A DNA stretch of 64,000 bases, from the NCBI GenBank assembly GCA_949710005.1, contig OX453274.1:13655859-13719858 (forward strand). The letters are read 5' to 3'. A program made the position numbers and the translations under genes. The DNA is from Ricordea florida. Taxonomy: Eukaryota; Cnidaria; Anthozoa; Corallimorpharia; Ricordeidae. Numbering within the stretch: the stretch's first letter is position 1; every line of letters begins with the position of its first letter. Shown piece after piece: positions 1 through 64,000 of the stretch. The notes under the pieces are model-generated. The model ran no database searches. It saw only the letters and a program-made list of their open reading frames with translations, and had not been told where the DNA came from.

Positions 1-14
1 GTCTTGTACGTCAG

Positions 15-114
15 GTATCAGGTGATGCTGCAATGCTGGCAGGAAAGTCCAAGGAAGCGACCAACATTTTCCAAACTAAAAGAAACAATGAAAGAAATGG
101 AGAAGAATCATAGG
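15..114 (+). CDS. R1 receptor tyrosine kinase, penultimate exon (end of kinase C-lobe)
   Basis: This 100-nt exon encodes the last helices of a tyrosine kinase domain, including the motif LQCWQESPRKRPTF, the conserved CW...RPTF block of subdomain XI. It starts after TCAG at 11-14 with one base completing a codon and ends in phase 0 before GTAGGA. It matches the exon at 26082-26181 in length and phase, with about eight substitutions by my count. It therefore belongs to a diverged, separate paralogue whose body lies left of the window. The family (Ig/FN3 receptor tyrosine kinase) is inferred from that paralogue. Nothing here shows whether R1 is intact. Confidence 0.85.
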
Positions 115-430
115 GTAGGAAATACTATGCTCTAAAATATATTCCACACCTTGGTATCAATCATATTTCGTGTTATTACGTTTTGGTTGATGTTGTTTGC
201 GTCGTTTACTTTGCTCAAATGTTTTGATAAGAATTTTCTTGAATCAACTTTATTTCTTTGATCTTCTTTACTCTCCTTAGTTGGCTTTTCTAGCATTTCT
301 GCCATCTCCTTTTACTCCAAGGACTGAGAAGTTTTCTTAAAGTAGAAGGACCTTGAATAATCTCTTGTTGTTGCTATTCTATTTTGTAATTACTTTATTT
401 TTGGCGAACTAACATCGGTTTTTTTTTCAG

Positions 431-499
431 ACTTATGTGAACCTCAAACAGTACGACAACAGTCTGTACGCTAATGTTAAAGATTTAGTCGATGGATAA
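431..499 (+). CDS. R1 receptor tyrosine kinase, last coding exon
   Basis: This terminal exon of 69 nt follows a T-rich tract and CAG, and ends in TAA. It encodes a tyrosine-rich tail (QYDNSLYANVKDL) that could be a phosphotyrosine docking site, which is usual for receptor tyrosine kinase tails; that role is inference. The exon at 26704-26772 in R2 has the same length with four substitutions, one of which changes the stop codon from TAA to TGA. Confidence 0.85.
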   Translation, partial: TYVNLKQYDNSLYANVKDLVDG

Positions 500-1563
500 G
501 CAATTCAATCTGCGACACAGAAACGTTATTCCTACAGCACATTTAGATATTAGAAGCTAAACTTAGAACTCACGATAATGCGGCTCTTTGTTGGTTTCAA
601 ATTCCTGGCCTCACAGATACTTATTCCTGTTCCCTATGGCCGACAGGAAAGTTAATGCAGTATACCTGTACAGGTGGAGACATCCCATGATTACTTTGAT
701 TAACAAAGAGGCTTCAGTTGTATGCTTAGCATGATTAATATATGAACATGAACAATTAAAGCTTGGTCTGAACGTTATGATGACGCCTTTGGGTACATTC
801 AGGACTCAACATCAATTATAATTATTGGAATTATTTTAAAAGCGCACTGATCATGATCACACTCGCAGTTATACTATATGATGTACTTATTTCTGTTTTT
901 TTCTTTGTTTTGTTTTGATTTTGTTTTGTTTTGTATTTTTAGAATTGATTTTACCACAATTTATTACTGAGTGCTTTATACATGGAGCCATATATTAACA
1001 GCAATCCACAAGTGGAGATATCCCAAGCGATTTTAGCTCAGTTTTGAAACCTTTTTTTTTTCTCCTTTATGGAAGAGATGCGGCCTTTACGGGAACAAAA
1101 GCCGACACTGAACGTTCTAGCGCACCTTACTAGTACCTCCTTAACCACGCTCTCACATTCCCTCTTCAATTCTTGCTATTCATAGTTTTAAGCGCAATAT
1201 TTTTTTTTATTTCAAACATAACTCACTTATTTACTTTAGTGAATGAATACCATTATAAATCATAGTTCTTAAGTATAGATTACCTTAGCTTATTAAAGTC
1301 CAGTGTAGTCTAGTCTGTCACAGTACAGTTTAGTATGTAAAGGTTACAGTATAAAATTTTCTTTATTCTTGCTTGTATTATGCGTTGTAAAATCATTATA
1401 AACATTAATGGTCTCAATATAGTTGATAATAAACTCACCTTGCCTTTGTCTTTCTCATGCACGATCTGACTCAAGATATTATTCCTAACAATCGTGTTTC
1501 GTGAAATATATTAAGTATGAGAGGTTTTCAATTTAATGAACCATTTAACTTTCCCCGCAAAGT

Positions 1564-1806
1564 TTGGCTCCTTCTCCGTGTATGGGCACAGATTACGTAA
1601 AACAAGGCCAGACAATGAAAGAGATGTTATTAAGTAATTATTTTCCATACAATGGTGAAACAATGCGCTACGTCATCTGTTCCGGTACACAGAGTAGCAG
1701 CCGAACGTTTAAGCTACAGTTGCTTTCAACTCCCAATTCAAAGACATTTATCGGTAATATTTCTTTGACATCACATTTCATGATCTCAAATAGTGGGGGC
1801 AAACAG
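1564..1806 (+). other. Unassigned open stretch, possible orphan exon
   Basis: The frame is open from 1564 and stays open past a good donor-like site (CAG then GTGAGG at 1807). The translation is not low-complexity (for example YVICSGTQSSSRTF) but matches no family I know. No acceptor in a phase matching the neighbouring RTK exons (phase 1) is evident. It may be chance, or a leftover exon from another paralogue of the array. Confidence 0.15.
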
Positions 1807-2157
1807 GTGAGGTAATTCCAAACTACTGTTGTTGAGAAATATTGACTGAGAATGACAGTCGTCTTTTTCTTTTTTACATGCACTAAGGGAATGTATTACA
1901 GGACTTAAGTAGATGTCCTCAACCTTTCCATTATCCTGCTAAGCCCCACCGACCAGCATCCGATCGAAAGCCTACTTATATCACTACTAGAATACCTCTT
2001 ACTTCTGGTTTCAAGTGTGGCTGTTACTCACTTGATAAAATTGTGGATGAAAAGTTCAATTCAGATTATAGACCAACAATGAAGCAATCGTAACTGACAG
2101 ATGTCGGTCTAAGTCGGTTAAGTAACAATCAAAATTTGGAAGCCATAAAACCTGATA

Positions 2158-2400
2158 TCCATTTATTACCTCAGCCAAGGAGGTGTTGTTTTCACTCCTG
2201 TCTGTTTGTTTGTCTGTCTGATAATCGTTTTACGCAAAAACTAATCAACGGATTTGCACCAAATTTGGTGGAAAGGTCGCGAATATACCCAGGATCAATC
2301 GATTAAAATTTATCCGGGATTATTGGGATTTATCCGGATTAAACTCCGGATCTCAGATCCAGACTAGACGCTCTCGGGAGCGTCCACTCGGGCTACACTT
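2158..2400. repeat. Interspersed repeat of the 'CCAAGGAGGT' type
   Basis: The block begins with TTACCTCAGCCAAGGAGGTG, followed by TGTCTGTTTG-like tandem words and a segment reading ATTTGCACCAAATTTGG. From memory, very similar repeats are widespread in marine animal genomes. After 2300 it changes to repeated TTATCCGG words. The precise element boundaries and class cannot be set from one copy. Confidence 0.4.
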
Positions 2401-5296
2401 GATAATACGCCTTCGAACAAACGTGAATGTCAGTTGACGCCTAAGTTTTGTTTATATTGTATACTAAATGGCTGGTTCCACGACCGCAAAAAACCTACCA
2501 CACTGTATATCGCACCGCAATTCTTGTCGTGTTTAAGCTGAACGATTTTATAAGAAAGTTTTCTAAGGTTTTACAGAAATTTCAGTGATAATTGGGTTTG
2601 TTTACTAACCGAATTAATGTTGACCAATCAGCTTTCTTGGTTCCCACGGTAGAAAACAGATGTGAAACTTGATGCCATTCATCTGATTCCAAGTTATCGA
2701 AGGCGAAGAAGCGATATGTGGGAAAAACAACAATATTACTCCTCAATCGGATATACTTTCCTTCCGATTTAGCCTTATTGGCCCTGTTCCCGCTAATGTC
2801 TTTCCACTCGACCACGTAGAGAAAAACCTTGTTGATAAAGAATCAAGCAAATATCCAAAATAGCTCTTATTTGTGGATCACCTCTAGAAATCTTGGACAT
2901 TTCAGCCCGCGTACCGGTGCGCAGCTTTGCTTAAAAAAAAACTCCGCACGTACTGTGATCATGAATTTTGTGCAGTATCTGGTGCTGTAGTTCAAGTATA
3001 ATTACGGGAAATCATATCGGTTGTTTTCGTTTTATATCGTTTTCGAAGAAAACAAAGAACCATTACCAAAATGGTAATTTCCACTGACCACAAGGCTTGG
3101 GTGTGGGCTCATGTTTCAGGGCACGCCGGTGCTCAAAATCAGTTGAGAAAAACAGAAAGCATTCCCATATAAAGGCTGCTGACCAACGTGATCGATACAT
3201 ATTTCAAAGATGGAAAAACAACCTTTCAAATGATGCCTTTTGAGCAAAATTTGAGGCAATTGTGGCCGAGATATCGCTTCTTGAACTCGGCATATTTTGC
3301 GGATTTTACCGTGGGATTTCAATGGATTCTGCTCGACGGCATTTGTGGATGGTTTTCAATCAGAACAAATACACATGAAAGGTAAACTACACAGCTTATA
3401 AATGGTTTTGTCAGCTAGGTTAAGGCATGTTTTTATTACGTCTGGTTGCACATTTCTCCCATCATGCTTACTTTTTCGGAAATTGCATTTTAAAAACTAT
3501 GCTTCTTCCCGATTTCGTTGAAAATGTCATACAGATCCTGTTAAATTTAATGAACTCCAACTCGGAAAGAAAAAATTCGCAAATACACATTAATTTCGTT
3601 TACTTTGCCATGATTTTCTCAAAAATGTCCCATTATATATCAGCCTATTAGGCCACACTTGCACATTTTTGCTATCTTTACTCCTTTGGAAAATATTCGC
3701 TGTTTATTTACGATTTCCATACAAATCCCTATAGAATTTTGCGAACATGATCCACTCCGAAACACGAAATTTGATTACGCAATCGCTCGCCCGTCCAAGA
3801 TTTCTGGAGATGACAAACTCTTAAGACAACAATATGTGGCGGGGCGGAGGTACGCGCTCTACCGAGTGCCCTTCTAGTTGCTTTTGAATACAGCCTTCTA
3901 TACCGGGCGACTATTAAACATATCCTTTATCAATGAGTGGCGCACGAGGTCACAAATTCTACAATGCTTTTGTGAGTGCTTTTGAGACTCCTTTGCAATT
4001 GTATAAAAAGGTTAAAAATGAGGCGAATGTTGTGTATGAACAAATTTAACTTACCATCCCTTCTTTAGCCCCTAGTCGATTCGCATTTCTCATTCTGTCT
4101 ATGTCTTACAGCTCCATAGCTTCCTATCATTTGTCCTGCACACCTCCAATTAGTAATTCGCAATGTAACATGTCCGAAGTAGTCCAGAGTTAGTAAATTA
4201 AAATAAGTTTTAGAGCTCCCGACTAAATGTCATGAGTAAAGAGACGTACTGATGTATCATCTTCTTTGTAGTTTACCGTAAAAAAACAAACCACATAATA
4301 ATGACCAAGGACAACCAAGTTATCGAACCATTTACGGTTTCTTCCAAAGTTGATTTTAATAAGTGTAAGTTAGTTGATCCTTACAAATCGATGGGCAAAT
4401 TGGAATAGTTTTTGTTTACTGGAATTTGGTAATTTGGAAGTTAAGTCGCTTTTGATCACTTACGCTCTGTTAACACTGAGGACCACTGTAGAAATAGCGT
4501 CCAGGTACGAAAACGGAACCGAACTAAGCTGTTCACACTGTGCTGGTACAAGCTAAGATCGTTAAGGATCCCAAACTGTATCTGCTCCTGAAGCAGATAC
4601 TAAGCTTGCCCAAGAGAAACTGTGAAAACAGAACATAACCCCGCTAATATGACAATTGGACGGAATCACTTGTTTTGCGCGGAATCTATTTATATCTTGC
4701 TCCATGGCTGCGAGAAGACCCCCCGGCGCAGTGAAATTACACCACGTGATGAGAAGGACATCAACCATTGGTCAGTTAAAATAGCGTCCGGATCTAAAAT
4801 TAAAGTTAGGATTCTGTCCCCTTATCATATTAAGAGAACCCAGTATGAAAGATACGTTCTCTTACTTCATTTTCTCTTGGCCTGCCGAAGTACGTGGTAC
4901 AAAACCCGTCCGAATAGCAACTACAATCGGAACGTCTATCCGTGCAAATTTTATACCGGATCTAAGATAGATCAGTTATGATGTAAAGGTAGCCTTAAGC
5001 AAGAGAACGTTCTCTTTAGGAACCTTAACTGGATTTAAACATTTCCCACGGCGATGTATTAAGTTTATAATTTCTAAGCTTAGCAACTTTCACTATTCAT
5101 ATAAAATCCAAGTATCGGTTAGTGCCCAAGGCTTTCTGGGATCGATAACTAGCCGCTGTTCGCTAAACTGAGCCCGCAGACACGGAAGTAAAACCTTGAA
5201 TAGTGTATTTTATCGTAAGGTCCATTTAGTGCCTTCGCCAACAGAACGTTTTCCGAAATTGCAATTCATTTATAGAGATCGTGGCGAATTTAAGTC

Positions 5297-5372
5297 ATGC
5301 CTTGGTCCAAATGCTATGGAGGATCTCTTTAGCCAAGTATCGCATTGCTTTTCGTGCTCTCATCGCTTGGAG
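5297..5372 (+). pseudogene. R2 signal-peptide exon with in-frame stop
   Basis: The frame that fits the downstream phase-1 exons reads MPWSKCYGGSL, then TAG (5330-5332), then the hydrophobic stretch PSIALLFVLSSLG. It ends at a GGAG/GTATGT donor identical to that of the R3 signal-peptide exon at 40214-40292. Alignment with R3, which has an intact leader of 26 codons, shows that this is the homologous exon carrying a nonsense codon. No in-frame ATG lies between the TAG and the donor, so the leader could be used only if CTCTTTAG is a splice acceptor for an upstream coding exon. That alternative is weaker because the polypyrimidine tract is poor. Confidence 0.6.
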
Positions 5373-7521
5373 GTATGTAACAGTAGAGCCTGTTATTTAA
5401 CACCTACTAGCTACTTTAATTTCATCTATTTAATCATGACTTTTGTTGGCTATAGGCGGATGAACTAAGTTATGCACACTGCATCTAAATGTAACATGCC
5501 TTTTTAAGCCGACATTGCCAACGCCAACGTTATGCCCCAATCAAATTTGCAAGGTAAGTTGCTCAAGTTTTCAACACTTGTCACATTACTTTTAATCAGC
5601 TTCCACGCGAATAACAAGCAAATCAATAATGCATCCGTAGTTACCAACGCAGCTAACCAATTTCGCAGAGCACAAGACTCTCAATCCATATGAATGATCC
5701 CAAAGCTCGTTTAAAACGACAATATTATAATAACATCTTACGTTCCAAACAATTGCACGCGCTTGTGTTCTAGCGTGACTCTCAACTGTTGCAAGGGTCA
5801 TAGCAATGTTAATATATTAGCAATAATGCACAAACTTTCAACTTCGTCTTTTTAAGAAATCCTTTAAGTAATATTTCAGTTTCGACATGGAAAGTAAAGA
5901 TACGGTCAGTCTCTTTAACTGAATTGAGTACAATACATTTACCTATAAACGTTCCTCGTAAGCATCCTTTTTCAATTTTTCTTCATGACCTTGATTTTGT
6001 TTACTATGCTAAATCTTTCTTCACTGAAGGACGCTTGTGGCGTTTCCTATAGGAAATTATCACATTTGATGTGGTTATTCAGGTTATTGAATCGATGCAA
6101 GAGTAAAAATATTATTACATACATATATCCATCTGAATTTGCTTGTTAGTTTTTTTTACCTTTAAGCCGTTCAACTTAGGCAGTTTACAATATTTCTGTT
6201 GCCATTCAGCTGTGCATTGCATACGTTTGAGCGGCTAGGCCTTCATTCGCCATCCTTTTTCTACCCGTGATTTTCACCGTTCGTTCGGAATTTCATTTTT
6301 GCGTGAGAGATCTCGAATAGCACACTTTCGGTATACAAATAATAGTTATGGTTAGTGAAACTGCGATATTGACAAGACTGGTTAAATGTAGCATCCCAAA
6401 CGAAAAATTTCCTTCTGCTGTAGTAAGGCTGAGAAGGGGAGCATGGGATTCTGGGCAGTAGGTTCAGTATACGATTGGCATTCAATAGCCTGAGGTCTCT
6501 CTCACTCGGGGATTTCATACTTCTTGAACTGTAACACAAAATTGAATACTGTAACTTTCATCTCCCACAAGACAGAATTTATTTGCAATGAAGGCCATTT
6601 AATTCTGGGCATTCATCATTAACCCATGGTCTAGCTCAGCCATTTTTTATAACAAAATACGAAAAATAAAGAAAGGCAGGAAAAATTTTAAGCGCTTTCA
6701 ATAAAGCGATAGTATATGCAGGTTATAAACACGTGTAAACGACCACTTACATGAAAGCGGTAGTTGAGTTACCTTGGAAAGGTCGTGTATATATAAGTAC
6801 TGTGGGAGCAGTTTCTAAAGAAACCGGCGCTGCGTGGGTGGGAAATTGAAACAAAGGATATTGGGATGATAAAACAAGTTAGTAAAGTAATTTATACCGC
6901 CGTAAGGTAAAAAGGGGGTTGCTTACGTTTCGAGCGTTTGCTCTTTGCCAGATGTATATATATACGTTTTGTGACAAAAACAATTCCTAGACAAGTAATG
7001 TCACATCTTGCTTACAAGGCGCCCCAACCCTTACTGGATTACAGGGTGGGGATGTGCTCCTGGGATCCCGGGAGCCTGTCAAAGAGAATTTTTCCCTCAA
7101 TTTTGTGCTTTATTGTAACTTTCTAGGAAGTATGAGAACACAGTTGAATTGCACAAATTAATTACAGTATCCTTCTCTCATTCTCTCCACACTTACAAAA
7201 TGAAACCATTGCGTAAAATATAAACCTTCCACGAGACCATTTCAGTCTTGACTAGGCTAAGACATAATCAGATCCTCTGGTTTACTCAAGGAATCAAGTT
7301 AAGCTTTTGAGTAAACACCATGTCAAGTGCTATCAGAAAAAAATTATCTTCAAAAAGTGATCCATTTTCAATTTGCACGCACATTGTTGCTTCTTATTTC
7401 ATTGTTTTGATATTGGCGTATTTCGTATTTTGCGAAAGGCTTAATAAGGAAGTCTGGAACTGAGTTTAAAAAATAGAAAAGGCTTTAAACATTAAGTAAT
7501 CACTGAAACCGATTCATTTAG
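5373..7521 (+). other. R2 intron 1
   Basis: This AT-rich intron runs from the GTATGT donor at 5373 to an acceptor ending TTTAG at 7521. No coding exon or recognised element was seen. A hydrophobic-looking open frame at 6938-7126 contains TATATATACG repeats and is not supported as a gene. Confidence 0.45.
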
Positions 7522-7884
7522 AAATAGCGTTCAGATTTACACAGGAACCAACTAATCCAAGTTACTTTAAGAAAGGAAGCAACGCTATTTTGGCATGGAA
7601 TTACAGTGTGGATAACCAACAAACTGAACTTGGGGGCCTTGTCTGGAGCGTAAACACTGGGTCCCAGTTCATTAATATGCTAGTAAAGATTGGTACTGCT
7701 AATCCGGTTCCCCATCCAGACATACCATCTGCTTACATAGGAAGAGTTCACATTGAGGGAAGAGCTTCTCTTGTCATTACAAACGTCAGCTTTCTCGACA
7801 ATTCTGTATACAGATGCTTACTGGCACCAAAAGCAGGTTCAGGACTGGTAAGCAAAAGGAGTGAAGTTATTCTGGTTGTGACAG
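7522..7884 (+). CDS. R2 exon 2: first Ig-like domain
   Basis: This exon is open through its full length in phase 1-1 if the acceptor is TTCATTTAG at 7513-7521. It encodes a V-type Ig-like domain beginning FRFTQEPTNPSYFKKGSN. The B-strand position has no cysteine (reads ILAWNYSV), while the F strand keeps YRC, so the canonical disulphide is missing. A downstream acceptor (GTTCAG at 7534) would break the phase pattern, so I prefer 7522. The donor is GACAG/GTACGG. The Ig-like exon of R3 at 61930-62289 has the same size class and also lacks the canonical cysteine pair. Confidence 0.75.
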
Positions 7885-8983
7885 GTACGGTTTGCCATCC
7901 ATGTTATGTTTCTAAGCAAGAATAATTGGAGAAGGTCAAATGGTTTGGTTTTGTTTTTCGTAGGTTGCCATGAACAGGTTAAATGTAGTCCAGTCTAATA
8001 TTTCTGTTGCGCTCTTTCCGTTTTTTACTAATGGATGACATAGTCATACACTGAATTTCGGGATAGCGTTCACTCATTCGCCTAATTCAATATACTAATT
8101 CATTAGACTTGGATTAAACGTTTTCTTTACACTCAGGTCGTAAAATGTGAGTAAAACGACATTTACGCATCAAGAGCAAATGACTTACTTGTACATGTAC
8201 TTAGGGTCATTATAATTATTCACGTATTTAGGATCATTCACCCACCAGCGTGAATTTTAATCGATTTACAAAATTATAAGTCATAATTTGGTTAAAAGTG
8301 ATTTGCTGAGAAGCCGAAAAACAAGCTGAAATTTGCGAAAGGGAAATACCGAACACTTAAAACAACAGTAAAGTTCTCGCAATAAACCTCAAATAACTAT
8401 AGCGTAACCGTACGAAGATCTGGAATAAACTAACGCTAGCTTCACTACGCAATGTCGCCGAACTGTTTTTTCGCTTATTAATAACCAACAAAACTGTTCT
8501 CAAGTTTTCCGCGTATAGCAGATAAATGCGTTCAGGGCTGGTTGTTTTGCATCTCAAAGAAGATCACGAGTATTACGATACATCTAAAATGTCCGTTTCT
8601 GATTGGCCCTGACGCCTTGCCTTGTCATCGTCCGGTGAATTTGCAAAGACGAGAACTTAACAAACGGCGGTTCAACTCTCAACTTTGGTTAATGTAGTTA
8701 CAGACATATTACAGGTTCTTAAAGCTCGATGTAACCTAAACATCGAAAACCTAAACAAGATTTTGGTCAATACCCATTTTTTTAGCCATAACAAAAGTAA
8801 GGACAACTCAAAAATAACCCCAGCTGGAGCTGGCTATTTCCGAAATTAAAAAATTGCTACCTTTGGAACTCTATGGTACCTCATTAAATAAACCCTGACT
8901 GTTTATGCAATATTAGGAGCGGCAATTAAACAACATAAAACCCAAGTTATCCGAAATTAGCTTTTATCTTTGCCTGATTTTAG

Positions 8984-9238
8984 ATCCTCCAGTGATCAGT
9001 CCACTGTTAGTGGCTTCCAGTTACAATGAGGATTCCCAAGTAAGCATCAGTTGCCTGGCAATAGGAACACCAAACCCCGATGTAACTTGGATCAGGAATG
9101 GACAAGAGAAAAGTACAGGAAAGAACTCCGCTGTACTGACGTTTACCAGCATCCACAGGACAGATGGTGGACAGTACACATGTAAAGCGAACAACTCTGC
9201 TGGAAGCGATGAGAAGCAAGTCATACTGGTGGTTCACT
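8984..9238 (+). CDS. R2 exon 3: second Ig domain (C2/I-set)
   Basis: This is a complete Ig domain in one phase 1-1 exon, with SISC in strand B, VTWIRNG in strand C and the DGGQYTCKA motif in strand F, so the disulphide pair and core tryptophan are present. The acceptor is GATTTTAG and the donor GTAAGT. Domains of this type in receptor tyrosine kinases form the ligand-binding or spacing part of the ectodomain. The exon itself shows no damage. Confidence 0.85.
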
Positions 9239-9517
9239 GTAAGTAAGGAAACTTTTGTTCTTGGAATAGGCTGTGCACCCTGTTAATTTTGTTTTTGCAA
9301 ATTGTTTATACATGTTACTGATACCCTTGTACGCCGATTGAAGAACTAAATCACTTACTTTTAAAATACGTATTAGTTTTATGGGTGTAAATGTAATGTT
9401 AAGCATATAGATGAATAGTTTATTACAACTGGTATCAGTAGTGATAAGATTATTGCCATTCGACACAATTTCTCGAGGGTTTTAATGAACTTCGGTTTAT
9501 TTGGTGGGCACACTGTA

Positions 9518-9533
9518 AAAAAAAAAAAAAATC
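9518..9533 (+). repeat. Poly-A run
   Basis: A homopolymer of about 14 adenines follows CACTGT. It may be a simple sequence or the tail of a retroposed fragment; no element body is recognisable upstream. Confidence 0.4.
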
Positions 9534-10571
9534 CTAATCTGGGTTCTTTCAGTTCTCTTGTGATCCTTGTGTGGCTTTTGAGTTAGTAAACGGGGTTAAG
9601 CCACTAGGGTAACACACGGGGGTTTGCTCATTCTATGTTGCGAAAAAGTTGAAGCCGAGAGAAATCAGCCGACAAAACACCGAACTGAGTCAACTGTGCG
9701 CGAGCCTAAAATCCTCGCGCGCTCTCTGGCTGTGAGGCCCTATACCCCGAGCCCTTGTACGTTCTAAGATATTGAACAAAAATCCAGGCAGAAACAAATG
9801 AATAATAACTATTCCAACGATATCAAGGACCTCATCGAGCAACGACAGAACATCCGGCTATTGTGAAATCCGCCGTTCGTTATCCACGGTCGATTTCCAA
9901 CCACATTACTAGTACGAAGTTGACTTGACTTCGCGGTCCAAAGTCCCGCATGTCCTGATCGCACGTTTGTAGAGCGAGGCACGCATTCACATCTGGCTTC
10001 TTTGCCACATACCGAATGTCTTGGCAACATGGAAACAAATCAGATTGCCGGAAACTCTCTGAAGTTACACCTAGAAGATTCTCGTATATCGCAGAGGTTG
10101 TTAACACCCTAGCCTTAGACTTCACTTTCGACGATTTTGAATGATCTTTTTTTTGTTCTTCATATCTTGGGCGGTCTCATACATCCAATGTTTGTAATCC
10201 CTTTGACATAAGCTACCGGTAGGTGTATACTTCTGTAATGTACATAACCATACTTTGATTGAGAACTCTTTCTCCAGGGAAGTAGAAGAATTGCCGAACG
10301 CATTGCATCTGCCGTTGAAGACCTTTTCATATAATATTAAATGTTCTTCAGATTTACTGCCAGCATGTGACTGAATCAGCGTGGTTATGACCCTCACTGC
10401 GTGGTAAACTTTTAAAATGAATTTTGAAGGTGTAGGAAGGTAAAGGCCAGTGAGTGGACTTGGTATTTTCTTCAAAAGACGGTGGATGTAGAATTTCTTG
10501 CAGTTCAGAGATGCACATCTTTCATGCTATAAGACCTGCGTATTAGTTTTCTTTAGTGTGTGCAATGGTGG

Positions 10572-10690
10572 AATCAATGTCAGTATCTGGACAACTGCGC
10601 AGCTGCCCCTCCCCTAACCCAACAAGTTATAAGTAGAAATGTTTGTGTCAATGTTGGGTTTGGGGAAGGGTAGGTGCACAGTTATCTGAC
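10572..10690. mobile_element. Palindromic MITE of about 120 bp
   Basis: The left half reads ATCAATGTCAGTATCTGGAC, then a C-rich block CCCCTCCCCTAACCCAAC. The right half mirrors it with GTTGGGTTTGGGGAAGGG, then GCACAGTTATCTGAC. The two halves are imperfect inverted repeats around 10630, typical of a small non-autonomous foldback transposon. From memory, closely similar palindromes are abundant in coral genomes. It lies inside R2 intron 3. Confidence 0.7.
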
Positions 10691-10740
10691 AAATAGATCT
10701 CAAATCAAATCGGTTGGAGATACTCATTCCTCAGCTACTA

Positions 10741-11690
10741 AAATGTCATTTTGGGTACCCTAAGGCTGTATATTGGGACCGTTACTTTTTTTTATTTATA
10801 TAAATGATATTCCAGATTGTACGTAGCAAGTGACACTATTCTGTATGCCGACGATACTGCAATCTATTACTCATCAAATAATCTCAGTGACCTTAAAAAT
10901 TATGTCATTGCTGATTAAGGAACAGAATGGTTCTTTAGAAATCTTCTTACTCTTACCACCTCGAAATGTAATATATTTATCTTTGAAGGCACGCAGAAAC
11001 TGAATCGTGCCCAAGATATTTCGCTTGAAGCAATATGAACAGGAATTGACAGAACACAATCATTCAAAAACATAATGGTATTAATCAATCTATGTCCTTG
11101 GCTAATCATGTGGATGCTATGAGCATAAAGATTAACCAGAGGATTGGCCTAATAAAGAAAACCAAGAATTTCTTGTCATTACTGGCCAGAGTTACCTTGT
11201 ACGATACCTTAATCCTCCCTCTTTTGATTATGGAGACATTATATGGGGAGACAAAAGCAATGAAACATTTATGTCAGGACTACAGATCCTACAAAATAAA
11301 GTTGTTTAAGCCTTGTTGGAATACCCACCACAAAGCTCGTAAGCCAAAGCACGTAAGATTTAGATCTCAAGCCACTTTCCACAAGAATATTTTTTTTTCA
11401 TCGCTGCATATCAATACAGAAATGTCTACTTGTCTTGGGGAAACTGAATTTAACTTTAGTTTTATCAGAAATCAAGCTTTCCATTCTTATAATGCTAGAC
11501 GTTCCAATGATCTTCGTTTGCCCCTTCCACGCACTGACTGGGGCAAACAAGCATTTATTTACCCCACAGCGAAGGACTGGAACAGTGTTTCTATTGATTT
11601 TAAAGAGATTAATCTTTTATCTAATTATCGATAGCTTGATCGTAGTAAATTCTCAGTTCGTGCGCCTGCCCCAGAGCTAAACAGTAAATA
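10741..11690 (+). mobile_element. Decayed LINE: reverse transcriptase and C-terminal fragment
   Basis: In three frames, translation gives a damaged non-LTR retrotransposon. It reads a PxxxILGP-like block near 10750, then INDIPD, the catalytic motif LYADDT at 10841-10858, and then stop-interrupted RT thumb sequence. A 180-codon open tail at 11092-11634 includes SYNARRSNDLRLPLPRTDWG, typical of LINE ORF2 C-termini. At least one frameshift and two in-frame stops are present. It is a dead, 5'-truncated copy in an R2 intron, with clade likely CR1/L2-like but uncertain. Confidence 0.8.
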
Positions 11691-12438
11691 AAAATGATGT
11701 GAAGGCGTCTGGTTACCCAAATGCGTCACACGTCCACCTTACCTAGATTGATAACCATATACGCATAATTATTTTTGCAATGACATAAATCAACCTACCC
11801 AAAATGCAGTCAAGATTATCCTAGTGTTGAAAAGCGACTTTTACCACAACTGTTAAAGATTTTGAGTCATAGGGGCGCTCAGCTCCAGATACTTTCGTAC
11901 GGTCTTTCAACTTTCAACTTGCATACGCGGGATGGTGACAAGAAAATTGCACCTACCGCTCGTAATCATCCCTGTTGGGTCGGTTACATCCTAGCTAGTC
12001 ATCTGAGGGGGTTTTGGCCGATAGTCTTGTAGCTTGATCATTTCCTCCTGCGGGATGTACTGGGCTGGGTACATTGCACTTCGGGCCCTTCGAGGTATCA
12101 CCATGTCGTCGATCCACACACTGGTCATAGTACTAGCAGTCCCGGGCAGAGGGCGCCGTAAGGAAAAACAAATAGTAATGACTTTCATCTTTCAGTAACA
12201 TGACTTTAATTTATTCACTTTTGTTCCGATCTGCGAAGGACTGAGGATGATATGTCTAACTTTGCAAATTAAGGCTTGAATTAACATTTCATTTGTGAAA
12301 AAAGGGCAGGGGTTCTAGATAGCAATATGATCAGGGGAGGGGGGGGTCATTGCACTCTAAGGTAAAACTGACCCATTGTGAAAAGGCTATGAAACTTGTT
12401 GTCTCTACGCAATATTATTGAAACCTTTCAATCAGAGA

Positions 12439-12445
<7 letters not shown>

Positions 12446-12469
<24 letters not shown>
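12446..12469. repeat. AT microsatellite in left foldback arm
   Basis: A (AT)n tract lies in the left arm of the foldback element, with its mirror at 13783-13806 in the right arm. It therefore belongs to the element's arm rather than being an independent expansion. Confidence 0.8.
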
Positions 12470-13336
12470 GCAAAGAGAAATACTACTCAGAATTCAGTAA
12501 TCACATTTGCTTTATTTTAAAATGATCGCATTGGTCACTGATGATATTGCAGAACCAGTACTTTATAGTGACACAGGGTATATATTCTGTTGAAAATGTT
12601 TAACATAACTGCTAGATCAAGAAAATTTACAATATTTTCACTGTTGCAATGATATCAGATCACATCGTTATAAACGATTGCTATAACAACTGCAACTCTC
12701 TGTGTTGGGAATTACTTCAAACTGGAAACGCTATCGTGTTATTATGAAATATACCTATTTACATTCTATTGTAATCTGTTGGTCGTCTTCCGATTCCGTT
12801 TTTAGACTAATAGAATTATTTTCCAGAGACATCTCCAATCGCTGAAGTCGTTCCTACTCGGCTTCCCTTCTAAGTCATTTTGCTAAATGTAGTACACCAA
12901 TATATTTCGTTATGTAATCGTTCACTCATGTCCTGTATTTCTATCAATAACACATTCAAATTCCAAACTAACTTGATTGAATTCCTGGTCCTTTTCCCTG
13001 CTGTTTCGTTTGCCTTTTTCTGGAGCGAGCAGTTGTTGTCTTGGCTGCGATTTCTGTTGTTATTCTCCCTGCTGTCGTTTCTCTATCCCTGCTTTGAGTC
13101 GTGCTTTCCTCGTGTTGATTTTCACGGGATTCGAACTTACTCGGCGACGATCTCGTGCTAATATTTCTTGAATATCTCGGAGATCACCTTGCTGGGATGT
13201 ACTTCCAGGACGAGTGAAATCGGTTTCCACAAAATTTACATTACTTTCAAAAAGGCATCACCGAATAATGGCGGAAATTCAGCGTTCTCAAGTGCGTTAC
13301 TATTGCCAGGTAACCTGGCCTGCGAACGGACACCTT

Positions 13337-13364
13337 TAAAATATAGATATATATATATATAAAC

Positions 13365-13412
<48 letters not shown>
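13337..13412. repeat. AT/ATATAC microsatellite in the loop of the foldback element
   Basis: The tract has nearly uninterrupted TA dinucleotides with a few C and G interruptions, immediately before the right arm. It produces a spurious isoleucine-tyrosine-rich reading frame on the minus strand. Confidence 0.85.
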
Positions 13413-13415
<3 letters not shown>

Positions 13416-13781
13416 GAGATGTCTCTGGAAAATAATTCTATTAGTCTAAAAACGGAATCGGAAGATGACCAACAGATTACAAGAGAATGTAAGTAGGTAT
13501 TTTTCATATTAAAACGATAGCGTTTCCATTTTGAAGAAATTCCCAACACAGAGAGTTACAGTTGTTATAACAATCATTTACAACGATGTGATCTGATATC
13601 ATTGCAACAGTGAAAATATTGTCAATTTTCTTGATCTAGCAGTTATGTTTAGCATTTTCAACAGAATATATACCCAGTGTCACTATAAAGTACTGGTTCT
13701 GCAATATCATCAGTGAACAATGCGATCATTTGAAAATAAAGCAAATGTTATAACTTACTTCTGAGTATTATTTCTCTTTGC

Positions 13782-13818
<37 letters not shown>

Positions 13819-14444
13819 TCTCTGATTGGAAGGTTTCAATAATATTACGCATAGACAGCAAATTTCATAGCCTTTTCACAATGGGTCAGTTTTACCTTAG
13901 AGTTCAAGGACCCCCCCCTCCCCCTTAATAATATTGCAATCTAAAAAACCTGGCCCATTTCCCACAAATGAAATGTTAATTCAAGCCGTAATTAAGATAT
14001 TAACCTTGTCACTTTCTGCTGTTTACTTCATTTTTATGATGTCAAATATCAATATTTAATAACAACTACAACATACAGTTAACATTTTACGTTGGAAAAA
14101 CTTTATAAAGAATAAAATAAATTTTGTAATGCCAAAATGTTTGTGATCTTTCTCACATATTCATTGCAAGTGTGCTGTATGTAGTAACAAGTGTTTCAAG
14201 TTTTTTAAATGCCCTATGCTTTCAATAATGATTTTCCACACAAACTTTGTAGACAAATAACCGCACTAGATTCTAAGCCTTTAAGAAGAAATGGTATTGT
14301 TTGGAGCTGTTTTGATTACTACCACCTCTGATGGAAAGCCTATTAAGAAGATTTTTGTATTGCTTGTAGTAGTAGAGTAACAATACCTTTACAAAGGTTA
14401 GGACATGCATCCCACCCCATAAAAATATATTATGTTTAACGTAA

Positions 14445-14525
14445 AAAATATAACAATAGTAATAATAATAATATAAATACCAGTAATAATAATAGTAATG
14501 ATAATAATAATGATAATAATATAAT
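14445..14525. repeat. TAA/TGA trinucleotide microsatellite
   Basis: Imperfect repeats of AATAATAAT, with GTAATG and GATAATAAT variants, lie in R2 intron 3. They generate a false isoleucine-rich frame on the minus strand. Confidence 0.8.
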
Positions 14526-16576
14526 GATAGTGCTTCTCATTACTATATATCATTGGTAACAGTTCAATTCCTCTGGCTGCCATGACTTTTTCGATGAAAT
14601 GCCATCCTTATATCAAATCTTTCTTCTGCAGTTTTTATAATAGAAATTTGCATATATTCAAAATAATATAATCTTCTCTTGTTGGGTATGGATATTTTGC
14701 CTGTTTCTGTAACAGCACAATTAAACTTTCATGTGGTATATACTTTTGACTGATTGATGTTGATTTCACATTATTTTTTTACAGGAGTACATAGTGCAGC
14801 AATCTTTTTCAACATATTTAGATTTCAATAACTCTTTCTTACATGTATTGTTTTTATGATATGACCTAAAAGTAGCGCAACCACATACTATACAGTCGGC
14901 ACTCACTATTACCAAACCTTTATTCAAAGCTTTTGTAGAATCCAATTGTTTTACCCCCAATTTTTATTTTTTGGATGTAATGAGATTGTATCTCACACTT
15001 CTGTTGATATGGCTTCTCTTTTGAGGGAAGAGGAATTTTTCTATCTACCACTGGGGGTACCATTGCAACTGAAGAGAGTACACAAATTGAAACATGCACT
15101 ATTCATAATGCTCTCAATTGTGGATACCTAGCAATGAAATAATGACTGCAGTAGACAATAAAATATCTAATCAGAAGATTCTTCTTACAATGAATCTCAT
15201 GCAATTATAACCAAAAAACATAAACCAAAAATAATTGGAGCATTCAACTCATCCTCAGTGTAAGAACATATTGTGTTTAAAAGGGATGTACAACAAAGAA
15301 GACAAAGCAGTAGAGATTAAAAATTAAAAAAAAAACAGGTTTTTACACCATGGTAAACACAAGCATTCATATCAACTCTTCAAGACTTCACCTGCAAAAG
15401 ATTTACAATCATTTTCAATTTGTGTTAAGTGAATATTGTGGTACTTCATTGACTCTGTATTCCCTGTCAAGACAATAAATAATTTTACTTCTATTCTCTC
15501 TGGTGCAATCTCATTGGCAGTGAAAGAGCTAAATGAAGGTCAATTTTTAAGCACTGTGTTGACCGGTACACTGATCGTGTAATTTGCACCAGGTGTCACT
15601 AATTATGTACCAAACACAGCATAACAAATAAAATAATGGGGACTACGCTGATATAAAAAATTAAATATAAAAGCATTGTGACTTCTTAAAAAACTAGCTT
15701 CGCGAGGTTTTTGCGGGAGTCGTATTTCTAGTTATAATTTCACACGTGAAACAGCTGTACGCCATTCTTATTGGCAGTATACGTTCTTTTCACATGTGAA
15801 CATAAAGGAAATAGATTTCTAGAAATCAGCTTTATGGTACAAAATTATCAATTGACGTGTAAGAAATGTACTTACGAACACGTAAGAGCCATTCTGGGTA
15901 GAAATTCCGCTGGCAAATTTAATGAAGAAACCATATGCACAAAAGCAACAAAAATTAATTTCATGCTACGCCGATGGAGGCGGATAAAGGCGAAATTAAC
16001 TGGAACCTGGCTTACATCCCCAAAACACGATGGCCACCATGAGTTTCTCTGCCTCAACAAATATGTGCTATGAATGTCCAAGCCGGCCTATTCTCTCCCC
16101 CCTCCCCCCTAAAAATCAATGGCTTGATCTACAATCATCTTAGTTTTACCGCAGTGTCTTTTACTTACCTTTCGCAATCTGCTCTGAAATTCTTGTTCCA
16201 AAGATATCACGTACGCAATGCTGTTAGTCACATTTAAAGTAAGAAAGTAACATTGTATATCTAGGAATAAGTCTTGTGAGCAAAACGTAGAATTCACTCC
16301 TTTTGTTTGGTGGTAATCAATCTTTGCCATCTCTGCTTACCCCCATGAGTTAGACTTATATTTAGCATGTCACCAGGACATTGCACATGTACGAAATGTA
16401 GTCCTTAGGGCTATTCAGTGGATCGAGGAGCCCATAACGTTTCCCACGCTGATCAGATTTTCTAGTTGATTACCATTGGAAACTCAGGATTTTCACCTTG
16501 TCTCGTAGTTTTAACTGTTTGAACTTGTTTTGGTTATAATGTCTTTTATCAATTTGTTATCTTATTGATTTGACAG

Positions 16577-16843
16577 ATCCAGCCACAGTGATAAGTTATT
16601 CTCCTACCAATATCAAGTCATGGATTGGTCAAACAGTGAAGTTAAAGTGTGTATCAGATGGTATTCCTACACCAACAGTCACGTGGCTCAAACCTGATGG
16701 AAATGAACTACAGAGAATCACAGCTAAAGAAATCACAGTGGATGTGAACATGGTGGGAAATGAAGATTTTGGTGACCTCAAATGCATGGCTTCTAATGGC
16801 CTCTCTCCTGCTGATACTGTTACAGTCACTGTGCAGCAGATAA
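16577..16843 (+). CDS. R2 exon 4: third Ig domain
   Basis: This exon is phase 1-1 and encodes an Ig C2/I-set domain. It carries VKLKC in strand B, PTVTWLKPDGNEL in strand C and DFGDLKCMASNG in strand F, so the cysteine pair and tryptophan are conserved. The acceptor is TTTGACAG and the donor AA/GTAGGT. It is intact and would join directly to the FN3 exon at 18347, where the split codon gives lysine. Confidence 0.85.
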
Positions 16844-18346
16844 GTAGGTTTTGTATTTCTAAAAGTTAAGTCAACTTCTAGACCATAAAGTGGAGTGCGT
16901 CAGCGTTACACCTTGGGGCTATTAGTGAGGATTTAGCAGTGAAAACGTGTTGCTGCGTAACGTCCAGTTTCCCAAACTTCCGAGATATATTATTAACATG
17001 TGCCTGGCACTGCTGATCCTGTCCCGGACGTCTGTTTACTAGGTTATAGTGAGAGCCTCATTGATCATGCGTAATGTCGAGATGGCCGGATATCGACCTA
17101 GTGATTTTCAAGCCCATTCTTGAGTCAGAGCGCTGAACAAAACCTCTTTCAATACCCAACCATTTGGAGCTTATACTTCCTAACTAAGCCTTATTCATAT
17201 CCGTCTCCATTGAACTTGCCTTGGTGCCAACACCGATGAAAACTAACAAAATGCTAACACAAATCGTTTTTATGTCTTTTGTTTTTGTTTTGTCCCATTT
17301 TGCACTTATGGTCCTCGACTTTATGGGGATTTTCGGAGAATTCTGTCTACTTTTCAAGAAATAACCACAGTCATTTGCTGGAAACAAAAGTGCAAAGTGT
17401 TCTTCTAGTCTTTTATTTAGCTTCTAGGGTTCTCCCAGCTGAGTTAGACTTGATGCAAGGATGAATTTAATACTTGAGGCGTGCAAGCAAATAGTGGAAA
17501 ATTTACCACAACTTAAAGCGACTGGCTTTGTTGGCATGTGACTTATGACAGTGAAGTTTACGGCTTTTATTTCACACGATTCTAAGGTGACAGGAGAATG
17601 TGTTGAATTTGAGAACGTGCAACACGAAACAATGAATTTAAGACTTGAGTTGTCACACATACACGGGACGAAACGTCGCTTTGTTTGAAAGTACTTCAGT
17701 TCGATGATCACGACTTTCTAAGTTAATGCCTAGGTTTGATCGTCTGGAGTTTCTGTTTACCATGAAAAGTACGTGGGGGTGATTATGTGTGACTCTTGGA
17801 CGAGTTGTGAACATTTTCCAAGCGAAGAAAGGATTCTTGGTTAAATGCAAATTAGATTTTCACAAACGCCTTAACCTTTTACATATGATGCAAGGCTATG
17901 CGATGGAATAGATGTGATTATGACTGATTTAATGAAATGAAACGACAACCAGCTTTCAGAGAATTAAAAGTTTTCAAATTCATGTAGAACAAAGCTAGCA
18001 AAAATGCCAACAAAACACTCCAAGCTGTTGATAGAGGGAGACCCGCAGGCACACTGATAACACCACAGCTAAATTCGAACCTAAGGCTCCCTGTGACGTT
18101 ATCAGGTCTACTGTTTTGGTAATTTGGAAGAAACGTGGCGCTATCGATCAACAACTAACCATCGTCTACCCGAGGTATCAAAATCTCTAAATATTTTAGT
18201 ACAGCTTCTTTTGACTCCTAGTTTGTTCTTGTTCTTGTAACTCTCACACTCCATATCGAACACTAGAGCTGGAATTTTAGATTTCCCAAGTATAAATATT
18301 CAGATTTATCGTAATCTCCGCCTTATTTCTTGGTTGCTATATATAG
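16844..18346 (+). other. R2 intron 4
   Basis: This 1.5-kb AT-rich intron has no recognised element or gene. Open frames on the minus strand (17424-17711, 17918-18154) have no family resemblance. Confidence 0.5.
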
Positions 18347-18631
18347 AGGAACCAGGTGCACCAGACATTACTTCATCAGATGCAGACATACAAGCCGCAT
18401 CACTTACAGTGGAATGGAGTAAGCCAACGGATGATGGAGGGAGTCCTATCACAGCATACCGAGTGGTGATACTGACTGAGATAAAGAATGAAAATATTAC
18501 AGACCCCAGTACAACAAGTCTGTCCGTTCGAGGTCTGGCTAAGAATACTCTATACATCTTGAAAGTGTTTGCCAGGAATTTTGTGTTTCAGGGACCTGAT
18601 GAAAGTGAGACAGTTCACACACAATATGAAG
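18347..18631 (+). CDS. R2 exon 5: first fibronectin type III domain
   Basis: This phase 1-1 exon has the FN3 signature: SLTVEWSKPTDDGG with the B-strand tryptophan, SPITAYRV, and LYILKVFARNFVFQG in place of the F-strand Y-x-V-x-A-x-N. The donor is GAAG/GTGAGG. It lies just outside the tandem duplication, so the downstream copy R2' lacks this domain. Confidence 0.85.
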
Positions 18632-19766
18632 GTGAGGATATAAAGTACAATTAGTCCATAGTTTTGCATGTTGATGGTCTTCATATTGATGGCTGAGTTT
18701 TATCAGAGAACTCGCCTCTTATTTAGTTGACAAGCTGTTAATCGCTTCTCATCGATCTTGCATGCAATTACTTCATCTTCTCGATACCCTTTACGTACAT
18801 ATACCTTGTTACTGTAGACTTATATTAAGCCAAGTATTCAGCAGTTTTACAAGGCGTCAGCTGCAACAGTAGTTAACCTTCTGTCTGTCGGTGGTTTGAA
18901 GCATTGTGTCATTTTGTAACTGCGGGATTTCTCGTGTCGATCCCTTTTCCTCGTTAGGGGTTTAGACAAAAACGAGTTGCGTTTGTTCATCATCACCAGT
19001 TTTCGAGCAAATTATTGAAAGCGCGTGCGTTACTTTTCTGTGTAAAAACATTGCACATGATGAATTCCGCACGTATATGTAATGAAACGTACAATGTCGT
19101 ACTCACTGCTACGTCATTCATGCGACCAAAGATTTTCACCTTAAGTTGGAAGTTGAAATTTGAAGATTCATTAAATTCTTTTAATGTAATATGAATTCCG
19201 CTGCAAAGCAGAATTATCATTTTTTTTTATTTAAACAATAATAATTTTTGGCAACATTTGCTCTAAGAGCAAAAAGAGATCATCCAGAGAGCTTATGCTG
19301 TTAACAATATATAAGAGGAAAGAAAAACGTTCGTGACACGTGACTATCGAACAAAACATACACGAAGAAATAGAAGTTGAACGAAATGGTTGGACAAGGA
19401 AATAAATTGTTGGACACTTTGACAAACATGGACTCAAAACATAACATCGGTGTCAAAATCATCGTGAGATATACCACTTAAGAACCAATCAATTTTTCTC
19501 TTATCGGACGCACAAGGCCATCTATTTCCAAGTAATTGTGCAGTGAAGGCAAACAGCTTTTCACGCAGAGCAGCAAAACTTGAGCTTGCAGAAAATAATG
19601 TTTAGAGTCTTCAATCAAGAAGAATTATTCCTAGGTAAAAAAGAGCCGGAAAGGAAAGAAAGCAAGCTCAAGGCTTTATTCAAGCCGCACAATCTTAAAC
19701 GCGATTACATGGGTGGCAGAAACAGATTTTTGGTCCTAATAAATGCCATTTATTTTCCTCATGCAG
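18632..19766 (+). other. R2 intron 5 with left breakpoint of the tandem duplication
   Basis: No gene is recognised. The homology with the second copy begins at 19507, about 260 bp before the FN3-2 exon. A frame open through 19580-20161 runs from this intron into the exon, so its N-terminal part is not supported as coding. Confidence 0.55.
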
Positions 19767-20081
19767 GTGTTCCTGAAGCAGCGGAACTGATTGACGTACC
19801 CAGTGAGGTGAAGGGTGATGAATTAATCTTGAGATGGAGTGAACCACCAAACAGTGGAGAAGAGATAACACAATACACTGTTTACAAAAGAACCGTGAAT
19901 GAAGCTGGTACAACAGGAGACTGGGAAGAAGTTGCTGTCATCAACGATCCTTCAGTTCGTGAATATACGATTCAGCTGAAGGAAGGCAATGAGTACGATA
20001 TTGTAGTGACTGCAACAAACATATTTGGTGAAGGATTAAGGGAAGAAGGAAATATTAAAAGGATCATTAAAGTAGTAACTG
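19767..20081 (+). CDS. R2 exon 6: second fibronectin type III domain
   Basis: This phase 1-1 exon encodes an FN3 domain: GVPEAAELIDVPSE, LILRWSEPPNSGEEITQYTV, YTIQLKEGNEYDIVVTATN and FGEGL. The acceptor is CATGCAG and the donor CTG/GTACGT. With the previous exon it makes a paired-FN3 membrane-proximal stalk, an arrangement also seen in Axl/Tyro3-type receptors. The kinase itself looks closer to FGFR/Tie types. Confidence 0.9.
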
Positions 20082-20462
20082 GTACGTACTTTGTGAGTGA
20101 GACGTGTTTAAAAACTCTAATCTCAGTAAAGTGCTCAGTTCGTTTACCCTTCGTAAAATAAATCCCATGATTATTCTTCACATAGTGCTTATATGACGCT
20201 ACAAAGAAAACACATTTTTAATACACACCATCAATTAACAATGAAGGGTGCACTCTGCACAATAAATAACTTACACAAAAAATTAAGCCATGTATTTTAA
20301 AATACAGCGGCCTGAAACGATGCAGAGATCAACGCTCAATTGATGATTAATTTGTAATTGTCTGCTTTAAGTTAACAGTCCAGGAAATATGACTTTGATG
20401 CATCTCAGTTGTATAAATAATAATTCGGTGGGTTTTTCATTTTAACTTTGTTCATTTTTCAG

Positions 20463-20495
20463 GACTCGACAATACTCATCAGAAAAAAGAAACAG
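20463..20495 (+). CDS. R2 exon 7: 33-nt microexon
   Basis: Flanked by TTTTTCAG and GTAAAA, this 33-nt exon keeps phase 1-1 and would add the eleven-residue polar insert GLDNTHQKKET between the FN3 pair and the transmembrane exon. Its length divisible by three makes it skippable without a frame change. It is identical in copy R2' at 28141-28173. Support is from splice consensus and phase only. Confidence 0.6.
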
Positions 20496-20876
20496 GTAAA
20501 ATACAGAGCTATTTTATTGCACAATAAGAACTGGATTATCGTTTCTTAAAGTTCCAGCAGAGGGGAAGATCTTTGGATTATACTTTATGACTTAAAGAAT
20601 TGCTTAGATGTAGAACGGCGATATCTCACTATCAAGTTTCAAATTTGAAAACGTCGCAATTTCCATCTTGAAAATTTGTCAATTGCAAACAGTGCTTAAC
20701 TAAGGCGGTAAAAGGATCGTTCGCCGTTCACGTTTGTGGGATTATGGCCACTCAATTGTCTACTAGTTCTCTCAAGACTTGAATCTGTGCACGCTCACAC
20801 ACGCGATAAATATGCACAGTAGGAATGCCTATGCAATACTAAGAAACCACCTTATTTAAACGGGTGTGCGTTTCAG

Positions 20877-20996
20877 ATTCAACTTGTAAAGAAGAGATCA
20901 CAAATCGTCACGCCGCTTATCCTGCTGTGATTGCATTTTTGCTGCTGGTTATCATTGTTCTCTGTGTAATACTTTGGAGACGTCGTAGGAGTCCAG
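20877..20996 (+). CDS. R2 exon 8: transmembrane segment
   Basis: This phase 1-1 exon encodes a short extracellular linker (DSTCKEEITNRHAA), a hydrophobic helix (AVIAFLLLVIIVLCVILW) and the basic stop-transfer cluster RRRRSP. This places the FN3 pair outside and the kinase inside. The acceptor is GTTTCAG and the donor CCAG/GTAACA. Confidence 0.88.
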
Positions 20997-21493
20997 GTAA
21001 CACGAGTCAATACTTTAAGATACCTCATCAACACCACTGTGGTGATATTCCAGATATTAAACTAGTTCATACTTAAAATTTTTGCTCCTTGTTCTACCCA
21101 TTAGAAGTTTCTTAATATTATTTATAAAAGGTTTACATCAAAAAGCAGAACAATTGTGCTCTTTTTATATCGACCTCATTCTGTTTTTCATAATACTTCT
21201 GTCGCACCCTTCTATTCAACCTTCAGACTCGTTACAGTTGCCAAAGCTCAACATTCTTCATTATAGATGACATCATTTTCTTCATTATTATTTTGCTTAT
21301 TTGCTATTTTTTCTTTTGAGTTAGTAAAGCTTAATAACCAGAATCCTAGGCACATTGAATCCTGCTGGGTATAGACAAACATTTTAAAAGGTCTGTGCAA
21401 TAGAGTTGCTATTAAGAACGAACACTGCAGATATTAACTACAAGATTAACTTGATAAATTGTCCAGGCTAATGTGCTTTTTGACTTTTTTCAG

Positions 21494-21512
21494 AGTTTAA
21501 AAGAGCAAATCG
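21494..21512 (+). CDS. R2 exon 9: 19-nt juxtamembrane microexon
   Basis: TTTTTTCAG precedes and GTGAGG follows. The reading from the previous phase-1 exon gives EFKRAN and leaves two bases, which the next candidate exon completes. The phases 1 to 2 to 0 link the transmembrane exon to the kinase exon at 21986 without a stop. Tiny exons of this kind can be false, so confidence is moderate. Confidence 0.45.
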
Positions 21513-21668
21513 GTGAGGATGAACTACGATTTTTGTTTACTCTGAAATTAGTAATTTAAAGTTAAGGTTGAATAAATGTACATTTCATGCCTTGCTATCG
21601 CGGCACATGGGCCAATGGAGACAGGTTATTGCAATTATTTAACTTTCTGTGTTTTCTTCAAACAAAAG

Positions 21669-21702
21669 AACATGTTCACGATGCGGAGAGATTATACTTA
21701 TG
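21669..21702 (+). CDS. R2 exon 10: 34-nt juxtamembrane exon
   Basis: This candidate exon runs from an acceptor CAAACAAAAG to the donor TATG/GTATGT. It takes phase 2 in and phase 0 out, the only combination that joins exon 9 to the phase-0 kinase exon. It encodes about eleven residues with a CSRC motif. The acceptor lacks a strong pyrimidine tract, so this is tentative. Confidence 0.4.
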
Positions 21703-21985
21703 GTATGTCTTATACCGTGGCCTATTTCTTGCTCTATTGACGAATGTTTAGTTCATTAATCACTTAGTATCGACTTCTGCTTATTAAATACCATTATCTA
21801 CTAAGGTAAATGATGATCATATCACTCATGAGGAAAGTGTATAGTTCGATGGAAAAGGAATCAACGGCTTAGCTTTCCGTTTTCTTGATCATTTAATATC
21901 TTATAAGACTTAATAAGTCTTATCGCGTAAGCTTGAACCTTAAAGAAATACATAAATAATCATTATTAAACCTTACAATCTGTAG

Positions 21986-22238
21986 AATTCCATGGCAGCA
22001 GAAGTTAGCATCCAGTCCCCAAGCCGTACACAGCCTGACAACTTTACTTACGAAACTCCAGAAAGCTCCGATTTCGTGTCACGTGACCCATCAACTAGAA
22101 GCTGGGAAATGAAGCGGCACCAAGTAGACATTATTAAAGTAATTGGTAAAGGCGCCTTCTCTCAAGTTGCCAAGGCAACAGCACGAGGCATAAGGGGGAA
22201 TAAAGAAGAGATCACGGTAGCAGTAAAAATGTTAAAAG
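21986..22238 (+). CDS. R2 exon 11: juxtamembrane and kinase glycine loop to beta-3
   Basis: The exon opens with a Ser/Pro-rich juxtamembrane segment (SIQSPSRTQPDNFTYE), then the kinase start: RHQVDIIKVIGKGAFSQV with the GxGxFxxV nucleotide-binding loop, and TVAVKMLKG carrying the beta-3 lysine. It enters in phase 0 and leaves in phase 1. The ATP-binding N-lobe is therefore intact at sequence level. Confidence 0.88.
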
Positions 22239-22480
22239 GTGAATAACTTTATCTCAGTGCCGGTAATTACAACGTAAAGTTGCAGATAGAATTGCTGAGC
22301 ATGTGTATACTAAGTAACTCAATGCATAATCATTTAAAGTTTCATTGTTGTTTACCTGTCTGAATTGTACAAAGCGCTCTTATTTTGATGACCAAGATAT
22401 ACAAGGTCTACCGTTTTGACCGAATAATTGGCAACAATTCTTAATGGCGAGTAAAGTGTTAACGCGTTTTTGTTGATCAG

Positions 22481-22591
22481 TGGATGCTCCTGAGTCAGAC
22501 AGGAAGGACCTGTTGTCAGAACTGGAACTGATGAAAAAACTGAAGCCTCTTCCTCATGTTATCAAGTTGATTGGATGCGTAACACAGTCTG
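22481..22591 (+). CDS. R2 exon 12: kinase alpha-C helix region
   Basis: This phase 1-1 exon encodes DAPESDRKDLLSELELMKKL, with the alpha-C glutamate in SELELM, followed by HVIKLIGCVTQS, the beta-4 segment seen in FGFR-like kinases. The acceptor is TTGATCAG and the donor TCTG/GTAAGT. There is no damage within the exon. Confidence 0.88.
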
Positions 22592-24243
22592 GTAAGTTGA
22601 CTCTGATGCTGCGTTAAAACAAATAACATACATTATCATATGACCCGTCCTGCTCCGCTCACGCGATTCCATAGAAAACTATAGTAAAGGCTGACGTGTG
22701 TAGGGCCGGAGGGGTTAACGTGAGTCGGTCAGGAAATACCCTTCCGGCCTTAGTGCGTCTCTACGGCTTTCTTGCGAAATGAAAAAAAAAAACAATAAAG
22801 AAAACGGAAATGAGAAAATAAGTCACGTTTTTCGAGGATTTGCGAATTTCTTGTAAAAATAAGGGAAAAATTTTTATTGTAGGATGTTTTCTTTCACTTT
22901 TCCCGCGCGCGCCAGGCTATCGCTTTCTATTAAGAATGAAAACAAACGTTTGAAATTTGCAAAACCTAGTCAGTGGCCATATAAGGAAATGCTTATTCAC
23001 TCCGGTAGCTAGGTCGGGACGGACGGGAATATATTACATATTAGATTTTTAGCCTTCTGGTTGGCTCACTCAGTCTCGTTTAACAGCTCATAGACATCAC
23101 TTAGACCTTATATGGGAAACAATTACGCCAAGTGATGTCAAGCTGAAAGATCTGGCAAAAATGGGAAGAGAAATGCAAATGGAACACATTACTGACAACG
23201 ACCAACGACGAAGAAAGCTATAATTTTCGATAGAAAGTTATTTCGGGTTACGTATCTGAAATTTTCTCACAAATAAAGAAAGGAATTCTAACTCTTCGTG
23301 CATCGAAATGTCCGAAGCACTGATAAACATTACACAACAAAAAGAACAATAAAGTCTACCTCTAAGATTCTCAAAACGGTTTCAAGTCCGTGTAGGAGTA
23401 GTTTTTCGGCGAAAGTGAGTGAATAAATGAGCAAAGAAGAACTTGGGTCAAGCCTCATGCAAGAATTTTTACACATCGCTAAGGAAACTTTCCTTTCCTT
23501 CCTGACCAAGGGTACTTTAATATTATCAATAGAAACTGTATCCAGTCTGTAATGGAGCACAATTAGCTTCACACATCCAGATCATAAATGCCATAATAGC
23601 AGTTACACCAAAACACTGGAAACGTTCTGGTAGAAACTTTTCTTTGCTCTCAGGCTGTGTCACATCGTGATCAAAGTTTTCCGCAGACGTTTTGCAACGG
23701 CAAAGCCCAGGTACATAATCAAACCTTATGCGCATTTTCAAAATTCCCCACCGCGGATTTAGCTCCTTCAGTTAGTTGGAGTTCAAATTAATTTTAAGTG
23801 ACTGTAATCGCTGTGCTGTAATGAGTCTTGCTTCAAAATCTTTTTATTCAGCAAAATTTGCAAACGGCCGGTGTGATTTCTTACGGCCTTGTTGCTGTTT
23901 TTGTAGCATCTACTTCCGGTCGTTTTGTAAAATTAAAACAAAATTCAATGGAATTTAGCTCCATCATAAATGATCAAAACGTCTAGAATTGAATGAAATT
24001 TCATAAAACAATTATTCCACTCTCACCTGTTGTAAATGAGATTGGTGATAGCCAACTCGGCGCTACGCGCTACGTTGACTATTTACCACCATGAATGCAA
24101 CGCGCGCTCATGGAGTAATTGTTAAATCAGTAATGCTTAATAAACAAACAGTAACTTATCATACCTCTAAATCAAAATTTGATAGTATTAAGTTTTGCGG
24201 CAAAACTTTCTCCTGATTAATCAAAAGGTCATGTTGCTTTCAG

Positions 24244-24365
24244 ATCCATCGCTTGTTCTCATTGAGTATGTGCCTTACGGTGATCTGCTGGGCTACTTGA
24301 GGAAGAGTCGAGGGCTCAATGACTTTGAAAGACAATACCTCAAAGACAATACCTCAAATTCTTAA
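24244..24365 (+). pseudogene. R2 exon 13: truncated kinase hinge exon ending in LINE-derived stop
   Basis: After GCTTTCAG the exon reads PSLVLIEYVPYGDLLGYLR, the beta-5/hinge/alpha-D region, then KSRGLND. Around 24324-24350 it changes into duplicated GACAATACCTCAAA words and then LINE sequence, reaching TAA at 24363-24365. No donor is seen before the stop. Everything normally following (alpha-E, HRD catalytic loop, DFG, APE) is absent. This break is shared by R2', so it happened before the 7.68-kb duplication. Confidence 0.8.
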
Positions 24366-24689
24366 AGAAAGACCGAAAAAAGCTTTTAAAAGATCACTAA
24401 AAGAAATGCTACTCGATATCTTTGAAACTGAAGACTCCTATATTGATGTGGATACGATCATCGTGAAAATGAAAAATTTAATTCTCTAGTCTGCTATTTT
24501 CATTTTATTTGATTTCTAAAATTTCACTTTAATATTGTCCTTGAACTTAACTAGAATAGTATCTCTTTAATGTCAAATATATATACTTATATAACGTCTA
24601 ATTTCTTTGTATTTGTCTAGTTTGTTGTAAATTATGTAGCCTGGCCTTCCTCGACTAGCCTCGCTAACCGCAGGCCAGTCCCATTGTAT
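24349..24689 (+). mobile_element. LINE 3'-end fragment, first copy (341 bp)
   Basis: This stretch is identical by eye to 25212-25552 (offset 863). It begins inside the LINE ORF (LKERPKKAFKRSLKEML), passes the ORF stop, and stops within the 3' UTR at CCCATTGTAT, before the polyadenylation signal and GTT tail present in the second copy. It lacks both natural ends, so it is not a simple insertion. It is fused directly to the truncated kinase exon through an ATACCTCAAA overlap. Confidence 0.85.
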
Positions 24690-25018
24690 GTTATATACAT
24701 AGAAACAATATTTCGATTGTTTCTATTCCTTATCGGCATACAGCTTTAAATGAAATTCTAATACTCAATGATACTCGCAAAAGTTTGAATATTATTTGGT
24801 TATGTGTATTTTGGAAGGGCAAGAACGGGACAGAAAAAAAGCTATTTTTTTTAACGTAAACCAATTTCCAGCTTAATTTCAGATAAAATCATAGTGTTGC
24901 ATTATAAACCTTTTCTCTGCACTGAAGTCTGTTTAAACAATTCGAAGTGATTAGAAAAATTGAGCTCTTGCTGGCTAAGCGGTGCATGTACCTTATCGAA
25001 TTTTCGCAAAAATTAGTC

Positions 25019-25595
25019 CATTTGTAGTCTTATGTATGATGTAAATAAAAACACTGCTCCGGATAATATTTTGAAACTCTTCTCTCGAATTTCTACTGTT
25101 CATACTTACAACACACGTGCCTCAACTTCTGAACATTTTTATACCAAAGAATCTCGACTCAATGTCAAACGAAATGCTTTTTCACGTGTTGGGGTCAAAA
25201 TTTGGAATGGGATACCTCAAATTCTTAAAGAAAGACCGAAAAAAGCTTTTAAAAGATCACTAAAAGAAATGCTACTCGATATCTTTGAAACTGAAGACTC
25301 CTATATTGATGTGGATACGATCATCGTGAAAATGAAAAATTTAATTCTCTAGTCTGCTATTTTCATTTTATTTGATTTCTAAAATTTCACTTTAATATTG
25401 TCCTTGAACTTAACTAGAATAGTATCTCTTTAATGTCAAATATATATACTTATATAACGTCTAATTTCTTTGTATTTGTCTAGTTTGTTGTAAATTATGT
25501 AGCCTGGCCTTCCTCGACTAGCCTCGCTAACCGCAGGCCAGTCCCATTGTATCTTTTGTTATATTTTCAAATTTCAATAAAGTTGTTGTTGTTGT
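25019..25595 (+). mobile_element. LINE 3' end with ORF C-terminus, 3' UTR and (GTT)n tail
   Basis: The open frame to 25352 reads a typical non-LTR ORF2 C-terminus (YNTRASTSEHFYTKESRLNV, FSRVGVKIWNGIPQ). A 3' UTR of about 240 bp follows, with AATAAA at 25576 and a terminal GTTGTTGTTGTTGT. The 5' end is truncated near 25019, as is usual for such insertions. It occupies the place where the kinase catalytic exons of the receptor would be expected. Confidence 0.85.
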
Positions 25596-25692
25596 CTGCA
25601 ATTAGTCCAAATAAGATTTCACCAAAAAACAGTAGTACAGTTAAAACGGAATCAACAAATGAATACTGGACCATTACACATTCTTGTTGCAG

Positions 25693-25733
25693 TTGGAGTT
25701 ATGGTGTTGTTCTTTACGAGATACTTACTGTGG
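25693..25733 (+). CDS. R2 exon: kinase alpha-F start (WSYGVVLYEILTVG)
   Basis: This short 41-nt exon follows TTGTTGCAG and is followed by GTAAGT, phase 2 in and phase 1 out. It encodes the subdomain IX motif WSYGVVLYE, normally preceded by an aspartate and by the APE helix; the upstream exons carrying those are missing. Its splice sites look functional. Confidence 0.8.
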
Positions 25734-25849
25734 GTAAGTTACTTATTGCATTATTCACGGCTACAGATTCATGAACCACATTAATTAGTGAAGTCATTGT
25801 ATGAATATCTTCAGTATGTCTTTGTATTACCTTGTTACTCGCATTCTAG

Positions 25850-25946
25850 GTGGAACTCCGTACCCGGATATTCATGGTCGTCAAATTGCTAATAAACTTC
25901 AAGAGGGATACCGGATGCCAAAACCACAACACGTTGAGAGCAAACT
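25850..25946 (+). CDS. R2 exon: kinase alpha-F/G region
   Basis: It encodes GGTPYPDIHGRQIANKLQEG then YRMPKP, the subdomain X block shared by FGFR, Ret and Tie kinases. It runs from phase 1 to phase 2, and the split leucine codon (CT/G) is completed by the next exon. Confidence 0.85.
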
Positions 25947-26081
25947 GTGAGTGTTGAATCCCACTATTTATGAGAAATGAAGGGGGAGGCAAGCCGTCCT
26001 AACGTAGACAACAATAAAGGCAAATTTTAGCACAGTTATTAACCAGCTCGTCTTTCTTCTTTATCCTGTGTTTGTATTTAG

Positions 26082-26181
26082 GTATCAGGTAATGCTGCAA
26101 TGCTGGCAGGAAAGTCCAAGGAATCGGCCAACATTTGCCAAACTGAAAGAAACGATGAAAGAAATGGAAAAGAACCATAGG
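26082..26181 (+). CDS. R2 exon: end of kinase C-lobe
   Basis: It encodes YQVMLQCWQESPRNRPTFAK and LKETMKEMEKNHR, covering subdomain XI with the conserved arginine of RPTF. It has the same length and phase as the R1 exon at 15-114. Confidence 0.87.
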
Positions 26182-26703
26182 GTAGGAAATATTTACTCTG
26201 ACGAAATTACTTTTGTGTAACTTTTTCTCATTCTCCTCCTCAGTTGAAGTTACTTTCGTCACAGCCGAAGTCTATGACCAGAAGTTCTTAAAAGCTAGAG
26301 CATCCGGCCCATACGTTTACCGTATTATAAATATTTATATAGAGTGCACTGATATAGAGGGCCTAATGTTATTTATTTATATACATTTCATGTTTAGTTT
26401 TGTTACTTTTTGTCGTTCCTTAGTCCCAGATTTGAGAAACAACCAAATGGCTAGGTATCGTGGTCCATCGTGATTGGCCATTGTGTTGGTTGCAAGCTTC
26501 ATTTTCAGTTAAGCTTATACTCTAAACTGCTGGTTTGTGAGTTGCCATTGTCAATGTCGTACTTCTTCTACCTCTTCAAGTTCGAAAGACTTAAAACTTT
26601 GAACAATACCTTAGCATTCACTCAGTTATTAGTTGTACTTTATCCAAATAGTATATATATCGCTATTTTTCCCAACTGATACGATGTTCGTTATTTTTTT
26701 TAG

Positions 26704-26772
26704 ACTTGTGTGAACCTCAAACAGTACGACAACAGTCTGTACGCTAATGTCAAAGATTTAGCCGATGGATGA
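26704..26772 (+). CDS. R2 last coding exon
   Basis: After a T-rich tract and TAG, the exon encodes a tail with QYDNSLYANV and ends at TGA. The tail has two tyrosines spaced like adaptor docking sites. A polyadenylation signal follows two bases after the stop. Confidence 0.85.
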   Translation, partial: TCVNLKQYDNSLYANVKDLADG

Positions 26773-26774
26773 GC

Positions 26775-26780
26775 AATAAA
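26775..26780 (+). terminator. AATAAA polyadenylation signal of R2
   Basis: AATAAA lies immediately after the TGA stop (GAGCAATAAAC), giving a very short 3' UTR if used. The same signal follows R2' at 34453-34458. Confidence 0.6.
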
Positions 26781-27172
26781 CAAAAAAAATTGTAATCTTC
26801 TTTTTGGAAGAAGAGGTTAAACTTTAGGTAAAAGTTTGTACGTATGCAATTCTTGAAGGCGCGCTTTTGTTCAAATATCCCTGCTTCGTTAGCGATTATT
26901 TTTGTACCATATTAATATAACTAGGAGTTTCAATGTGAAAGTAAGTTCTGGCGTTGAACATGAAAGAGGATGTGAGAGGCAACACGCTTTGGTAAGTATA
27001 CGCGGGATGCCTTTTAAAGACGTCTTTGAAAAGTTCATGCCAATGTTGCTGTCCCAGCTGCATGGGCGTTTGTATGTTTCCCTCCCTGGCGTATAGAAGC
27101 AATCCTTTCCAGTCTATCAAAAGAGAGCTTACAAAGCCAAACAACGTAAATAAAGTACACAGGGAGCGATTT

Positions 27173-27184
27173 AATTTAGGGAGA
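27173..27184. other. 12-bp junction filler between duplication units
   Basis: The bases AATTTAGGGAGA sit between the right end of unit A homology (GGGAGCGATTT) and the left end of unit B (GACGCACAAGG). Neither flank of the pair accounts for them fully. Filler of this kind is usual at end-joined duplication junctions. Confidence 0.7.
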
Positions 27185-30100
27185 GACGCACAAGGCCATC
27201 TATTTCCAAGTAATTGTGCAGTGAAGGCAAACAGCTTTTCACGCAGAGCAGCAAAACTTGAGCTTGCAGAAAATAATGTTTAGAGTCTTCAATCAAGAAG
27301 AATTATTCCTAGGTAAAAAAGAGCCGGAAAGGAAAGAAAGCAAGCTCAAGGCTTTATTCAAGCCGCACAATCTTAAACGCGATTACATGGGTGGCAGAAA
27401 CAGATTTTTGGTCCTAATAAATGCCATTTATTTTCCTCATGCAGGTGTTCCTGAAGCAGCGGAACTGATTGACGTACCCAGTGAGGTGAAGGGTGATGAA
27501 TTAATCTTGAGATGGAGTGAACCACCAAACAGTGGAGAAGAGATAACACAATACACTGTTTACAAAAGAACCGTGAATGAAGCTGGTACAACAGGAGACT
27601 GGGAAGAAGTTGCTGTCATCAACGATCCTTCAGTTCGTGAATATACGATTCAGCTGAAGGAAGGCAATGAGTACGATATTGTAGTGACTGCAACAAACAT
27701 ATTTGGTGAAGGATTAAGGGAAGAAGGAAATATTAAAAGGATCATTAAAGTAGTAACTGGTACGTACTTTGTGAGTGAGACGTGTTTAAAAACTCTAATC
27801 TCAGTAAAGTGCTCAGTTCGTTTACCCTTCGTAAAATAAATCCCATGATTATTCTTCACATAGTGCTTATATGACGCTACAAAGAAAACACATTTTTAAT
27901 ACACACCATCAATTAACAATGAAGGGTGCACTCTGCACAATAAATAACTTACACAAAAAATTAAGCCATGTATTTTAAAATACAGCGGCCTGAAACGATG
28001 CAGAGATCAACGCTCAATTGATGATTAATTTGTAATTGTCTGCTTTAAGTTAACAGTCCAGGAAATATGACTTTGATGCATCTCAGTTGTATAAATAATA
28101 ATTCGGTGGGTTTTTCATTTTAACTTTGTTCATTTTTCAGGACTCGACAATACTCATCAGAAAAAAGAAACAGGTAAAATACAGAGCTATTTTATTGCAC
28201 AATAAGAACTGGATTATCGTTTCTTAAAGTTCCAGCAGAGGGGAAGATCTTTGGATTATACTTTATGACTTAAAGAATTGCTTAGATGTAGAACGGCGAT
28301 ATCTCACTATCAAGTTTCAAATTTGAAAACGTCGCAATTTCCATCTTGAAAATTTGTCAATTGCAAACAGTGCTTAACTAAGGCGGTAAAAGGATCGTTC
28401 GCCGTTCACGTTTGTGGGATTATGGCCACTCAATTGTCTACTAGTTCTCTCAAGACTTGAATCTGTGCACGCTCACACACGCGATAAATATGCACAGTAG
28501 GAATGCCTATGCAATACTAAGAAACCACCTTATTTAAACGGGTGTGCGTTTCAGATTCAACTTGTAAAGAAGAGATCACAAATCGTCACGCCGCTTATCC
28601 TGCTGTGATTGCATTTTTGCTGCTGGTTATCATTGTTCTCTGTGTAATACTTTGGAGACGTCGTAGGAGTCCAGGTAACACGAGTCAATACTTTAAGATA
28701 CCTCATCAACACCACTGTGGTGATATTCCAGATATTAAACTAGTTCATACTTAAAATTTTTGCTCCTTGTTCTACCCATTAGAAGTTTCTTAATATTATT
28801 TATAAAAGGTTTACATCAAAAAGCAGAACAATTGTGCTCTTTTTATATCGACCTCATTCTGTTTTTCATAATACTTCTGTCGCACCCTTCTATTCAACCT
28901 TCAGACTCGTTACAGTTGCCAAAGCTCAACATTCTTCATTATAGATGACATCATTTTCTTCATTATTATTTTGCTTATTTGCTATTTTTTCTTTTGAGTT
29001 AGTAAAGCTTAATAACCAGAATCCTAGGCACATTGAATCCTGCTGGGTATAGACAAACATTTTAAAAGGTCTGTGCAATAGAGTTGCTATTAAGAACGAA
29101 CACTGCAGATATTAACTACAAGATTAACTTGATAAATTGTCCAGGCTAATGTGCTTTTTGACTTTTTTCAGAGTTTAAAAGAGCAAATCGGTGAGGATGA
29201 ACTACGATTTTTGTTTACTCTGAAATTAGTAATTTAAAGTTAAGGTTGAATAAATGTACATTTCATGCCTTGCTATCGCGGCACATGGGCCAATGGAGAC
29301 AGGTTATTGCAATTATTTAACTTTCTGTGTTTTCTTCAAACAAAAGAACATGTTCACGATGCGGAGAGATTATACTTATGGTATGTCTTATACCGTGGCC
29401 TATTTCTTGCTCTATTGACGAATGTTTAGTTCATTAATCACTTAGTATCGACTTCTGCTTATTAAATACCATTATCTACTAAGGTAAATGATGATCATAT
29501 CACTCATGAGGAAAGTGTATAGTTCGATGGAAAAGGAATCAACGGCTTAGCTTTCCGTTTTCTTGATCATTTAATATCTTATAAGACTTAATAAGTCTTA
29601 TCGCGTAAGCTTGAACCTTAAAGAAATACATAAATAATCATTATTAAACCTTACAATCTGTAGAATTCCATGGCAGCAGAAGTTAGCATCCAGTCCCCAA
29701 GCCGTACACAGCCTGACAACTTTACTTACGAAACTCCAGAAAGCTCCGATTTCGTGTCACGTGACCCATCAACTAGAAGCTGGGAAATGAAGCGGCACCA
29801 AGTAGACATTATTAAAGTAATTGGTAAAGGCGCCTTCTCTCAAGTTGCCAAGGCAACAGCACGAGGCATAAGGGGGAATAAAGAAGAGATCACGGTAGCA
29901 GTAAAAATGTTAAAAGGTGAATAACTTTATCTCAGTGCCGGTAATTACAACGTAAAGTTGCAGATAGAATTGCTGAGCATGTGTATACTAAGTAACTCAA
30001 TGCATAATCATTTAAAGTTTCATTGTTGTTTACCTGTCTGAATTGTACAAAGCGCTCTTATTTTGATGACCAAGATATACAAGGTCTACCGTTTTGACCG

Positions 30101-32026
30101 AATAATTGGCAACAATTCTTAATGGCGAGTAAAGTGTTAACGCGTTTTTGTTGATCAGTGGATGCTCCTGAGTCAGACAGGAAGGACCTGTTGTCAGAAC
30201 TGGAACTGATGAAAAAACTGAAGCCTCTTCCTCATGTTATCAAGTTGATTGGATGCGTAACACAGTCTGGTAAGTTGACTCTGATGCTGCGTTAAAACAA
30301 ATAACATACATTATCATATGACCCGTCCTGCTCCGCTCACGCGATTCCATAGAAAACTATAGTAAAGGCTGACGTGTGTAGGGCCGGAGGGGTTAACGTG
30401 AGTCGGTCAGGAAATACCCTTCCGGCCTTAGTGCGTCTCTACGGCTTTCTTGCGAAATGAAAAAAAAAAACAATAAAGAAAACGGAAATGAGAAAATAAG
30501 TCACGTTTTTCGAGGATTTGCGAATTTCTTGTAAAAATAAGGGAAAAATTTTTATTGTAGGATGTTTTCTTTCACTTTTCCCGCGCGCGCCAGGCTATCG
30601 CTTTCTATTAAGAATGAAAACAAACGTTTGAAATTTGCAAAACCTAGTCAGTGGCCATATAAGGAAATGCTTATTCACTCCGGTAGCTAGGTCGGGACGG
30701 ACGGGAATATATTACATATTAGATTTTTAGCCTTCTGGTTGGCTCACTCAGTCTCGTTTAACAGCTCATAGACATCACTTAGACCTTATATGGGAAACAA
30801 TTACGCCAAGTGATGTCAAGCTGAAAGATCTGGCAAAAATGGGAAGAGAAATGCAAATGGAACACATTACTGACAACGACCAACGACGAAGAAAGCTATA
30901 ATTTTCGATAGAAAGTTATTTCGGGTTACGTATCTGAAATTTTCTCACAAATAAAGAAAGGAATTCTAACTCTTCGTGCATCGAAATGTCCGAAGCACTG
31001 ATAAACATTACACAACAAAAAGAACAATAAAGTCTACCTCTAAGATTCTCAAAACGGTTTCAAGTCCGTGTAGGAGTAGTTTTTCGGCGAAAGTGAGTGA
31101 ATAAATGAGCAAAGAAGAACTTGGGTCAAGCCTCATGCAAGAATTTTTACACATCGCTAAGGAAACTTTCCTTTCCTTCCTGACCAAGGGTACTTTAATA
31201 TTATCAATAGAAACTGTATCCAGTCTGTAATGGAGCACAATTAGCTTCACACATCCAGATCATAAATGCCATAATAGCAGTTACACCAAAACACTGGAAA
31301 CGTTCTGGTAGAAACTTTTCTTTGCTCTCAGGCTGTGTCACATCGTGATCAAAGTTTTCCGCAGACGTTTTGCAACGGCAAAGCCCAGGTACATAATCAA
31401 ACCTTATGCGCATTTTCAAAATTCCCCACCGCGGATTTAGCTCCTTCAGTTAGTTGGAGTTCAAATTAATTTTAAGTGACTGTAATCGCTGTGCTGTAAT
31501 GAGACTTGCTTCAAAATCTTTTTATTCAGCAAAATTTGCAAACGGCCGGTGTGATTTCTTACGGCCTTGTTGCTGTTTTTGTAGCATCTACTTCCGGTCG
31601 TTTTGTAAAATTAAAACAAAATTCAATGGAATTTAGCTCCATCATAAATGATCAAAACGTCTAGAATTGAATGAAATTTCATAAAACAATTATTCCACTC
31701 TCACCTGTTGTAAATGAGATTGGTGATAGCCAACTCGGCGCTACGCGCTACGTTGACTATTTACCACCATGAATGCAACGCGCGCTCATGGAGTAATTGT
31801 TAAATCAGTAATGCTTAATAAACAAACAGTAACTTATCATACCTCTAAATCAAAATTTGATAGTATTAAGTTTTGCGGCAAAACTTTCTCCTGATTAATC
31901 AAAAGGTCATGTTGCTTTCAGATCCATCGCTTGTTCTCATTGAGTATGTGCCTTACGGTGATCTGCTGGGCTACTTGAGGAAGAGTCGAGGGCTCAATGA
32001 CTTTGAAAGACAATACCTCAAAGACA

Positions 32027-32367
32027 ATACCTCAAATTCTTAAAGAAAGACCGAAAAAAGCTTTTAAAAGATCACTAAAAGAAATGCTACTCGATATCTT
32101 TGAAACTGAAGACTCCTATATTGATGTGGATACGATCATCGTGAAAATGAAAAATTTAATTCTCTAGTCTGCTATTTTCATTTTATTTGATTTCTAAAAT
32201 TTCACTTTAATATTGTCCTTGAACTTAACTAGAATAGTATCTCTTTAATGTCAAATATATATACTTATATAACGTCTAATTTCTTTGTATTTGTCTAGTT
32301 TGTTGTAAATTATGTAGCCTGGCCTTCCTCGACTAGCCTCGCTAACCGCAGGCCAGTCCCATTGTAT
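32027..32367 (+). mobile_element. LINE 3'-end fragment, copy in unit B
   Basis: This is the counterpart of 24349-24689, repeated at 32890-33230 within the same unit. It is fused to the truncated kinase exon exactly as in unit A. Confidence 0.85.
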
Positions 32368-32696
32368 GTTATATACATAGAAACAATATTTCGATTGTTT
32401 CTATTCCTTATCGGCATACAGCTTTAAATGAAATTCTAATACTCAATGATACTCGCAAAAGTTTGAATATTATTTGGTTATGTGTATTTTGGAAGGGCAA
32501 GAACGGGACAGAAAAAAAGCTATTTTTTTTAACGTAAACCAATTTCCAGCTTAATTTCAGATAAAATCATAGTGTTGCATTATAAACCTTTTCTCTGCAC
32601 TGAAGTCTGTTTAAACAATTCGAAGTGATTAGAAAAATTGAGCTCTTGCTGGCTAAGCGGTGCATGTACCTTATCGAATTTTCGCAAAAATTAGTC

Positions 32697-33273
32697 CATT
32701 TGTAGTCTTATGTATGATGTAAATAAAAACACTGCTCCGGATAATATTTTGAAACTCTTCTCTCGAATTTCTACTGTTCATACTTACAACACACGTGCCT
32801 CAACTTCTGAACATTTTTATACCAAAGAATCTCGACTCAATGTCAAACGAAATGCTTTTTCACGTGTTGGGGTCAAAATTTGGAATGGGATACCTCAAAT
32901 TCTTAAAGAAAGACCGAAAAAAGCTTTTAAAAGATCACTAAAAGAAATGCTACTCGATATCTTTGAAACTGAAGACTCCTATATTGATGTGGATACGATC
33001 ATCGTGAAAATGAAAAATTTAATTCTCTAGTCTGCTATTTTCATTTTATTTGATTTCTAAAATTTCACTTTAATATTGTCCTTGAACTTAACTAGAATAG
33101 TATCTCTTTAATGTCAAATATATATACTTATATAACGTCTAATTTCTTTGTATTTGTCTAGTTTGTTGTAAATTATGTAGCCTGGCCTTCCTCGACTAGC
33201 CTCGCTAACCGCAGGCCAGTCCCATTGTATCTTTTGTTATATTTTCAAATTTCAATAAAGTTGTTGTTGTTGT
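32697..33273 (+). mobile_element. LINE 3' end with (GTT)n tail, copy in unit B
   Basis: This is the counterpart of 25019-25595, with the same open C-terminal frame (32710-33030), 3' UTR and tail. Confidence 0.85.
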
Positions 33274-34452
33274 CTGCAATTAGTCCAAATAAGATTTCAC
33301 CAAAAAACAGTAGTACAGTTAAAACGGAATCAACAAATGAATACTGGACCATTACACATTCTTGTTGCAGTTGGAGTTATGGTGTTGTTCTTTACGAGAT
33401 ACTTACTGTGGGTAAGTTACTTATTGCATTATTCACGGCTACAGATTCATGAACCACATTAATTAGTGAAGTCATTGTATGAATATCTTCAGTATGTCTT
33501 TGTATTACCTTGTTACTCGCATTCTAGGTGGAACTCCGTACCCGGATATTCATGGTCGTCAAATTGCTAATAAACTTCAAGAGGGATACCGGATGCCAAA
33601 ACCACAACACGTTGAGAGCAAACTGTGAGTGTTGAATCCCACTATTTATGAGAAATGAAGGGGGAGGCAAGCCGTCCTAACGTAGACAACAATAAAGGCA
33701 AATTTTAGCACAGTTATTAACCAGCTCGTCTTTCTTCTTTATCCTGTGTTTGTATTTAGGTATCAGGTAATGCTGCAATGCTGGCAGGAAAGTCCAAGGA
33801 ATCGGCCAACATTTGCCAAACTGAAAGAAACGATGAAAGAAATGGAAAAGAACCATAGGGTAGGAAATATTTACTCTGACGAAATTACTTTTGTGTAACT
33901 TTTTCTCATTCTCCTCCTCAGTTGAAGTTACTTTCGTCACAGCCGAAGTCTATGACCAGAAGTTCTTAAAAGCTAGAGCATCCGGCCCATACGTTTACCG
34001 TATTATAAATATTTATATAGAGTGCACTGATATAGAGGGCCTAATGTTATTTATTTATATACATTTCATGTTTAGTTTTGTTACTTTTTGTCGTTCCTTA
34101 GTCCCAGATTTGAGAAACAACCAAATGGCTAGGTATCGTGGTCCATCGTGATTGGCCATTGTGTTGGTTGCAAGCTTCATTTTCAGTTAAGCTTATACTC
34201 TAAACTGCTGGTTTGTGAGTTGCCATTGTCAATGTCGTACTTCTTCTACCTCTTCAAGTTCGAAAGACTTAAAACTTTGAACAATACCTTAGCATTCACT
34301 CAGTTATTAGTTGTACTTTATCCAAATAGTATATATATCGCTATTTTTCCCAACTGATACGATGTTCGTTATTTTTTTTAGACTTGTGTGAACCTCAAAC
34401 AGTACGACAACAGTCTGTACGCTAATGTCAAAGATTTAGCCGATGGATGAGC

Positions 34453-34458
34453 AATAAA
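34453..34458 (+). terminator. AATAAA polyadenylation signal of R2'
   Basis: Same position relative to the TGA stop as in R2. Confidence 0.55.
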
Positions 34459-35026
34459 CAAAAAAAATTGTAATCTTCTTTTTGGAAGAAGAGGTTAAAC
34501 TTTAGGTAAAAGTTTGTACGTATGCAATTCTTGAAGGCGCGCTTTTGTTCAAATATCCCTGCTTCGTTAGCGATTATTTTTGTACCATATTAATATAACT
34601 AGGAGTTTCAATGTGAAAGTAAGTTCTGGCGTTGAACATGAAAGAGGATGTGAGAGGCAACACGCTTTGGTAAGTATACGCGGGATGCCTTTTAAAGACG
34701 TCTTTGAAAAGTTCATGCCAATGTTGCTGTCCCAGCTGCATGGGCGTTTGTATGTTTCCCTCCCTGGCGTATAGAAGCAATCCTTTCCAGTCTATCAAAA
34801 GAGAGCTTACAAAGCCAAACAACGTAAATAAAGTACACAGGGAGCGATTTTGTAATTTGGATATTTCTTTATGGAGGGAAACTTGTTGGGCTGTTCCCGT
34901 CCACGACTGGAATTGCCTTAAGCAACACACCGAATTATTTCTGAAATGAAATTTGTTAGTTTACTAAAATTGTTATGATCCCAGTTCATTTCACAAAGTC
35001 AGTAACTACAACAGTCTATTATATAG

Positions 35027-35437
35027 ATTTAGGCAAGCCTAAAAGCGGAGCTCCTCACACAGACCCTCACACATTGAAAATGCTGTCACTAAAGTTATTA
35101 AATACGCCTGGTGTACGCAAATATTTAAAGAAGATTTGATAGCTGAAATAAATCGTAAAAAAAAAACATCTAGCTCGCGACTCAACGGAAGAGCCATTGC
35201 GCGTAAAACAAAGCCTCGTTTCGGTTTAAGACCTTCTAAATATCCCGGATGACTATGGCCGCCATGTTGGGGCAACGTAGTCGTCGTCGCTAGGCGCACG
35301 CGCCCGCGTGCCATGCCGCTAGCAACAATGACCATGAAAACTCAAACGCATGGTTTTCTCAATTTCTATCCTCGCACGGTAGTTATGGGGCTCCGCTCTG
35401 CGGCTCTTCGAGCCGCTGTGGAGCTCCGCCATATTAA
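35027..35437. mobile_element. Hairpin-ended non-autonomous element, copy 1
   Basis: The left end reads GATTTAGGCAAGCCTAAAAG then CGGAGCTCC. The right end is GGGGCTCCGCTCTGCGGCTC, TTC, GAGCCGC, then GGAGCTCCGC, which folds into a GC-rich hairpin. The internal part includes ATGGCCGCCATGTTGGGGCA and ATGCCGCTAGCAACAATGAC. The next copy with the same two ends follows after a few bases. There is no coding capacity; the class is uncertain. Confidence 0.6.
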
Positions 35438-35441
35438 ATAG

Positions 35442-36145
35442 ATTTAGGCAAGCCTAAAAGCGGAGCTCCTCACACAGACCCTCACACATTGAAATTGCTG
35501 TCACTAAAGTTCTTAAATACGCCTGGTGTACGCAACTACTTAAAGAAGATTCGATAGCTGAAATAAATCGTCAAAAAAAACAAACATCTAGCTCGCGACT
35601 CAACGGAAGAACCATTACCTGGTCAGCAAAATTATAATAGTTTTAAAGCAACACCAAAAGCAGCTAGGCAGCTCTTTAACAAATGAAAAAAAGACACTCA
35701 GCTTTATGCTTATGTCCCTCCGAAAATTCTTGAAAACTTGTAGGAAGAACTCAGCTTAATGCTTATGTCCCTCCAAAAACGCTTGAAAACTTGTAGGAAG
35801 AAAGTTTTTCCTCCAAAACCGCTATGAATAATCCGTGTATTCAGCAAAACATTGTAGACTGCTGTAGACTGCTGGCTGTAGGTTGTGTAGCCGCGGCAAG
35901 CCGCGAAAAGTGCGCGAAAAACAAAGCCTCGTTTCGGTTTAAGATCTTCTAAATATCCCGGATGACTATGGCCGCCATGTTGGGGCAACGTCGTCGTCGT
36001 CGCTAGGTGCACGCGCTTGCGAGCCATGCCGCTAGCCACGATGACCATGAAAATTCAAACGCATGGTTTTCTCAATTTCTATCCTCGCACGGTAGTTATG
36101 GGGCTCCGCTCTGCGGTTCTTCGAGCCGCTGTGGAGCTCCGCTAA
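35442..36145. mobile_element. Hairpin-ended non-autonomous element, copy 2
   Basis: It has the same terminal sequences as copy 1 and lies head-to-tail with it. It is about 290 bp longer because of an internal insert that includes a 53-bp tandem duplication at 35697-35802. The element ends at CTGTGGAGCTCCGC. Adjacent copies sharing both ends suggest a tandem arrangement or a nested insertion next to an identical target. Confidence 0.6.
35697..35802. repeat. 53-bp tandem duplication
   Basis: Two 53-bp units (35697-35749 and 35750-35802) share CTCAGCTT, ATGCTTATGTCCCTCC and TTGAAAACTTGTAGGAAGAA with a few differences. They lie inside the second hairpin-ended element. Confidence 0.8.
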
Positions 36146-37792
36146 AATTAGGTCCGCAATGCGTACATGTGTCCACTGCGAGGTTGAATGTGGATTCTAG
36201 GCATGACTGGAAGGTAGATTTAGAAGTTGGGACTTCATATTTTGACGAACTTGGGAATGTTGATGAAAATAGAAGGTGAGAAACGTAAGCTGGAAATTAA
36301 AAGCACTAAACCTTTGTGTTAATACAGAAAAAGCTAAGTGTGGGGATTTAGGATTGAGCTCAATGTCGACAGACATTAAAGTTAAGTTTTCTTTTTTCTC
36401 GAGACACAACATCTATCCTGACAAAAAATGGACCTTGATGTGCTATCAGAATCTGAAGAAGACAAAACTGGACAACATTTGAAACTTTGAGTTTCGAGGA
36501 ACTAATCCGCTCAAATGAATTATTTCGGATTCGATTTTTGTAGTTAAATTCTATAACTGTAGTGCTCAACGAGACCTTATTGTTGAGACCCAACGATAAA
36601 ATTTGCTGAAGAAACAATCGCTTCTGTGTTCATGTATCATACACCAAGTTTTTTAATGAGCTGCTATACTTCTTAGTCTGGATGAAGGTGGAGTCATATT
36701 TCTGAGAAAAGATTTAAGTCTCCTTCGAACAGTTCATTTCTTTGTAAACCTCAAAATCGTTTAAATATATCCTACATGGTTTCTGGTTCCTATATGTACG
36801 TTTCGAAGCCTTGAAGTGTCTTTCCCTTTACCTTATTGTTATTCTGCAATCGTGGTTGTTAGCATCTTGTGTTCTCTTTGTGTGATGCAATTGCTTTGCG
36901 CATACAACGCCATTTCTTACAGCAGCGATGTTCATGACATAAAGATAAAGAAGATATTTACTTAAACAAAACCTAATCGAAAGTAATTGGACTTCAGACT
37001 TCTTAAAATTATGGCATTCATATAGGTGCAGTGTGAACTCGCAATACTTCGCCTTTCCTCCCGTTCAATTTCGAGGACATCGATTTTTCCACGATAGAAA
37101 TATTTACACCGTCACGTAGAGCGTCGAGAACGTTGGGATTCCCAATAGACAGGCCTGTCAAAGATTGTGCCATGTTCACAGAAAATCGAGCGTTACTCGA
37201 ACGCAAGTTATCTGCGTTAAATGATTGAATTGATTAACTGGTTAATGGTAAACTGATTGAAATATTTGTGATGCAAATTTGCAATTCTCCGCATTTCCTC
37301 ACTTTTGGACTGCACAACAAAAAAACATTCATATGATAGGCAAGATTTTCAGAGAAGGATAAAAAAAGGATACTCAGACACGACTAATTTAAAAATAACT
37401 TTAACTAAAAATATCCAGGATGGAAGACAATATAACACCACAATCGACGGCGCATGCATCCGATCTTACATTCCACAAATTTAGATTTCTTTTCGCTAAT
37501 ATCAAGAATAGGCTGCTGCCTCACTAAGGCTTGCCAGCAACAATTTCAAGTCACGTTTAAACATCATAACCAGAAATAGCTAACACTATTTGACAAGGTG
37601 AATGTGTGAAGCAACATGCTGCATGGGCGCTGGCAGCGGCGTTGGGGCAAAAGAAGTTTAGAGCGCGTTCCTTGTCTTGTTTGAAGACGAGATACTGGTA
37701 AGGCAAGCAGACCTAGTCAAGAGTATGCTGTGGTATCTGTTTGTGGTTGTTGGTAGCTGGTGTGAGCGCGCATGTTGACCAGCAGAACACGG

Positions 37793-38241
37793 AGGCCCTG
37801 TTCGAAGTTTCAGGGATAATGGTTTTCTGGCAAAATAATTTTAGGGATAAGGGATATTTGAGATAACTTTAAATAGCTTTCATTTCTCAATTGTCACACG
37901 TTTTGATGCAGATTTGCATCACCGGCGACTGGTAACGAACAGTAATGCGGCATTTATCAGTCCAAATTCAAGCAATATGGGTCAGATATCTAAGGTTTGC
38001 TCCCAGGTTCTCTTATTCGATCAACTGCTCCGTGTGACATGGGCAGCACATGCTCGCTTAACAGACTCATTCTCAACAATATGGTTTCTTGTTAAGGTAA
38101 CGTCAATCATGTAAAACTGTAGATTTTTTTGTATGATTATGAAGTATTAGGTTATCACTGAGGAAATTTCGGAGATAACTGCCCCCGGAATATTAGGGAT
38201 AAGGGATGAATAAACCACCCCATCCCCCCTAACAGGGCCTT
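37793..38241. mobile_element. Possible MITE with AGGCCCTGTT terminal inverted repeats
   Basis: AGGCCCTGTT at 37793 is mirrored by AACAGGGCCT ending near 38240. Both ends adjoin GGGATAA-type words in the same and opposite sense. The terminal repeat is short and no target-site duplication is evident, so the call is tentative. Confidence 0.4.
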
Positions 38242-38793
38242 AACAATCAGCTCCAGCAGGCTACACAGGAGATCAAAAATAATGCGGATAGGCTTACACC
38301 AAAACTTTAATGTTGCTCATTAGATGTCAGACTATCAAAAACAAGCAGCCAACATGTCAACCTCTTAATCCTTCTACGAAGCAAGAACCGAAGGCGGCTA
38401 GTGAGCTAGTGAGGGCCTCACTCTTCAGATTGTGTTTATGCGAGAATTGTGCGCTTCTTTCTATAACAGTCACTGCATCTTTTTACATGATTTGCCGATG
38501 ATGTGAATAAGTAAAACTCAAAGCTTTGTGATCAAGTCTAAGTTTAATAATTCATAACTTTATTACTGAGATCGAACAGTTCAAACTCTGATCTCCAAGC
38601 TGTCAGGAAATGAATTTTGCCACAACAGCATACAGTCAAGCTGCGAAAATGCAGAGGAACTGAACGCAAGAAAACAAAAAATTTCGATGCAGACACACAA
38701 CGCACAATTTATAACAAACAAACAAACAAGTAACACCACCCGACGCCATCTCGTTTTCATTTGCGTCTTTCGTTTTCACGAGCAAGAACAAAC

Positions 38794-38907
38794 ATGGCGG
38801 TGAACGACAGCGTCGGCAAACCAATAAGTGTCACTGCACCGTTGTGCGTGACATTGCGGTGGTCTGGGCCGAGTCTTAAGTCGGAAGACTACGCTTGTCT
38901 CAGTATT
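38794..38907 (+). other. Possible first coding exon (unidentified)
   Basis: AACATGGCGG gives a good start context. The frame MAVNDSVGKPISVTAPLCV continues open to a GTGAGT donor at 38908 (38 codons, phase 0). No partner exon or family is recognised. ATGGCGG-type sequence also occurs in repeats, so this may be chance. Confidence 0.2.
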
Positions 38908-39889
38908 GTGAGTTCTTTGTGTCAGAACTTTCAGTGAGACAATATTTTCAGTTAAAGTTTAAGGTTTCTAAGGCTCTCTACGGATTTACGGACTCTATAC
39001 GGCGGCTTGAAGGACAGAAAAGTGTTTCCAAGGAGTTAACAAGGACACAGATATGTACGTCTGTGTCTTCCGAAGAATCATTCATATGCACGCCGCTTAT
39101 ATTTTAACCATAGTATAAAAGTATATATCATCGTAAAGCTAATAAAATGTAAAATCAGAAGAAATATATTATTTTTAAGATTTGATTTAATGGTAAGGGA
39201 AGGTACGTTTTTACTTGGCGGGGGGGAAGGCTGAGGAATTTTGGTATTTTTTTTCCAAAAGAGTGTTGGCCCTCCCTCGCGTTGTAACAAAAAAACTCCT
39301 GACCCCCCACCTTTAGGTGACTGACAAAAGTGCGACCCTCCTCTCACTACTACATAGTATGTTCCATGCTGTAGAAACCTCAGAACGTCTCGCTTGTGAA
39401 CGCGAAGTGTTTGAATACAAATATATCTCGACACTGTTGAATGTGTGAGTGCTGAAACAGGGAAAATGCGAACAATCAGTGTGGGATATTTACGTTTTAT
39501 AGCTGCAGTTTGAATATAGAAGTATAAACCTTGACTGTTATAAACGTTTTGAACATAAAATGTCTAAGGGAAAATACACGCGCTTCTTTCTTCGACTAGC
39601 CGGCATTGCGGTTTGTTATTTTAACACTTAAGGTTTATCTGATTAGCATGCGAAATCTGCCTCTCAAAAACAAATATTTCCTCCATTTCTGAATCCTGTT
39701 AAAGGCAGACAGGTCTCTGTGGGAAAAGGAAACGTCTCGCACATGATTGAAGCATCATTAAAAACTTACCTATGAAGCCAAACATCATTTAAGGGAAAGA
39801 AAGATGAGAAAGTGAAGGTGGTGAAGGCACATATTGGCAGTACGATTTTGACTTCTATTGTGCAGGACAGTTAGAACAACATTCAGCCA

Positions 39890-40063
39890 GCCTCTGACTT
39901 AAATTCAGAGTCTGAGAGTGACAGTGACAGGGTAGAGCACATTGTTGGATCTACCATTACCTCATCAGAACCAAACGATTCAGGAGATCGGGCATTAGAT
40001 AGCCAACAGCAAGAAGCTGAAGAAACGACCTCACGTTATCCACTCCGGGCATTGGGATCGTGA
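39890..40063 (+). other. Acidic open patch, possible retroelement remnant
   Basis: The frame reads SESESDSDRVEHI, later DSQQQEAEETTSRYPLR, then a stop. Acidic linkers ending in a RYPLR-like motif occur near the end of Ty3/gypsy pol genes, but no integrase or LTR is visible here, so the assignment is weak. Confidence 0.2.
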
Positions 40064-40213
40064 CCGAAGAACGAATCTCGTCCAGATGCGACTCGATCGT
40101 GAGACGAGGAACCTGGGTACAATGTTACAAGTAATCAGTCACACGAGACGTTGAGTACACAGACTACTTTGTCGCCGTATAGCTCACAAAGCCTTACAAC
40201 GCTCAGCTGAGTT

Positions 40214-40292
40214 ATGGCCAGCTCGTGGCAACATCCCGTGTTCCGACTGTTAACCATCGCACTGCTTATGACGATATCACTTCCGCTTGGAG
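40214..40292 (+). CDS. R3 exon 1: intact signal peptide
   Basis: The exon reads MASSWQHPVFRLLTIALLMT then ISLPLG, an N-region, hydrophobic core and small residues, ending phase 1 at GGAG/GTATGT. The last 20 bases and donor closely match the R2 leader exon (5297-5372), so R3 is another member of the array. The first compatible acceptor exon I recognise is at 61930, where G joins CA to give alanine. Upstream of the ATG no clear TATA box was identified. Confidence 0.7.
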
Positions 40293-41949
40293 GTATGTAC
40301 TATAACACTAGGTTAACTTAGATTGCGTGTTTCATGAATGTTTCTTGGATATATATTTCCAATTCTTTCAGTTGTCATTCGTGAGAGTAAACCGCTGAAG
40401 CCAAATTAGTATGCCGAAATGCATGAAAGACCCATTGGTAAAAGTGATGGCGATAGCTGTCAGTTGTCACTGGTGGAATCCTTGTATGTTTAAACCGGTG
40501 AAAATTTGTAACAATGCTTGGATCAGCAGAAATTGAAATGACTAGCACCATCTAGTAATCTTTGCTCGCTCTTATACAAATCTGCAAAAAACTCCTTTCT
40601 AAGTCTAGAAATATGATGTTGGTTTGCTTGTTGGTTACTTGATTGTAATCTGTTGACTAGGTAAATCTTTAAGGTCACTGCAAGCTAGCTACCCGCAATG
40701 TGTGTAAAACAGGTAAACTCGAGCAACGTTCGAGTTTAAGTGTGTGCTTTCGAGAGACAGTTACACTATTCGGTAAAACAATGTACCTTTTTGAAATGGT
40801 TCATCTATCAGAGAGAAACTCAAGAATTGCATGAAGCTTATCCTGATTACCGAAGGGAGACCCCGTATGAAGCAAAGTTCCGTACTCTAATGGTCATGTA
40901 AGGCTTTTAGTTTCAACAGCCAGACAAAGACGCCACGGTTCATCGAACAACACTGATTGCGTGAGTCTACGGTGCCTGGAGCATCATGGACTCTTTGTTA
41001 TCGCCTGCGTGAGTCCGTCCGTGAACTTTCTCGTCATTCGTAGTGATTGTCAATTTTGTCTTCATCATTCGTAACGGACTTGTGGACGTTGTGGAAACGT
41101 TCGCATGTTTATTCCCAAGTGCTTTGGTAAGCTCAAGGCTCGAAAAAATAAAAAATAATAATGAATAATAACTGGTCGTCCGGGACAAGTAGATTTTCCC
41201 CTCGGACAAGTAACATTATCTCCTTACATGCCCCACTGGCAAGAGACCAGGCAAGCCGTTCGCCTACTAAATTTTTTATAAGGATTTTGAAAAGAAAGGG
41301 TAGTTATTAAACTCAAGGGTAATCAAGTGTTTAGATGAAACTTGACGGAAATTATAATCAATAACGTTGTTTTGTTGATTGCGTGACTCGCGTTCACGGC
41401 TCAGAAGTGGTTGCCCAGCAAGTGATCAAAATCCGCCCTGATCAAATTCTTTTCCAGGATTCAGGATAAAAAATATCCTCGTTGGACACGAAAACGCTGT
41501 GTTTATTTCCTAAAATTTTAGTAATTTTCTACGAGCATTTTCCAGTTTCTCTGTACAAAACCAGACTCAGTATGGATATACCAGAGATGTAGAGATTGTA
41601 CCAAAACTGAAAAGCCACATATTTCTACCACGAACACGAAGCCAGCATTTTTAACACTGCACTGGGAAAGTTAATAAAGGCGCGATAGAGTATCTGACAA
41701 TGAAGGGTACACACTACTTCAATGCGATTATAACAGTGTTCATATATGTTAATTATTACAAACCGTTCCCCTTCATAAAAGCGGAATAAAGAAGTTAAAA
41801 GTTGCGAAAGTATATTCATTAAACGCCTAAATCAACTTGAGATAAATATAGTAACTTTCGCAGTTCCCATTGTCTGATAAGTGTTTTTCAATCCAGATAA
41901 CGGCCGTCTACTTTGGTGTTCCGCAAGGCTTACATCGACTATAAGCGTA

Positions 41950-42024
41950 ATCACAGTGGTCAAATTTTGTTGTGGACTTACTAGGCTGTGCCTCGTGAGT
42001 CCAGAGCATTTTGACCACTGTGAT
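41950..42024. repeat. 75-bp imperfect hairpin
   Basis: ATCACAGTGGTCAAA at the left pairs with TTTGACCACTGTGAT at the right. An inner imperfect stem pairs GGACTTAC with GTGAGTCC around a short loop at AGGCTGTGCCT. No gene is evident. It could be an RNA hairpin or the end of a foldback repeat. Confidence 0.55.
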
Positions 42025-42549
42025 GACGCGTACTCATTGTCGATAAGAGTACAGACAACGCTAAACCACATTCGATTTGTTAAGTTTACCACGCTCTGGC
42101 ATCACTGTATTACTGTAAGCGCCTGAGGAAGTTTGATACGCTGTTGTGGTCATAAAATAAATGTTCAACAAAGTTAGTAACCCAGACACGATTCTCACTT
42201 TATAAGCAGTTTCAAGCTGCTACAAAGGTTTTTCGAACTCCTACGCTTTGGGAGACGCTTCCTCTGGAGTTTCAAATTGCATGAACAGGACTGCCCCAAA
42301 GCGAATAACAAAAACCAACACATTATGCCCATGTTTTTTAACGACTCCTTCGAGTTTAAAACATCACAGATCCTTAGCAACCGCTCTAGGAGGTTCGTGA
42401 AGCTTTTTTTTTTGTTACGTAATAAACAAAAGATAATCCTTACAGGAGCAGTAAAAGAAGTGGCTTTCAATGCATATTGTGTTACTAATCGTATATATTT
42501 ACATAGCAGATTGCATTACACTGTAGCACAGGTGGTGCAACTTATTCCT

Positions 42550-43704
42550 GTAGGTAGGTAGGTAGGTAGGTAATACTTTATTTACAAGTTTCATCGCAAG
42601 AGAAACTCGCCCTCTCTAGCAACACTTGGCTGGTTTCCACGTAGGGCGTGTCACATATAAATACCTTAAATAAAAACCTAAACTAACACTGAAATTAGTT
42701 ATCGCACTTCACCCATTACTACTGTTGCTATTTCATATAAGTTATACTGAAAAAGGTAAACAGCTTGTTAAGACCCAACTATAATCTAGTAAGGCTTATA
42801 AATGAAAAGATTGACCCAGTGAGCTTTGGTTCATTCGGAAGCTGATTCCAAAGCATAGCACCACTAACTTTAAAACTTATTTTTAAAAACTCTCCTTTCG
42901 GTTCAGAAAGTGTCAGATCAGTAGCCCTGTCACTAAGATGGTAATTAGTCTTATTGACATTCCTTCTGACAAAAGAGTTCCTTAAGCTGGGGACGGTATT
43001 ATCAGTTAATACTTAATACATTAAAATTGCTCATCGAGTGTTTGCCAAGAAATTAAAGAGAGTCAATTAAGTTGGAAGAACGAATATCAGGGTAATGCCC
43101 GGTGTAATATAATTTATTCATTTTCTTTGTTACTTAGGGTTAGGTTCACTGTTCAGTATGCTTTGTGTCCTTTGTTTTACGTCAGCTGTGTGAATAAATT
43201 GCATTACACCAGAGATGAGCAGAATATAACTGGCAACTGTGAGAACTCTAGCAGCACATGAGTGAAATCGCTGCAGCTTATCTGTCAGTAATTTGACGTA
43301 GGTGTCCCACAAAGGAGAACAGAACTCAAAATATGGCTTAACCAACCCTTAGAAACTGTTTCCAGAGTAGCGTCGGGAACAAAATTTTTGATGCGCCGCT
43401 CAGAGCTTCCTCTTGTTCTCTTGTGACGTGTAGGTGCATGTCTTTCTAATGACTTATTACTTAAACTTTTCCACGCCCTCCAAAAATCATTGGGATTATT
43501 AAAGTGTTCAATCGCGTAGTAGGGTATTTTAGATATATCATCAATAAAATGCTCCACATCAAAAAAATTATAATCTCTAACTTTTTCCACAGTGGAATCA
43601 GGGGTGGATCCAGAGTAGTTCAAGTGATTTGCGGAAATCACTGAAATGTTTACGAACCTGCGTTTGTGATTTCTCAGGTTCTCTTTTGTAGCTAAAGAAA
43701 TCAA
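42550..43704 (-). mobile_element. LINE fragment with internal deletion and (TACC)n tail
   Basis: Read on the minus strand, it starts with a linker region (FFDVEHFIDDISKIPYYAIE, FWRAWKSLSNKSLERHAPTR). It jumps at about 43350 to the RT thumb/C-terminal block KPYFEFCSPLWD, DKLQRFHSCAARVLTVASY. It ends with YHLSDRATDLTLSEPKGEFL, SGAMLWNQLPNE, a stop near 42790, a short UTR and a TACC-repeat tail at 42550-42573. The reverse transcriptase core is missing, so it is dead. Confidence 0.8.
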
Positions 43705-44052
43705 GTACCCTTCTTGTTGTAGTGTTTATTATGACATAAAACAAAGAAAAAGCGTCGAATCTCGTCATACCGTCGATTACACAGCAAACCCAGTCCTTCC
43801 CAAGCGAACTCGACGAGTCTCCGTTCGCGCCCTTTGCCGAGACTTCCGAGAATAACACGGAAAAATTCGAAGGCACGACCGGACAAACTTTATACGCAGT
43901 GGCTGGGACTGGATGGCTCATAGATCTTTTCACAAGTCACTCAAAAGCCTCCTCCATAGGCCAGAATCACTCACATTGTCTTGCGAACTACTGAAACTCG
44001 GTTGTGATTGGCTATCCAGGACGCAAACTACCGTACAAACTACTGAAAATCG

Positions 44053-44060
44053 TATATAAA
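44053..44060 (+). promoter_or_regulatory. TATA-box-like site
   Basis: TATATAAA followed by GGGAACC lies 100 bp upstream of the hairpin end of the next element, with GATTGGCTAT (an inverted CCAAT word) about 45 bp before it. It has promoter-like spacing, but no assigned transcript follows. Confidence 0.3.
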
Positions 44061-44254
44061 GGGAACCCTCTCCCTGAAAGTCCCTTCGGTTGTTCTTATC
44101 CGATTAGCGTTCATATCGTTAACTTGCTACGGAGGAAGACAAGGGAATTTAAATTATAGTGGGGCTCCAACGCGCGCTTCGCGCGCGTGGGGCAGAGCCC
44201 CATATTCATGAAATATAGTCAACCTCTTTTCGTTTGGTTGTCACGTGACTGACC

Positions 44255-44276
44255 GAGCGTACGTACGTACGTACGC
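44255..44276. repeat. ACGT microsatellite
   Basis: GCGTACGTACGTACGTACGC is a perfect self-complementary tetranucleotide run next to the hairpin end of the element. Confidence 0.8.
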
Positions 44277-44637
44277 GTCTACAGATTGTACGGGTAGGGT
44301 AGGGGAGACTATCAAAAGGAAGGGAGGGGTATCTCAGGCTTGTCTTGGCAAATCCACATCTTTTATATTGGACATTCACAATATGGTCAATTGACAGCTG
44401 TCAAAACGGGATAGCCACTGACCAGCATCACATGACCATATTGTGGGCTCATGTGTCAACTCATCGAGGTGACGTGATTTATTTGGAAGGTGTTCTGGAA
44501 GCCCGCGTATTTTTGGCGGGAAATTGCGTTGACGACTGAAAAGGAAATTTTCAGTTCATTGTCTTTTTGAGACACAATATTACTAGTCTACACTGTTAAA
44601 GTTTTACTAAAGGATAAACGAAACAATTTCTATTGCT

Positions 44638-45018
44638 ATGTCAACAAACAATAGCAGCGAAAATATAATTTGCAGAACACAGGGTTCAGGTGAAGAGCAA
44701 CGGGAAAGAGAGCAAGAATTAACTGAGGAAGAATGAGCGAAGTAGATCGCCAAAGAAGGCGCGCTTGGGAAAGAGAAAGGAGACGAAATTATAGCCAAGA
44801 ACGCCGACAAGCAGAAAGAGTCCGGGCTCGAGAAAACAGACAAAGTGTTAACGAAGAACGTCGAGAAGCGGAAAGATTCCGTGCTGTGGAAAACAGACAA
44901 AATTGTAGCTAAGAAAGCCGAGAAGCGGAAAGACTCCGTGCTGTGGAAAACAGACAAATTGTAGCGAAGAAAGCCGAGAAGCGGAAAGACTCCGTGCTGT
45001 GGAAAACAGACAAAACGT
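44638..45018 (+). pseudogene. Broken Arg/Glu-rich ORF with 57-bp tandem repeats
   Basis: A frame starting at ATG 44638 reads to a TGA at 44734. The overlapping ATG at 44733 continues MSEVDRQRRRAWERERRRNY and then ENRQ...EERREAERFRAV units until a stop near 44909. Roughly three units of about 57 bp (44838-45010) repeat GAAAACAGACAAA, AGCGGAAAGA and CTCCGTGCTGTGG. Small indels between units shift the frame. Such N-terminal repeats occur in Helitron-type proteins; the assignment is tentative. Confidence 0.45.
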
Positions 45019-45908
45019 ACATTTTTGTTCTTTTGAAACCTAAAACCTTTGGTTAATTGTAACAAGATGAACCACAAATTTGCATAAGTCTTGTCTGCAT
45101 AATATTTGCTCACTAATGCGTGACTCGGCACTCGCACTTTCCACTTCCCTTGAACTTGCCTCCTGACTTGGAAAACCGACTTCTAAACAAACCTTCTTCA
45201 GAAAAATGATCTTCTGAATGCACTACTTTTGAATGAAAAGCAAACTGATGAAAGATTTCAAATTTTTATGTCCTTTAATCATATAAACATCTTCCCTGTC
45301 GACGGCTAAGAAATACTCCCGCGGGAAATTTTTTTATGGCGGCAAATTGCAGAATGTAGCGCTTTCACTGGCAGCTTTTCGCGTTGTCGACGTTGTCATT
45401 TAGTGTGTCGATTGAGAACTTTGGTTTCAACGCCGTTGTTTTGGTAAAAAATGTTCTTCTAAATTGTAAAATATCTCAAATGTATGTTAGTCATTCACGT
45501 GTTGCGTTGAACCAGGTCTACTTATAGTTCACACTTTTACGGTTATTTATTTCTTTTGTTAAGTAACTACAGCTGATTGTAGTGAATAAATGAAGGCAGT
45601 AATTTTTTTAACTTACAATGTAATTAAGAAAAGAATAATTAATAATTATTTTTTCATTCTCGTGAAAAATGTTTTGTGTTTTTTGTAGAATATAATCCAT
45701 GACTTTGTAGGTAGAAAGACCGTACTAATGGCAGACGAAAGTTTAGACAAAAAACATAGCGAGTTAACCGACCTTGACACATAACTATAGTTAAGAACGT
45801 TTGTGAATTCCTTCGCAATATTTTAGAATGCTTTTACAGTTTAAAGTGAAATGAAAGTACTAAACGGGAGCCCCGCTTTTAGGCTTGGCTAAATCTTTAT
45901 AATAAATT

Positions 45909-46550
45909 ATGGTTCGAAGCGATCCAGTTTGTCAGTATGATGTTGGCTTGGTTTGCAAGGAAATCAGCTCATATTCAGACCAGGAGTGGGCAAGTTCATG
46001 TTCACAGAGAATGTGTGGAAACCAGGTGAGCTATTTAACTTCCCAGCGTCAGTGGAATGTTCGAATTCTAACGTCATTTTGTGTGGTGCTGGCTTAAAAG
46101 ATTTCCCTGGCTAGCATACTCTGAACATGTCGATGGTGCATTTTGTTTACCGTGTGTTTGTTTTGGAGTTCAGTGTGGGCGAAATACGAAGAAACTAGAC
46201 ACATTGTACAAGTCTCCTCTCACACTTTTGACGTCCACTATTTCACGTTATACCAAACACGCGAGTGGGAAATGTGAGATGCATAATTTTGCAGTGACGC
46301 AATGGAGAATTTTGTGAGAAACATGAGAAGAGAAGCGGTCCCAATTGATCAGCAGATCAACAACTTCCTTCAACAGCAAATTAATGGAATTCGATAAATT
46401 CTGAAATCCTTTAATAACGTGTTTCGAACAAGGCGGATTGAGCGCATGTATGGTATGGACCGAATCGTGGAGCTTCTTCACCCAGTTGTGGCTACACTTG
46501 AAGACATTTCAAGTAACAGAAATGCCCCTAGAATCAAAACAGTAGAAATG
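45909..46550 (+). pseudogene. hAT-family transposase relic, N-terminal TTF-type zinc finger part
   Basis: Across frameshifts the plus strand reads FPWLAYSEHVDGAFCLPCVC, FGVQCGRNTKKLDTLYKSPL, RYTKHASGKCEMHNFAV, then ENFVRNMRREAVPIDQQINN and VELLHPVVATLEDIS. This is the TTF-type zinc finger and following region of hAT/ZMYM-like transposase genes. At least two frameshifts and an in-frame stop (after INGIR, near 46396) are present. The catalytic middle part was not found before 49484. Confidence 0.75.
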
Positions 46551-49483
46551 ATGCACAAGCCTTAATTAACTCGTTTCCGACGAACGCACGATCATGGGGT
46601 CTTGTACAAACCATGATTTTGAAAACTTACCAAAATATTACGTTACTTCCTTTTGCTTCCAAATTTGGCAAATAGGAAGTAAATGAACGCACCCAATCAC
46701 CTGGTTAATTTTAGCTCGTATACTTTAGTGACAGATGCATGATGAATTTTTAAATTCTGATTTGAGAGCGTGAGGAGAGGTTAAGGAGGGGGGTTTTTCC
46801 TATCATTTGACATCATACTCTGACGGACATTCCCATATGGATATAGCTCCCCGGAAATTTTGAAAAACAAACCGGCTTTTATCGATTTTGTGTTTGTAAA
46901 AATGGCCTATAGAAATTAAATTGTATTAAATTCTGTATTTGCTATTTTTCAAGCAATTGGCTGGCATCTTGGTTTATGGGGATTTATATGCAAATTGTAT
47001 GCATAGGTTATGTAAATTAGGCAAAATGCTAAATTTTTGTGGAAAATATTATCGCTTACTAGAATGTGAAATATACATGTTTGGAAAGCCAATTTTGTAC
47101 CCTTCAAAATGAGGTATATCTTTGATCACTGCTGTAAATAATCTGCGGAGATATTAAATAAAAATGAAATGTCCGTCAATTTGCTTGATTTTTGGACCGT
47201 CGGAAATGAATTAAGTCAGGAGCACTGGTTAAGTTAAACGAAATCCAGTCGACTGAGAAAAGTCACATGATAAAATAGCCTCGATGTCAAAATAGATTAG
47301 AAAAGGTTGATTGTGTCACGTATCGAAAGCGCAACCGTACTTGTGACAGAATTTTAGCAAAATAGCTCTGTTTTGGTGGTTTAAGGACATCATTAAGTCT
47401 GGCAATCGGTAACTTGACATGCAGCATTCGAAGAACTGAATGTATGATGCAGCCTTGACCTTCCAAGAGTGCTTTTAAGCGCTAATCGGTGTAAACTTGG
47501 CAGGCGAGAGTGAGTCAAGCCAGAACAGAGTCAGTCTAAATGCAGGTCAGTTCAGCAGGACAGAAACTGTATTCTTGGGAATTACATGAGCTGTTCTAGG
47601 CACGGGGCCCCTTAGAAAGTGGAGGTTTTGACCTGCTTTTAGACTGCGTAAATTATTTTGATTTGGCGGGAAGGGGTATTCCGTGTCACTGCACTACAGT
47701 TACCCACAATGCATTGCGAGATATATGTTTATAAAAGCTTTTGTACGTGAGCTGCAAATTGTAGAGGAAAGCGGGTGATTGATTGAAATATGTTGAGGAA
47801 AAGCGAAGTTTATTTGAGGAAGAGAATGATTACTTGAGTTTACTGTCTAAAAGATGTCTAACTTATACAGATAATGACGACAGCACGGTACTGTGGCGAC
47901 TTCAGACAAACTCTCTGGCAAGATTAATTCGGTCGCAGCCAAATCCTGAACTTTAAATCAGCCAAAGACCCTACTTCGGCTGGTAAAAAAGAAAGAGGGA
48001 AAAAGGCTTTTGAACGATTTATCAACTAAAGTGGTCTGCAAGAGGATTCGAACCTGCCGGCGTTACTGATCCCTCGCAATTATCATATACTAAAATATGG
48101 ATTGGACATCAAAACTACGATCATTGTTTTTCCTGCCTTTCTTTCCTAGGAACTTGGTCTGTGTTCTAATGCGTTTCAACTGTTCATTGCGTATTACCAG
48201 TGTCCTACAATTACTCCAAGAGTAGTCAGTGTGCCAAAGAAGAATATTTCTACGGGCACATTCGGCATATATGTACAGAAACTGTCAGAATTAGTCGTTG
48301 GGGCTATTCCAAGACCCCCAGCGGAGAAATGATAGATTCAAAAAATCTGTTTTACTCTAGAACAAAACAAGTTTGCTAAAGATGTCATAACACATAACTT
48401 GTATCGCATCATGTCCAGTGCCACACGTCATATTTTAGGATCATGACGTCACAAAACACATTTTGTCTGAATGAGCAGTTGTAGAAAGGAATTTTACAGC
48501 TATTTTGTAATTGACGTGCTATCTAAATGGAGTTGCTTTTGTTTATGTAGAAAATATATTGATAAGTTGTTTACTCTATATTTTATTAAGACCTAAATTT
48601 TGTCACGTGACCTATTTCCTCTTACTGAGCGTATATTATTAAAAACGAGTATACTTTAAAGGGCATTTTAAAGTGACCTCAGTCTAACAAATTAAAAGAT
48701 GTATTGTCTTAGTTATTATTTTCTGTCTTTTGTATCCAAACAAGGTACAAAGTTTTTAATTAGCAGCTGGTCACGTGACTGACTAATAGAAACAAAAATA
48801 CTTTTTTGTATTGCCCAACATAGTAATGCTTTTAGTGAGACAAACGTCTTAGGTGAAACGAATACATATTACCATTTTATCAGTAAGTAAACATCTGTTA
48901 CTGTGTTTCCATTCAACAGTGTATTTTGCCTGTTTCTTATACGCAAAAAGCCATTTTACTACACTAACATTACCCTTATACTAGATTTTAAACCCTTAAA
49001 CCCTAATTCTGCGCTTCCACGGCACCATTAAATGATCAAAATGTGAAAAATGGGGTATTGCTAACGCCTTGTCTACAAAAAAACGGATCATGAATTGTTT
49101 TACCCAGGAAAATTCTTAGCTATTAAGAAAAATTTCCCTTTGATTTAAAGAAATATTGAATAATTTTAAAGTCATGACGTAATAGCTCGGTACGGGGTAA
49201 TCTTATAATCAAGTTCTAGTCAAAAATCAGAGCAAAACTTTGTCTTCCATTAAAGGTTGTATGGCTCTACAGGGCTGTTGCCATTTCTTCTGTAAGAGAG
49301 AGACTACTAACATCGTGGGCCTAAAAACACCATTAATGTAATCACATTTTCCTGAATTGTTACTCTTGTTATTGTGACACATTTCAGACTTCAACAAATC
49401 ACTCACAGTTAGGCTATCAAAGAAAGAAATGAATCTTCTCAAAGCAAGAGGAAATTGTTTTGTTAAAATAAACATTAACAGAT
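46551..49483. other. Unassigned stretch between the two hAT relic segments
   Basis: No part of the transposase catalytic region is recognisable here. The sequence is AT-rich with scattered stops in all frames and no clear nested element ends. It may be the eroded middle of the hAT gene or an older insertion. Confidence 0.4.
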
Positions 49484-50157
49484 ATGCAAACTGAACTTGA
49501 TACCAGCTACTATTCTCTTTATGAAGAAGCTGTTACCCTAGCAAGATGTGTTTCAGTGCAGCCAAGCATGCCCAGGATGATTCAGAGGCAATTTCGCAGA
49601 AGCAATTCACCAGCCCCAACCCCTGAAGACTATTATAGGATCAATTTGACAACAGAATTCCTTTACCATGCTCTTGCACAACTGGACAGCAGATTTGAAA
49701 ATGATGTTTTTGTGTGCTACAAAGGATTTTCAGTGATTCCTTCTATTTTGTTGGCTACTGACCCCATTTTGAATGATAATGTTAGGGAATTTTATAACCA
49801 TTACAGACAGGATATCCCTAATTATGCAGGTTTACCAGCAGAGCTTTTGTTGTGGGAAAGAATTTTGAAGGGGAAAAATGATAGAGGAGAAGGCATCCCT
49901 GACGGCATAGATGCCACCCTTGACAATTGACAAAGGGGCTTATGTGAATATATACAGTGTATACCATACTTCAAATCCTGATAACCATTCCCATTTCATT
50001 GGTATCTTGTGAAAGGTCCATCTCAACCCTCCAAAATCTAAAGACTTATTTGAGAGTTGCAATGGTCCAGGATAGACTGAATGGATTAGCACTGATGCAT
50101 GCCCATAGGAAGATTGGATTAGACCTTGAACAAATTATAGATTTATTTGCTAATTAA
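49484..50157 (+). pseudogene. hAT-family transposase relic, C-terminal part with dimerisation domain
   Basis: The frame from 49484 reads YEEAVTLARCVSVQPSMPRM, SPAPTPEDYYRINLTTEFLY and YKGFSVIPSIL, ending in a stop at 49928. After a frameshift, a second frame (49957-50157) gives LVSCERSISTLQNLKTYLRV and RLNGLALMHAHRKI, the classic hAT C-terminal dimerisation motif. Together with 45909-46550 it outlines one decayed transposase gene. The frameshift and stop make it non-functional. Confidence 0.85.
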
Positions 50158-50589
50158 TATTTACATCCCAGAAGACTGAGAATAGAAAATATTAATGTAA
50201 TCCTTAAACTGATGGAGAACAGTACAGATATATAACTGGTGTTTGTGGTATAATTGTATTAATACCGTACTTTCATCTGGACAAAAAAACATCATTCTTC
50301 AATAGTTTTTAGAGTTGTTTTCCACCGAGACTGGGTGTTCAATGAGCTTAAATGGCTTTTACACATTCCCTCAGTCTGAGCTCATCAGACTACATCACTT
50401 TATATCCTGATCTATTCTTGGTTTTCACCTGACGTGACCGATGCATCCATATATGGCCATCCGCCATGTTGGAGCCCCTCGAGTGTGAAATGTATGTAAA
50501 GCAAAGGCCACTTCTACAGTGTTATTTAGTTTGATTCGTATGTTTTTGAGTTTAAAATTAATTTCTTCGAGGAAAAAGCCGGTAAGGAG

Positions 50590-50901
50590 ATGGAAAAAAA
50601 CATTCCTGTGCTTTCTGAATGCACCAAAAACCTGGAAGGCCACGTAAAGGAACGGTATATCCAGAAAATATCTGTGGTCGGAGTGGATCCGGCAAGCCTT
50701 CCAAGCGAACAGTTTGATTCAGAAAATCTTCCGCCGATAGAATCAACCGATTTGCTCAGCTATTACTATACAAAGGAGCAGTTCAAGGCTTTCAAAAGTT
50801 TAGAAGCTTTTAATCAGGTGGCCTCCGGATTTGTAACGTCCGTTCAAGGTTCGATGGTCTCTGGAAAGTTTGTTGTCATGGCGAAAGTTCGTCATTCACA
50901 G
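50590..50901 (+). CDS. Exon of a SWIM-zinc-finger-type, coral-expanded gene (fragment)
   Basis: The frame reads RYIQKISVVGVDPASLPSEQ, LPPIESTDLLSYYYTKEQFK and SGFVTSVQGSMVSGKFVVMA KVRHSQ. From memory this resembles the region just before the SWIM zinc finger in a multicopy anthozoan protein family. The expected donor after HSQ reads GCAAAA instead of GT, so splicing may be lost or use a GC donor, and no SWIM exon (CxCnCxH) follows. Likely a gene fragment carried in repeats. Confidence 0.5.
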
Positions 50902-51239
50902 GCAAAAATTTACCATTTAATCCTATGCAACAGAATTTGGGTGTCAATTCATCTAGCATTACAAACTTTTACAATTGGTTACGGTGGTTGGGGTTTGTCT
51001 TGGTTTTTTTAACCTTAATGCAGTCAAACTCTCACAGAACTTTGAGATTTGCTGATTTTTTATTTCTGATTTATAAGCAATTTAGATAGCTCAATTAGAT
51101 TGATGACCAGTTTTATCAAACGTCAGTTGTAGTCTACAGAAGTCAGGATGCTTTGCGGCCAACCTGTTTTCCAGATTCGAAAATCCAGAAAACTACAAAA
51201 TGGAAGTAATCCAGCTCTGATTTGCAATCAATAAATAAA

Positions 51240-51430
51240 GAATATCTGATTTTCAGACTATAGTTAACCCGATATTTGAAATCAGAAATCAGAAATCTGA
51301 AATCAGAAATCAGAATCCCGAAACCAGAATTCAGAATTCACAAGTTAGAAACCAGAAATCGTAAATCAGAAATCAGAAGTCGAAATTTCTGAAAACGTGA
51401 AATTTAAAATTGAGAAATCAGAAATCTAAA
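51240..51430. repeat. Subterminal ATCAGA-type repeat array in the foldback arm
   Basis: About a dozen imperfect copies of AAATCAGA / GAATTCAGA occur here. The mirrored array lies at 52320-52480, and equivalent arrays are in the other two copies. Such arrays often serve as transposase-binding sites; that role is inference. Confidence 0.75.
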
Positions 51431-51555
51431 AACTGGATTTCCGAAATGCCACCTGTAATATCCAATTCCGTTATTCTCGTTTTATCTCAGTTTGCGATGT
51501 CAATATTGCAAAAGTGAATCGGAAAACTCTCCAAAATTTCCCTGCCGGGGGTGGG

Positions 51556-51563
51556 TATAAATA
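51556..51563 (+). promoter_or_regulatory. Inward TATA box in left arm, copy 1
   Basis: TATAAATA lies about 155 bp before the ATG of the 98-residue ORF and points towards it. The same motif is in the right arm (52191-52198) in opposite orientation. Equivalent sites exist in copies 2 and 3. Confidence 0.5.
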
Positions 51564-51718
51564 GGCGTTTACTTCCGGTGGTAACTTTTAGCCTGACCCC
51601 ACCCCAACAAGCGAAATTATCTCCCCTCTACAGGAGGAGGGGACATAATCATACCCATTTCGGACCAAAGGACAGTTTCACGTAATTTCTTTGTGTGCAG
51701 TCGAACACTTCCACCAAA

Positions 51719-52015
51719 ATGGACAACTGCGAGGTAACATTCGGCGAGTTGACTCGCACCGTGGCTACGAAGAATGTTACTATCAGTGCTCTTGTTGCAC
51801 TTTTCAACATCCATAACGCCCAAACATGCTGGCTACGTGGTCTTTCCGGCACGTGCGTTTTTGCAGATGAAAATGCATCGTTTCCTCAACTGGAAAGTTT
51901 CGGCGTATATGAATTGGACGTTAGTCGAGTTAGCGAGATCAGAAACGCGAAGCGAAATTACGAATCCTCCTCCTTAACCCCTAAAGAAGCAATGGTACTC
52001 ATCTTGTGGTTGTAG
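51719..52015 (+). CDS. 98-residue ORF of the foldback element, copy 1 (unknown family)
   Basis: The protein starts MDNCEVTFGELTRTVATKNV, contains FNIHNAQTCWLRGLSGTC and FPQLESFGVYELD, and ends EAMVLILWL. It belongs to no family I know and has no obvious transmembrane segment or catalytic motif. The frame is open upstream to 51695, but the ATG at 51719 follows AAAATGG and is the start shared with the diverged copy 3. A polyadenylation signal follows 10 bp after the stop. Conservation of an open frame across three copies, one diverged, suggests it is or was coding. Confidence 0.5.
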   Translation: MDNCEVTFGELTRTVATKNVTISALVALFNIHNAQTCWLRGLSGTCVFADENASFPQLESFGVYELDVSRVSEIRNAKRNYESSSLTPKEAMVLILWL

Positions 52016-52025
52016 AGCAGCTAAC

Positions 52026-52031
52026 AATAAA
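52026..52031 (+). terminator. AATAAA after the foldback ORF, copy 1
   Basis: CTAACAATAAAGC lies just after the stop codon, completing a TATA-ORF-polyadenylation unit of about 450 bp. Confidence 0.5.
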
Positions 52032-52981
52032 GCTATAGAGAACATTCGATTCAGTAATGTTTTCGAGAAGTTGCGGGAATATGCCTTCTGCCGTTCCTTT
52101 TGCTCCCTCCCCCTCTAAGTTTAATTCTATCGGAAGTGCAAAATATTCACCCCTTCCCCCCTTAAAAGAGGGGTACCGGAAGTAAACGCGTATTTATACC
52201 CACCCCCGGCAGGGAAATTTTAAAGAGTTTTCCGATTCATTTTTGCAATATTGACATCGCGAACTGAGATAAACCGAGAATAACGGAATTGGATATTACA
52301 GGTGACATTTCGGAAATCCAGGTTTAGAATTCTGATTTCTCAATTTTAAATTTCACGTTTTCAGAAATTTCGACTTCTGAGTTCTGATTTACGATTTCTG
52401 GTTTCTAACTTGTGAATTCTGAATTCTGGTTTCGGAATTCTGATTTCTGATTTCTGATTTTTGATTTTAAATATCAGGTTAACTATAGTCTGAAAATCAG
52501 ATATTCTATATTTATAAATCGGAAATCAGAGCTGGATTACTTCCATTTTGTAGTTTTCTGGATTTTAGAATCTGGAAAACAGGTTGGCCGCAAAGCATCC
52601 TGACTTACAGCAAGGCTAGGCTCACATACATTCATGATTGGTCATTCATGCACCGCCCGTGCTAAATACATGTAATAACAAAAACAATCACATCTATAAG
52701 TGATTACTTTATATTTTTTTCTGAATATATTTTTTGGATAACCAAAAACATAGCATGTTAACCTTAACAAGCTATGCATAATGTTCTTTAGAATTTCAGT
52801 AAGTCAAATAGTTATAAAAAAGTATTAGATTAATTGTTTGGCTAGTAGATTTGTTGGCCTAACAATGAATATCTCAAAACAGTCAATTATCACTATGACT
52901 TTCCTCCCGAAGGCATATTGAAAACACATTGGCATGGTATGCCACAACTGTCCTCGTTCTGGCCAGTAAACAAGATAAAAC

Positions 52982-54446
52982 AGTCAGGATGCTTTGCGGC
53001 CAACCTGTTTTCCAGATTCGAAAATCCAGAAAACTACAAAATGGAAGTAATCCAGCTCTGATTTGCAATCAATAAATAAAGAATATCTGATTTTCAGACT
53101 ATAGTTAACCCGATATTTGAAATCAGAAATCAGAAATCTGAAATTAGAAATCAGAATTCCGAAACCAGAATTCAGAATTCACAAGTTAGAAACCAGAAAT
53201 CGTAAATCAGAAATCAGAAGTCGAAATTTCTGAAAACGTGAAATTTAAAATTGAGAAATCAGAAATCTAAAAACTGGATTTCCGAAATGCCACCTGTAAT
53301 ATCCAATTCCGTTATTCTCGTTTTATCTCAGTTTGCGATGTCAATATTGCAAAAGTGAATCGGAAAACTCTCCAAAATTTCCCTGCCGGGGGTGGGTATA
53401 AATAGGCGTTTACTTCCGGTGGTAACTTTTAGCCTGACCCCACCCCAACAAGCGAAATTATCTCCCCTCTACAGGAGGAGGGGACATAATCATACCCATT
53501 TCGGACCAAAGGACAGTTTCACGTAATTTCTTTGTGTGCAGTCGAACACTTCCACCAAAATGGACAACTGCGAGGTAACATTCGGCGAGTTGACTCGCAC
53601 CGTGGCTACGAAGAATGTTACTATCAGTGCTCTTGTTGCACTTTTCAACATCCATAACGCCCAAACATGCTGGCTACGTGGTCTTTCCGGCACGTGCGTT
53701 TTTGCAGATGAAAATGCATCGTTTCCTCAACTGGAAAGTTTCGGCGTATATGAATTGGACGTTAGTCGAGTTAGCGAGATCAGAAACGCGAAGCGAAATT
53801 ACGAATCCTCCTCCTTAACCCCTAAAGAAGCAATGGTACTCATCTTGTGGTTGTAGAGCAGCTAACAATAAAGCTATAGAGAACATTCGATTCAGTAATG
53901 TTTTCGAGAAGTTGCGGGAATATGCCTTCTGCCGTTCCTTTTGCTCCCTCCCCCTCTAAGTTTAATTCTATCGGAAGTGCAAAATATTCACCCCTTCCCC
54001 CCTTAAAAGAGGGGTACCGGAAGTAAACGCGTATTTATACCCACCCCCGGCAGGGAAATTTTAAAGAGTTTTCCGATTCATTTTTGCAATATTGACATCG
54101 CGAACTGAGATAAACCGAGAATAACGGAATTGGATATTACAGGTGACATTTCGGAAATCCAGGTTTAGAATTCTGATTTCTCAATTTTAAATTTCACGTT
54201 TTCAGAAATTTCGACTTCTGAGTTCTGATTTACGATTTCTGGTTTCTAACTTGTGAATTCTGAATTCTGGTTTCGGAATTCTGATTTCTGATTTCTGATT
54301 TTTGATTTTAAATATCAGGTTAACTATAGTCTGAAAATCAGATATTCTATATTTATAAATCGGAAATCAGAGCTGGATTACTTCCATTTTGTAGTTTTCT
54401 GGATTTTAGAATCTGGAAAACAGGTTGGCCGCAAAGCATCCTGACT
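52982..54446 (+). mobile_element. Foldback transposon copy 2
   Basis: This is a direct copy of 51141-52605 with the same arms, inward TATA boxes and ORF. It was created with its spacer as part of a tandem duplication rather than by a separate insertion, because the spacer is duplicated too. Confidence 0.9.
53560..53856 (+). CDS. 98-residue ORF of the foldback element, copy 2
   Basis: The translation is identical to copy 1 (51719-52015), followed by the same AATAAA. No independent evidence of function. Confidence 0.5.
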   Translation: MDNCEVTFGELTRTVATKNVTISALVALFNIHNAQTCWLRGLSGTCVFADENASFPQLESFGVYELDVSRVSEIRNAKRNYESSSLTPKEAMVLILWL

Positions 54447-54822
54447 TACAGCAAGGCTAGGCTCACATACATTCATGATTGGTCATTCATGCACCGCCCG
54501 TGCTAAATACATGTAATAACAAAAACAATCACATCTATAAGTGATTACTTTATATTTTTTTCTGAATATATTTTTTGGATAACCAAAAACATAGCATGTT
54601 AACCTTAACAAGCTATGCATAATGTTCTTTAGAATTTCAGTAAGTCAAATAGTTATAAAAAAGTATTAGATTAATTGTTTGGCTAGTAGATTTGTTGGCC
54701 TAACAATGAATATCTCAAAACAGTCAATTATCACTATGACTTTCCTCCCGAAGGCATATTGAAAACACATTGGCATGGTATGCCACAACTGTCCTCGTTC
54801 TGGCCAGTAAACAAGATAAAAC

Positions 54823-56285
54823 AGTCAGGATGCTTTGCGGCCAACCTGTTTTCCAGATTCGAAAATCCAGAAAACTACAAAATGGAAGTAATCCAGCTCT
54901 GATTTGCAATCAATAAATAAAGAATATCTGATTTTCAGACTATAGTTAACTCGATATTTGAAATCAGAAATCCGAAATCAGAAATCAGAATTCCGAAACC
55001 AGAATTCAGAATTCACAAGTTACAAACCAGAAATCGCACATCAGAAATCAGAAGTCGAAATTTATGAAAATTAGATATTTAAAATTGAGAAATCAGAATT
55101 TTAAAACTGGATTTCCGAAATGCAACCTGTATTATCCAATTCCGTTATTCTTGGTTTATCTCAGTTCGCGATGTCAATATTGCAAAAATGAATCGGAAAA
55201 CTCTTTAAAATTTTCCTGCCGGGGGTGGGTATAAATACGAGTTTACTTCCGGTACCTCTCTCTTTTAAGCGGAGGAGGGGTGAATATTTTGCACTTCCGA
55301 TAGAATTAAACTTAGTGGGGGAGGGAGCGAAAGGAACGGCAGAAAGCATATTCCCGCAACTTTTCAAAAACATTATTGAATCGAATGTTCTTTATAGCTT
55401 TATTGTTAGCTGTTCTACAACCACAAGATGAGTACCATTGCTTCTTTAGGGGTTAAGGAGGAGGATTCGTAATTTCGCTTCGCGTTTCTGATCTCGCTAA
55501 CTCCACTAGCGTCCAATTCATATACGCCGAAACTTTCCAGTTGAGGAAACGATGCATTTTCATTTGCAAAAACGTACGTGCCGGAAAGAACACGTAGCCA
55601 GCATGTTTGGGCGTTATGGATGTTGAAAAGTGCCACATGAGCACTGATAGTAACATTCTTCGTAGCCACGGTGCGAGTCAACTCGCCGAACGTTACCTCG
55701 CAGTTGTCCATTTGTTTGTCCAAGTGTTTGACTGCACACAAAGAAATTACGTGAAAACTGTCCTTTGGTGCAAAATGGGTATGATTATGTCCCCTCCTCC
55801 CGTAGAGGGGAGATAATTTCGCTTGTTGGGGTGGGGTCAGGCTAAAAGTTACCACCGGAAGAAAACGCGTATTTATACCCACCCCCGGCAGGGAAATTTT
55901 AAAGAGTTTTCCGATTCATTTTTGCAATATTGACATCGCAAACTGAGATAAACCGAGAATAACGGAATTGGATATTACGGGTGGAATTTCGGAAATCCAG
56001 TTTTTAGATTTCTGATTTCTCAATTTTAAATTTCGTATTTTCAGAAATTTCGACTTCTGATTTCTGATTTACGATTTCTGGTTTCTAACTTGTGAATTCT
56101 GAATTCTGGTTTCGGAATTCTGATTTCTGATTTCTGATTTTTGATTTCAAATATCAGGTTAACTATAGTCTGAAAATCAGATATTCTATATTTAAGAATC
56201 GGAAATCAGAGCTGGATTACTTCCATTTTGTAGTTTTCTGGATTTTAGAATTTTGATAACAGATTGGCCGCAAAGCATCCTGACT
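54823..56285 (-). mobile_element. Foldback transposon copy 3 (inverted, diverged)
   Basis: It has the same terminal sequences and arms, but the central ORF and AATAAA lie on the minus strand. It differs from copies 1 and 2 at scattered positions, including four or more residues of the ORF. The right end abuts an unrelated open frame read on the minus strand (56286-56423), which it interrupts. Confidence 0.85.
55415..55711 (-). CDS. 98-residue ORF of the foldback element, copy 3
   Basis: It reads MDNCEVTFGELTRTVATKNV then HVALFNIHNAQTCWLRVLSG and ends EAMVLILWL. The frame has stayed open despite nucleotide divergence from copies 1 and 2. Upstream the frame is open to 55882, but without an ATG before 55711 near a TATA box. 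AATAAA is at 55404-55399. Confidence 0.5.
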   Translation of the reverse strand: MDNCEVTFGELTRTVATKNVTISAHVALFNIHNAQTCWLRVLSGTYVFANENASFPQLESFGVYELDASGVSEIRNAKRNYESSSLTPKEAMVLILWL

Positions 56286-56423
56286 CTTCGGATTCCTCTC
56301 TCTGTATTCCTTTTTTCCAAGGTTCAGCTTTGGAAACAGGTCAGCATTATCCTCGGTCCCAATGCTTTGCAGGGCTACATGACACAAAGTGGCGGCCACA
56401 AACTCGTTCAATTTGTAAGACAT
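56286..56423 (-). pseudogene. First-exon-like ORF interrupted by foldback copy 3
   Basis: On the minus strand ATG at 56423 starts [47 protein letters not shown], and then runs straight into the transposon end. It reads like a genuine protein N-terminus, unlike the surrounding sequence, but I recognise no family. It may be the start of a multicopy gene broken by the insertion. Confidence 0.4.
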
Positions 56424-56584
56424 TTTTGTATTCGGTATCACCTCGACTGATCGCCGAAATCCACCTCTCTCGCCTTGTTGTCGTCAGTTACTCCATCTCT
56501 TCACCTTGATTTTTAATGACAGAAGGAATACGAAACTACAATACACTGCGTCTCTATCCAACTCTTGCTTTGTTTACATCCGAC

Positions 56585-56713
56585 ATGGGGGATCTTACAC
56601 GTGGTCAATTTAAGGTCACGTGGGTGAAAACCAACAATAAGGCTAAAAAAGGCAAGTTTGATTCCAATATTTTTGCAGTTTTGCTGATACATTTTTGTAG
56701 CAATGATCAATGA
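56585..56713 (+). other. Short divergent ORF (42 residues)
   Basis: ATG at 56585 gives MGDLTRGQFKVTWVKTNNKA KKGKFDSN and stops at 56713. It lies head-to-head with the minus-strand start at 56423, 160 bp apart, an arrangement that could be a bidirectional promoter. No family is recognised and it may be chance. Confidence 0.2.
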
Positions 56714-57070
56714 TGTTTTGTAATATTCACTAATAAACCTTGATACTTTTTTCCCTCCATTCCCACTATGAGTTGACTGAGCTGATTTCCATTGGAGGTA
56801 TTTGCACCCCCACAAGCAACCAAGACAAAGAAAGACAAATTTCTCGACCAAACAATTCTTTATCTATTCAAAAACAGTATAACTCTATGGCTTAGTTTAA
56901 TGTTATTTTGGTCTGTCTGTGTAAATGCACACAAGTGATTTTTTGTACAGAATTGTGCCTCTCTGAGAAGGTGTTGTTAATATGTCTGAATGGCTTAAAG
57001 TGCTCTCAGAATGCAGGAAAATTGCATGCTGAGAGCACTAAATTTCAAATTTTCTTGGGGGAGCATGCAA

Positions 57071-57085
57071 CCCCCCCCCCCCCCT
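57071..57085 (+). repeat. Poly-C run
   Basis: An uninterrupted run of about 15 cytosines follows GCATGCAA. Simple sequence, likely polymorphic in length. Confidence 0.8.
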
Positions 57086-57140
57086 AGTTAAGTTGGGGCA
57101 AATCACTCATGTAAAATCCTGGATCCACCCCTGGGAATAA

Positions 57141-57296
57141 GTTTTTGGCATCACCAATTTTCTAATAACGACGCTAAAGAAGGCCACGATGGTCTTTCTC
57201 CGGCAACACTTAGGGCACGATATGAAGAAGAGATGGTGTTGAATGATTGGTTAGTCTTTTCTGTGGTTGACTTTTCTGAATACCTTGTTTTCGACT
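57141..57296 (+). other. Unassigned open stretch
   Basis: One frame reads FWHHQFSNNDAKEGHDGLSP, ATLRARYEEEMVLNDWLVFS, then a stop. It is not low-complexity and contains plausible protein-like composition, but no start, splice pair or family is evident. Confidence 0.15.
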
Positions 57297-58604
57297 GATT
57301 TCATACTCGCTGGGAGCACGTGGTGTTTCACTCATAAATGAGCACCAAAAACTGAAGAGTTATCTATTCAAATGAGCTAGTTTGTATCACTAACAGGGCA
57401 TATTTGCTAGGACATTAATCTCTATATCACAGCTCGAAAACCATGTCTCTAAATAGATCACACCAGGGAAAATTTACAATAAAAATATGATAACTGGAAT
57501 TAACTCCTTATCATTCCTATAACCATTTTGATTAAAGTATTTCGATCCAGAGTGTATTTTATCTTCGGGTTTCCGGTGCATAATTTTTTTAAATAAGTCT
57601 CCATATTTTTTTACTAGGTTAGTGAGAGCAGCCAAGTGACTTACAGATGGCTAGTAAGATGGATATGTGGCTATCTTGGCTGGGATAATTCAAGACCTCT
57701 TCCAACATGAGTTTATAAATGACATAAGGAATAAATACCAGACTGCCCAAGTACAGGGGTGTCAGTCTGCAGAACGACGTAATTAGCTCAAAGAGGGAAT
57801 TAGGCATTGAGACCAGTCTATTGTTGATATTTCAACTTAGGCTGGGTTCACACTTGGTGTCCGAGCATTGTCTGAGAGCATGATTCTTGATGGACACCAA
57901 TTTAAACGCCTTTTTTCAAGTACCCACACCAGAATTCGTGCATGGGCACGAGTTCAAGGTCTGGACCTTGCATTCAGGTAATTGGGTACTTTGGCTGGTT
58001 CTGAACACAACATTATTTTTTTGCCAGTGCTCAGGTACCACTGTGCTCAGGCACTAAGTGTGATCACCACCTTATATAAAATTACTGTACAATACATTTT
58101 CTTGATGAAGTGTACAGCAAATAGCTTTTCAAATTTCTCGTATGGACAATAGTTATGAGATTTTTTGTATTATTGCCATGTTTCAGTTTGATATCAGGTA
58201 ATTGAGCACAGTTTATGGAAGAAAATACCCAACTGTAAATTTAATTGAACAGTTCCTGATTGTAGTTGTCAAAGTGGCTTTATAGAAACTGAAGTGGATT
58301 AAGCAGCTTATTTTCCTATCAAATTTTCAGTTATCTGTTTAGTTATTCATTTTTCATAAAAATAATGATCATATATGATTCAACATTTGGGGTAATTGGA
58401 TACTAAGAGAGTTTGAGAAGTCTGGGTGTTATTGTTAAATATAAGGTAGAAAACAGACATTCATACCTGTACACATGAAAATTCAAACCATTTTTTTAAT
58501 ACACTTATTTTTGAACGAAAAAAAAAGTTTAACACAAAGCCTAGTGAAAAGTCTAGTGTGAACCATTTCTCTTCTACCTTGCATTGTAAGTCTATTTGCA
58601 TACT

Positions 58605-58868
58605 ACAACCAGTTTCAAAAGGGGTTGAGACACTAGACCTTTTTTTGGTACTTTCGAGATCGTAAAATATTTAGAAATCTTTCACCCCCCTCCCCCATCT
58701 CAATGTTGTTAACCTGCAGCATGACATTGCGTTGGTTAAGCAACAACTTTGAAAGGGGGGTGGGGGGTCGGAATCGGAAAATGTTATTTCGTTTTCAATT
58801 TTTGGCGCAATTTTAAAGGGAACGGCATATTTTACGGAGAGTGTCTCAACCATTTTGAAAGTGGTTGT
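58605..58868. mobile_element. 264-bp MITE with ~30-bp terminal inverted repeats
   Basis: ACAACCAGTTTCAAAAGGGG plus TTGAGACACT at the left is mirrored by AGTGTCTCAACCATTTTGAA AGTGGTTGT at the right. The interior has C- and G-runs (CACCCCCCTCCCCC and GGGGGGTGGGGGG) that can also pair. No coding capacity. A CT dinucleotide flanks both ends, too short to be a firm target-site duplication. Confidence 0.7.
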
Positions 58869-60900
58869 CTGAGTACTTGAACCCTTTAAAACTGTCTTTT
58901 ATGACCTAATCAAGTCATGAAATTTACAGCACTTTTTCTTTGCAATGCATCGTTCTAAACAATATGAATTTCTTTTCTCTAACTCTCGCGGTTTGGAACT
59001 TTCACAGGAAAGAAGTGATTTTTTGGCATTTCTGTCTTTGACGTAATTAGCGCTAATTGACTGCTAAAGGGGAGGAGTAAGGAAAATGCCAGAAAGCTGC
59101 TAAATAAAGCAAAGTCCACTGCCTTTTTTATTTGTTTGGCTTGACGTGAAGTCAGTACGTCACTTTACAGTGTTAAAAGTTGTCAAACATTATTTTACTG
59201 TACTGGTTGGCGCAGAAGGCGTTGCCCAATTTCAGAGATAACACTTTCTTACGTCAATGCAACGAATGGAACATAGATTGAAATGATAAGTTATTTTCCA
59301 TAAAAGTAATAACTATCGGTACTAGAAGGAAATTAGTTCAATTGACTGGTTTGTGATCACTTTACCTTAAGATATGTTTTAAACGTTATATTTCTCACAA
59401 ACTTCTCGGAAATATCTTTTGTTAGTCTCAGTGGTCTCTTTCTAAACGATTTTCGGTGATAGCGTCACTATCTATCACAGAATAGATAGTGGGTAGCGTA
59501 GCTAATCAGAGCGCGGCATTTGTGATAGAACTCTAGTAGATTTATACTAAAACTCGATAGAAACACGAAGAACATGTTTTCTATTTCTTTTAGAAAACAC
59601 CGCGAGGAAAGAAAGAAAAACAACTTCTTAACTTTGATTATCAAAATGTAAATTCTTTTTGCTCGCGTCATCATTAGGTCAACAGCTCATGCTAGTTCTG
59701 TGTTTGTATCGAGTTATAGAAACACGAATTCTAACCAATCAGCGCACTGCACGTATGTTCTTAGAACTGTTTTTCTTAGGACCGTCTAATTACCATTACA
59801 GCATCGTCGAGTTAAGAGATTTTATGCCTCGGAAGATGTGGTCAAATTTCCTTAGACCCAATACAATTTGAAGGGCGAAGTTCTGCACCAGCTAACAGAC
59901 GTTGACGGGTGTTGACCCATACTGTAGAACAGTAATACATTTTCCAGAAAGCAAAAGTGTTCATCTGTAAGAGGAGAGAGTATTCCTGTCCAAATGGTAT
60001 TTAATCCTACTGATCTGTATCAGTTTGAATATGCAATTAGAGGTCGTCTTGGCAACGTGATCATTGTATGTTAGAGACTGGTTAATTTAGATTTCAAGGT
60101 CCTTTGCCCGATATGAAAACTGGTGTTATTTCATTTCCCAAGAGTGAGATTGACACTGGAGGCAATTGTCGCAGTAGTTGTGGTGCACCAACTAACAGGA
60201 TTTAAGCTTGTTCTGGATTTATAAAAAGGGAAATCCGACAACAGCATCCGCAGATTTCTCTCAGATCTTCGCTCAAATGATCAAATAGACGAGCGATGTC
60301 ACTTGAGCGAGAAAGAAAAGTACAGTTTACAGTCATCGATGTAACCAACAGAAATACAGTGGGCTAGAACGGACAAGAAATTTTTTGCATAGATGGTAAA
60401 AACAACAACAAACGAGCCACGAGAAATGGTGATACCAACAATCATATTGTTGTATATCATCAACTGACAAACCACAACATTGACTGGGACTCTGCTCATT
60501 GCTTAAACTGCCAGACTTTTAACACAATCGGCTGTCCCAGTTTTGGCAACTAACATATGGCTCATTTGTTATCCCGTGAGAACTAGTATGAACTGTGACC
60601 TTTTGGCTAGCTTTCAAGCTAAAGAATTCGTGGATCGACAACCTATTCCGACAACGCTCGACATCATTTAGTGTGGGCCTATCACGGACGGCGTGTGCGT
60701 TTGCATTTTTGCTAAACGTTCTTCGCAAAACACAGCATTCTGTAAAATATGTCGTTTACGAAGAGCGAGCACATGATTTCGCCTTCTCGTCTTCAGTTTC
60801 CGCGGCCCACACAAGGAATGCTTGGGAATGTGACCCCCCTTTTGGCGACCAAAACACTAGCATTCTAAGACTTGGGCTCTCCAACGGAAGCCCCGAGTAA
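58869..60900. other. Intronic stretch without recognised features
   Basis: AT-rich DNA between the 264-bp MITE and the LINE fragment. Several short open frames occur on both strands without family resemblance. Confidence 0.45.
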
Positions 60901-60968
60901 TAAACAGTGCAAATTACAAAATTGAATGCTTAGGATTAAATCTGTCTACAATAATAATCATTATGACC

Positions 60969-61540
60969 TTAAGTACGATAATAATAATTGGAATCACGAG
61001 AACCTAAAGGTGAAAAAGTCATCAGTCTCTTTGTTCTTTTAATTGTTGTAGTGGCTTTAGTATTTCCTGATCTTAACTGATATGGGATAGATTTTGTCAT
61101 AACGTGTGGAGCCAAGAAAGACATAGGGTGGCTCTCATTTCGCATATCCGCCATCAACTTTTTACATAAGAATATCCTACGATTTACTATCGATGTCAGA
61201 TTTAGTTGATCTAGGGCTTGTTGATAACTTGAGTCAGGAAATATTATTCTCAAGTCTCTTCCTTGTATTGATTCAATGGCGTCGGAAAGGTATGCAGGAA
61301 TATCCTGCCACACTTGTGCAGCGTACTCTGAAACTGATCTTATATTACGTATGTATACCTTCAGCATATCCTTTGTCATGACTCCTGCGCGCTTCGGCAT
61401 ATTTCGTACGCGTATGCCAGTTCCTGGCAGCTTGTTTATCATAAGAGCAAAGTGCTTTAATCCAAGTTTTGTTCCTTGTAGGATGCTTTCATTGACATTA
61501 ATAAATAATAAAGAACTAGTTATAACCTACCTTTGAACCA
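60969..61540 (-). mobile_element. LINE reverse transcriptase C-terminal fragment
   Basis: The minus-strand frame 61442-60969 reads KVYIRNIRSVSEYAAQVWQD, then IPAYLSDAIESIQGRDLRII, SSYQQALDQLNLTSIVNRR and IPYQLRSGN. This is the RT thumb and C-terminal region of CR1-like non-LTR elements. The frame extends upstream without a break to about 61535 (NVNESILQGTKLGL). The RT catalytic core is absent and the 3' end lies near 60920. It is a dead fragment. Confidence 0.8.
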
Positions 61541-61929
61541 AGCTGATTCCCGTCCGTGTCCGTTCATTTCAGTAAAACCAACACCCATATAAATTATTTT
61601 CAGCCATGGGTCTGGCAGTGTAGTTTTACTCCAAAAATCTCTTGACATCCCAGCACTCCATGCGCGCATAGTGGCACTTTTACAACACGATAACACGGGT
61701 GGCTTCCTGCCTATAAGGCAATAGACACTGAAAATCTGCTTTTATGCTAATTTATCATAACAAATGCATCATTCAAACTTATATTTACGTGATTGATCAT
61801 AATATTTGGATGATATTCTATAGTATGTTGCCACTGTAAGCCACTTATTCTTATAAGGAAACACTTATCTCTTTCACCCTGGTTATTGAAACAAGTTATT
61901 ATGTGCACTTGTCCTTCTATGTTTTGCAG

Positions 61930-62289
61930 CAAGTCAGGTACAATTTATCCAGCCTTATGGTGGAAGAAATATCAGTGCCCCTTTGAACTCTCATGTAAAC
62001 TTTTCCTGGACATTCACTGGTTCCTTCCTCAGTGCCAGATGGGGATTGAAGTCTGACAAAACAGATGATATTGATCTTCTGTTGATCTCTATTAGCAGCG
62101 ATGGTACAGTAAGAATAACAGACAATGACAATTATAAGAACCGAGTAAATGGATATTGGAATGGTGCAGGACAGGTTGCTTTTACACTAAGGTCACTTTT
62201 GAAAGCAGATGAAAGATATTTTACAGTGAAAATCACTGATTCAGTGATTTTTATTGGCTTACGTGATACCGTGCAGCTAGTTGTTAATG
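61930..62289 (+). CDS. R3 exon 2: Ig-like domain
   Basis: After TGTTTTGCAG the phase-1 exon reads SQVQFIQPYGGRNISAPLNS, HVNFSWTFTGSFLSARWG, YWNGAGQVAFTLRSLLKADE and RYFTVKI, ending GTTAATG/GTGAGT in phase 1. The strand pattern matches the first Ig exon of R2 (7522-7884), but neither canonical cysteine is present. Joined to 40214-40292 it gives a signal peptide plus Ig-like domain. The rest of R3 lies beyond the window. Confidence 0.75.
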
Positions 62290-62899
62290 GTGAGTAATGT
62301 ATCTAAGTTCCTCTTGAATACTTATAGTGCTGTAGTTTGATTTGATTACTAATTAAAAGTAACTGGCAGCAGTTGGATGTCTTGGATATTATTATAAAGA
62401 TTGGTTGATATTCAATTTTGTACATACACTGTGTGAGATCCTAGAATTGAGCATTGACAGACAGACTGGTTTATAGGACACATTTAGAATTTGATTTTAA
62501 CAGCAGTTTTGTAACATGTCATGTCATGTTTTAAACCAAACAGCAGTGACAGAAACATTTTTAAATCAGAACTTTACCACTGTAAGTAAATACAACAGCA
62601 AACCTGAGTAGTTTCTTTCAGCACTGTATGTCTTCATGGTCATTACATTACAGAATAAACTGATTGAGCTCAAACTTAATCCATCATCAAAATACAAGGA
62701 AAAGGTCACCTCATGGACGTCCAGCCCTAAAGTACATGTAACACCTGCTTCGCTATTTGTTGTGATGTCACAGCATACAGTACCTGTTTAGATGTCAGTA
62801 TTGGCACTTATGGACATTTCATTATAGAGCTTACATAATTCAAGATGGTGCTTAATGGTTTCAAAACAACCACGGGTAAAAACATTTGATAATGTATGA

Positions 62900-63125
62900 A
62901 GCCAGGCCTGATAAATCAATGATGAATGACATATTCAATAAGTAACTGATGGCTAACCATTGAGTTATCAACTGACATTCATTGATCATTAGTGATAATG
63001 AATAGTTAATCAATGATTAATTGATTATTACCAAAAATGTGGTCACCTATGAATTACTTATGAATGACATGAATTATTCATCAATAAATCAGTAAATGAT
63101 ATCATCGATTACTCATCGACTATCA
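62900..63125. repeat. Low-complexity ATCAAT/ATTGATT tract
   Basis: Many imperfect copies of TCAATGAT, ATTGATTATT and GAATTATTCAT in both orientations form a self-complementary tract in R3 intron 2. It could fold extensively. No gene. Confidence 0.55.
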
Positions 63126-63129
63126 AAGA

Positions 63130-63470
63130 TCTAAACTAAAGATAAGAAGGTCGTCTGCAGAGCCTTGTCAGGTGCCCACTTCGCCGATCTAGACGAGGTG
63201 AGGCAAGCGTACGAGCTGGAGAGCCGAAAGCCGTGGGTCACAATTGACCAGCCGCTCCAGGTCGATGTCACTGTGTAGCAGTTGGTGAAGCTGCGGATGC
63301 GTAAATCCTGCTACAACTTCCTCGGCAATTATATCTCTCATAAGGGATTCCGAGCTGATTGAGATAGACACAGACAGCAACTTGATGGCAATCAGTGCAG
63401 AAAGGGTGGAAAACAGTGTTAAACTGGAGCTTAGAGAGGAATCCAAGGCGGCTTAGGATAAGTGGAGCGG
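63130..63470. other. GC-richer block with open frames, unassigned
   Basis: Base composition rises sharply compared with the flanks. On the plus strand a frame reads KVVCRALSGAHFADLDEVRQ AYELESRKPWVTID before stopping, and on the minus strand an 85-codon frame is open (63446-63189). It looks like foreign or formerly coding sequence, possibly a retroelement fragment, but no family is recognised. Confidence 0.35.
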
Positions 63471-64000
63471 TTGCACCCCTGGGTACATATTAACACAAGT
63501 TGCTCAACATTTTTTTGGCAACTTTTGCCTTTTCGAGCAACTTTTGAATTTGAGCAACTTTGCGCCAACCTCTTTCAATTAGAGAAATTTTATACTTTTT
63601 TTAACAGAAAAAAAACCTTTTTTCCATAATTTTCGTAAATATCAGTGTTTAAATTTGACCTTCTTTAGCTGACCCCATCTTTGATTGATAGCTTTGCTCT
63701 TTCTGTGAAGATCACCACATATCTTTCTGGGTTCCTGTGTTTCTGAAGCGATATACGGTCAGCGGTATCTAAGTTTTTAAAATGGCGGATACTCTTAGTT
63801 TAAGCGAAACATATTCCAGCTCGGAAAACTCTGCTAATGAAGTACCGACCCAATCGAAGTAGCAAAAGCATGAACAGAAAACATAGGCATTAAAGTTTTG
63901 TGAGTATGTAATTCTTCAGAGGTTAAAAATTATTTATGTATTTTTAAAATGTAATTAGAAGCAAATACTAAATTTTTGGACTTCAGAAACGAAACACGTT
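63471..64000. other. End of window, R3 intron sequence
   Basis: AT-rich, with repeated GCAACTTTT-type words near 63500-63560 and an open start near 63782 (ATGGCGGATACTCTTAG) that stops after about 26 codons. Nothing firmly assignable. Confidence 0.35.

Follow-up and report, generated by a model that had tools for sequence, protein, structure and literature searches.

Within a 64,000-nucleotide window of the Ricordea florida genome (the whole stretch analysed here; assembly GCA_949710005.1, contig OX453274.1, positions 13,655,859 to 13,719,858), three foldback elements each carry an apparently orphan open reading frame (ORF) of 98 codons, which raises the question whether this ORF encodes a new protein or represents cargo acquired by a transposon. 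The elements are 1463-1465 bp long, with inverted arms of ~440 bp (see the table). The two arms match over 439 bp at ~94% identity. In copy 1, the left arm contains seven occurrences of the motif ATCAGAA and the right arm five of its complement; TATAAATA is found at element position 416, its complement at 1051 and a second right-arm one at 1369. The ORF spans element positions 579-875 and is followed by AATAAA at position 886, 10 bp past the stop codon. The initial annotation of this locus, made from the sequence alone, is borne out on all these structural points (foldback elements with ~440 bp arms, ATCAGA arrays, inward TATAAATA, a single ORF and, 10 bp beyond its stop codon, AATAAA) as well as on the persistence of the open frame in the diverged, inverted copy 3, where 6 of the 98 residues are changed. 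Copies 1 and 2 differ at only 2 of 1465 positions and each is followed by a 376 bp spacer without a single difference; given this near-identity and the same spacer, the two copies arose by a single tandem duplication and not by separate insertion events.

Table. Coordinates of the foldback elements and their parts in the window
Feature	Position	Strand	Description
Foldback element copy 1	51141..52605	+	1465 bp; AGTC...GACT ends
Copy 1 left inverted arm	51141..51579	+	ATCAGA runs; inward TATAAATA at 51556
Copy 1 98-codon ORF	51719..52015	+	Shortened tail; predicted relative of the RING-finger gene first exon
Copy 1 AATAAA	52026..52031	+	3' of the stop codon
Copy 1 right inverted arm	52175..52605	-	Inverted TATAAATA at 52191 and 52509
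376 bp spacer	52606..52981	.	Exact repeat at 54447-54822
Foldback element copy 2	52982..54446	+	1465 bp; 2 differences from copy 1
Copy 2 98-codon ORF	53560..53856	+	
Foldback element copy 3	54823..56285	-	1463 bp; inverted, ~94% identical
Copy 3 98-codon ORF	55415..55711	-	

A count of the copies in the whole genome, suggested along with the initial description, yields 127 matches (62 + 65) to a 22-base terminal pattern with at most three mismatches, compared to none (0 + 0) for the same pattern read backwards, so that the family extends far beyond chance expectation. The ends of the family are AGTC..GACT, with the terminal sequence given as AGTCAGGATG, AGTCAGGATGC and AGTCAGGATGCTTTGCGG. Of the 24 complete copies, 15 are flanked by exact target-site duplications 5 bp or more in length (6 bp in ten and 5 bp in five), compared to a mean of 0.7 and a maximum of 5 copies in 2000 shuffles of the flanks; these 24 copies have distinct flank pairs and include both tandem-duplicate copies from the window, the count being restricted to elements of 1300-2100 bp and leaving aside L059-L062 and L072. 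The other nine, among them all three window copies, have no exact duplication. The family is a mobile inverted-repeat DNA transposon with dispersed copies, and its assignment to the foldback type holds on the strength of the long inverted arms, the many copies and the 5-6 bp duplications. The element has no transposase of its own: it contains short ORFs only, and Pfam gives no match for the 98-codon ORF.

Long inverted arms, internal short repeats and dispersed copies are features shared with foldback-type elements (Drosophila FB, Galileo and Tetris; Mutator/Foldback Tm1), and the arms of FB and Galileo type, which span hundreds of base pairs with internal short repeats, are comparable to the ~440 bp arms with ATCAGAA runs. 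The target duplications are 9 bp in FB, 7 bp in Galileo and 8-11 bp in Mutator; the 7-9 bp duplications of FB or the P superfamily are absent from this element, where they measure 5-6 bp, and no transposase common to the element and FB, Galileo or Mutator was found. IS3EU and GingerRoot make target duplications of 6 bp (PMC10045372); however, their ends are TA..TA (in GingerRoot occasionally TG..CA), in contrast to AGTC..GACT. The coral CMITE elements are non-autonomous and also occur in tandem arrays (PMC2872659), but are ~100 bp long, with 13-14 bp arms and TTAA duplications, compared to ~1465 bp for the present element.

Judging by protein sequence similarity, the ORF is not an orphan: it is related, in shortened form, to the first exon of a RING-finger gene. 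At two loci in this genome (C5:12952364 and C8:18465820), a longer exon is encoded that aligns with the ORF from the start codon with 41-47% identity, and one of the longer transposon copies has a tail similar to those at C5 and C8 (E=6e-8 and 8e-5, for a search against two sequences only, with no composition correction). The C5 exon ends with GTGAGT, a splice-donor-like sequence, and a phase-compatible acceptor is present downstream (the phase fits 4 of the 11 AGs tested); the exon after this acceptor matches zf-RING_5 with E=1.9e-6, just above the Pfam cut-off. The RING-finger exon is single-copy (a genome search returns only itself) and follows at one of the two exon loci, C5; the second half of exon 1 is present at two loci in the genome. 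Both exon copies contain one in-frame stop each, so that the RING-finger gene, as assembled here, may be broken. Outside the ORF, no DNA likeness to the C5 and C8 loci was found.

The 98-residue form is present in part of the family only; several copies encode a longer version that runs on into an acidic and basic tail, and a full-length open ORF was detected in 13 of the 92 genome protein matches. By eye, the last residues of the ORF weakly resemble the end of the frame at the C8 locus. Searches of Pfam, PHROGs and NCBIfam with the N-terminal domain give nothing above the curated cut-offs, the best sub-threshold matches being UPF0047 (E=0.043) and PRK14813 (E=0.16), and a Pfam search with each half of exon 1 likewise yields nothing above the cut-off and no catalytic domain. 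Relatives of the ORF were not confirmed among 10 pattern matches in viral contigs or 46 in bacterial and archaeal genome contigs; solved structures give chance-level matches only, and two structure predictions (mean pLDDT 42.5 and 48.4) are too poor for a structure search. The original idea of a self-contained unit of unknown family survives insofar as the N-terminal domain has no family match above the cut-offs, and gives way insofar as the ORF relates to the first exon of the RING-finger gene.

The differences between the transposon ORF and the C5 exon are distributed over the three codon positions as 25/27/57, and this third-position excess suggests past selection on the frame. Among the transposon copies, the distribution is 733/823/541 and dN/dS is 1.05, with a bootstrap interval of 0.61-2.33, for 18 of 23 copies (five frames with frame damage removed), and 0.86 with all 23; the set comprises 23 of 33 distinct frames, those of at least 80 codons, with ten shorter ones dropped. 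The copies of the ORF change like neutral passengers: selection on the protein is not detectable among them, and the wide interval around the value of about 1.05 admits weak selection. Frame-breaking indels are present in the ORF of 8 of 19 copies. Across 20 complete copies (window copy 2 left out), the ORF has diverged by 7.5%, the flanks by 8.9% and the arms by 5.5-5.7%; the conserved part of the element is the arms, not the ORF. The functional DNA-binding or silencing-related protein initially envisaged is disfavoured by the many broken copies and by dN/dS close to 1 across many copies (1.05, with the wide interval of 0.61-2.33), the very result that the initial annotation had named as contrary evidence.

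These observations are best compatible with a non-autonomous long-arm transposon that carries a transduplicated gene fragment, which we consider a fairly probable explanation, with the ORF more likely to be ordinary cargo than to encode a functional new protein. A transposase or integrase encoded elsewhere would recognise the ends and move the element, with insertion duplicating 5-6 bp of the target in most complete copies. The stretch between the arms, homologous to approximately the first 125 codons of the exon that is followed at one locus by the RING-finger exon, would have been captured from the RING-finger gene or a lost paralogue by transduplication; a TATA box in the arm and AATAAA may permit its transcription, and in the form seen in the window the acidic and basic tail is gone, leaving 98 codons. 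Pack-TYPE elements (Pack-MULE and others) are non-autonomous DNA transposons with host coding sequence, described from plants (PMC8903248). The putative likeness lies in the coding stretch between the ends: it is homologous to an exon adjoining the RING-finger exon, but protein identity is only 41-47% and the gene may be broken. The differences are the foldback arms and a related gene that is diverged rather than near-identical. An apparently orphan transposon protein would be explained as likely gene-fragment cargo, and the family would represent an animal-genome case of an inverted-repeat element multiplying a gene piece with promoter-like and polyadenylation signals. If the capture is as old as the ~45% protein identity suggests, a neutral ORF would not be expected to have survived: either the source was a closer, lost paralogue or the ORF was selected inside the element until recently.

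An alternative that we regard as unlikely is that the ORF belongs to the element itself as an accessory gene, e.g., a mobility regulator, active until recently, the exon of the RING-finger gene being a host relative or a transposon donation. Past selection on the frame (25/27/57), its own TATA box and AATAAA, the 13 full-length open frames among 92 matches, and an ORF divergence slightly below that of the flanks (7.5% and 8.9%) all fit such a gene, but dN/dS of ~1 among copies, the frame-breaking indels in 8 of 19 and the conservation of the arms rather than the ORF argue against it. It is improbable, too, that the element carried a working truncated relative of the RING-finger protein (the N-terminal domain, lacking the RING), that this relative interfered with the host pathway of that protein and aided spread, and that selection was not relaxed until the most recent burst. 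If selection did maintain the frame within the element, this would be an unusual non-autonomous transposon using gene cargo.

Another early suggestion, that the ORF is what remains of a larger transposase, retains a small weight: it is very doubtful that an autonomous partner encodes the full version and that the RING-finger gene is a domesticated relative. The longer copies and the C5/C8 exon do indicate that the 98-residue form is shortened, and the lone ends L064, L065 and L069 could head elements with another interior. However, no catalytic domain was detected, both halves of exon 1 fall below the Pfam cut-off, the second half is found at only two loci and the RING exon at one, and no link of the ORF to any transposase was found. 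The search for a partner covered 100 of the 127 terminal matches, and its material comprised 4 kb around each of seven lone ends, a 9.6 kb stretch and two short elements; frames of at least 90 codons were listed in the lone-end DNA and nine were scanned. Neither an autonomous partner nor the longer relatives with the same ends anticipated at the outset were found among the matches listed, the fetched spans and the nine scanned frames. The likeness of the seven lone ends to the element stops after 148-534 bp; in L064, L065 and L069 it breaks off close to the inner boundary of the arm, and these three may be the ends of an element with a different interior. Beyond the lone ends lie retroelement pieces (L064 and L066) and a rhodopsin-type receptor frame (L065), with nothing recognised at L067-L069 (one frame each scanned in L067 and L069). 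At L063, a mini-copy of ~308 bp has an IS1595-type transposase piece ~1 kb away on its outer side. The 9.6 kb stretch consists of a foldback element and, inside it, a different inverted-repeat insertion that has a LINE-like ORF.

Two 17-18 kb stretches between foldback ends hold Polinton-type genes, and open integrase frames of the same type number at least 123 in the genome. The Polinton target duplication is characteristically 6 bp (PMC10045372), as in 10 of the 24 foldback copies (5 bp in 5 of 24), and Polintons (Mavericks) resemble the foldback family also in arms of several hundred base pairs and in abundance in this genome. They differ in their ends, read at five loci as ACTACTATRTAAGCG (four) and AGTAGTATG (one), unlike the foldback AGTCAGGATG, and the foldback element contains no Polinton genes. 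It is hardly credible that the foldback element is an internally deleted Polinton moved by the Polinton integrase, and the deletion origin was rejected, given that both Polintons are insertions nested in otherwise complete foldback copies, each having inverted repeats and a target duplication of its own.

The three foldback elements in the window, bounded by AGTC..GACT, each contain arms of ~440 bp and an ORF of 98 codons. In copy 1, a script placed the ATCAGA runs, the inward-facing TATA boxes and the nearby AATAAA, and the same features can be seen in the sequence of copies 2 and 3; on the arms, these motifs and the ORF, the initial annotation was accurate. Two of 1465 positions distinguish copy 1 from copy 2, and an identical 376 bp spacer follows each, so the pair arose by one tandem duplication. 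No description of the element was met in the publications consulted, among them PMC10045372, PMC2872659 and PMC2836005, although it may still have been published; this covers papers rather than the repeat collections Repbase and Dfam.

Foldback elements in the window
Feature	Position	Strand	Basis or remark
Foldback copy 1	51141-52605	+	sequence comparison
Foldback copy 2	52982-54446	+	sequence comparison
Foldback copy 3	54823-56285	-	inverted, ~94% identical

A search of the genome with the 98-residue protein finds matches at 92 places (E up to 1), several of them fragments of a single broken copy; full-length open frames account for 13 of the 92. In several copies the frame continues beyond the common portion, first with acidic residues and then with a lysine-rich tail, so that the 98-residue form is a shortened one. 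Two distant matches, C5:12952364 (47%) and C8:18465820 (41%; C numbers denote contigs of the source assembly), belong to an exon that shares the start of the ORF but is longer, with an acidic and basic tail of the same kind. At C5, this exon has ~90 additional codons and extends to a GTGAGT donor; a phase-compatible acceptor follows 484 bp on (the phase fits 4 of the 11 AGs tested), and the exon at that acceptor encodes a RING finger (zf-RING_5, E=1.9e-6, 28.2 bits with a cut-off of 27.9). From the sequence, we infer that exon 1 is spliced to the RING exon at this locus. The sole genome match of the RING exon is itself, and matches to the second half of exon 1 are limited to the C5 and C8 loci. 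Each of the two exon copies contains one in-frame stop, so the RING-type gene may be nonfunctional in this animal. Structure models of the N-terminal domain were poor (mean pLDDT 42.5 and 48.4). The C5 locus (C5:12951137-12954517) has foldback fragments on both sides, at C5:12950173 and at C5:12957392, an arrangement that could be related to capture or due to chance.

When the window ORF is compared with the C5 exon over 81 codons, differences number 25, 27 and 57 at codon positions 1, 2 and 3, whereas among the transposon copies, summed over pairs, they number 733, 823 and 541. In 8 of 19 copies, with copy 1 as reference, the ORF carries an indel of a length that is not a multiple of three. 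The dN/dS is 0.86 on 23 of the 33 distinct transposon frames (each of at least 80 codons) and 1.05 on the 18 that remain after removal of 5 with frame damage (bootstrap over codons 0.61-2.33). The ORF sequence was thus formerly under protein-level selection, and none is visible among the transposon copies by dN/dS, codon positions or indels. The initial annotation had named dN/dS near 1 across many copies as refuting its reading, and this is what the copies show, although the interval is wide and the set favors longer frames. The homology between ORF and exon looks old, judging from ~45% protein identity (at least one pair is saturated, so that a mean synonymous distance is not computable), yet many frames have stayed open, a combination that argues more strongly than anything else for either a past function inside the element or a closer source gene that has been lost.

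In the assembly containing the window (538 Mb, 48 contigs), a terminal pattern of 22 bases with up to 3 mismatches occurs at 127 places, compared with 0 for the same pattern read backwards, and a DNA search in which 40 of 96 candidates were scored yields at least 161 matching pieces. Among 24 complete copies with both ends, exact target duplications adjoining AGTC..GACT are of 6 bp in 10, of 5 bp in 5 and absent in 9; shuffling of the right flanks gives a mean of 0.7 and a maximum of 5 of 24 copies with a duplication. All three window copies belong to the nine; copy 1, with TACAG near both ends and one extra base on the left, was scored as having no exact duplication. Mean pairwise divergence (190 pairs from 20 copies) is 5.7% and 5.5% in the arms, 8.9% in the 5' flank, 7.5% in the ORF and 8.9% in the 3' part. 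Conservation is thus highest in the arms, the pattern expected of an element moved in trans.

Among the frames scanned in 4 kb around each of seven lone ends (terminal matches with no partner end nearby, taken from the 100 listed of the 127), none encodes a transposase at the position where an autonomous partner would have one. At three of the seven, similarity to the foldback element ends close to the inner arm boundary, and an element with a different interior could therefore lie there. The ORF at window 50530-51012, which lies ~130 bp to the left of copy 1, is distantly related to a frame located inward of a lone foldback end (L064:1639-2106, in another genome stretch); identity is 32% over 92 residues, with E=2e-7 for this one comparison. 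Neither has a Pfam match, and the likeness might reflect a shared neighbor or chance.

Polinton-type genes are present in two stretches between widely spaced foldback ends (C1:14424763-14442887 and C2:3544612-3561574). The C2 stretch has Pfam matches to the integrase rve (E=3.1e-9) and an A32-type packaging ATPase (E=1.9e-11), with a capsid match below the cut-off; the C1 stretch is related to it by DNA. The large first ORF looks like a family B polymerase by its motifs, but receives no name from Pfam or PHROGs. Derivation of the foldback element from a Polinton by internal deletion is rejected, given that both Polintons are nested inside foldback copies. The C2 Polinton has inverted repeats of its own (98.8% over 409 bp) together with a duplication, CCCCT or TCCCCT; at C1, the Polinton repeats are within a TA-flanked element that is itself within a foldback copy. 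Such nested insertions are over-sampled here because widely spaced ends were picked. Polinton ends at three more loci (one end read each) match that of C2. The Polinton-type integrase (e.g., C2:3550035-3551006) is represented by at least 123 stop-free frames with 93-100% identity to the query, among 5810 first-look candidates, and the Polinton expansion in this genome is large and apparently recent. A TA-flanked element with CAGTCGAACCTCGATTATCCGGAC ends, probably pogo/Tigger-like, is interrupted by a Polinton (genome stretches L059 ~1160-1350 and L060 ~7734-8185).

Other repeats were also encountered. One foldback copy is interrupted by a 7.9 kb insertion (L072:1073-9016), which has inverted repeats of ~420 bp starting near TTATGGCGGTCCATTTCCGCC and a LINE-like ORF of 1290 codons. 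Stretches L056, L057 and L058 (C3, C6 and C14) share a repeat of ~8 kb or more, ~99% identical on the three chromosomes, with the same damaged foldback copy at each site; this is another large unit, either mobile or duplicated. A rhodopsin-type receptor frame is present in the genome outside the window; together with fibronectin type III stretches inside the window, it is consistent with an animal source, the narrower term cnidarian being that of the initial annotation. Within the window, 19507-27172 and 27185-34850 form a direct duplication of 7666 bp (99.99% identity) that includes a fibronectin type III coding stretch and represents either a recent duplication or an assembly artefact.
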